Both the position numbers and the translations under genes were made by a program. A DNA stretch of 40,579 bases. It comes from Acidobacteriota bacterium. Its GTDB lineage: Bacteria; Acidobacteriota; Terriglobia; Acidiferrales; UBA7541. Positions 1-40,579 of this stretch are shown in pieces; position 1 is the stretch's first letter; each line of letters begins with the position of its first letter. Location: assembly GCA_003223255.1 (NCBI GenBank), contig QHYJ01000016.1, positions 63,319-103,897 of the forward strand, written 5' to 3'. The notes below the pieces were generated by a model. It did no database searches. It was not told where the DNA came from and saw nothing but the letters and a program-made list of their open reading frames with translations.

Positions 1-981
1 GATGAACCCGCTGATGTTCGCCTGGCCACCCATGGCCAGAACATCGCGCTGCACGTGGCCGTCAAGGCTGAGTCTCCCGGAAAGAGAGGTGACGCTTCCG
101 CCGACAGTTGCATCGCGGTCGATGTTGATGTCACCGCCGCAGGTCATCACGTTTCGCCCGACCTTGCCCTTGATGGTGATATTTCCTGCATAGCCGCGAA
201 TGCTTCCATCCACCTGCCCGGTCATACGGACTTGTCCCGACGCGGAAAGCATGTCTCCAAGAACATGGCCCGATACTTCCACGTCTCCGCCCGCCACCAG
301 CAAGTCGCCTTCGATGGTGCCGGCGATGCGAATTTGCCCGCCTGCGACATAGAGATCGCTGTGAATCACTTCGTCTTTCGCAATGGTTACGCGGTCTGCG
401 TGGCGCAGTTCCGTGGCCGACGTCTGCGCCGGCATCATCAGCGCCGTGCACAATCCCGCAAACACCAGAGCCAGTGCCGACCTGCGGCGGATGCGCCGCC
501 GCAGGAACATGACGCCCAACCCGCCCAGCGTCGCCAGTGCCAAAAATTCCAGTAGTGTGATCATGGATTGCCATCCTTTCCAGAAGGGGCTCTGGAAAAT
601 CAGCAGGCCCAGCAGGTTCGTTCCGCTGAAGCCCGCCTGCTCCAACTGTTGTTGCCAGGGATCAATGTATTGCGTATAAGGCGCGTACACACCGGTTGCC
701 GCCAATCCAAAAGCCAGTCCCCAAATCCATTGCATTGAGCGCCGCGCCGCTTCCTGAAACAGCGCCAGGCGCGACGGCAGCGGCTCGGTGTCTTCGAGCA
801 TTGCCCGCGTCAGCAGCCGCGTTTCGCGCTCCAGCGCGCGCAGCAGCGTGCGGCAGCTCTCGCATTCTTGCGTGTGCGCCGAAACTTCCAGCCCGCGCGC
901 GCGGTCGAGTTGCCGCTCGAGGTACAGCAGGCAGGTCATCTCGTCGAGATGCCTTATATTTTCTTCCCCGGTTTCGCTCAT
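1..981 (-). CDS. Zinc-finger anti-sigma factor fused to bactofilin-like polymer-forming domain (partial, C-terminus beyond left edge)
   Basis: One uninterrupted minus-strand frame of 327 codons runs from ATG at 981 off the left edge. Residues 1-60 form an anti-sigma zinc finger with the H-x3-C-x2-C signature (H36, C40, C43). Hydrophobic segments lie near 84-100, 141-160 and 169-186, and the arginine-rich stretch RRRIRRR at 161-167 suggests that side is cytoplasmic. From about residue 195 the sequence becomes a glycine- and valine-rich repeat typical of bactofilin/polymer-forming beta-helices (e.g. GTIEGDLLVAGGDVEVSGHV). Topology implies a cytoplasmic finger and an extracytoplasmic beta-helix. 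The start overlaps the stop of the sigma gene (ATGA), so the two are translationally coupled. Family knowledge: such membrane anti-sigma factors hold an ECF sigma inactive. The role of the beta-helix as a sensor or scaffold is inference. Confidence 0.85.
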   Translation of the reverse strand, partial: MSETGEENIRHLDEMTCLLYLERQLDRARGLEVSAHTQECESCRTLLRALERETRLLTRAMLEDTEPLPSRLALFQEAARRSMQWIWGLAFGLAATGVYAPYTQYIDPWQQQLEQAGFSGTNLLGLLIFQSPFWKGWQSMITLLEFLALATLGGLGVMFLRRRIRRRSALALVFAGLCTALMMPAQTSATELRHADRVTIAKDEVIHSDLYVAGGQIRIAGTIEGDLLVAGGDVEVSGHVLGDMLSASGQVRMTGQVDGSIRGYAGNITIKGKVGRNVMTCGGDINIDRDATVGGSVTSLSGRLSLDGHVQRDVLAMGGQANISGFI

Positions 982-1586
982 GAGGTCCCTCCTGCCGCCA
1001 GCGCCGCCTTGCCTTCGAGCGCCTGCCGCAGTTCATGCCGCGCGCGCAGCAGTACCACGCCCACGAAGGCGCGGCGCACCCCCAGCGCATCGGCAATTTC
1101 GTCGTAACTCATGTCCGAGTAATAGCGCATCACCAGCGCCATGCGCGCCCGCGCACGCATTTTTTCGAGCGCCTTGCGCACTTCCTCGCTGGAGCGCTCG
1201 TCGATCAATTTTTCCAATTGGCTTGGTTCGGGATGCTCCAGGGGCACGCTCTCCACGTCTTCGGTTTCTTTGTCTTGGCGGATTTTTCGCCGCCGCAGAA
1301 TATCCCAGCAGTGATTCGCAGCCACTTTGTACAGCCAGGCCTGGAACGACCGTGTCGGATCGTACTGGCTGAGCTTGCCTTTCAATTTCATGAAAATTTC
1401 CATGGTGGCGTCTTCGGCGTCCTCCCGCGTGGGCAGGGCACGCCTACAGAAGCGAAAGATCGCAGGAGCATATTGCCGGTAAAGCTCGCCCCAAGCGTCC
1501 GCGTCGCCCGCCCTGGCACGGGCAATCGCCTCCGTCGGCTCGGTTATTCCCGGCGCGCTCATCCGGCCTGGTCTCTGCGTTTCCAT
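978..1586 (-). CDS. ECF-type RNA polymerase sigma factor (sigma-70 family)
   Basis: 202 aa. Region 2 spans about residues 25-95 (DAEDATMEIFMKL, then FQAWLYKVAANHCWDILRRR), and region 4 about 130-190 with the helix-turn-helix MSYDEIADALGVRRAFVGVV. There is no region 1.1 or 3, as expected for ECF sigma factors, and the length is normal. It directs RNA polymerase to a specific promoter set when released by its anti-sigma factor, which is encoded immediately downstream with a 4-bp overlap. A GGAAC sequence, the usual ECF -35 core, lies upstream on the coding strand (forward positions 1645-1649), which would fit autoregulation. I could not identify a convincing -10, so that stays speculative. Product class is certain; the regulon is unknown. 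Confidence 0.93.
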   Translation of the reverse strand: METQRPGRMSAPGITEPTEAIARARAGDADAWGELYRQYAPAIFRFCRRALPTREDAEDATMEIFMKLKGKLSQYDPTRSFQAWLYKVAANHCWDILRRRKIRQDKETEDVESVPLEHPEPSQLEKLIDERSSEEVRKALEKMRARARMALVMRYYSDMSYDEIADALGVRRAFVGVVLLRARHELRQALEGKAALAAGGTS

Positions 1587-2155
1587 AGCCTAGTACGCAC
1601 AAAAGGCTGCAAATATTACAACTTGCAAACCGCTGCGATACCTTGTTCCTCTTCTAACCCGTTCATTTTGATTCGCTTACAGCCACATCCCCGGCTCGTC
1701 TCGCCCTTCCAGCAATATTACTGGTTCACCTCCACCCGCGAGGAACGCGCGCAGCGCTGCCTGGCGCAGGCAAGCGGCTCCCGCTGCTCCCCGCAAGGCG
1801 GGAAGACGCGGCCGCTTCTCCGGCAAGGTACGCCCTCTAACGGCGTGAGCTGGCCCCTGTTGGCCCCTTTTCGATTTTCCGATTTCGATGTTCTGCCTTG
1901 GCCGACGGCAAAGAGCAAAAGAAGAATCGAGGCGATGCCATACAACCGAGGTGCTTTCACGGTCCCGAAGGATAGCATATCCCTCCCCAGGACAATTCCT
2001 GTGTCGGCAGCCCGCAAACCATTGCCGGCCGGACGGCCTACACGCTTGATTCACCGAGCTACCGGAGACGTGGGTTCTTCCCGCACAGTGAGTTCCTCGC
2101 CGTGGTAGGCTTGTATTCTTGCGATTAAAGATTCCAGCCCGGGAAGAGGATGCTG
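1587..2155. other. Intergenic region with no supported gene
   Basis: This stretch lies upstream of both the minus-strand sigma factor and the plus-strand DUF6152 gene. It presumably carries promoters for both. Several overlapping open frames exist, the most protein-like being a 99-codon minus-strand frame (1718-2017) with one hydrophobic stretch, but none shows a recognisable family or a clear ribosome binding site. Confidence 0.5.
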
Positions 2156-2584
2156 ATGGTGAGGGGGGAGCGATGCATTCATCGCGCTTGGGCGGGGACA
2201 GGGTTGGCGTGCAAAGTGGCGGGCGCTGTGGTGCTGGCAGGAGTCTTGTTTGGCGCTCCTTCCCTGTGGGCGCACCATGGGCTGGCGCAGTTTGACACCA
2301 AGCATCCTCTGAAGCTGCAAGGGACGGTTACGCGTTTCCAGTGGATCAACCCGCATGCGTATATTTTTGCGGACGTCAAAGACGAGAAAGGTAAGCTCAC
2401 AAACTGGAAGCTCGAGTTGGGGAGTCTCGGGATGCTGACGCGGTTCGGCGGGTGGACGCGCGACACCTTGAAGCGCGGCGACCAGATCATCGTGGATGGC
2501 TTTCCGGCCAAAGACGGCTCGCCCTATATGTCATTGGCCACCGTGCAGCTTTCCAACGGCAAAATACTCTCGGCGGCTCCGTAG
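2156..2584 (+). CDS. Secreted DUF6152 family protein
   Basis: 142 aa from the ATG at 2156. A signal peptide is visible: basic start, then AGAVVLAGVLFGAPSLWA, with cleavage likely before HHG. The mature part carries the family pattern: AHHG near the mature N-terminus, KLQGTVTRFQWINPHAYIF, LELGS and GWTRDTLKRGDQIIVDG. I chose 2156 over the ATG at 2150 because GGAAGAGG at 2142-2149 sits 6 nt upstream of 2156 but touches 2150. The family is of unknown function, small, periplasmic and common in Acidobacteriota and Proteobacteria. The next gene begins 2 bp after this stop, so the two form an operon. Confidence 0.85.
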   Translation: MVRGERCIHRAWAGTGLACKVAGAVVLAGVLFGAPSLWAHHGLAQFDTKHPLKLQGTVTRFQWINPHAYIFADVKDEKGKLTNWKLELGSLGMLTRFGGWTRDTLKRGDQIIVDGFPAKDGSPYMSLATVQLSNGKILSAAP

Positions 2585-2586
2585 AC

Positions 2587-3078
2587 ATGCCCGACCTGCT
2601 GGCATTGTGCAAGTGGCTGGAGCAGACGGCGGTTGGCGCCGCTATCCGCGAATCGCTGTGGCTGTTCCCGGCGATTGAGACCGTGCATCTGCTGGGGATG
2701 GCGGCGCTGGTGGGGACGGTAGGCGTGCTCGATTTGCGCCTATTGGGATGGCTGATGCGGCGCGAGCGGGTATCCGAGCTGGCGAGCCGGCTGCTTCCCT
2801 GGGCCTGGGCGGGATTCGCCCTTCAGGTGATTACCGGAGCGCTGCTATTTTCTTCAGAAGCCGTCAAGGTGTACGGCAATCCCGCGTTTCGACTGAAGAT
2901 GTTACTGATTCTTTTGACCGGCGTGCACGCGCTGGTTTTTCACTGGATCGTCAATCGGGATGTGGCAAGCTGGGATGACAGCGCGGTCTTGCCTGTCAAA
3001 GCGAAAGTTTCCGGGTTGGTTTCGATCCTGTTATGGGTGGGCATCGTCGCGGCGGGACGTTTTATCGGATTTGTGTGA
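2587..3078 (+). CDS. DUF6644 family membrane protein
   Basis: 163 aa from ATG 2587, directly after the DUF6152 stop at 2584. The open frame extends upstream to 2452, but that part overlaps the preceding gene and looks like an out-of-frame shadow. Four hydrophobic helices are visible: around SLWLFPAIETVHLLGMAALV, LPWAWAGFALQVITGALLF, MLLILLTGVHALVFHWI, and the C-terminal VSILLWVGIVAAGRFIGFV. The conserved start LLALCKWLEQTAVGAAIRES and the early IETVHLLG histidine match the DUF6644 family. Function is unknown. Pairing with DUF6152 suggests a joint envelope role, which is inference. Confidence 0.8.
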   Translation: MPDLLALCKWLEQTAVGAAIRESLWLFPAIETVHLLGMAALVGTVGVLDLRLLGWLMRRERVSELASRLLPWAWAGFALQVITGALLFSSEAVKVYGNPAFRLKMLLILLTGVHALVFHWIVNRDVASWDDSAVLPVKAKVSGLVSILLWVGIVAAGRFIGFV

Positions 3079-3164
3079 CCCCTGCTGGACTTGGACTTGC
3101 TAAGCTTGCGCGCCGGGGCGACGACGGCACATCTCACACGGCGCGCTTGAATCGATCCGGCGAC

Positions 3165-3178
3165 GTTCGAATTCGAAC
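3165..3178. repeat. 14-bp perfect palindrome GTTCGAATTCGAAC
   Basis: A perfect inverted repeat between the convergent DUF6644 and histidine kinase genes. It could be a protein-binding site; the stem is not GC-rich and has no T-run, so a terminator is unlikely. The core TCGAATTCGA nearly matches a second palindrome at 36489-36501. Confidence 0.4.
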
Positions 3179-3205
3179 CTTGCGACGGGCAACGTTGAGG
3201 CGTGT

Positions 3206-4912
3206 CTACGCAGCGGGGAGCTCGATGGTGACGGCGGCGCCGTGGGGCTCGAGGTTGTGCGCGTAGATGTGGCCGTTGTGCTCTTTGATCGTGCCGTAAC
3301 ACATGCTCAAGCCCAGTCCGGTGCCCTGGCCCACGGCTTTGGTGGTGTAGAAAGGGTCGAACACGCGGTCGAGGTCGCTGAAGCCGGGACCGGTATCGCT
3401 GAAGCGCACGACAATTTTTTTGGCTTCCAGGTTCCCTTCCACCATGATTTTCTTCTCCGGAGCCTGCTCGACGGCTTGCGCCGCGTTGGTGAAGAGGTTC
3501 ACGAAAACCTGCTTGAATTGTCCTTCATTGATGGGAATGCGCGGGAGGTTCGAAGCAAAGTTCAATTCAAAACTGATTCCCGATTTCCGCCATTGATACT
3601 CGCAGAGCATCAGGGAATCGCGCACGACGGTGGCGATGTCCAGCGGCTTGCGCCCGTCCTGCAGCGGCCGCGCAAAACTGATCAGGTTGTCGATGATTTT
3701 CTTCATGCGGCGCGCTTCGGTTCCCAAGCGTTCCAGCTTTTGCCGCGCGTCGTTTTCCTTGGCTTGGTCTTTCAGCAAGTCGGAGTAGCCCATGACCGCG
3801 GTCAGCGGATTGTTCAGCTCGTGCGCCACTCCGTTGACCAATTGGCCGATTCCGGCCAGCCTCTCCTGCTGCACCAACTGGCTTTGCGCCTGCTGCAGGC
3901 GGTGGAGATTTTCTTTGGATTCGCGCAGCAGCCGGGTCATTTCCCGCGCCATCAACATTTGCCGCAGGAACACGCACACGGCCACGAGCAGGATGCCAAT
4001 CAGCGTCACGGTCACGCGATAAGGGCGCAACTGGCTGGCGGCCGGAACCACGTACAACACGAGCAACCCGATCACCGGCATCGACAGGACCGCCAGTACG
4101 GCCAGAAATCCAGACACGTCCGACTCGCGTTCCCGCGCGGTTCCGCCCAGCCTTTCCGAGGGCACGTGGCGCGCGCGCACCGCAATCAGGATCAGCCAGC
4201 AGATCGCCGCATAGTCCGGCACGTCGTAGATGCTACCGCTGTAATACTCATTGCGATTCAGCGCCGAGTTCAACCACTGGTAAGAGAGCAGATACAGCGC
4301 GCTGGCGCCAAACAGTTGCCAGTAGATCTTGCGCCAAGCTCCTTCCGCGACCAACGCCATGCCGCCCAGCACGGCCATCAGCACCGCAAACTCCACGACG
4401 AAGAACGAGGAGGAATAGATGTTGTACACCGATTGGTCCATCAGGACGTATTCGTTGGGGAATACCAGGTACATGTAGAGGTAGACCCACCACAAAAGGA
4501 GAATCAGGAAATTCAGGGTGCTGAGAAGGAATTTCTGTTCGCGCTGCCGCGAGCCCGGGCGCAGGGCCGCCGCTGCCATCATCGGCACCGGCTGTAGCAA
4601 CACCGGAATGTCCGCCCAAAACGGGTTGGGTGGCTCCCGGCCGGAGATGACTTCGTAGCCCAGCCAGGCTGCGAAGTTCGCCGCCACCAGGGCTGCGCCG
4701 AAGGCCATCAGGAACCAGAACCAGCGCGTGCGCCCGACGTTACTGAATCCGGCCCACAGCATCACCGCAACCGTGAGTAACCATAAGCCGGTTCCGCTCA
4801 TGTCGGAGCAGGCGGTGAGCGCCGCGCCGGGCTTGGCCAACAGAGAAATGACGGTGTACACCAGCAGGAAACCGGCAACGGTGCCTACTTCCCAATGCGT
4901 CAGCCTTCTCAT
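3206..4912 (-). CDS. Membrane-bound sensor histidine kinase (orphan)
   Basis: 568 aa. The N-terminal 330 residues hold about ten hydrophobic segments with no recognisable extracellular sensor domain. A short coiled linker (about 325-355) leads to the HisKA domain with GVAHELNNPLTAVMGYSDLL; the phosphoacceptor is His364. The HATPase domain follows: N box NLFTNAAQAV (about 473-482), G1 box FSDTGPGF, F box FDPFYTTK, and G2 box GQGTGLGLSMCYGTI. The H-box type is that of NtrB/AtoS-like kinases. I prefer ATG 4912 over a TTG at 4933, which has no ribosome binding site. No response regulator lies beside it, so the partner is elsewhere or unknown. Membrane signal transduction is secure; the stimulus is not. 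Confidence 0.92.
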   Translation of the reverse strand: MRRLTHWEVGTVAGFLLVYTVISLLAKPGAALTACSDMSGTGLWLLTVAVMLWAGFSNVGRTRWFWFLMAFGAALVAANFAAWLGYEVISGREPPNPFWADIPVLLQPVPMMAAAALRPGSRQREQKFLLSTLNFLILLLWWVYLYMYLVFPNEYVLMDQSVYNIYSSSFFVVEFAVLMAVLGGMALVAEGAWRKIYWQLFGASALYLLSYQWLNSALNRNEYYSGSIYDVPDYAAICWLILIAVRARHVPSERLGGTARERESDVSGFLAVLAVLSMPVIGLLVLYVVPAASQLRPYRVTVTLIGILLVAVCVFLRQMLMAREMTRLLRESKENLHRLQQAQSQLVQQERLAGIGQLVNGVAHELNNPLTAVMGYSDLLKDQAKENDARQKLERLGTEARRMKKIIDNLISFARPLQDGRKPLDIATVVRDSLMLCEYQWRKSGISFELNFASNLPRIPINEGQFKQVFVNLFTNAAQAVEQAPEKKIMVEGNLEAKKIVVRFSDTGPGFSDLDRVFDPFYTTKAVGQGTGLGLSMCYGTIKEHNGHIYAHNLEPHGAAVTIELPAA

Positions 4913-5166
4913 GCTTTCTTGCCTGACTCCCAAGGGAGAGCCGTGTGAACACGCCGCCAGCCTCCCTCATCCGGCTTGTTTGCAGCGGGCAGCCAACCAC
5001 GGCGCTGTTTTTCCTAAGTCTATCGGGGAAACGGGCTCGTCAACCTGGCCCTGGATAAAATTTGTTGTGAAGGTAACCTTCGGGGCAAAGAAAAAGAAAA
5101 AGAGAAAATGAAGGGGCGTTCGCACCATGGCGGCTGAAGCGGGGTCAAGCGTTGGTTGTAGGAATC

Positions 5167-5189
5167 GCCGGCCTTCCGAGAAGGCCGGC
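5167..5189. repeat. GC-rich hairpin (9-bp perfect stem)
   Basis: GCCGGCCTT and AAGGCCGGC flank a 5-nt loop. No U-tract follows on either strand, so it is more like a REP-type palindrome or a roadblock structure than an intrinsic terminator. It lies just upstream of the putative uvrA promoter. Confidence 0.5.
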
Positions 5190-5195
5190 AGATTC

Positions 5196-5224
5196 TTGAC
5201 CGCATTGTTTCTGCCTGCTATCGT
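5196..5224 (+). promoter_or_regulatory. Putative sigma-70-type promoter of uvrA
   Basis: TTGACC (5196-5201) and TATCGT (5219-5224) are separated by 17 bp, giving a leader of about 65 nt before the ATG at 5295. The -35 matches 5 of 6 bases and the -10 is moderate. I saw no clear LexA box. Confidence 0.4.
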
Positions 5225-5294
5225 GAGGAGTTATTGTAGGCTCAGTGTAGCTACCTGAGCGCCAGGGCTCCTGTGGAGGGAGCGCTTTCGTCTC

Positions 5295-8132
5295 ATGGGC
5301 CTGACCAAACTCGTAATCCGAGGCGCGCGGCAGCACAACCTGAAAAACATTAACGTCGAAATCCCTCGGAACACACTGACAGTCATCACCGGGCTTTCTG
5401 GCTCGGGCAAGTCTTCCCTAGCGTTTGACACCATTTATGCAGAGGGGCAGCGGCGCTACGTCGAATCGCTTTCCGCGTATGCGCGCCAGTTTCTGGATCA
5501 GATGGAACGTCCAGAAGTGGATGTGATCGAGGGCCTTTCGCCGTCCATCGCGATCGAGCAGAAAACCACCACGCGCTCGCCGCGTTCCACAGTCGGCACC
5601 ATCACGGAAATTTACGATTACCTGCGCGTGGTGTACGCGTCGGTTGGCGTGCCGCATTGTCCGAACTGCCGCAAGCCCATCACTCGGCAATCCAGCGAGC
5701 AGATTGTGCAGGCCATCTTGCAGGGAGAAATCTGCAAGCCCGACGAGCGCATCATGATTCTGGCGCCCATCGTGCGGGGGCGAAAAGGCGCGTATCGCAA
5801 AGAATTGGAAAAACTCATTCCTCTCGACGATATTCCGGCGCTCGACAAGCGCAAGAATCACACCATTGAAATCGTGGTGGACCGGCTGCTGGTCAAGCAA
5901 GGTATCGCGGCGCGGCTGGAGCAGTCCATTACGACGGCGCTCAAGCTGGCCGGCGGGCTTGTGACCGTTGCAATTGTCGGCGGGAAAGAGCACACGTTTT
6001 CAGAAAAGCTCGCGTGTCCCGATTGCGGCATTTCAGTTCCTATGCTTGAGCCGCGGTCCTTCAGTTTCAATTCGCCGTATGGCGCATGCCCCGCGTGCAA
6101 TGGGCTCGGTTCGAAATACGATTTCGATCCGTCGAAGATTATCAATGATTGGTCACGTCCGCTTTTCGATGGCGGGCTGGGACCAGGGTCGGGCTCGGCG
6201 ATCCTGAAGCGCACGCTGGAACTTGGCGCGTACGCGCACGGCTTCAGCCTCGATACACCTTTCGAGAAATTTCCGGCGCGAATTCAGAGCATGTTGTTGT
6301 ACGGGTATCCGCCGTCGAACGGCCGGGACGGAGGCGGTGAAAATGGGAAGGCCGGGAAGAGATCCAAAGGCGAAAAGGGCTTCCGCTTTCCTGGGATCCT
6401 GAAATTTCTCGAGAGAAATTTCGAAGAGTCCGGCTCGGACGCTTACCGCGAGTGGATGACGCAGTACATGTCCGCCACGGTTTGCAGCACCTGTCATGGA
6501 AAGCGGCTGCGGCCGGAATCACTGGCAGTGAAGCTTGCGGGACAGTCCATTGCGGATTTCACCGCGCTTTCGCTGAGCGCGGCGCGGCCCGCGGTGGACA
6601 AAATGCTCGCGCAACTCAGCCAGCGCCAAAAAGAAATTGCCGGGCGGCCGCTGGAGGAAATAGCGGAGCGCATCGACTTTCTTCTCGCTGTCGGTTTGGG
6701 CTATCTCAGTCTGGAGCGCTCTGCGGCGACGCTTTCCGGCGGCGAAGCGCAGCGGATTCGCCTGGCGACACAGATCGGGTCGCGCCTGCGCGGCGTTTTG
6801 TATGTTTTGGATGAGCCCAGCATCGGACTGCACGCGCGAGACAATGCGCGGCTGCTCGGTTCGCTAGAACATCTTCGCAACCTCGGCAACACGGTGCTGG
6901 TTGTGGAGCACGACGAAGACACCATTCGCCGCGCGGATTTTGTGGTGGACCTTGGCCCGGGGGCGGGCAATGCCGGCGGCTACCTGGTAGCACAGGGCAA
7001 GCCAGAACACATTGAAGCGACGGCCGAATCGCTCACCGGCCAGTATCTGAGCGGGGCCGCAAAAATTTCGGTGCCGGAAAAACGCCGCAGCCAGAACGGG
7101 AAAGCCATCCAAGTGATGGGCGCGACGGCCAACAATCTCAAGGAGATTGACGTAACCTTCCCGCTCGGGTTGCTCACCGTGGTCACCGGCGTTTCGGGAT
7201 CGGGCAAATCCACGCTGGTGAACGACATTTTGTATCGCGCGCTGGCGCAAAAACTCTATCGTTCTTCGGAAGCCCCTGCCGCGCATCGCCAGATCCTGGG
7301 TACGGAGCACATCGACAAGGTCATTGAGATTGATCAGGCGCCGATCGGCCGAACGCCGCGTTCGAATCCCGCGACGTACACCGGCGTGTTCGCGCCGATT
7401 CGCGACTTGTTCGCCATGCTTCCCGAATCGCGCGAACGCGGCTACCGCCCCGGCCGCTTCAGCTTCAACGTGAAAGGCGGGCGCTGCGAAGCGTGCCAGG
7501 GCGACGGCCTGCGGCGCATCGAAATGAATTTTCTACCTGACGTTTACGTGATGTGTGAAGTGTGCCGAGGGCGCCGCTACAATTCGGAAACGCTGGCGGT
7601 GCGGTACAAGGGCCATTCGATTAGCGACGTGTTGAACTTGCCTTGCGCCGAGGCGTTGAAACTTCTGGAAAACATTCCGCAGATTCAGCAGAAGCTTTCG
7701 ACACTGGTGGACGTGGGGCTCGGCTACGTGACGCTGGGGCAGTCCGCGACGACGCTTTCCGGGGGCGAAGCACAGCGCATCAAACTGGCGCGCGAGCTAT
7801 CGAAACGGCAGACGGGGCGCACACTGTACATTCTCGACGAACCGACGACGGGGTTGCACTTCGATGACGTGCGCAAACTGCTTGACGTTCTGCAGCGGCT
7901 GGTCGATCTGGGAAACACCGTGCTCATCATCGAGCACCATCTCGACGTCATCAAGCAAGCGGACTGGATCATTGATCTTGGCCCGGAAGGCGGCGAAGGC
8001 GGGGGGCGCATCGTGGCGCAAGGCCCGCCAGAACAAGTCGCGCGTACCAAAAAGTCCTACACCGGCCAGGTGTTGGCCCGCGTGCTGAACGTCAACGGCT
8101 GCTCCAATGGCAACAACGGCAAAGGCAAATGA
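5295..8132 (+). CDS. uvrA: UvrABC excinuclease subunit A
   Basis: 945 aa, the usual length. UvrA is the dimeric ATPase that scans DNA for bulky lesions and loads UvrB in nucleotide excision repair. Visible parts in order: first Walker A GLSGSGKS (33-40); [20 protein letters not shown] followed by CPAC, the zinc module of the first half; first ABC signature [12 protein letters not shown] and Walker [11 protein letters not shown]; second Walker [10 protein letters not shown]; the zinc module with CEACQGDG and CEVCRGRRY; second signature [12 protein letters not shown] and Walker [12 protein letters not shown] lysine- and glycine-rich insert lies around residues 340-360. GGAGGGAG lies about 13 nt before the ATG, a little far. 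The gene stands alone, as is common. Confidence 0.98.
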
Positions 8133-8311
8133 GGTCAAAGCAAGGATTCCTTTCGCCACGAGGCCGGAATTCGCAAACTCCCCTCGCGGTCTTCGCTCGG
8201 AGTGATAGGTGGCGCGGGTTATGTAAACATTCGTGATTTTGCTTTCGGCAATTTTCCGGGCAACTTCTTCTTGCAGGTCGCTGCTCTTCTCCGTAGAGTG
8301 AAGCACTTAGC

Positions 8312-9301
8312 ATGAGCATCTACTCGATCCCGCCGCTGGTTCTCGGTGAAGTGCGCACGTATCCGCTGGCATCGCGCAAAAGCAAGGTCAACGTGCGCGA
8401 ATTCGCCAAGCCTGCCACCACGAACGTATCCCTGACAAGATTCCTCGATTCGTTGCCGCGCATTCTCGCGGCGGAGAATCTCCGGCAACTCTTGAGCGCG
8501 GTGCATGCGGCGCGCAAGCACGGCAAAGCCATTCTCTGGGGCATGGGCGGGCACGTGATCAAGGTGGGCCTCGGGCCCGTCTTGATCGATTTGATGAATC
8601 GCGGCTTCGTTTCGGGAATCGCGATGAACGGCGCGGCGCTCATCCACGATTTCGAGATTGCGCTGGCGGGCAACACTTCGGAAGACGTGGAGGCCGCGCT
8701 CGGCGAGGGCCAATTCGGCATGGCCGAAGAGACCGGCAAGTACCTCAACGAGATCGCCAAGCTGGCGCAGCGGATTCGCATCGGCTACGGCGAAGCAGCG
8801 GGGCAATTTCTTAATGGCGGGCTCCTCGAAGCCAAGCACGCGGAGTCCAGCGTCCTAGCGGCCGCTCACAAACGGCGCATCCCGGTGACCGTGCATCTGG
8901 CGATTGGAACGGACATTCCTCACATGCACCCGGCGGCCGAGGGCGCCGCGCTTGGCTACGCGACGCATCGCGATTTCCGCCTGTTCTGCGCGTTGACCCA
9001 GGAGATGCATCCCGGCGGCGTTTATCTCAATTGGGGCTCGGCGGTTTTGCTGCCCGAAGTTTTTCTGAAGGCCGTTTCGGTGGTGCGCAATCTTGGCGTG
9101 CCGCTGTGCCCCATTACGACGGCGAACTTCGACTTTATTCAGCACTACCGGCCGTTGCAAAATGTAGTGAAGCGCCCCACTGCTTCCGGCCGCAACCATA
9201 AAGGTCCGGAATCCCGCGGCTTTGCCATTACCGGCCATCACGAGCTATTGTTGCCGCTCGTTGCCGCGGCGTTGGCGGCGGGATGGCCGAAGAGACGGTA
9301 A
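8312..9301 (+). CDS. Conserved protein, possibly deoxyhypusine-synthase-like
   Basis: 329 aa. Most conserved-looking blocks are GMGGHVIKVGLGPVLIDLM (77-95) and MNGAALIHDFEIALAG (105-120), followed by TSEDV and GQFGMAEETG. Later blocks are TVHLAIGTDIPHMHP, GGVYLNWGSAVLLPEVFLKA, and a C-terminal FDFIQHYRPLQNVVKRPT. A helix bundle followed by an N-G-A-x3-H-D motif recalls the NAD-binding region of the deoxyhypusine synthase/homospermidine synthase superfamily, but I cannot confirm this from sequence alone and the lysine that forms the enzyme intermediate is not obvious. No signal peptide or membrane segment, so cytoplasmic. The ribosome binding site is weak. It may be co-transcribed with the CPBP protease gene, 11 bp downstream. 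Gene is certain, function tentative. Confidence 0.8.
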   Translation: MSIYSIPPLVLGEVRTYPLASRKSKVNVREFAKPATTNVSLTRFLDSLPRILAAENLRQLLSAVHAARKHGKAILWGMGGHVIKVGLGPVLIDLMNRGFVSGIAMNGAALIHDFEIALAGNTSEDVEAALGEGQFGMAEETGKYLNEIAKLAQRIRIGYGEAAGQFLNGGLLEAKHAESSVLAAAHKRRIPVTVHLAIGTDIPHMHPAAEGAALGYATHRDFRLFCALTQEMHPGGVYLNWGSAVLLPEVFLKAVSVVRNLGVPLCPITTANFDFIQHYRPLQNVVKRPTASGRNHKGPESRGFAITGHHELLLPLVAAALAAGWPKRR

Positions 9302-9312
9302 CCGGGACATCG

Positions 9313-10305
9313 ATGAGCCTCCTTGACGACAACCCGCCGGATCCGCTGAAAGGGCCGGGAGATTCGCTACCTCCTGCAGGAGAAACCTCGGAACCGTCGT
9401 CTGCGGAATTCGCTACGCCGCTTGCCGGGGATCCCATTTCTTATGTGGCAGTTCATCCGGAGGCGGCGCATCCTCGAAACTCGCACTTGCCCGAGGACTT
9501 GCGCATCCCTTGGTCGTGGGTGCACCTCATCGTTTTTGGTTTGTTCTTCGTTGTCACGCAATTTGCCATCGGCACGGTTGTCATTGGCTATTATTCCGTT
9601 TACCGGCATCTCTCTCAGAGACAAATCAAGCAACTTCTCGAGTCGGATCCGAAACTCCTTGTTAGCACCAGCACGCTCACGCTTGCCCTCATCTTTCTTT
9701 TCCTCTACGTGACTCTTTCCGTGCTTCGGGACCTGCCTTTTTGGCGCACTCTCGGCTGGAAAAAACTGAAATCCGATCCCATCGCAGGCAAAGGGAAACC
9801 GTGGATGTATTTCCTCTCCGGCTGCGGGCTCTCGCTGTTCGTCGCGATCGCCAGCGCGCGGGTCAAGGAAGCGGAGCACGCGCCGATTCAGGAATTTTTC
9901 AAGAGCCGCAACGGAGCGATGCTCCTGATGGCCATGGCGGTGTTCGTGGCGCCGCTGGCGGAGGAAACCATCTTTCGCGGATACCTGTACCCCGTAATTG
10001 CGCGGACTATTTCGGCGGTGGCCCACTTCTTTGGGATGGAGTTTTCCCTTGCTATCCGGACCGGAGTGGCTTCTAGCATCCTGGTGACGGGCATTCTTTT
10101 TGGCCTCATGCACGGACCGCAACTTGGCGAGAACTGGGCGCTGGTAAGCCTGTTGATGCTGGTGGGCGTCATCTTTACTTTTGCGCGGGCCCGGAGCGGT
10201 ACGGTTCTCGCCAGTTTCTTTCTGCACCTGGGCTACAATTCGATGATCGCTCTCACTTCGATCATCGCCACGAGAGGCTTTACACGGATGCCGCCGCATC
10301 CGTAG
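9313..10305 (+). CDS. CPBP family intramembrane metalloprotease (CAAX/Abi type)
   Basis: 330 aa from ATG 9313, preceded by GGGA. A start at 9283 is also possible and would overlap the upstream gene by 19 bp. The first 70 residues are proline-rich and hydrophilic. Hydrophobic helices follow at IVFGLFFVVTQFAIGTVVIG, LTLALIFLFLYVTLSVL and several later ones. The family motifs are intact: EETIFRGYLYP (motif 1, EExxxR), GILFGLMHGPQ (motif 2, catalytic His), and FFLHLGYNSM (motif 3, HxxxN). These place catalytic Glu and His inside the membrane. Related eukaryotic Rce1 cleaves prenylated CAAX proteins; bacterial members act in protein processing or bacteriocin immunity. The substrate here is unknown. 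Confidence 0.92.
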   Translation: MSLLDDNPPDPLKGPGDSLPPAGETSEPSSAEFATPLAGDPISYVAVHPEAAHPRNSHLPEDLRIPWSWVHLIVFGLFFVVTQFAIGTVVIGYYSVYRHLSQRQIKQLLESDPKLLVSTSTLTLALIFLFLYVTLSVLRDLPFWRTLGWKKLKSDPIAGKGKPWMYFLSGCGLSLFVAIASARVKEAEHAPIQEFFKSRNGAMLLMAMAVFVAPLAEETIFRGYLYPVIARTISAVAHFFGMEFSLAIRTGVASSILVTGILFGLMHGPQLGENWALVSLLMLVGVIFTFARARSGTVLASFFLHLGYNSMIALTSIIATRGFTRMPPHP

Positions 10306-10391
10306 CGGATTCGTTTTCTGGCCTGTCTCCCGTTAGAATAGATATTTCTTCGGAGATATTTCCGATTTGATTTTGCGAGGCCACTGAAGGC

Positions 10392-11462
10392 ATGGACGTA
10401 GCCCAACCGATTGAATGGACCGACCACGGCGTGGTCATGCTCGACCAGCGCCGGCTTCCCAGCGAGGAAATTTCTTACACCTATACGGATTACCGCGAGG
10501 TGGCGAAAGCGATTCGCGAGATGGTGATTCGCGGTGCTCCTGCGATTGGTGTGGCTGCGGCGATGGGGTTCGCTCTCGGGGTACTGCATTCGACCGCAGA
10601 GTCCGTTGAGGCACTCAGAGCCGAGCTTGGTCAAATTTGCCCGACTCTCTCCCAAACTCGGCCCACTGCTGTCGACCTTCGTTGGGCTCTAGATCGCATG
10701 TGCTCCCGCTTCTCGGAACTTGCGGCTGAGACCTCTGACCTTGCCAAAATCAAACAGGGAGTAGTTGAGGAAGCCAAGAAGGTTCACCTTGAGAAGCGCG
10801 CCATTGACGAAGCGATTGGGCGGTTTGGCGCGGAGTTCATGCCGCGGGAAGGGCAGGTGATGACGCAGTGCAACGCGGGCGCGCTGGCGACGGGTGGCAT
10901 TGGCACGGCACTCGGGGTGATTCGGGTGGCGTACGAGCAAGGCCGAAGGCTGCACGTTCTTGTGCCGGAAACACGGCCGTATCTTCAGGGCGCCCGCCTG
11001 ACGGCCTGGGAACTGCACCAAGACGGCATCCCGCTCACTCTCATTACGGACAATATGGTGGGACACTTTTTGAAGTCGGGAAAGGTCGGCGCGATCGTGA
11101 CCGGGGCGGATCGCATTGCCGCCAATGGCGACACCGCCAACAAAATTGGTACGTATCAAATGGCGGTGCTGGCCAAAGAAAACAAGGTGCCGTTTTACAT
11201 CGCTGCGCCGGTGTCGACTTTCGACCTTTCGATTTCGGACGGCGAGCACATCCCCATCGAAGAGAGGTCGGCAACCGAGGTTACTCATTTGCAAGGCGTG
11301 CGCATCGCTCCGGACGTTCAAGCGGCGCATCCTGCTTTTGATGTGACGCCCGCGAAGTATATCGCAGCCATTTTCACGGAACGCGGTGTAGCGCGCGCTC
11401 CGTACAAGGAATCTCTCGCTGCTCTCGCGCAATCGTCCCGGCCCATTGCAGCAGCGCGTTAA
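10392..11462 (+). CDS. mtnA: S-methyl-5-thioribose-1-phosphate isomerase
   Basis: 356 aa, normal for the family. MtnA converts 5-methylthioribose 1-phosphate to 5-methylthioribulose 1-phosphate in the methionine salvage pathway. Family motifs are all visible: [16 protein letters not shown] near the N-terminus; [20 protein letters not shown], whose Cys is the catalytic thiol; [16 protein letters not shown]; and [18 protein letters not shown], whose Asp is the general acid. The C-terminus carries the usual [17 protein letters not shown]. No other methionine-salvage gene is in the window. GAAGG sits very close (1 nt) to the ATG. Two copies of AGATATT lie in the leader about 14 bp apart, of unknown meaning. 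Confidence 0.97.
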
Positions 11463-11545
11463 CACAATGTTGCTGGCAAGATTCGGCGGCGATTGACGTT
11501 GCTGTCTGCGGCTGACCATGGTCGCAAAGACTGCGAGGTAATCCT

Positions 11546-12444
11546 ATCCGCCAGATTTCTCACTATCAGATACTTGAGCGCCTTGGTTCTGGCGGCACGG
11601 GAACCGTTTGGATTGCGGAAGATCTCCACCTCGGCCGGCGCGTGGCCCTGAAGTTTCTGTCTCCGGATCTGGCCAAGCACCAGCAGGCGCTGGAGCGGTT
11701 CAAGTAGGAAGCGCGCACGGCTTCTTCGCTGAATCATCCCAACATTTGCACCATCTACGAAATTGGCGAAGCGGATGACGAATACTTCATCGCCATGGAG
11801 TTGATTGAAGGCGAGCCGCTGGACCGCTACCTCTCGCGGCATCGCCCGGACTTGCAGGAACTGCTCGAGATGGGCATTCAAATCGCGGACGCGTTGGATG
11901 CAGCACATTCGAAAGGCGTGCTTCACCGCGATATCAAACCGGGAAACATCCTCATTACGCCGCGCGGGCAAGCGAAAATCCTGGAGTTTGGATTGGCCAA
12001 GCTGATGGCGGACCGCCGCACGGTCGAACAACCGACGTAGGCAGGCGCGACCCTGGCTACCGAGCACCTGACTTCGCCGGGCATGGCGGTTGGCACGATT
12101 GCTTTCATGTCTCCCGAGCCGGCGCGCGGCAAGGAACTCGACGTGCGGAGCGATCTGTTTTCGTTTGGTGCCGTACTGTATCAGATGGCGACCAGCAAGC
12201 ATCCGTTCGAAGGCGAAAGCGCTGCCACGATTTTTGATGGCATCCTGAATCGGATTCCCGCTTCTCCGGCGGAACTGAATCCCGTGCTCGCCCTAAGCTC
12301 GACGAGGTCATCCGCAGGGCGCTCGAGAAGGATCGCGACTTGCGCTACCAAAGCGCGGCGGACCTGCGCGCGGAACTGAAGCGGCTCAAGCGCGACACGA
12401 GTTCCGGGAAAGTGGCCAAGCCAGCGGGAGCGGCGCCGCGGTGA
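11546..12444 (+). pseudogene. Decayed Hanks-type serine/threonine protein kinase
   Basis: Kinase homology is continuous but broken. Frame 1 gives [25 protein letters not shown], then an in-frame TAG at 11707-11709, then ASSLNHPNICTIYEIGE, AMELIEGEPL and the catalytic loop HRDIKPGNIL. The DFG motif reads EFG (KILEFGLAKL). A second TAG follows at 12038-12040, then MAVGTIAFMSPEPARGKELD and LFSFGAVLYQM. Near 12285 the frame shifts, and the helix LDEVIRRALEKDRDLRYQSA continues in another frame to a TGA at 12442. No start codon is in frame upstream of residue I of ISHYQ. The juxtamembrane and sensor part that follows the kinase in intact acidobacterial homologues is missing; a short hydrophobic trace remains near 12470-12510. 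Clearly non-functional. Confidence 0.9.
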
Positions 12445-12578
12445 GTGTGCCGAAAGCGCGCGGCTGGAAGCGAGCGGCGACGGCGATCATTGCCGTGGGT
12501 CCTGACATGAGCAATTTCCGCTAGCGCGTGCCTGGCAAGCTCGGCGACAAACTCCCTCAAACAACTTTGGAGACGACA

Positions 12579-13946
12579 CTAGCAGAGCACGATTTTTTCG
12601 CGGTGGCGCAAGACGCGGCGCGTGGCGTTGCGCGTGTCAACAACCAGCTTCGCGTGGTCGACAATGGTCGCATAGTCGTAGCTCGAGTGGTCCGTGGCGA
12701 TCACCACGGCATCGTAGCTTGCGAGCGTTTGCGCGTTCAGAGGCACGGACTTCATGTTTTCGTAATTGTAGTGACGCATCTTGTGTAGTTGCGGGAAATA
12801 AGGATCGTTGTAATCGAGCGTCACGCCGCGCTGCTGGAAGAGCTGCATGATTTTGAGCGAGGGAGACTCACGCAAATCATCCACGTCTTTCTTGTAGGCA
12901 ACGCCCAGCAGCAGAATCCTTGAGCTTTTCATGCTTTTCTTGTGCTCGTTCAGAGCGTTGGCGGTGGCCTCGGCGACGTGGTAGGGCATGGCGGTATTCA
13001 CTTCACCGGCCAACTCGATAAAGCGAGTGGCGAAGTCGTACTCGCGAGCTTTCCAAGAAAGATAGAACGGATCCACCGGGATGCAATGGCCGCCGAGCCC
13101 CGGCCCCGGATAGAAGGGCATGAAGCCGAAAGGTTTCGTGGCCGCCGCGTCGATCACTTCCCAGATGTCGATGTTCATGCGCAAGCAGAGCTGTTTGAGC
13201 TCGTTGACGAGCGCGATGTTGACGCAGCGAAAGATGTTTTCCAAAAGCTTGGCCATTTCCGCGGAGCGCGTGGAGCTGACCGGAACGACGCGGCCCACCA
13301 CCTGGCTGTAGAGCGCCTGCGCGGCACGGCCACTAGGCGGATTCAATCCGCCGACGACCTTAGGGATTTGGGCCAGTCCGTATTGCTTGTTGCCCGGGTC
13401 TTCGCGCTCGGGGGAAAAAGCGAGGTAGAAATCGCAAACCACGTCCTCGTTTTCCTGGCCCGAGGCAATGGGGCAGCTCAAACCACTTCTCTCCAGAATG
13501 GGCAAGACGAGGTCTTCGGTCGTACCCGGATAGGTTGTCGACTCGAGGACAATCAACTGTCCTTTTTGCAGGTGCGGATAGATGGCGAGAGCGGTTTGCT
13601 CCACATAACTTAGATCCGGTTCGCGGCGCTCGTCGAGCGGAGTGGGCACGCAGATAAGGATGGCATCGGCTTCTTTCAGTTTTGCAAAATCGGTGGTGGC
13701 GCTGAAATGACGGCTGATGACGAACTGCTGGATCTTGTTTTGCGGGATATGCTGGATGTAAGAACGCCCGTTATTGAGCATCGCCACTTTTTCAGGATCG
13801 GTGTCGAATCCGGTGACCTTGTGACCCGCTTCGGCAAAGCGCAGGGCCAGGGGCAAGCCGACGTAACCGCAGCCAATGATTCCGACTTTGAGCTGGGCGC
13901 CCTTGAAAAATTCGGCTTTTCTTTCGATGGGCATGGGTTGAGTCAC
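12579..13946 (-). CDS. Nucleotide sugar dehydrogenase, WbpA/WecC type (probable UDP-N-acetylglucosamine 6-dehydrogenase)
   Basis: 455 aa. NAD-dependent four-electron oxidation of a UDP-hexose or UDP-HexNAc to the uronic acid. The Rossmann motif VGIIGCGYVGLPLA lies at about 22-35. The active-site segment is GPGLGGHCIPVDPFYL, whose Cys is the catalytic nucleophile. Other family blocks are CVPTPLDERREPDLSYV, ESTTYPGTTE, FSPEREDPGN and AYKKDVDDLRESPSLKI. FSPEREDPGN and HCIPVDP point to the WbpA/TviB-like (UDP-HexNAc) subgroup rather than UDP-glucose dehydrogenase. Start is GTG 13946, with AAGGA just upstream; ATG 13934 is an alternative. It is the first of two such enzymes in the locus and supplies uronic acid precursors for surface polysaccharide. 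Confidence 0.94.
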   Translation of the reverse strand: MTQPMPIERKAEFFKGAQLKVGIIGCGYVGLPLALRFAEAGHKVTGFDTDPEKVAMLNNGRSYIQHIPQNKIQQFVISRHFSATTDFAKLKEADAILICVPTPLDERREPDLSYVEQTALAIYPHLQKGQLIVLESTTYPGTTEDLVLPILERSGLSCPIASGQENEDVVCDFYLAFSPEREDPGNKQYGLAQIPKVVGGLNPPSGRAAQALYSQVVGRVVPVSSTRSAEMAKLLENIFRCVNIALVNELKQLCLRMNIDIWEVIDAAATKPFGFMPFYPGPGLGGHCIPVDPFYLSWKAREYDFATRFIELAGEVNTAMPYHVAEATANALNEHKKSMKSSRILLLGVAYKKDVDDLRESPSLKIMQLFQQRGVTLDYNDPYFPQLHKMRHYNYENMKSVPLNAQTLASYDAVVIATDHSSYDYATIVDHAKLVVDTRNATRRVLRHREKIVLC

Positions 13947-14244
13947 AGTCCTTGTAATCTGACCCCGAGCGGGCCGAAGCCAGGAAATTGTGTTTTCCGG
14001 GATACGCCTTCGCCCGCAACAGTGACACGCTCAGACGGGCGGACAAGTCGGCCAACACGTCAAAGGCAGGTAAATATATAACAGTTTCCTGGAAAACAGA
14101 AAAATCCTCTTCCCCGTCTAGCCAAGCTAGGGAGCTAGGGGGGCTTAATTCTCAAGGAGGTTGCCGCACGACACAGGACAGTGGAAGATAGGGACTGCCC
14201 GGCTTCTAAGTGCTTGACGATTTCTATGCCGCGCCGGGATCGCC
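13947..14244. other. Divergent intergenic region with tandem 8-bp repeat
   Basis: Lies between the minus-strand dehydrogenase and the plus-strand TauE half. An AT-rich patch (14072-14082) could hold a promoter. Two adjacent copies of AGCTAGGG occur at 14125-14140, followed by CTCAAGGAGG. Secondary structure is likely here, but I could not match it to a known riboswitch class. Confidence 0.4.
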
Positions 14245-14649
14245 ATGAGTTTGATCATCCTCGTGCTGGGACTCGGTGTTGGTGTGCTGGTAGGCCTATT
14301 GGGGATCGGCGGGGGAGCTGTGCTGGTGCCCGCAATGGTTTATCTGCTGGGCATGGACCAACACCTGGCGCAAGGCACTTCGCTTTTTATTTTGCTGCCG
14401 CCCATCGGCCTTGGCGCCCTGAGAGAGTATTGGAAAGAGGGTCAGGTCGATTTGCGGGCCGGAATTTTGTGCGCGCTGGGAATTCTGATTGGCGCGCTCG
14501 GAGGAAGTCTGGTCGCGCTGCCCATGCCATCCCGCAATCTGCAAGGGCTGTTCGGCTGCTTCCTCATGCTTTCGGCAATTCTGCTGTGGGGAAAGACGCG
14601 GCAGGAAGACCGGCCGTCTGCCATCGAACAAGAGGGCGTTCATGGCTGA
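14245..14649 (+). CDS. TauE/SafE family half-size membrane protein (first of pair)
   Basis: 134 aa with about four hydrophobic helices. The N-terminus carries the repeat motif of the TauE/SafE (TSUP) exporter family: GLGVGVLVGLLGIGGGAVLV then AQGTSLFILLPP. Full-length family members have two homologous halves of about 120 residues in one chain of about 250. Here each half is its own gene, and the next gene starts 8 bp before this stop. The predicted role is transport of an anion such as sulfite or an organic sulfonate, but substrates in this family vary greatly. Whether the two halves form a heterodimer is inference. Confidence 0.85.
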   Translation: MSLIILVLGLGVGVLVGLLGIGGGAVLVPAMVYLLGMDQHLAQGTSLFILLPPIGLGALREYWKEGQVDLRAGILCALGILIGALGGSLVALPMPSRNLQGLFGCFLMLSAILLWGKTRQEDRPSAIEQEGVHG

Positions 14650-15031
14650 GGGCACAAGGATGGGGCGGGACGCTGGAATTTTGATTGTCGCTGGCATCTG
14701 CGGAATCGCTTCAGGAATGTTTGGGATTGGTGGAGGAGTCCTATTGGTGCCCCTGCTGGGCTTGCTATTTTCTTTCACGCAGCACCGCGCGCAAGGCACA
14801 AGCCTGGTAGCGCTGATTCCGCCAACAGGGGCTCTGGCGCTGATGGCGTATGCGCGAGAAGGTTTTGTTTCCTGGAGAACGGGCTTTCTGTTGATTCCGG
14901 GAGTGTTCCTCGGGGGGATAGTGGGAGGAAGGCTGGCAGAGAAGCTGAAGCCCCGGCGGATGAGGCAAGTTTTTGCCGGGATTTTGTTTGCGCTGGGCAC
15001 ATGGCAGGCGTGCAGTGCATGGTGGAGATGA
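14642..15031 (+). CDS. TauE/SafE family half-size membrane protein (second of pair)
   Basis: 129 aa from ATG 14642, which overlaps the upstream stop by 8 bp and so suggests translational coupling. An open frame continues upstream to 14489, but that part lies out of frame across the first half gene. Motifs mirror those of the first half: GICGIASGMFGIGGGVLLV (16-34), then AQGTSLVALIPP, then a glycine-rich helix GVFLGGIVGGRLAEKL. Four hydrophobic helices are likely. With the first gene this makes up one complete TSUP transporter split in two. Confidence 0.85.
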   Translation: MAEGTRMGRDAGILIVAGICGIASGMFGIGGGVLLVPLLGLLFSFTQHRAQGTSLVALIPPTGALALMAYAREGFVSWRTGFLLIPGVFLGGIVGGRLAEKLKPRRMRQVFAGILFALGTWQACSAWWR

Positions 15032-15044
15032 AGTGCGAGCTCGC

Positions 15045-15830
15045 ATGGTCGATTTGCACTGTCACATCCTGCCGGGGCTCGATGACGGCCCCGACAGAAT
15101 GGAAGAATCGCTGGAAATGGCGGAAACGGCGATCGCCGATGGCTTAACCCACGTTGTCGCCACGCCACACTCCAACGAGAGGTTCTGGTTTGATTTTGCG
15201 CATGTGCGGCGCCTGCGCGATGAACTGCAAAACCGCATTGGCAACCGGCTCACGATGGCTACCGGGTGTGACTTTCACCTCAATCCGGAGAATCTGGCTC
15301 GCTTGCGCAAGCAGTCCCGGCAGTACTGCATCAATCAGCACGATTACTTGCTTTTGGAATTCAATGAAGTCTCCATCCCGCCGGCGGTGGATCGAACCTT
15401 GCACGAGTTGCAGCTTTCGGGATTGCGCCTGATCGTCACGCACCCGGAGCGGAACGCAATTCTGCGAAGGCATCCGGAGCGGCTCAGAGAATGGGTGAGG
15501 CGCGGCTGCTTTGCCCAACTGACCGCAGCGGCGCTCACGGGCGGTTTCGGGCCGACGGCGCAGCAGATTGGGCTGCAATGGATCGGCGAGGGCATAATTC
15601 ATTTCGTGGCCAGCGATGCGCACAATAACCGGACGCGGCCATTGCGGCTGCAGTCTGCTTATGACGTGGTGGCAATTCAGTTTGGGGAAGAGAAAGCGCG
15701 CGCACTGTTTCTGGACAATCCTCACGCGGCGTTCGAGGGCCGGGATTTGCCGCATGTACCAGAGGTCGAGGAACCGGTCGCCCCACGGCGGCGGAAACGA
15801 TGCTTGCAGCAGGCAAGCTGCCGCAGGTAG
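15045..15830 (+). CDS. CpsB/YwqE-like PHP-domain tyrosine phosphatase
   Basis: 261 aa from ATG 15045; a GTG at 15033 with GGAG upstream is an alternative and adds four residues. The PHP metal-binding motifs are intact: MVDLHCHILPGLDDGP (HxH at 5 and 7), HVVATPHSN, LIVTHPERN, and FVASDAHN. This is the pattern of the manganese-dependent phosphatases Wzb-type CpsB (Streptococcus) and YwqE (Bacillus), which dephosphorylate the bacterial tyrosine kinase that controls capsule chain length. No such kinase or Wzz chain-length regulator is present in the window, so the partner lies elsewhere. The basic, arginine-rich C-terminal tail is unusual and may be an extension. Confidence 0.88.
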   Translation: MVDLHCHILPGLDDGPDRMEESLEMAETAIADGLTHVVATPHSNERFWFDFAHVRRLRDELQNRIGNRLTMATGCDFHLNPENLARLRKQSRQYCINQHDYLLLEFNEVSIPPAVDRTLHELQLSGLRLIVTHPERNAILRRHPERLREWVRRGCFAQLTAAALTGGFGPTAQQIGLQWIGEGIIHFVASDAHNNRTRPLRLQSAYDVVAIQFGEEKARALFLDNPHAAFEGRDLPHVPEVEEPVAPRRRKRCLQQASCRR

Positions 15831-16007
15831 GCCTCCGCTCCGGCGAAGCGCGCCAAGCGCACGACTCGCGCCCCAGGTTGCGGAGACGGCAACCTAGGGT
15901 CGGGACGACAGATGGGGGGCCTTTAGCATGGGACAAAGCCCACGGCTTCGTGAAGTTCGGTAGGCTAGACAAACGTCCGAATTATCTGAGCGGAAAGACT
16001 TGCGATA

Positions 16008-16688
16008 TTAGCGGGTGCGCGTGACTGGCAAGCCCGCCCAGGCGTTTAGCAAGCCAAGAACCTCGCGTACCACATCAAGAGCATCCCTGGAATTGCGCCA
16101 CCAATGGCGAGGATCGAAAGGATCTTCGGGGGCGGCGCGCACCATGGCACGACATTCTCTCGGAGCGAGCTTTCGCCAAAGCAGTCGCACGCGCCGCGTA
16201 TGCGGCTTGCTCGTCACCAGGATGACGGAGCGGTCGTTCCTTTGTTCGAGCGCTGCACCGATCACCTTGACCTCATCGGCGGTATTTACGATGGGAGGCT
16301 CCAGGACGTGAATGGCCGCCGCGGGGACTCCTTCGTGAACCAAGACACGGGTGCTGTAAGCTTCTTCTCCTTCGAACGGAATCCCCATGGCTTTCAGAGA
16401 TTCTCCCGGCTCGGCAGAATGGGTGAGCCATACCTCCGGCGCATAACCCTGGCGATAGAGCTTGGCCGCTTCTAAAGCCCGCACGGGCATTCCTCCACTA
16501 AGCACGGCAATAGCGCGCGCTTTCGCTGCAGGATCTTCGACGACCAGCCAACGCCCGACGCCGAAAAATGTGGTAAGGGCGAGAACCGCAAGAGCGGAGA
16601 CTACGGCGACTGGAATGGTCCGGCGATGCCTCCGGGGCGGGACAACGGCAAATGAGTTCTCGACGGTAGTCATAAGAAACTCGCGCAT
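16008..16688 (-). CDS. YdcF/SanA/ElyC-like DUF218 domain protein
   Basis: 226 aa from ATG 16688; ATG 16673 is also possible. One membrane helix near the N-terminus ([19 protein letters not shown]) anchors a soluble DUF218 domain. Family signs are [26 protein letters not shown], the charged E-A-Y-S-T-R region, NTADEV, and [20 protein letters not shown]. The family member ElyC of E. coli affects polyprenyl-phosphate-dependent envelope assembly and SanA affects vancomycin exclusion. That fits its place among polysaccharide genes. It is divergent from the decarboxylase gene, with 76 bp between starts. Confidence 0.85.
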
Positions 16689-16764
16689 GCTATCCCGGGC
16701 CGACGCGATGGTCAAATTGCCGGGGCTCCGGTTAAACTGTCAGCTTGCATTTGAAGGAGGATGC

Positions 16765-17703
16765 ATGCGTGCCGTGGTCACCGGAGGGGCGGGGTTCCTG
16801 GGATCACATTTGTGCGACCGCTTGATAGGGGAAGGCTGGGATGTTTTGGCACTGGACAATCTGGTTACGGGAGTGGACGGCAATATCGCGCACCTGCTGA
16901 AGAATGCAAAGTTCCAGATGCTGCGGGCGGATGTATCTCAATACATTGACGTGCCCGGGCCGGTGGATTACGTGCTTCATTTTGCCTCGCCTGCGAGCCC
17001 CGTGGACTACCTCAAGATGCCCATTCCCACGTTGAAGGTTGGTGCGCTCGGGACACACAACGCCTTGGGGCTGGCACGGGCAAAAAATGCAAAATTCTTT
17101 CTCGCTTCGACCAGCGAATGCTACGGCGACCCGGAAATCTCTCCGCAGAACGAAGAATACTGGGGGCACGTGAATCCCATCGGCCCGCGCGGCGTTTACG
17201 ACGAGGCCAAGCGTTTCGCGGAAGCCATGACCATGGCGTATCACCGGTACCACAAGGTCGATACGCGCATTGTACGAATCTTTAATACCTACGGGCCGCG
17301 TATGCGCTTAAATGACGGCCGGGCACTGCCGAATTTCGTTTTTCAGGCGCTCAGTGGAATGCCGCTGACGGTTTATGGAGACGGGAAACAGACGCGGAGC
17401 TTTTGCTATGTCACCGACCTGATTGAGGGCATTTACCGGCTCATGATGTCCGAGGAGCACCTCCCGGTCAATATCGGCAATCCGCAGGAGATTACGCTTC
17501 TCGGCTTTGCCGAACGCATCCGGAAATTTTTCGACGATCCGCCGCCGATCGTCTTCAAACCGCTGCCACAAGATGATCCGAAGCGCCGCTGCCCGGACAT
17601 CGGCAGGGCCAAGCGCATCCTCAAGTGGGAGCCGAGGGTAGGACTGGACGAAGGGCTGAAGCTCACGCTGGCTTATTTCCAGGATGTGTTTAAGAAGAAT
17701 TAG
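16765..17703 (+). CDS. UDP-glucuronate decarboxylase (UDP-xylose synthase)
   Basis: 312 aa from ATG 16765 with GAAGGAGG four nt upstream; the open frame extends further 5' but that part overlaps the ydcF-like gene in antisense. Extended short-chain dehydrogenase fold: NAD motif [12 protein letters not shown] (7-18), [12 protein letters not shown], the [10 protein letters not shown] block, and the catalytic YxxxK as VYDEAKRF. The sequences [24 protein letters not shown] and [14 protein letters not shown] are typical of UXS rather than of dTDP-glucose dehydratase. It would convert UDP-glucuronate to UDP-xylose, using the product of the convergent UDP-glucose dehydrogenase gene 51 bp downstream. 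Confidence 0.92.
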
Positions 17704-17754
17704 AAACGTCAGACAAAGGCTCCGAGTCGTAAGGGAAACGCATAGGCGGGAAAG

Positions 17755-19104
17755 CTATTCCCTCCCGAAAGAACAATACTCGAAGCCCAGGTTCCGCATG
17801 TCTTTCGGGGAATAGAGATTTCTTCCGTCGATGACCAGCTTTCGCGCCATGAGGCTCCCTGCCCGCTTCCAGTCTAACTTGCGAAACGAATCCCATTCGG
17901 TGCAGATGAGCGCGGCATCCGCATCGCGCAACGCCTCATAAGGGTCTTCGTGGTACTGCAGTTGAGGAAACAAGGCCTTGGCTCGAGGCATGGCTTCCGG
18001 GTCCGTTGCGTGAATGAGGGCGCCTTCGTGGATAAGTCCTTTCACCACTTCGAGGGCCGGGGCAAAACGGATGTCGTCCGTATTGGCCTTAAACGCCAGT
18101 CCGAGCACGGCAATGCGCTTGCCTTTCACCACCCAAAGCGCCTGGTGAACTTTCTCGAAAAAGCGCTCAATGCGCTGTTTGTTAACGCGCTCGGCAGCCT
18201 TCAGGATGTCGAAATCAACGCCGACTTTGGCGGCGAGGTAAATGAAAGCTTGGACGTCTTTCGGAAAGCAGAAACCGCCGTAGCCCAATCCCGCTTTGAG
18301 AAACTGTCTGCCGATGCGAGGATCCAGCCCCATGGCTTGAGTGACTTCCTCGACGTCAGCGCCGATTTTCTCGCACAAATCCGAGATGACATTGGCATAG
18401 CTGATCTTGAGCGCCAAAAAGGAATTGGAGGCGTGCTTGATGAGCTCCGCGCTGTTGATGGTGGTAACCAGGAACTCGGCTTTTTGGCTCGGAGGGCAGG
18501 TGCCGTTATGCACCGGGCAGCGAAAACGCTTCTCCAGAATGGGCCGGTAGATTTCCCGAAGCTCCTCCGCCGAAGAAGGTTCTTCAACGCCGACGACGAT
18601 GCGGTCGGGGTGGAAAAAATCTCCAACCGCAGTTCCCTCGCGAAGAAATTCGGGGTTCGAGGCCACGCGGAATTTGATATTGCTGTTGCGGGAATAAGCC
18701 GAGAGCGCCCGGCGGAGTTCCAGACCCGTCCGTGCGGGAACCGTGCTCTTTTCGATCACCAGCTTGGGCGTCCGCGCCTCCGCAGCGACTTGCCGTGCCA
18801 CGTGGTCGATTGCGGAAAGGTCTGCCTCTCCCGATTCTTTAGGGGGAGTGCCCACGCAAATGAAGATAGCTTCTCCGGCGCGAATAGCTTCGCCAGCGTC
18901 TGCCGTGTAGGAGATGTGCCCCGCCTTGCGTGCGGAAGTCAGAATCTGTTCGAGATGTTCTTCATAAATGGGCACGCCACCGTCCTGGAGCTTAGCAATG
19001 CGGTCGCGATCAATGTCCGTGCAAACGACCTCGTGCCCCGCCTCGGCCAAGCAGGCTCCGGTGACGAGTCCGACGTATCCACATCCAATGACAGAGAGAC
19101 GCAA
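17755..19104 (-). CDS. ugd: UDP-glucose 6-dehydrogenase
   Basis: 449 aa. Converts UDP-glucose to UDP-glucuronate with two NAD. The N-terminal Rossmann motif is VIGCGYVGLVTGACLAEAGH (5-24). Family blocks follow: FICVGTPPKESGEADLS, IEKSTVPARTG, ASNPEFLREGTAVGDF, and the active-site segment GYGGFCFPKDVQAF with the catalytic Cys. LGLAFKANTDDIRFAPAL is the C-terminal UDP-binding region. This is the TuaD/UGD subgroup, unlike the WbpA-type enzyme at 12579. It feeds the decarboxylase encoded convergently and may supply glucuronate for the polymer. Confidence 0.96.
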   Translation of the reverse strand: MRLSVIGCGYVGLVTGACLAEAGHEVVCTDIDRDRIAKLQDGGVPIYEEHLEQILTSARKAGHISYTADAGEAIRAGEAIFICVGTPPKESGEADLSAIDHVARQVAAEARTPKLVIEKSTVPARTGLELRRALSAYSRNSNIKFRVASNPEFLREGTAVGDFFHPDRIVVGVEEPSSAEELREIYRPILEKRFRCPVHNGTCPPSQKAEFLVTTINSAELIKHASNSFLALKISYANVISDLCEKIGADVEEVTQAMGLDPRIGRQFLKAGLGYGGFCFPKDVQAFIYLAAKVGVDFDILKAAERVNKQRIERFFEKVHQALWVVKGKRIAVLGLAFKANTDDIRFAPALEVVKGLIHEGALIHATDPEAMPRAKALFPQLQYHEDPYEALRDADAALICTEWDSFRKLDWKRAGSLMARKLVIDGRNLYSPKDMRNLGFEYCSFGRE

Positions 19105-19257
19105 AAGACCTCCTTGTGCCGGAGCCTAACAGGCAATACCCCTCGTGCTTCGGAATCCGAGTTGTATTGTGACCGAAGTAAGAGAAAGAAAAAAGCTGTT
19201 CGCTGGCTTCTCTTGGGCAAACCACAAAAAGTTGAGAGGAAGAGCCAAAGCATATAC

Positions 19258-20448
19258 TCAGTTCTTGAAGCCCCTCCCCATCAGCAGCCCACGCAATCCC
19301 AGCAGCAAGAGGCGCGGCTGGCGGCGGACCAGGTTCCAAAGCAAGCGCGTGGACTCGTCGCGATGAATTTCTCCGAGCGATTCCCGCGCGGAAACGTCCA
19401 GCAAGTCAACAAGCTGTGAATAATCTTTTTGTTGAAAATGATGCAGGGCGCGGCGGATCATCCAGTGCGTGGCCAGCTCGCGCCGCAACTCCACGAGTTC
19501 CCTGTTTGCGCCTTTCTTTAAGAGCGCCTTGGCAACGGCGAGCGCGCCGCGGAAACCGGTGACGATGCCGCCGACCGTCGATACCTTTACTTGCGCCGCG
19601 GCATCCCCTACCAGATAGACCTCGCCATTTGCGATTTGCCGCCTCACCGGAACCCATCCGCGGTAGACCGGAATGCGCGCGCCCTGCCATTCGAGGGGCA
19701 CCAGTCTTTTCTTCTCCAGAAACTTTTCGAAGCAGCGTTTGGTGTCGCGGCCGTGCTCGCCGATGACGCCGAGAGCGCCGCGCTCTGCGGATTCGGGAAT
19801 CAGCCAATAGAAGTAAGGCGTGTCGTCCGGAATAAACCACACGCGCGTTGTGTCAGGAGGACAGTCCTTCGGGAGGCGAACGATGGCTTGCACGAGCGGC
19901 ACGGTCTCGACCGGTGGCCAACCCGCCGCGCGGGCTACGCGGCTTGCTGCGCCGTCTGCACCGACAACGCTATCAGCGTGCAGCTCTTCACGCTTGCCGC
20001 CCGTTTCGGTCTCCAGGCGCAAGCCCTGTTCGTTCGGCCCCACTCCTAAGAAACGGGTATCAAAGGAGAGCGAAACTCCCGCATGCTGCGCTTCTCGAGC
20101 AAGAGCGGTGATCAGCCGCGAGCGCTCGATAATCAGGTCCGGCTTCCTTAGCGCAATTTGCGCCGAGCGACCGTCGGTAAACAGTTCAAAGCGGCGAATC
20201 TCGTTGACGATGCTCTTCTCCGCCACCGCGGCCATCTGGCTGCGGAAATGATCGGTAACGATCAGCGTGCGTGATGCCGGCTCCAACTGCGGCTTGGACT
20301 CCAGCACACGAACGGGCCGCCCGCCCCCAGCCACGCGCGCGGCGGTGAAGAGTCCCGCGGCCGAAGCTCCCACAACGATGATTTCCCGTGGTCTGCCGCT
20401 GCTTCCTGGCTGAGCTCTGTTTTCTTCCACCGTCTTGTACGTTCCCAA
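19258..20448 (-). CDS. FAD-dependent oxidoreductase, geranylgeranyl reductase-like
   Basis: 396 aa. The dinucleotide-binding motif is IIVVGASAAGLFTAARVA at about 24-41, with Ser/Ala replacing the usual glycines in part (GASAAG for GxGxxG). The motif DSVVGADGAASRVARAAG is the DG region of the p-hydroxybenzoate hydroxylase fold, and VYLVGDAAAQVKVSTVGGIV is the GD motif. The order and spacing match GGR-type reductases, which act on isoprenoid chains, but halogenases and other group A flavoproteins share it. The start is uncertain: a TTG at 20448 or a GTG at 20430, since no ATG lies in frame after the upstream stop. In a polysaccharide locus it might act on the polyprenyl carrier, which is inference. 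Confidence 0.85.
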   Translation of the reverse strand: MGTYKTVEENRAQPGSSGRPREIIVVGASAAGLFTAARVAGGGRPVRVLESKPQLEPASRTLIVTDHFRSQMAAVAEKSIVNEIRRFELFTDGRSAQIALRKPDLIIERSRLITALAREAQHAGVSLSFDTRFLGVGPNEQGLRLETETGGKREELHADSVVGADGAASRVARAAGWPPVETVPLVQAIVRLPKDCPPDTTRVWFIPDDTPYFYWLIPESAERGALGVIGEHGRDTKRCFEKFLEKKRLVPLEWQGARIPVYRGWVPVRRQIANGEVYLVGDAAAQVKVSTVGGIVTGFRGALAVAKALLKKGANRELVELRRELATHWMIRRALHHFQQKDYSQLVDLLDVSARESLGEIHRDESTRLLWNLVRRQPRLLLLGLRGLLMGRGFKN

Positions 20449-20655
20449 TGGTGCGCCGTCTCTCTACGCGCGCTCGAGAGAACTCACGCAAAAGATTGAA
20501 TCTGCTTTCCGCCCGATCCGTGCGGGACCTCAAGGAAATGGATGGGACGGGCGGTGTAAGTATACAGAAAGGTTCTTCACCCGCAAAGAAAACGCGACTG
20601 CAAAAAAAGACGAGCCTAGACTTAGGATCGGTTCGAGGAACGAGCTCCATGAAAT

Positions 20656-21708
20656 TCAAGAAGCGCGAGAGGCGGTGCGCTCCTGGCGCTCGTAGGGAGC
20701 GCGCTCCAAATACGCGACCCCGAGCAAAATAAGGGCGAGTACCAGAATTCCAAGAAGCAACGCGCCTCGCGTGGAAAGGTAGCTGACCAACAAAGCCGCA
20801 CTGCCGCCGGTGGCGCCGAGGAAGTACAGTGTGACGACCGCTCCGCGATGCCCAAGCCCGAGATTCGACAAGCGGTGGGCGGCGTGGTCTTTGCCCGGTG
20901 TGGTGAAGGGCAGCAAGCCCCGGCGGACACGGGAGATGGTTACCAGCGTGGTATCAAAAATCGTTACAGCCAGGATCAATACCGGCGCGAGCCAGGCCGA
21001 TAGGTACGATGCATTCTCAAAGCGCAATTTCAGACCTAACGTAGCCATCAAGAATCCCAGAAACATGGCGCCGCCATCGCCCATGAAAATCTTGGCCGGC
21101 TTGAAGTTCCAGCGCAAAAATCCCGTAGCCGCTCCGAGAACCGCCGCCGCAAGGATGGTAACCAACATCTGCCCGTTCAGGTAGGCAAGGAGTGAAAAAA
21201 ACACGGAAGACATCGCGGCTACGCCCGCGCACAACCCGTCCATGTGATCGAGAATGCTGAACGAAGCGGTTATGCCCACGACCCAAAAGACGGTCAGCAC
21301 GGCGTCCAGAAGATCGCCGGAGCGGCCTCCCAGGAGGGTGCTAAAGACCTGGGCGCGAATTCCAGTTACGAGCAGGATTCCGGCGGCCAGCGGCATGCCG
21401 ACGAATAGTTTCACCTGGTGATGGAGCAAGCCGCGGTCATCGAGGATGCCCACGGCCGCCACCAGCGTCGCACCAATCAAAATCCCCGCAATTTGCGCCC
21501 GGGCGGGTCCATGAAACGCCAGCAAGACGGCAATCACGACAGCAGCGTACATGGCCAACCCGCCTAATAGCGGAATCGGCGCGTGATGCACTTTTCGCGG
21601 CCCGGGCAGATCTACCATGCCTAGACGCAGCGCGAATGCGCGCACCGGCACCACCAACATCATGGAAGCAAACAAAGCGATGAAGAAAGCCAGCAGGCCT
21701 GCGGCCAT
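20656..21708 (-). CDS. MraY/WecA-like polyprenyl-phosphate glycosyl-1-phosphate transferase
   Basis: 350 aa with about ten membrane helices. The enzyme family transfers sugar 1-phosphate from a UDP-sugar to undecaprenyl phosphate, the first membrane step of many cell-surface glycans. Landmarks: HHAPIPLLGGLAMYAA near the N-terminus, VGILDDRG (the DD pair), ILDHMDGLCAG, FKPAKIFMGDGGAMFLGF, and HRLSNLGLGHRGAV. One oddity: where family members have NAFN before the D-x2-DG segment, this protein has ASFS, so both asparagines are replaced. Stop and next gene are 207 bp apart. Probably the priming transferase of this locus. Confidence 0.9.
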   Translation of the reverse strand: MAAGLLAFFIALFASMMLVVPVRAFALRLGMVDLPGPRKVHHAPIPLLGGLAMYAAVVIAVLLAFHGPARAQIAGILIGATLVAAVGILDDRGLLHHQVKLFVGMPLAAGILLVTGIRAQVFSTLLGGRSGDLLDAVLTVFWVVGITASFSILDHMDGLCAGVAAMSSVFFSLLAYLNGQMLVTILAAAVLGAATGFLRWNFKPAKIFMGDGGAMFLGFLMATLGLKLRFENASYLSAWLAPVLILAVTIFDTTLVTISRVRRGLLPFTTPGKDHAAHRLSNLGLGHRGAVVTLYFLGATGGSAALLVSYLSTRGALLLGILVLALILLGVAYLERAPYERQERTASRAS

Positions 21709-21890
21709 GCAACCTCATTTCATCCGGAGAGCAGGATCCGCCAGGGCTCGTGTGGCCGGAAGCTCCGGTGATGCTTACGGGTTTCGCGTTCCGGCTCCCA
21801 CGTCAAGATTTAAAGTTAAAGATGGTTGCCCTCACACCGCGCAAACACGATACTGCGATTTTAGTTGCCCGGCAATCCCGATCGTGTTGG
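21709..21890. other. Intergenic spacer inside the polysaccharide locus
   Basis: About 180 bp separates the priming transferase from the upstream glycosyltransferase, both on the minus strand. It is relatively AT-rich at 21808-21832 and may carry a separate promoter. No gene seen. Confidence 0.4.
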
Positions 21891-23102
21891 TTATGGCCAA
21901 TCAGTTTCGAATAGGTGAAAGAGTTCCAGATACTTGTGAAGTTCCAGCACTCGATCATAGGAAGGCGCGGCAGTGCGCGCGGCCTGTCCCATGGATTGCA
22001 ATTTCTTCAGGTCCGCCATTAAACCGCGGACGACGGCGACGAGTTCCGCGGGTTTGTCCGGGTCGGCAGCTACGCCAAAGCCCTGCTTTGCGCCAAGCGA
22101 CACCACGTCCGTTTCCTTCGGAGCCACCGCGATGATCGGTTCTCCCGCTGCGAGGATTCCATACATTTTGCTCGGTACCACCACGCCTTCCAGGCCGCGC
22201 TTGATCGTGACGATGTGCGCATCGGCGGCCACCAGCACGGATGAGATTTTTTTGGAAGGGAAATAATCAAGAAAACGTATGTTGTCAGCGCCTGCTGCGG
22301 CCGCTTCCACCGCCGACCGCTGCGCGCCACTGCCGACGAAAACCAATCCGACTCCTTCTTTGGAGAGCCTGCGCGCTGCCGTCACGAGCGTATTCCACGC
22401 ACCGGAAAAACCTAGGTTTCCCGCATGCAACAAAACAAAGGAAAAGTTGCCGCGGATCGCACGGACCACTTCGGGATCGGGAGTAGGCGGTGACTTCTCT
22501 GGAGGAAGAATCTCGACGCCGTCGCGAATCACCACCACTCGCGCCGGCTCGACTCCTTTTGCGATGATCCGGGCGCGCATGTCTTCGCCAAGAACAATGA
22601 CGCGTTCGGCGCGCCGTAGCGCCCAGCGATGGAGTCTTTCCCATAGGCGCGCGAGCTGGCCGGCGCTTACAATGTTGCCCCCGACCGCCATGTCTGGATA
22701 CAGGTCGCGGATGTTGTACACGTACGGTTTTCGCTTCAGCAGGGCAACGAGCGCTCCCACGATTCCCTGAAACGGCGGGTCGGTCATGGCCAGCACAACA
22801 TCGCAATCGAGGAATAAGGCGCGCGGAACGGCCAGCCAAACATAGCTCAGGTAATTCAGCAGGCGCTTCTTCATGTTGAAGCGCGGAAACGCTGTCGATC
22901 CGGCGCGAATGATTCGAACCAAGTCGACATTTTCTGTTTGATAGAGCCGCCAGGGAAGTCGCTCACGCGGGTCGTACGATGGCCGTCCGCAAAGCACAGT
23001 GACGCGGTGATGAATACAAACCGTGTCCACCACGGTCTGAGCCATTTTCGCGGTCGCCGAAGTGTCCGGCGGATAGTAGAGATTTAGCAGCAGGATCTTC
23101 AT
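21891..23102 (-). CDS. Glycosyltransferase family 4 (WbuB-like)
   Basis: 403 aa, GT-B fold. The N-terminal domain begins MKILLLNLYYPPDTSATAKM, as in WbuB/WcaI-like enzymes, and includes YNIRDLYPDMAV. The C-terminal donor-binding domain shows LLHAGNLGFSGAWNTLVTAA, FVGSGAQRSAVE, IRFLDYFPSKKI and VVVPSKMYGILAAGEPIIAV. The usual E-x7-E is reduced, as is common in this subgroup. It transfers a sugar from an activated donor to a growing chain on the cytoplasmic side. It is the last gene of the minus-strand run that begins near 30059; 28 bp separate it from the carbamoyltransferase gene. Confidence 0.92.
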   Translation of the reverse strand: MKILLLNLYYPPDTSATAKMAQTVVDTVCIHHRVTVLCGRPSYDPRERLPWRLYQTENVDLVRIIRAGSTAFPRFNMKKRLLNYLSYVWLAVPRALFLDCDVVLAMTDPPFQGIVGALVALLKRKPYVYNIRDLYPDMAVGGNIVSAGQLARLWERLHRWALRRAERVIVLGEDMRARIIAKGVEPARVVVIRDGVEILPPEKSPPTPDPEVVRAIRGNFSFVLLHAGNLGFSGAWNTLVTAARRLSKEGVGLVFVGSGAQRSAVEAAAAGADNIRFLDYFPSKKISSVLVAADAHIVTIKRGLEGVVVPSKMYGILAAGEPIIAVAPKETDVVSLGAKQGFGVAADPDKPAELVAVVRGLMADLKKLQSMGQAARTAAPSYDRVLELHKYLELFHLFETDWP

Positions 23103-23130
23103 GGAGGTGCAGGTTGTGCGATGTTATTCA

Positions 23131-24876
<1,746 letters not shown>

Positions 24877-24909
24877 CGAATGATTTGCCAGTGTACCTCA
24901 GCCGGGGGG

Positions 24910-26868
24910 TTATGCGGCGAGATGTCGGCGGCACCATTCGTTCAGCACGTACAAAGACCACGGCCGGGACCAGGTGGTTTTCCCCGCGAGGAAATCGTTC
25001 CAAACCCCTTGCATTCCTCCGGGCCGCAGCGCCGGCGCAAGACGCGGGGCTGGATTTGCAAAACTTGTCTCCAATCTTTTTTTCAGCGAGCCGCGCAGCC
25101 ATACTTCCCACGGCAGCGTAAAAGTACGTTTCCTTTGAGCGAGAATCTCTTGTGGCAGCAAGTCCCGGATTGCTTCTACGAGAAGCGCCTTGTGCACGCC
25201 CGGCCGGCGCCGCGCCGCGTCGGGCAGAGCGCACACAAATTCAGCCAGCGGCGTATCCAGCAGAGGCACGCGAACTTCCAGTGATTGCGCCATGCTGACG
25301 GAATCTGCGTCGCGCAGCAGCGTGCTCGCCATGTAATTGCGCGTCTCCAACCAGGAAATTCCTCCGATCGGCTCCATCTTGCGCGCTTCATCGGCGGCTC
25401 TTTGCAGCCATCCAAGCCACGTCGGTTCGAGCGTCACGCCGTCGGGGCCGACGGTGCTAGGCCGGAATCGCGGCTTGATAAGTTTTTCTAATCTTCCCGG
25501 CGGGAAAAGAGCCCGCGCGAAAAAATAGGGATGAGGCAGCACGTCGGGAGAAACCCATGCTGCCGCCGCTTTGCTTCCAGCGTCCGGCGAACCGCGCTTC
25601 CCGGCGAGCGCCGCCACAAGCGGTTCCGTCAATCTTCTTGCTACTGCCGGCACGAACCAGGAGGTGCGAATAAACCTTGATAGTCGCGGCGTATCCGCAA
25701 ACGTCGGATAGCCCGCGAAAAGCTCATCGCCGCCCAAGCCGGAGAGGGCTACTTTCAGTCCCACTTTTCGGGCAGCCCACGATACAAAGTAGGTATTCAC
25801 GGCGTCCATCGTGGGCTGGTCCAGTGCGCTGATCGCTTCATCGATGCGCTCAACGATGGCCCTGCCATCGAGCGGCACTTCCGTATGCTTGGTTCCGCAG
25901 TGCTTCGCAATAACTCCGGCCGCTTTTGCCTCGTCGAAGTCCGTCCGCGGAAATGTCAACGTGAAGGTTTGAATTCCCGCCTGAGCTTTCGCGGCCAACG
26001 CGGCAATCGCTCCCGAGTCCAGCCCACTCGAAAGAAACAGCCCCACCGGCACGTCCGCAATCAAGTGCGCCTTCACCGCGTCTTCGAGCATCGGCCGTAA
26101 CTTTTTCGCCGCGGAAACAAGGTCGCGCGGCTTTCGCGTGTCTCGGGCCGCAGGGGAAACCGCTAGGTCCCACCATTGGCGCGCCCGGGGCACGCGCCGG
26201 CGCTCGGGAACATGCAGAAGCATGCGGTGTCCTGGAGGCAGGCTGAACACACCTTCGACCAGCGTTACCGGCTCGCTCACGCTGCCAAAGAGCAGATACG
26301 AGGTCAGCGCGTCCCGCGACAGGTTTTTTGGAGCAGCCCCTGCTGCAAGCAGCGCCCGCACTTCCGAAGCGAAGGCAAAGCCATACGGCGTTTGCGTGTA
26401 ATAGAGCGGCTTGATCCCCAGTGGATCGCGCGCCAGAAAGAGAAGCGGCGCCGTCGCATAGCGCTCGCGCAAATCGAGCAACGCAAACGCAAACATCCCG
26501 CGCAGTTCGTTAAGCGCATCTTCTCCCCACTCTTCCCACGCGTGTACGAGAACTTCCGTGTCGGATTGCGTGGTAAAGCGGTGCCCGCAAAGGATCAAGC
26601 GTTCGCGCAACTCGCGGTAGCCGTAGAGTTCGCCGTTGAAGACCACGGCGACGTCCTTGGTTTCATTCCAGATGGGTTGATGGCCTCCGGCGAGGTCGAT
26701 GATGCTCAGCCGGCGCATCCCTAAGGCGAGTCCCGGAGCGCGCGGTTCGCTCAAGAGGAATCCCTCTTCATCCGGGCCACGGTGCCGCAGCGCTGCGGTC
26801 ATGGTCCGCACTCGCGCTTCCGCCTCCGTATTGCGCGAGGTGAAGGCGACTCCGCAGATCCCGCACAC
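24910..26868 (-). CDS. Glutamine-hydrolysing asparagine synthase-like amidotransferase
   Basis: 652 aa if GTG 26868 is the start. The N-terminal class II glutaminase needs Cys directly after the initiator Met, and this GTG gives MCGICGVAF, whereas the longer open frame would bury the Cys behind about 20 residues that overlap the upstream gene. Further motifs: RHRGPDEEG, RRLSIIDLAGGHQP, VFNGELYG, SDTEVLVHAWEEWG. The synthetase half has the PP-loop FLSSGLDSGAIAALA and LSGLGGDELFAGYP. The upstream stop codon ends 1 bp before. Relatives in O-antigen loci (WbpS) turn uronic acids into uronamides, which would fit the two dehydrogenases here. That use is inference; free asparagine synthesis is the alternative. 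Confidence 0.93.
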   Translation of the reverse strand: MCGICGVAFTSRNTEAEARVRTMTAALRHRGPDEEGFLLSEPRAPGLALGMRRLSIIDLAGGHQPIWNETKDVAVVFNGELYGYRELRERLILCGHRFTTQSDTEVLVHAWEEWGEDALNELRGMFAFALLDLRERYATAPLLFLARDPLGIKPLYYTQTPYGFAFASEVRALLAAGAAPKNLSRDALTSYLLFGSVSEPVTLVEGVFSLPPGHRMLLHVPERRRVPRARQWWDLAVSPAARDTRKPRDLVSAAKKLRPMLEDAVKAHLIADVPVGLFLSSGLDSGAIAALAAKAQAGIQTFTLTFPRTDFDEAKAAGVIAKHCGTKHTEVPLDGRAIVERIDEAISALDQPTMDAVNTYFVSWAARKVGLKVALSGLGGDELFAGYPTFADTPRLSRFIRTSWFVPAVARRLTEPLVAALAGKRGSPDAGSKAAAAWVSPDVLPHPYFFARALFPPGRLEKLIKPRFRPSTVGPDGVTLEPTWLGWLQRAADEARKMEPIGGISWLETRNYMASTLLRDADSVSMAQSLEVRVPLLDTPLAEFVCALPDAARRRPGVHKALLVEAIRDLLPQEILAQRKRTFTLPWEVWLRGSLKKRLETSFANPAPRLAPALRPGGMQGVWNDFLAGKTTWSRPWSLYVLNEWCRRHLAA

Positions 26869-26869
26869 G

Positions 26870-27736
26870 CTATTGCTTGATCTCCGGTGCGGACGAGAGG
26901 GCTGCGCCTGCCCGGAGCACCCGATCACGTAAATGAAAACGAGGAATTCTCAACCGGCTGTCTGCATACCAGCCGAGGAGGAAGCGCACCAAAAGGAGGA
27001 AAATCACGGTCACGGAGGCAAGCGTCACGTAAAAGAAAGACTCGCGCTCCAGCAGCAGGCTCCAATCTGCCGCTTCCTCCCAGCCCGGATAGACGGCGTC
27101 AAGGACCCTGCGCAAATGCACTTTAGCGAAGAGCGGCACCCGCTCCAAACGCACGTGTGCCGTATGTTCGTAGTTGTAGTTCAGGGGATAATTCGGGACG
27201 GCACGAACAGCCTGGTTGAAGACCGCCGGGTTCTGAAGATCCTGGCGCGTTAGAAGCCGTCCCTGCGCATCCTTCATGATCACATGGTAGGTTGGATCGA
27301 CGACGACCCAGCGCTTCTCGAGGAGCACTTCGGCAGCAACATGTTTCGTGTTGCCGTCGGGATCCAAAAGGAGCAGGCGCCGCACGACCAGGTCATCCTC
27401 TCGTGCAAGGTTCAAGAAAGCATTCGTCGCCGTTCCGCATACACGCAGGAGTTGTTGATAGTTGAGCGTGACGTACGGGTCTCGCTGGGAGAGCGTCTCC
27501 GGATTGGTCGCGACGGCCCGGGATGGCTCGATGCGCATCCAGTTCAGAATCGCCTGAACTTTCGGCTCTGCGGGCAGGACGCTGGGAGCAATGGCGTCGG
27601 AAAATCCGTCCAGATAGTAGCGCAAGCAGAATTCGCGAAACCCCGCGCACAGCAAGACAACGAGCCCTGCAGCCAGGAGAAGGTTGCACGTCCGCCACGC
27701 TGCTCGGAAAATGGGATGCGGTTGTGGTTTGGGCAC
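26870..27736 (-). CDS. Membrane-anchored transglutaminase-like protein
   Basis: 288 aa from GTG 27736, with AGG seven nt upstream. An N-terminal helix (15-31) and a C-terminal helix (234-256) bracket a soluble domain. That domain has a plausible Cys-His-Asp triad of the transglutaminase/peptidase C93 type: Cys100 in LLRVCGTATNAF, His132 in KHVAAEVLLE and Asp147 in RWVVVDPTYH. The HxxxEV and WVVVDPT patterns are the strongest signs. Topology suggests the domain lies in the periplasm. The gene sits between a GT4 gene (7 bp) and the amidotransferase (1 bp), so it is part of the operon. Role in glycan production is unknown; a protease or acyl/amide-forming activity is possible. Confidence 0.82.
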   Translation of the reverse strand: MPKPQPHPIFRAAWRTCNLLLAAGLVVLLCAGFREFCLRYYLDGFSDAIAPSVLPAEPKVQAILNWMRIEPSRAVATNPETLSQRDPYVTLNYQQLLRVCGTATNAFLNLAREDDLVVRRLLLLDPDGNTKHVAAEVLLEKRWVVVDPTYHVIMKDAQGRLLTRQDLQNPAVFNQAVRAVPNYPLNYNYEHTAHVRLERVPLFAKVHLRRVLDAVYPGWEEAADWSLLLERESFFYVTLASVTVIFLLLVRFLLGWYADSRLRIPRFHLRDRVLRAGAALSSAPEIKQ

Positions 27737-27743
27737 TGGAAGC

Positions 27744-28973
27744 CTACTCTACCCGTCGAATTTCTCTCCAACTTGCTTCACGCGAGACACACTTAGAGTA
27801 CAAACATTCCATTTCTTGGACAGGACCATCCCATCCGAGGCCCAACGTGACTTTAGCGCATCCGACGTGGAGATGTCCACGGAGTTCCTCATCCGCCAAG
27901 ACACGACTGAGCGCCTCCTTCAGATCCTGAACCTCGTGTTTCACCACCAGCCCGGCTTCGTTCACGAGCAGGGGCGCGATTCCACATTGCTCCGTCACAA
28001 TCACCGGCGTCCCCGATGCGATCGCTTCCGCCGCGGTGTTCCCGAAGTTTTCATTCTGCGATGGAAGGACAAAAACAGCAGCGTCCCGGTACGCTGCCCA
28101 TTTGTTCTGCCCGAACACCGGTCCGGCAAACTGAACGTCGCTGCTGACGTTCAGTTGTGCCGCCAATTGCCCGAGTTGCGTTCTCATTCCGCCTTCGTTA
28201 GGTCCAGCAAACACCAATCGCAGCGGCACTGCCTGCCATTGTTTTTTCACTTCCGCAAAAGCCCGCAGCAGCAAATCGGGGCTTTTTTTCGAAGACAAGC
28301 GTCCCAAGAAAAGCACGAAACGAGCTTCCCCTGGAATTCCCAATCTTTTTCTAAAACTTCCCGCCTCCGGCCAGGTCTCCGGCGCCTCCACTCCATTTCG
28401 CCGCATGACCATCTTCGCGCGTGGAATCCCTCCCGCCGCGAGCTCTTCAATCTCCTGCTCCGAAGTCGCGACCACGGCGCTTGCTCCCTGGAGCATCCGC
28501 CTGCCCCATACGCGGTGATACATCCGCTTTAGCCACAAATTTCGCACCATCGGGAGAAACATCCCGATCGGCTCAACCACATAGGGAATCCCGCGCTTCC
28601 GGCAAGCCGAAGCCGCCGCCTGTCCGAGCAAATCGTACAATCCAAAAATGTGCGCGACATCGAATTCTCCCACCCGCGCCCGGCAATAGCGCTTCGCTGC
28701 GGGGTTCCAACTCACCTTCCGGTAGTGCAGCCAGGTTGGCAGGTAAATCGTCTCAACGTTGTTTTCCCGGCGCCGCCAGCCGAAAGGCGACCGCTCCGCT
28801 GAGTTTTGCTCTTGCGTTACCTCCCCGCGCTTTTCCAGGCCCCAATCCGCAGTCAGCACCGTCACTGGATGCCCCTTCCGCGCCAGGCCCTCGGCAAGTG
28901 CCCGCACTTTCACCGGCGGTCCGCCAAATTCCCAAAAAGGCGTGTAGGTCTCCGTGATGTTCAGGATTCGCAT
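27744..28973 (-). CDS. Glycosyltransferase family 4
   Basis: 409 aa from ATG 28973, overlapping the preceding (broken) glycosyltransferase by 13 bp. The start MRILNITETYTPFWEFGGPP is typical of GT4 acceptor domains. The frame extends upstream to 29210 but that part overlaps the neighbouring gene. The donor-binding domain shows FVLFLGRLSSKKSPDLLLRA, LVFAGPNEGG, VQFAGPVFG, and NENFGNTAAEAIASGTPVIV with the E-x7-E motif intact. Retaining transfer from a nucleotide-activated sugar is expected; donor and acceptor are unknown. Confidence 0.92.
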   Translation of the reverse strand: MRILNITETYTPFWEFGGPPVKVRALAEGLARKGHPVTVLTADWGLEKRGEVTQEQNSAERSPFGWRRRENNVETIYLPTWLHYRKVSWNPAAKRYCRARVGEFDVAHIFGLYDLLGQAAASACRKRGIPYVVEPIGMFLPMVRNLWLKRMYHRVWGRRMLQGASAVVATSEQEIEELAAGGIPRAKMVMRRNGVEAPETWPEAGSFRKRLGIPGEARFVLFLGRLSSKKSPDLLLRAFAEVKKQWQAVPLRLVFAGPNEGGMRTQLGQLAAQLNVSSDVQFAGPVFGQNKWAAYRDAAVFVLPSQNENFGNTAAEAIASGTPVIVTEQCGIAPLLVNEAGLVVKHEVQDLKEALSRVLADEELRGHLHVGCAKVTLGLGWDGPVQEMECLYSKCVSREASWREIRRVE

Positions 28974-30059
28974 TGATCGCGCAGGATTTTTTTCAGGGCT
29001 TTGACGAAATTCTGGAAGCGGTACTCGTGGTCCACGGTTTGCCGCCCGCGCGCGCCCATGGCCCTGCCGTGCTGTGGATCCGCCAGCAGCGTTCGGATGG
29101 CGGTGGCGAGTTGGATGGGATCCCCATGCGGCACCAGGTAGCCCGTGACGCCATCCTGAATCAGCTCTGGCGCTCCCCCGTGGCTTCCTCCAATTACCGG
29201 CTTGCCGCACGCCATGGCCTCCAGGTAAACGAGGCCGAATCCTTCACCCCGGCTGGGCAAGGCAAAAATCTCGCAGGCTCTGTAGCACGCCGCCAACTCC
29301 GCGTTACTCAATCCGCTGAGAAAATGCACGTGACGCTCGACGCCGTTTTTCTGCGCAAAATCCTCGAGCCACGCGCGGTCATCTCCCGAGCCGACGAGGA
29401 CCAATTGCAAATCCGGCCACGTTGTCAGGAGCCTAGGCAGCGCCGTCTCGACCACTCGGAAAGTCCTTCGGCTGCCTCGCCGCCCCATTCGCGGCGAGCA
29501 GGGCTTCGAATTGCGGGTCGAGCGCCCAGGGCAGCACGCGAATCCGCTCGCGCGCGACCTCTTGTTGCGAAGCTACTTGCTCAGCCGTATCTCGGCTTGG
29601 CGCCAGCACAAGATTGGCATGCCGCAGCGCGGCCCGGCGCAATCGCCCTAGCGGCTCCCAAACTTCAACGCCATGCGTGCAGACAATGCTCTTCAGTTTC
29701 GGCGCGACCAGGCGCATTGCTTGCACAACAGAGGCCAGATTGGGATGCCCGGCCAGCACCAGCTTGGCGTCCCGCCTTGCCGCGCGCATCGCGGTCACCG
29801 CAAAGCGCCCTTTGGCCTTCTCGCAGCCGGTAAAAACAAATTCCCGCCCGCCTACCGCAGCGCGGTGCAGTTCTCGGGAATCATTCAGGCTAAGCAAGCG
29901 GCAGTCCCACCCGCGGCTGGAGGCATACTCGGTCAGCACCGCCGCCAAATGGCGCCCCACGCGCTGCACCCCCCCGGGTGCATCCAGTTCTGGGAACAGG
30001 CCTATTACCACGCGCTGAGTCTGCCAACTGGCGCGCCCCTTGGCAAGCCTGCATCTCAA
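28961..30059 (-). pseudogene. Broken glycosyltransferase family 4 gene (internal out-of-frame deletion)
   Basis: Two halves of one GT4 enzyme lie in different frames. The 5' part (30059 to about 29433) has an acceptor domain: VVIGLFPELDAPGGVQRVGR, VVQAMRLVAPKLKSIVCTHG, NLVLAPSRDTAEQVA and ERIRVLPWALDPQFE. It ends at a TAG at 29435-29433. The 3' part (about 29465 to 28961) resumes with RVVETALPRLLTTWPDLQL, LVGSGDD, LSGLSNAELAACYRACEI, and EGFGLVYLEAMACGKPVIGG. What is missing is the segment of about 20 residues around the usual V-G-R-...-KG that opens the donor domain, so the change is a deletion, not one miscalled base. Both fragments retain good homology, so the loss is recent. The start appears to be a TTG. 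Confidence 0.82.
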
Positions 30060-30067
30060 GTTTCGGT

Positions 30068-30097
30068 TAATAAGTGCTAATAAGTGCTAATAAGTAC
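30068..30097. repeat. Three tandem 10-bp repeats (TAATAAGTGC)
   Basis: Copies at 30068-30077, 30078-30087 and 30088-30097; the last ends in AC. They lie between the divergent glycosyltransferase remnant and the beta-propeller gene. A 10-bp period places each copy on the same helix face, as in some operator arrays. It may equally be a simple slippage repeat. Confidence 0.7.
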
Positions 30098-30160
30098 CGA
30101 GCGTTGGCCCGCTCTCCTATTGGTGCTAGACTTTGCGCCTCCATTGGTCGGCTAAATCTC

Positions 30161-32365
30161 ATGTCTTCCCCACCGATCCTCGCCCCTAGTTCCCTAGCCG
30201 CCATACATTGCGCGCTAGCAGCCGTCCTCGCCTCTTTATCGACAAATTCCACGTTGAACAGTCCATTGCAGTCCGCCGCGCAGCATCAAAAAGTTCACTC
30301 GGTTATTTTCCAGACCAAGTTTACTCCTCCTCTTCGTAGCCCGGAAGTTTCTCTGCGCTACAGTCCTGACGGCAACTATCTGGTGCTCCAGGATCCTACC
30401 GGTGTGATTGTGCTGCAAACAAACCCCCTCAGGATTCTCATTCACATTTCGACGGAGAACGTCTATCCCGTCGAGTTCTCCTCCGACTCTCAGAGCCTGG
30501 TCCTTGTTGCCCGCGGACTTTCCTACGCCAAATGGAGATTGCCGGACGGAGAGAGAATCGCCAGCGGGGATTTGCCAAGCCGGGGAGATTGCGCGGACGG
30601 CCGGACTTCGCCCGGCGGCGAGTTCTTCGCCTGCCTCAAGCCAGACTTACACTTCGTACTTTTTGACCTTTCTTCCGGCAAAAGCATCTTTGAAGAGTCC
30701 GCGGCTCCCGCACCTCCGACCGGCCCTGGAGGGCTCCGTTCCTCCTATCCAGTGAATGTCTTCTATTTCGCTTCTCTTGATTTCGAAAGCGCTTTTCCGG
30801 GCCCCTTTGGATTGATCCGCACCAATGAGCCGAGGCCCAACTCGAATCGTCTGCTCTACAATTCCTCGATTCATTTCTCTCCTGACGCGAAAATGCTCCT
30901 CGCCCGATGGCAAAAGAATTTCTTTGCCGTGGACATCGTGGCTAGGAAGAGCTTCGAGCCTCCTGGAGCGATTCAGAAGTTGATTGCCGGAGCCGTAGCC
31001 CTTCAGACCAGCGACCGCGTCATCGCGGTCGAAAACGCGAAAGGCTACCCGGGAGAACAAGCCACCGTCGTTTCGCTCAAAAATGCGGACGTCCTGGCCA
31101 ATCTGCCTTTTTCCGCACGCCGCCTAGAGATGGCTACGAATCCACGTTTCGTTCTCTCGTACAACGTTTCACCGGATGGTCCGAGTGCCGCTGCGTTCGA
31201 CCTTGACCAGAGCCGTCCCTTGGAAACGCCGCCCGCGCTGGCCTTGGACATTCATAGAGACGAATTGGCCGTCTATACTCAGAATGGCTCCATCGCTTTG
31301 TACCGCATCGGAGAACGAAATCTGCTGGCCAACTTGCCGCTGCCGCTTCCTTCGCTACCGCTGCTTCGGAGCGCTTCGGTCACGCCGAATCTGGATAAGC
31401 TGGCCTTTTCCGTCGATGGCGTCGGCGCAATTTTTGACGTTGCCGCCGGACAACGCGTAACCACGCTTGCGAAATTTTCCGCCGTGAATTTCCTCGGCCA
31501 ACACGATGCGTCGTTGCTGTTCCCCAGGTTTTACGAGGAGCTTGCGCATATCTCGCTTGTAGATGTGTCCAGGGGGAATGTTTCCCCTTCTTGGGAAGTC
31601 GGAAAAGAAGAGCAGCTTCGCTCCGGTGGTTTCGTCCTGCTGCACTACTCTCCCTTGAAAGGGATGGGGATTGGCCCGGGGGACATGCCTGAGCCGGGGA
31701 TGGAACCACCTTACGCCCTTCGCGCCCGCGATCCAGGCACGGGAAAGGAATTGTGGAACCGCGAATTCAAGGACAATCCCCCCACGCCATTTGCGGATCC
31801 TCAAGGCGAACGCCTCGTGCTCGGCTGGAAAGCAAAATCCTCGGAGGCCAAGTCCGGGGCCTCTCGCAACCCCAGGACGCGCGAAATTCTCAAGAATTCC
31901 AAACTCACGGACCGCGATTCCTTCTTCGAAGTCCTCGATGCCCGCTCGGGAAATTCCGTTGGCGGCGTTTTAGTCATGGCGGGAAGTGGCGCCGCATCCT
32001 TCGATGCAGCTTTTTCGGCAGGCGACACTCTGATTCTGCAGAAGGACGGTTCGCGGGTTTCTCTGTATTCCCTTCGCGATGGACAACTGAAGACACGATT
32101 GGTCGGCTTCCGGCCCAGTGTTAGTAAGGAAAGCAACCTGCTCGCACTCGACCTGGGCGAAGGACGCTTGGGAATCTTTGATTTAAGCACCGGAACGAAA
32201 CTGGACGAGCAGATCTTTCCCGAAGCGCTTGCCTACACCCATTTCTCCGCAGATGGCAAGCGCTTGTTTGTGCTCACGGAACACCAATCCGCCGTTATTC
32301 TGGAAGTGAGCAACGTGCGCAATGCGCCCGCTCCCGTCCCACAAACGCCCGAAAACAAAAACTGA
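30161..32365 (+). CDS. Secreted or periplasmic WD40-like beta-propeller protein of unknown function
   Basis: 734 aa from ATG 30161. A GTG at 30074 would add 29 residues but starts inside a tandem repeat. The N-terminus SSLAAIHCALAAVLASLS looks like a signal peptide. The rest is made of short beta-rich repeats with propeller signatures such as LRYSPDGNYLVLQDPTGVIV, VEFSSDSQSLVLVARG, IHFSPDAKMLLARW, LDLGEGRLGIFDLSTG and FSADGKRLFVLTEHQSAVIL. I see about 10-12 blades, so it probably forms two propellers. No catalytic motif. It faces away from the polysaccharide operon and ends 66 bp before the convergent helicase gene. Possible envelope scaffold or binding protein; the function is unknown. Confidence 0.82.
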   Translation: MSSPPILAPSSLAAIHCALAAVLASLSTNSTLNSPLQSAAQHQKVHSVIFQTKFTPPLRSPEVSLRYSPDGNYLVLQDPTGVIVLQTNPLRILIHISTENVYPVEFSSDSQSLVLVARGLSYAKWRLPDGERIASGDLPSRGDCADGRTSPGGEFFACLKPDLHFVLFDLSSGKSIFEESAAPAPPTGPGGLRSSYPVNVFYFASLDFESAFPGPFGLIRTNEPRPNSNRLLYNSSIHFSPDAKMLLARWQKNFFAVDIVARKSFEPPGAIQKLIAGAVALQTSDRVIAVENAKGYPGEQATVVSLKNADVLANLPFSARRLEMATNPRFVLSYNVSPDGPSAAAFDLDQSRPLETPPALALDIHRDELAVYTQNGSIALYRIGERNLLANLPLPLPSLPLLRSASVTPNLDKLAFSVDGVGAIFDVAAGQRVTTLAKFSAVNFLGQHDASLLFPRFYEELAHISLVDVSRGNVSPSWEVGKEEQLRSGGFVLLHYSPLKGMGIGPGDMPEPGMEPPYALRARDPGTGKELWNREFKDNPPTPFADPQGERLVLGWKAKSSEAKSGASRNPRTREILKNSKLTDRDSFFEVLDARSGNSVGGVLVMAGSGAASFDAAFSAGDTLILQKDGSRVSLYSLRDGQLKTRLVGFRPSVSKESNLLALDLGEGRLGIFDLSTGTKLDEQIFPEALAYTHFSADGKRLFVLTEHQSAVILEVSNVRNAPAPVPQTPENKN

Positions 32366-32431
32366 GGGCCCCTACCAATCCTCCCAATTTCCAAACAACG
32401 GGAATCTCAAAAGGGTTCGCGTGCTTTTCCC

Positions 32432-35410
32432 CTATCGGCTCAATTTCTCTTCATGCGCCGGCCAAATCGGTTTGTAGGCGCAGCTTCGGCAAACAGAAGG
32501 CAACGGCCTGGGTGGAAACCGGCCCGCGCGGATGTCCGCGGCCGTTTCCTGGACGACCGCTTGTGCCTCGGCGAGCTGTTTCGAATCGCGCGTGGTCACT
32601 TGCACCTGGTTGTTCTGCAAATAGTGAAAGACCAGCCGCACCGGGTTCCATTCGAAAATCTCTTTCGCCGCGAGCGCGTACAGACTGAGCTGCAAATCCC
32701 TTTTCGCCAGCGAATCCTTCTTGGGGCGCCCCGTTTTGTAGTCCACGATTTCCACGTCCTTGCGCCCGAGTGAATTCACCTGGTCCATGCGGCCCGTGAT
32801 GATGACGTCGTTCTCCAGCGGCAATTCGAACCGCTTTTCCTGCTCGCAGACCTGTGGCGGCTCCTCCATCGTCGACCCATAAAACGCGCGCAGTTGCTCG
32901 AGGCCGTCTTTCTTGAATTCCCCTTCTTGATACTCGTCCTCAAAACCCACCGGGCGCCATTCCATTTCGAAAATCCGCTGCACTTCCTCGAAAGGCAGCT
33001 TATTGCCCTTGCGCAGCTCCCCGAGAAAGCGCTTGATCGTGTTATGCATAATGCTGCCGAAGCTGAGCGCCGCTTGAGGGCCTTCCTCCAACGACCACAA
33101 ATACCCGAACAAATACTGTTGCGGACAGGTTCGGTAGCCGTTCACCGCCGAAGGGCTGAGCGTCAGCGGCTCTGACGAAGGCGGACGAAAAGTTTCCGCC
33201 CAGTCCGCGATTCGCGAAAAGATTTTCGCTGGCCCGGAAGAAACCGCGAAAAGATTTCCGCTTTCTGGTGCTGATCCGGCCTTCGTCGCGGCGTTCTTCT
33301 GGGCCGCCGGTAGTTTTGGCAGCATTTGGCGTACGTCCCGCCGCCGCACCGCCGGATCCATCAAAATGTCTTCGATGAATACGGGCACTTTTCCCTTCGA
33401 TTCCGTCAGCGTCGTCAGTGTCAGCCGCTCTTGCGCGCGCGTCAGCGCCACATAAAAAAGCCGCCGCTCTTCCTGAATATGGAACTGCTCTGCCGGTTCG
33501 CCTTCTTTCATCAGTCGCGCAGGAAACTCGAATACGCGCGGCCGTTCCATCGCGGGAAATTTTTTGTTGTTCACCCGCAGCACAAAAACGCGGGGGAACT
33601 CCAGACCTTTTGCTCCATGTACCGTCATGAGCTTGACAGCATCCGCGGGCGCGTCATCTTCCAGAGCAACGATTCCTCCCGCCTGTTCGAAATAATCGAG
33701 ATACTCGAGAAACTCCGGCAGGCTACGCGTGTCGCTTTTCCTCTCCCATTCCTGGGCAAATTCGGTCAGGCGCGCGACGTATTTGTAGTCCTGCTCGCCG
33801 GCGCGCCGGGGTACCTCCAGCCATTCGAGCAAATCGGCCAGAATCTCGCGCGCCGTGCGCCGCTTCATCGGCTTGCGCTGGCCGGAGAGAAACTCCAGCA
33901 GTTCAGCGATCGCTGCCTTTGATCCATCAAACGGCAGCTCCGCTTGCGGTGCCTGCAATGCGTCGTACAGCGCCGTGCCGCGTTTTTTCGCCGCGCGCTC
34001 GGCCAGCCGTACCAGGTCTTGCGCGTGCAAATTCCAGGCGGGAGCAGAAAGCACTCGCGCGCACGCAATGTCATCAAACGGCCGCGCAATCAGCCGCAGA
34101 TAGGCCAGCACGTCTTTCACCAGCGGATGGTCCAGGATGGAAAGCCTGCTGATCACAAAAGGAATCTTTCGCGCGGCAAGCTCCCGTACCAGTTCGTCAC
34201 GGTGCGCGTGCTGCCGGTACAAAACGGCAAAGTCTATCCACCGCCGCCCCGCGCTATGCATGCGCTGCAGCTCGCTCGCCACCCACTGCGCCTCTTCTTC
34301 TTCGCTGCCGAGCTCTACGATGCGAATTTTTTCGCCTTCCGGCCGCCTGGCGCTCAGGAATTTCTTGGGAAAGTCCGCGCTCACCGTATTCTGGCCAATC
34401 ACCTGCGTGGCCACGCGGAGAATGTTCGGCGTCGAGCGGTAATTTTCCGTCAGGCTGACGCGGAATCTGCCCGAGTCTCCGCCCGCCTTCCATCCCGTGA
34501 ATTTTTCAAGAAAGAGTTGAAAGCTCCCGAACGAAGCGCCGCGAAAACGGTAGATGGCCTGGTCGTTGTCGCCGACTGCGAAAATGTTTCGCGCGTCTCC
34601 CGCCAGCAGTTCCAGCAGCCGCAGCTGCGCGATGTTAGTGTCCTGAAACTCATCTACCAGGATGTAGCGAAAACGCTGTCGCAGCGATTCCCGCAGGGCC
34701 GCATCCGTTTCCAGCAACGCCACTGCTCCCGTGATCAGCGAACCGAACGAAACGCGCTTCTTTTCTCGCAGCAACTCTTCGCTGGCGCGATAGGCGCGCG
34801 CGATCTCCTGCTCGCGTGCCACCAATTCCTCTCGCTCCGCCAGCGTCTCCGCATCCAACATGCCGCGCTCGGATTCGAGCTCGCTCGCCAGCAGGTCGGC
34901 ATACCGTTGGTAATCTTCCGCGGGAACCAGTTCATCCTGGCAGCGTGAAAAAAACTCCACGAAATCATTCAAGAACTGCCCGGGCTCGGCCAGCCGCCGG
35001 TATTGCTCAAGCTTCAGCCGTGCAAGATTGCGCCGCAGCAGGATCCAGTGGTCCACCGTATCCAGCACTACTCGTTCGGGATCAACATCTTTCAGCAGCG
35101 TCTCGCAGAAAGAGTGAAACGTCGCCAGCGTCACCGCTTTCCCGCGCTCGCCAGTCGCTTTCACCACGCGCGCTTTCATTTCGCCCGCGGCTTTCCTTGT
35201 AAACGTCAATCCCAGGATGTTCTCGCCGGAAAGCTCCGGATTCGTGTGCAGGAGCTGCCGGATGCGCTCAGTGATAACGCGCGTTTTGCCTGTGCCTGCG
35301 CCCGCGATGACCAGCAGCGGCCCTTCGCTGTGCATAACCGCGCGCCACTGCGCCTCGTTGAGCTTCACGCCGCTCTCGTCGAGCGGTTCCATCTCGAACA
35401 GGGTTTGCAT
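32432..35410 (-). CDS. UvrD/PcrA-like ATP-dependent helicase with C-terminal PD-(D/E)XK nuclease
   Basis: 992 aa. SF1A helicase: Q motif LNEAQWRAV and Walker A IAGAGTGKTRVIT (about 17-47), motif Ia LTFTRKAAGEMK, Walker B ILVDEFQDTN, motif III GDNDQAIYRFRGA, motif IV ENYRST, motif V MTVHGAKGLEFPRVFV, motif VI YVALTRAQERL. From about residue 740 comes a RecB-like nuclease: LSPSAVNGYRTCPQQYLFGY, FGSIMHNTIKRF (catalytic His), ITGRMDQV and EIVDYKTG (D-x-K). The C-terminus has C-x2-C (VCRSCAYKPIW), as in the 4Fe-4S nuclease domains, but the expected fourth Cys is Trp or beyond. A role in double-strand break end processing, as for AdnAB or AddAB, is inferred. The partner subunit is not in this window. 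Confidence 0.93.
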   Translation of the reverse strand: MQTLFEMEPLDESGVKLNEAQWRAVMHSEGPLLVIAGAGTGKTRVITERIRQLLHTNPELSGENILGLTFTRKAAGEMKARVVKATGERGKAVTLATFHSFCETLLKDVDPERVVLDTVDHWILLRRNLARLKLEQYRRLAEPGQFLNDFVEFFSRCQDELVPAEDYQRYADLLASELESERGMLDAETLAEREELVAREQEIARAYRASEELLREKKRVSFGSLITGAVALLETDAALRESLRQRFRYILVDEFQDTNIAQLRLLELLAGDARNIFAVGDNDQAIYRFRGASFGSFQLFLEKFTGWKAGGDSGRFRVSLTENYRSTPNILRVATQVIGQNTVSADFPKKFLSARRPEGEKIRIVELGSEEEEAQWVASELQRMHSAGRRWIDFAVLYRQHAHRDELVRELAARKIPFVISRLSILDHPLVKDVLAYLRLIARPFDDIACARVLSAPAWNLHAQDLVRLAERAAKKRGTALYDALQAPQAELPFDGSKAAIAELLEFLSGQRKPMKRRTAREILADLLEWLEVPRRAGEQDYKYVARLTEFAQEWERKSDTRSLPEFLEYLDYFEQAGGIVALEDDAPADAVKLMTVHGAKGLEFPRVFVLRVNNKKFPAMERPRVFEFPARLMKEGEPAEQFHIQEERRLFYVALTRAQERLTLTTLTESKGKVPVFIEDILMDPAVRRRDVRQMLPKLPAAQKNAATKAGSAPESGNLFAVSSGPAKIFSRIADWAETFRPPSSEPLTLSPSAVNGYRTCPQQYLFGYLWSLEEGPQAALSFGSIMHNTIKRFLGELRKGNKLPFEEVQRIFEMEWRPVGFEDEYQEGEFKKDGLEQLRAFYGSTMEEPPQVCEQEKRFELPLENDVIITGRMDQVNSLGRKDVEIVDYKTGRPKKDSLAKRDLQLSLYALAAKEIFEWNPVRLVFHYLQNNQVQVTTRDSKQLAEAQAVVQETAADIRAGRFPPRPLPSVCRSCAYKPIWPAHEEKLSR

Positions 35411-35461
35411 GAACTAAAAAGGGTAGCCGAATTCCAGTCGAACCGGAAACGAGACCAATGA

Positions 35462-35706
35462 CTAAACCACGGTCTTTAAGATCTCTTCGCGTGATCTGCC
35501 TTTGTGATTCGCAACAAGCTTCAGGATCGCGTTCAAAGTTCCGACTCGCAAGCTCTTGTGGCGGGAATGGGTAATCGTTGATGGCTCGGTGTTTCAGTTT
35601 GAAGAATGATGTGACTTCCCGTCTGATGAACTTCTCGATACGCCCAGTGGCGGCAGAGACCGTCAGCCAGCTGCTGCCCGCTGAGGTCTCGCGGGGTCGG
35701 CGACAT
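35462..35706 (-). pseudogene. hicA: Frameshifted hicA toxin gene
   Basis: Reading from ATG 35706 gives MSPTPRDLSGQQLADGLCRH, then REVHQTGSHIILQTETPSHQ and RLPIP, the HicA double-stranded-RNA-binding-like fold with its catalytic His in TGSHII. After P-I-P one base is missing near 35558-35562 and the rest lies in the next frame: HKSLRVGTLNAILKLVANHK and SREEILKTVV, ending at TAG 35464-35462. Joined, this is a complete toxin of about 80 aa. A single deletion kills it. HicA toxins cut mRNA in toxin-antitoxin pairs; the partner remnant overlaps the start. Confidence 0.85.
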
Positions 35707-35767
35707 AGCCACCGTCGGCTTCTTCCGTGACTTCAAAGATAAGCTCATTGTTCATCTTGTTGTTCAT
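35663..35767 (-). pseudogene. hicB: Truncated hicB antitoxin remnant
   Basis: From ATG 35767 the frame reads MNNKMNNELIFEVTEEADGG then Y-V-A, typical of the N-terminus of the short HicB antitoxins that precede this HicA type. At that point (about 35699) the sequence runs straight into the hicA start and the frame continues with unrelated residues to a stop at 35663. About 45-50 codons of a normal 70-residue antitoxin appear to be deleted. Loss of both partners' function is consistent with a harmless relic. Confidence 0.75.
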
Positions 35768-35843
35768 CAAGTCCCTGCTGGCCAAAGGCTATCGCGAAAA
35801 TATTCTGCGGCAACGCGCGGAAGTTTCCTGACCTTCCTGGGTT

Positions 35844-36401
35844 TCACCGCTGCGACTTGCGTCCCGCCGCGACGTCGGCGGCAAACTGTTTCGATTGCCC
35901 GCGCGGCACGCTCAGCGATTCCCACTTGCCTGTCGCTTTTGCTGTCAGATGCTTGGCCAGAAATACGATTTGACCGACATGATGCGCATAATGCGCGATC
36001 TGCCGGTTGATCGCTTGCATCACCGAGTGCGGCTCCGTGCGAATCGTGACCGTGCGTCCCAAGTCCGCGTCCGTCAGCGGCTCCAGCGCATCGAAGACGT
36101 ATTTCCATCCGCGTTCCCACATTTCCATAAGCGTCGCTCGCGTCTTCGGCGGATCTTCGAATTCCGTGTCCCGGTTGCGGTCCGGCTTCTCTCCGTCCGT
36201 CGTCAGAAAGTCCCTCCACCGCGAACGCATGTTTCCGGCCATGTGCTTCACGATGATGGCGATGGAGTTCGACTCAGCGTCAATTGTCGTGAACAAACTC
36301 TCTTCAGAACATTGCGCCATCGCGCGTTCGGCTAGCTTCTTGTAGTAGCGGAAGAGATCGATGGAATCCTTGGCGTACGAAGCTGTGAATTGGTGTGGCA
36401 T
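35844..36401 (-). CDS. DinB-like DUF1572 family protein
   Basis: 185 aa. Four-helix bundle family related to DinB. Conserved features: SIAIIVKHMAGNMRSRWRDF with the first metal-binding His, the charged TTDGEKPDRNRDTEF loop, and the later helix MQAINRQIAHYAHHVGQIVF with two further His residues. Three His in these places usually bind a divalent metal. The family has no settled function; some relatives use thiols such as bacillithiol. It is divergent from a second DinB-type gene, with 283 bp between. Start is ATG 36401, and a TTGACA-like element sits just upstream on the same strand. Confidence 0.92.
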   Translation of the reverse strand: MPHQFTASYAKDSIDLFRYYKKLAERAMAQCSEESLFTTIDAESNSIAIIVKHMAGNMRSRWRDFLTTDGEKPDRNRDTEFEDPPKTRATLMEMWERGWKYVFDALEPLTDADLGRTVTIRTEPHSVMQAINRQIAHYAHHVGQIVFLAKHLTAKATGKWESLSVPRGQSKQFAADVAAGRKSQR

Positions 36402-36488
36402 AACGCCATTTTGTTCCTTGCCTGTGCGCTGTCAACTTAAAATTCAAGTGCTGCGCAGGCATCCCGGCACGTTACGCTGAAAGCGCAT

Positions 36489-36501
36489 CTCGAATTTCGA
36501 G
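36489..36501. repeat. 13-bp palindrome CTCGAATTTCGAG
   Basis: An odd-length perfect palindrome with a central T in the space between two divergent DinB-superfamily genes. Could be an operator. Its core resembles the palindrome at 3165-3178. Confidence 0.4.
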
Positions 36502-36585
36502 TATCGATCTACCGTAGTAGAGAGGTTACCGGCCCCACGGACGCGACTTGCACGCCGGTGCTTGTTGGCCGCGTCAGCCGCGCCC

Positions 36586-36606
36586 CGAGCGTCAACCGAG
36601 CGTCAA
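36586..36606. repeat. Direct repeat CGAGCGTCAA (two copies, 11-bp period)
   Basis: Copies at 36586-36595 and 36597-36606, ending just before the -35 of the DinB promoter. They are bracketed by GCCCCG (36582-36587) and CGGGGC (36608-36613), so an activator or repressor site is possible. Confidence 0.4.
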
Positions 36607-36613
36607 ACGGGGC

Positions 36614-36643
36614 TTGACAATTCGTTTTTTGTTCGCCTAAGAT
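36614..36643 (+). promoter_or_regulatory. Sigma-70-type promoter of the DinB family gene
   Basis: TTGACA (36614-36619) and TAAGAT (36638-36643) with an 18-bp spacer. The start codon at 36685 follows about 35 nt after the expected transcript start, and GGAAAGGAG lies upstream of it. The best promoter match in the window. Confidence 0.65.
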
Positions 36644-36684
36644 AACGGGACCGCGGACGAGAAACTTTCGGAAAGGAGATACGA

Positions 36685-37212
36685 ATGACCATTGGATCAT
36701 CGCTGCTTACGGAATTCGATCAGGAAATGCAAAACACCCGCAAGGTGCTGGAACGTTGTCCGGACGAGAAGTGGAATTGGAAGCCTCACGAAAAATCTGG
36801 CACGCTCGGCTGGCTCGCCGGCCACGCGGCCACTATGGTGGACTGGCTGCCGTACACCATCAGCACCGAAGAGCTCGACTATGCTCCAGTTGGTGGTCCC
36901 AGCTTCACGCCGCCAAAGATTGACAACCGCCAGCAGCTCCTTGCCGAGTTCGATAAGAACGTCACCGCCGCTCGCGCAGCGCTTGCCAAAGTCAGCGACG
37001 CAGAAATGCTGAAGAACTGGAGGTTGCTCGCCGGAGGCCAGGAGATTTTCAAAATGCCTCGCATCGCGGCCATTCGCGGCATGGTGCTGAACCATCACAT
37101 CCATCACCGTGCGCAGCTCACCGTGTATCTTCGCTTGCTGAATGTGGCCGTCCCGGGCCTCTACGGTCCCAGCGCTGACGAAATGCAGCCCAACGCCGCC
37201 GCGGCAAACTAA
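36685..37212 (+). CDS. DinB family protein
   Basis: 175 aa, full length. Four-helix DinB fold with three candidate metal-binding His residues: GWLAGHAATMVDWL (His near 47) and the later NHHIHHRAQLTVYLRLL (two of its His residues). N-terminal LLTEFDQEMQNTRKVLERCP and WNWKPHEKSGTLGWLAG are standard for the family. The Bacillus DinB is DNA-damage inducible; most family members have no proven activity and may be thiol-dependent transferases. Strong ribosome binding site AAAGGAGATACGA before ATG. Followed by palindromic and terminator-like sequences. Confidence 0.95.
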   Translation: MTIGSSLLTEFDQEMQNTRKVLERCPDEKWNWKPHEKSGTLGWLAGHAATMVDWLPYTISTEELDYAPVGGPSFTPPKIDNRQQLLAEFDKNVTAARAALAKVSDAEMLKNWRLLAGGQEIFKMPRIAAIRGMVLNHHIHHRAQLTVYLRLLNVAVPGLYGPSADEMQPNAAAAN

Positions 37213-37232
37213 CCGGGTCTTCTTCTGTAAGG

Positions 37233-37250
37233 GGCGCAGCATGCTGCGCC
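37233..37250. repeat. 18-bp perfect palindrome (REP-like) GGCGCAGCATGCTGCGCC
   Basis: Perfect inverted repeat just after the DinB gene stop. Short GC-rich palindromes with a central GCATGC are common dispersed intergenic elements in Acidobacteriota and similar GC-rich phyla; only a genome-wide search could show that this is one of them. Confidence 0.55.
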
Positions 37251-37284
37251 GCTGTGCAGATTGGCTGCCGCGTAGTGCTTTGGC

Positions 37285-37316
37285 GCGGGGTGCTAGCAGC
37301 TAGCCCCGCAGCTTTT
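37285..37316 (+). terminator. Probable intrinsic terminator after the DinB family gene
   Basis: GCGGGGTGCTAGC (37285-37297) pairs with GCTAGCCCCGC (37299-37309) with one bulged T and a very tight loop, followed by AGCTTTT. The T-tract is short, so efficiency is uncertain. Confidence 0.45.
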
Positions 37317-37417
37317 CTGCACGCGCCCTGCTCTGCACACCGGGCTTCGGCAACCTCCTCTGCAACGCGCTATACTAGTCGGTCGCTCCTCTGTCGTTCG
37401 GACGTTGGAGGTCCGCC

Positions 37418-38608
37418 ATGAACACCGAAACTCCCGTGATTCTCTCCGCCGTCCGCACGCCCATCGGGAAATTCCAGGGTGGCCTCGGGGGTTTCTCCGC
37501 GCCTGAACTTGGCGCCAAAGTTGTTGCGGAAGCCATTCGCCGCGCCGGCCTCGAACCCCAGCAAATCGACGAAGCTATCCTGGGCAACGTCGTCCAGGCC
37601 GGCCTCGGTCAAAACCCCGCGCGTCAGGCCGCTCTGAAGGGCGGCTGCCAACCGCGCGTCGCCGCCATGACCATCAACAAAGTGTGCGGCTCCGGCTTAA
37701 AAGCTGTCGCTCTCGCCGCGCAAGCCGTGCAGCTGGGCGAATCCGAAATCGTCGCCGCAGGGGGCATGGAATCCATGTCCAACTGTCCGTATCTTTTGCC
37801 GCAAGCGCGCACCGGCTACCGCCTCGGCGACGGGAAACTCCTCGATTCCATGATCCACGACGGCTTGTGGGACGCTTATGAAGGTTTTCACATGGGCATG
37901 ACCGGCGAACTCGTCGCCGAAAAATACGGCATCACGCGTGAAGAGCAGGATCGTTTCGCCGTCGAGAGCCACCAGAAAGCGGTTCGCGCTCGCAAATCCT
38001 GCTTTTTCGAAGCGCAGATTCTTCCCATCGAAGTGCCGCAGAAAAAAAGCGATCCCCTCGTCATCAAATACGACGAATCGCCGCGCGAAGACACTTCCAT
38101 GGAAGCGCTCGCGAAGCTGAAGCCCGCCTTCAAGAAAGACGGCACGGTCACGGCGGGCAATGCTCCGGGCACCAACGATGGCGCGGCGGCCTTGATCGTT
38201 ACCAGCGAACGCAACGCCTCGCGCCTGGGTAAGGCGCCCATCGCGCGCATCGTCGCGCAAGCCGTCAGCGGCGTCGAGCCCAAGTGGGTGATGATGGCGC
38301 CGGTCGACGCCGTCGAAAAGCTGCTTGCGAAAACCAGCTGGGACCGCGATAAAGATGTCGATCTCTTCGAGTTGAACGAAGCTTTTGCCGTCGCGGCCAT
38401 TGCCGTCACGCGCGAGCTCAAGCTCAATCCCGAGAAAGTCGACGTGAACGGCGGCGCCGTCGCCCTCGGCCATCCCATCGGCGCGAGCGGCGCGCGCATC
38501 CTGGTCACGCTGCTCTATGAACTGCAGCGTCGCAACTTGAAACGCGGTGTCGCCGCCCTTTGCCTCGGCGGCGGAAACGCCGTCGCTCTAGCCGTGGAGC
38601 GCTTCTGA
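37418..38608 (+). CDS. Acetyl-CoA C-acetyltransferase (thiolase)
   Basis: 396 aa, typical biosynthetic or degradative thiolase length. The active-site residues are all present: Cys89 in [20 protein letters not shown] (nucleophile), His in [20 protein letters not shown], and the second Cys in [16 protein letters not shown]-type block [20 protein letters not shown] and [12 protein letters not shown] also fit. It joins or splits acetyl groups of acetoacetyl-CoA, serving fatty acid oxidation, ketone or PHB metabolism. No partner genes (phaB, hbd) are nearby, so the pathway is open; atoB or phaA would be equally valid names. Own transcription unit. Confidence 0.96.
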
Positions 38609-39199
38609 GTCTTTCGATCGCTCGCTATATTTGTTCCGGACTTAGGTTGGCTTATCGTCATAACTGGCTAGAATTTCTTGGCTGATGATGCTGCTAGCTC
38701 TGTCCCGGCCCGGGAGATGCGCAGATGTGGGAAGATTATCAATACTGCTGAGTCGTGTTCTGCAAAGACTACTTCTACCATCTTCGGCAGAACGTGTTTC
38801 ACCGACACAGGATTCCTCTCGGCGTAACCCACGGCATCACGAACCATCCTGCGATCGATGCGCGCTTCCGCGTGCGTGGCGACGATTGCGGCAAGGAGTA
38901 TCTCTACGCGCCATCCGAAGTCGTCCGCTACGAACAAGAGCCGCCCCCATCCTGTGAGCCTCATCCTCTCTTTCGCGAACAGGATTGATGCGTTTGTAGC
39001 TGGACATTCTCGTTCCGCGCGCCTGGGCCGTGCTACTTGTTCCCTCTTTGGTGAATCCGCAACCTCCTACCGCGACCCCTGGACTGGCCCGCGGGGCGCC
39101 AAGCCTTCGCGGAAATTGGTTTCTCCGGCAGCGCCGCCCCCAAGCCCGGCACGGCGAGAGCTTTGTCTTCCGAAGAAACTGCGGTAGGGTGAAAACGCC
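38609..39199. other. Intergenic region with no supported gene
   Basis: About 590 bp between the thiolase and the zinc-ribbon gene. Open frames exist on both strands (plus 38755-38988, minus 38668-38964) but they overlap in antisense, have no family resemblance I recognise and no good ribosome binding site. It may hold remnants of a lost gene. Confidence 0.5.
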
Positions 39200-40288
39200 A
39201 TGAAATACTGTCCCTTATGCGCCGCTGAATACAAAGAAGGCCGCGACCGCTGCTCCTCTTGCCGAGCCGCGCTCGTAGCCTCGCTCCCCGCCGAAGAGGT
39301 GCGCAAGAACCCGCCAAAGCTTCTCTGGATTGGCGGCAGCTCAGCCGAATTTGGCGCCGTGGCCGGGGCGCTTCGTGAGGCCGGCATTCCCGCGCTCATC
39401 GAAGAAGGGTGCACGCGAATCCTCCAGAGATTGCTGAATTGCGAATCGCAAATTTGTGTCTTGCAAAATGAATTTCCGTGCGCGCTGCAAACCGCCGCCG
39501 CAGCGATCGCCGCGCTCACTGCAAGCCGCAGCGTCGAGAAGTGCTATCAATGTGAGTCGGAATGCTCCGCCGCGCTGGCAGTTTGTCCGAAGTGCTCTGC
39601 AATATTGATTTTGGAACGCCCATCGAAACACCAGCCCGCCGCCGCGGACGAGGATCTGGCCCAAACTGTGAAATATTGCCCGCTCTGCGGCGCGGAATAC
39701 GCGTCAAACTACCGGCACTGCACGGTCTGCGGCGTGGAACTGGTTCCCGAAGAGATGCGCGGGAGGCCGTTCAGTGACCAGGAATTGGAAGAGAAAATCG
39801 TGATCGTTTGGCGCGGCGGCGATCCCGCGGCGGTAAGCAATGTCGTCAGCCTGCTGCGTGCCGCCGGCATTCGTCACCACGTGGAGTCCACCCACGATCA
39901 TTTCGTGTTTGAACTGGCCTTGCCGCGCCCAAGATATGTGGTGCGTATTCTGAAGCGCGACGAGGAAAGGGCGAAAGAGCTGCTCGGAGACATCACCGAC
40001 AGCCCCTTCTTCGGCGCGGAAATTTCCCCGGACTTCCCCGAGGACCTCTCGACTCCGGCGCGCTCCTCCGATCGCCGCTGGAACCCTGCGGCCGCTACCG
40101 TGGAGGTTTGGAGCGGCGATGATGCGGCCATGGCAAAACTTGTAGGTGATTGTCTGCGGGAGAACCACATCGGTTTCCGTCGTGAAGGATGTGAGCCGGG
40201 GAAGCTCCGCCTCTTGGTGACCAACGCGGAGGAAGTCCGCGCCCGCGAGATTCTCCGCGAAATCCGCGAAGGCCGGCCCCTCGCATAA
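39200..40288 (+). CDS. Multi-zinc-ribbon protein with DUF2007-like repeats
   Basis: 362 aa. Three Cys4 ribbons are visible: CPLC...CSSC (4-21), CYQC...CPKC (about 115-134), and CPLC...CTVC (about 160-178). Between and after them are three segments of the DUF2007 type (about 40-105, 200-260 and 300-360), each a beta-alpha-beta unit with a helix as in AVSNVVSLLRAAGIRHHVES and DAAMAKLVGDCLRENHIGF. DUF2007 is called a putative signal-transducing domain, related to PII-like folds. The protein looks cytoplasmic, with no membrane helix. Function unknown. It is convergent with a second zinc-ribbon gene 24 bp downstream. Confidence 0.85.
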   Translation: MKYCPLCAAEYKEGRDRCSSCRAALVASLPAEEVRKNPPKLLWIGGSSAEFGAVAGALREAGIPALIEEGCTRILQRLLNCESQICVLQNEFPCALQTAAAAIAALTASRSVEKCYQCESECSAALAVCPKCSAILILERPSKHQPAAADEDLAQTVKYCPLCGAEYASNYRHCTVCGVELVPEEMRGRPFSDQELEEKIVIVWRGGDPAAVSNVVSLLRAAGIRHHVESTHDHFVFELALPRPRYVVRILKRDEERAKELLGDITDSPFFGAEISPDFPEDLSTPARSSDRRWNPAAATVEVWSGDDAAMAKLVGDCLRENHIGFRREGCEPGKLRLLVTNAEEVRAREILREIREGRPLA

Positions 40289-40312
40289 TCACAAAGATTC
40301 GCTTAGCCGGTG

Positions 40313-40579
40313 CTACAGGTTGGAAGACTGGGGCGTGAGTTCGCCCCTGCCGCCAGCGGCCAAGTCGTTTCCGCAGTACGGGCAGAACTTGTCGAGTTCG
40401 CCGACTTCTCTCTTGCATTGCGGACAAGAGGGTTGCAGATTGCATTTGCAGTTGGGGCAGAAATTAAACCGCGCGCTGACCGACGCGCTGCACTGCGGAC
40501 ACGGATAGGGCAGCGGCTCGCGCATCAAGAAGTAAATCACAAATCCGATCAGCCCCCACGTCGGCAGAAAAATCAGAAT
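40313..40579 (-). CDS. Zinc-ribbon membrane protein (partial, N-terminus beyond right edge)
   Basis: The frame is open to the right edge, so the visible start at GTG 40540 is not the true one. The visible part opens with a membrane helix (ILIFLPTWGLIGFVIYFLM), then two zinc ribbons: CPQCSASVSARFNFCPNC and CPQCKREVGELDKFCPYC. The helix-plus-ribbon layout resembles PLDc_N-type small membrane proteins with a zinc ribbon tail. Stop at 40313-40315. Function unknown. Confidence 0.75.
   Translation of the reverse strand: MLIFLPTWGLIGFVIYFLMREPLPYPCPQCSASVSARFNFCPNCKCNLQPSCPQCKREVGELDKFCPYCGNDLAAGGRGELTPQSSNL

Follow-up and report, generated by a model that had tools for sequence, protein, structure and literature searches.

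A bactofilin-like β-helix fused to a predicted membrane anti-sigma factor beside an ECF sigma factor gene in Acidobacteriota

An ECF sigma factor gene of an Acidobacteriota genome adjoins an anti-sigma factor gene that carries a bactofilin-like β-helix in the same reading frame, and we think it reasonably likely that the two encode a self-regulated ECF sigma/membrane anti-sigma pair that reports on the cell envelope and controls a small regulon including a Yip1 protein. The genes lie at one end of the stretch of 40,579 nucleotides that was analysed (G000:C62:63319-103897 in genome coordinates; ‘the window’ in short), and their features are collected in Table 1. The system belongs to the known ECF/anti-sigma kind, and the bactofilin-like rod on the anti-sigma factor is what is new: among the matches listed from the open-access literature, no published description was found in which an anti-sigma factor and a bactofilin-like protein are fused or share an operon. 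As judged from sequence, the arrangement suggests that a soil bacterium uses a structural protein to read the state of its envelope. If a bactofilin-type rod outside the membrane is indeed joined to a transcription switch, it would provide a concrete case where gene control may follow a structural state and not a small molecule. Given its split-to-fused history, its conserved promoter motif and its predicted target gene, the circuit can be tested directly, and this in a phylum described as hard to culture (PMC3174227).

Table 1. Coordinates of the features discussed in the text (window positions unless a locus is given)
Feature	Position	Strand	Basis or remark
Motif of an ECF-type promoter, TGTAATATTT-N11-TGCGTA, ending 7 nt ahead of the ATG of the sigma gene	1594..1620	(-)	motif kept in relatives
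ECF sigma factor gene, 202 aa	978..1586	(-)	Sigma70_r2 and Sigma70_r4_2 above Pfam cut-offs; TIGR02937
ATGA overlap, sigma stop/anti-sigma start	978..981	(-)	4 bp
Fused anti-sigma factor gene, N-terminal 327 aa	1..981	(-)	continues beyond the window
Zinc-finger anti-sigma domain, residues 11-62, H36/C40/C43	796..951	(-)	zf-HC2 and invariant residues
TM1, weak hydrophobic segment, residues 83-103	673..735	(-)	mean hydropathy 0.9 over 48 relatives
TM2, residues 141-159	505..561	(-)	hydropathy
Basic loop RRRIRRRS, site of the putative fusion junction	481..504	(-)	K+R content; K/R tails of unfused anti-sigma factors
TM3, resembling a signal peptide; last residues T-S-A (mostly A-x-A in the relatives)	415..480	(-)	fixed small -3/-1 pair
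β-helix part, residues 190-327; domain to about 375 in relatives	1..414	(-)	Bactofilin match and relatives’ models
DUF4382-like gene, example in L006	L006:6519-8453	(+)	convergent with anti-sigma gene
DUF4382-like gene, example in L077	L077:7918-9549	(-)	convergent with anti-sigma gene

The sigma factor gene was readily recognized by Sigma70_r2 (E 4.1e-14), Sigma70_r4_2 (E 9.6e-11) and the NCBIfam model TIGR02937 (E 2.9e-33). To find fused relatives, a species-wide genome collection was scanned with two peptide patterns taken from close relatives, which yielded 54 fused loci. The anti-sigma gene adjoins the ECF sigma gene both here and in the relatives, as is typical of class I anti-sigma factors, and of 54 fused loci read together with a neighbouring sigma gene, 47 have the 4-bp overlap if the start codon is placed as close to such an overlap as possible. 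The overlapping gene pair proposed in the initial annotation thus held up. In a comparison of 55 neighbourhoods, many of which end at contig ends, the sigma gene was common to 54 loci and the anti-sigma gene to all 55, and no other gene shared as widely was found among them. A DUF4382-like gene (E 1.3e-4, 22.7 bits, under the cut-off of 25) lies convergently on the other strand downstream of the anti-sigma gene in 29/55 loci, own genome included, and is regarded as a neighbour. On its other side, the sigma gene is adjoined by a gene for a DUF6152 protein that points away from it (window 2150-2584). Further along, window 12579-29210 holds genes that by eye resemble those of polysaccharide synthesis, including nucleotide-sugar dehydrogenases, glycosyltransferases, and asparagine-synthase-like and carbamoyltransferase-like genes.

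The N-terminal domain of the fused protein has several features of a class I anti-sigma factor. In the window copy the Pfam zf-HC2 model scored 16.8 bits (E 0.0077), below its cut-off of 22.2; among four fused relatives scanned, L056 (26.4) and L062 (33.5) passed, and L009 (14.9) and L036 (18.9) did not. Alignment established that the Hx3Cx2C residues (H36, C40 and C43) are invariant in 44/44 relatives and in 24/24 of a more diverse set. The 44 rows represent 44 of the 54 loci from the species-wide scan; L081, L084, L109, L114, L120, L124 and L126-L129 were omitted as near-duplicates, as partial, or for a stop within the stretch. A model of a relative placed N-terminal helices at 14-21, 27-39 and 41-62, in line with the helical domain of class I factors, and a family profile weakly matched RsiW (E 0.012) and ChrR (E 0.037-0.04) in the PDB. 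With the sigma gene adjoining, these residues substantiate the HxxxCxxC anti-sigma architecture that had been noticed from the letters of the window. Like RsiW and ChrR, the protein combines an N-terminal Hx3Cx2C domain with an adjoining, overlapping ECF sigma gene, and it has a membrane anchor, ChrR itself being soluble; it differs from them by the bactofilin-like β-helix and by its membrane segments, of which eight are predicted in relatives. A survey of class I factors (PMC7406223) does not use the word ‘bactofilin’ in its main text.

The anti-sigma gene runs off the edge of the window. In the contig it continues up to a stretch of 198 N, behind which the same kind of protein resumes with the last part of a C-terminal membrane domain (L006:8652-9119), out of frame with the anti-sigma gene at the nominal gap length. 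In relatives the two halves form one ORF with 80 residues between them, and 66 codons fit the N run; the run is therefore best read as an assembly gap of inexact length, across which the gene of the own genome is probably continuous. The end of the helix and TM4 would fall into this gap, with TM5-TM8 beyond it. The whole protein in relatives has ~560 residues, ~230 more than the window part, and consists of the finger, TM1, TM2, the basic loop, TM3, the β-helix and TM4-TM8. The visible part of the C-terminal domain had no significant match in Pfam or NCBIfam; conservation in the 44-relative alignment runs on through the helix and this domain.

The repeat region of the window protein matched the Pfam Bactofilin family (PF04519) with E 2.5e-5 and 24.9 bits, just below the cut-off of 27.9. 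None of the five fused proteins scanned passed this cut-off (20.8-27.7 bits), and five of eight unfused relatives did, with up to 43.1 bits. The fold itself was modelled with confidence by AlphaFold2 for the helix of a close relative alone (pLDDT 96.6, pTM 0.90). In the model of a relative’s full protein the helix had a pLDDT of about 90 or more; the arrangement of the domains was left unpredicted because of the low pTM (0.42) and the low pLDDT around TM1-TM3. Foldseek aligned the helix-alone model with the Thermus bactofilin 6rib (probability 1.00, TM 0.78 by target, 2.5 Å, 106 columns), and 6rib was a match at probability 1.00 in both searches, with weak E values (0.23, and 0.11 for the helix alone). 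This match gives the modelled domain the right-handed β-helix core of bactofilins. VIA-align superposed 96 residues on 6rib at 1.7 Å (Z 11.1) and gave a longer alignment with HxuA 4i84 (173 residues, 2.4 Å, Z 17.6); 6rib was absent from the 50 rows of the comparison that gave HxuA. Bactofilin is preferred as the relative of the helix because BacA and RsiW match the two halves of the protein independently by profile, Caulobacter BacA (2n3d) with E 2.5e-5. A left-handed helix of the LpxD/GlmU type was ruled out, with an rmsd of about 11 Å compared with 2.3-2.8 Å for HxuA, HMW1 and hemopexin-binding protein, which we take to be right-handed helices. The bactofilin-type β-helix of the initial annotation thus finds backing in a confident model and in two known structures. 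The coils of about 17 residues are shared with BacA and 6rib. Bactofilins are cytoplasmic filament proteins, whereas the fused helix is predicted to be extracytoplasmic, is longer, is flanked by membrane segments and, in the five fused proteins scanned, stays below the PF04519 cut-off.

Three hydrophobic segments had been proposed ahead of the repeats. Two are clear by hydropathy in the window copy (141-159 and 169-187); the first (about 83-103) falls below the threshold here, and its counterpart in the relative’s model is a helix at 70-102 with low pLDDT. The loop between TM2 and TM3 is strongly basic, with a mean of 4.18 K+R and zero D/E in 44 relatives, compared with 0.00 and 0.02 K+R in the TM5-TM6 and TM7-TM8 loops; the linker at 370-386, predicted to be outside, has 3.39 K+R and is of no help to the topology model. 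At the end of TM3, a single fixed column pair has one of A, V, G, S or T at -3 and A or G at -1 in 44/44 relatives (A at -3 in 39, A at -1 in 43), so that the motif of a signal-peptidase-type site stands at the membrane before the putative sensor. The best column pair of any other segment reaches at most 29/44, and A-x-A is kept by the fused TM3 in 56 of 69 rows. A crude signal-peptidase rule was dropped as evidence because TM5 passes it as often as TM3 (43/44 each), which leaves the conservation at fixed columns as the informative observation on this site. Unfused helix proteins begin, by eye, with signal-peptide-like segments.

The gene fusion was established in many relatives. The window protein was matched at E 1e-3 in 71 of 101 genomes (own included), in many over the full length and in some over just one part, finger or helix. 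A family profile was further applied to 396 genomes drawn from the phylum, with at most the top three candidates scored per genome; 117 matched at 1e-8, many of them over the helix or finger part alone. The named relatives are nearly all Acidobacteriota, including Candidatus Acidiferrum typicum and ‘gp2’ isolates, and the fused form is present in Acidoferrales and other Acidobacteriota; one of the 54 loci from the species-wide scan, titled Betaproteobacteria (L094), is suspected to be a mislabelled bin. Since the single ORF recurs next to an ECF sigma gene in so many genomes, the fused gene of the window is beyond chance.

Local HMMs for the finger, middle, helix, C-terminal domain and sigma factor were also run on 51 loci. 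Sigma, finger and helix were separate neighbouring genes in L071, L212, L213, L228, L246, L248 and L250, with L228 and L246 alike and matched only partly over the helix. L251, also labelled split, has sigma and helix genes with a membrane gene between them that had no finger score. Fusions were seen in L229-L231 and in L065, which ends at a contig end, and in the remaining loci either a helix gene had no sigma gene close by, or the sigma and finger genes lacked a helix gene. Where complete, the anti-sigma factors of the split operons that were read end after TM2 with a K/R-rich tail. One genome (G088) has both a fused-form match (C100) and a separate split sigma/finger/helix operon (C22, L071).

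A maximum-likelihood tree of the helix and C-terminal domain (73 rows, midpoint root) was built after thinning close fused relatives and removing rows without a C-terminal match, which left six of the eight split-labelled loci and dropped L228 and L246. The 34 fused rows formed one clade (100/97; 200/200 bootstrap trees), whose sister was the split pair L212+L213 (98/94). Far from these, the remaining four split rows grouped with one unfused row (100/99), and the split rows are therefore not one group (3 changes). A single fusion is the simplest history by parsimony, and a later fission in L212/L213 costs one more step. Most likely, to judge from this tree, the fusion arose once, from a three-gene operon with a separate exported β-helix protein. 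Because the fused clade is sister to split operons whose helix protein starts with a signal-peptide-like segment, TM3 is most simply a former signal peptide, and the helix behind it should therefore be extracytoplasmic. We strongly infer a topology with a cytoplasmic finger, TM1 and TM2, a third segment derived from a signal peptide, the helix outside, TM4-TM8 and the C-terminus inside. Placing the helix in the cytoplasm was rejected, by prediction, on the signal-peptide-like starts of the unfused relatives, the charges and the ancestry in the tree. Of two outcomes that would have spoken against the initial annotation, a repeat region without a β-helix and one inside the cell, neither emerged from prediction, and its extracytoplasmic helix agrees with the proposed topology.

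In the reading that we favour, the finger domain would keep the sigma factor at the membrane in an inactive state until something changes at the extracytoplasmic rod or at the membrane domain of the rod. This change could be the binding of an envelope partner, the assembly of the rod or a cut behind TM3, and would free the sigma factor by a conformational, an assembly-dependent or a cleavage route. Counting against this are the scores of the window copy under the Pfam cut-offs for both zf-HC2 and Bactofilin, and the break of the gene by the assembly gap. Cleavage after TM3 has a precedent in RsiP and RsiV. In both, a single membrane segment precedes the cleavage site, and RsiV is cut by the same signal-peptidase route as RsiP. 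The fused protein shares with them a conserved signal-peptidase-type site, here as a motif, by the membrane and before an extracytoplasmic domain; it differs in having three membrane segments before the site and another sensor domain. For RsiP, signal peptidase has been described as the site-1 protease (PMC8844934).

The site after TM3 could also be cut constitutively. Signal peptidase would then always turn a polyprotein into a three-segment anti-sigma factor and a separate exported β-helix membrane protein, the fusion would serve only to couple the production of the two, and no direct sensing by the rod would be required. The site at one fixed column pair in every aligned relative and the existence of split operons, of which L212 and L213 are the sister of the fused clade, speak for this; we nevertheless hold it to be rather unlikely. 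A single ORF has been kept across a large clade, as one would expect if the physical link is important; an internal segment that follows two others is not necessarily accepted by signal peptidase; the crude cleavage rule does not set TM3 apart from TM5; and the window copy has T rather than A at -3. Release of the sigma factor according to the assembly state of the β-helix, polymer or monomer, was the model of the initial annotation. It suits a bactofilin-type helix predicted to lie outside the membrane, but both polymerisation and a partner would have to be presumed. An uncut rod would moreover be tied to the membrane at both ends, which would constrain end-to-end assembly of the bactofilin type unless TM3 is cut, and we rate this model as unlikely.

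Cleavage and assembly might be combined if the internal former signal peptide were the trigger. The AxA-type site would be shielded while the rod is engaged or assembled, and a disturbance would allow signal peptidase to cut, freeing the end of the rod to polymerise and starting the loss of the anti-sigma factor. This version is quite unlikely in our estimate; if true, the cell would sense the structural integrity of its envelope via a cytoskeleton-family domain outside the membrane. Least probable of these readings is that the helix and the C-terminal membrane domain sense nothing and give the anti-sigma factor a rigid platform or act as its chaperone, and that the signal enters elsewhere, for instance as redox at the zinc finger. 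The invariant finger and its weak similarity to the models of ChrR (E 0.0074) and RsrA (E 0.071) are compatible with such a role; against it, several relatives have Leu in place of the first Cys (position 17), conservation extends over the helix and C-terminal domain, and split operons keep the same domains as neighbours.

The favoured reading, a sigma factor freed by a change at the rod, further holds that the free sigma factor would transcribe its own operon, in positive autoregulation, and a small regulon including a Yip1-family membrane protein. A conserved motif, TG[TA]AA..TT - TGCGTA, was established directly before the sigma start codon in relatives, and its closeness to the start codon implies that the transcript may be leaderless. 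The GCGTA anchor stands close to the sigma start in 49/54 loci; of the other five, L102, L104 and L112 have ACGTA, and L106 and L116 are without the anchor in the stretch read. A loose form of the motif, fixed after the sequences had been seen, was tested on 33 chosen sigma loci and 30 Yip1 loci, and was found before 31 of the sigma genes and 24 of the Yip1 genes, with at most 1 in single-base shuffles of either set. A pattern from the sigma promoters matched 44 times across 28 of the 36 genomes from the genus, compared with 4 times for its reversed control, and the 44 matches lay before the sigma gene (22), before the Yip1 gene (11) and elsewhere (11). Six of the last were read: they precede a PadR gene (own genome), an M48 peptidase, two MacA-like adaptors and a RecO-like gene (by eye), and in one case no ORF of 60 residues started nearby. 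The PadR gene of the own genome, with an ECF-type motif at L131:1501-1526(-) (G000:C36:17109-17134), is followed by a permease-like gene (by eye).

Yip1 matches occur in 67 of 101 genomes, with E 1.9e-12 for the gene of the own genome, and the gene is followed by a tgt-like gene (by eye). With a matrix trained on sigma promoters, 21 of the 30 Yip1 loci exceeded all 200 single-base shuffles of their own sequence, and the motif was found before 0/29 of the DUF4382-like neighbour genes taken as control. In the own genome, TGWWANNTT-N13-RCGTA matches twice only, before sigma and before Yip1; as the pattern was widened with both sites already known and the reversed control matches 4 times, this count indicates the absence of other such sites and not an enrichment. 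The sigma and Yip1 promoters of G020 and G035 have the same unusual TGATA form, which fits the expectation for a single sigma factor that reads both; G001 and G004 depart from this trend. A single -35 base distinguishes the two promoters in most genomes (TGTAA for sigma, TGAAA for Yip1). A different ECF factor with similar specificity could read the Yip1 promoter. The Yip1 motif is also present in G015 and G021, where no close sigma gene was found (63% and 77% complete), and in G016, whose distant sigma copy is without the motif. These Yip1 motifs, the TGTAA/TGAAA difference, the lack of enrichment in the own-genome count and the four split operons outside the sister group all count against the main reading. 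The Yip1 match in G011 (L187, G011:C154) has a TGA stop with an intact promoter motif, either a sequencing error or decay.

Promoters of the sigma-W type have a CGTA-type -10, as does the motif described here. Control of a Yip1-family protein by an ECF factor, here predicted from the promoter motif, is shared with the sigma-W regulon of B. subtilis (yknWXYZ); it differs in that the Yip1 gene is here followed by a tgt-like gene and not by a transporter. In B. subtilis, yknW lies in a core sigma-W operon (PMC3498285) and YknW is a Yip1 family protein (PMC4887032). The likeness is a loosely resembling one, and neither orthology of the sigma factors nor membership is claimed.

A palindrome around AGCAATATTGCT was observed upstream of the promoter, at window 1709-1724, and in close relatives it lies 133-160 nt upstream of sigma. 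When 53 upstream regions were compared, 11 had a perfect copy of its 10-base core, GCAATATTGC, and 16 had the core with at most one mismatch (shuffles: mean 0.48), which may reflect shared ancestry or a regulator site.
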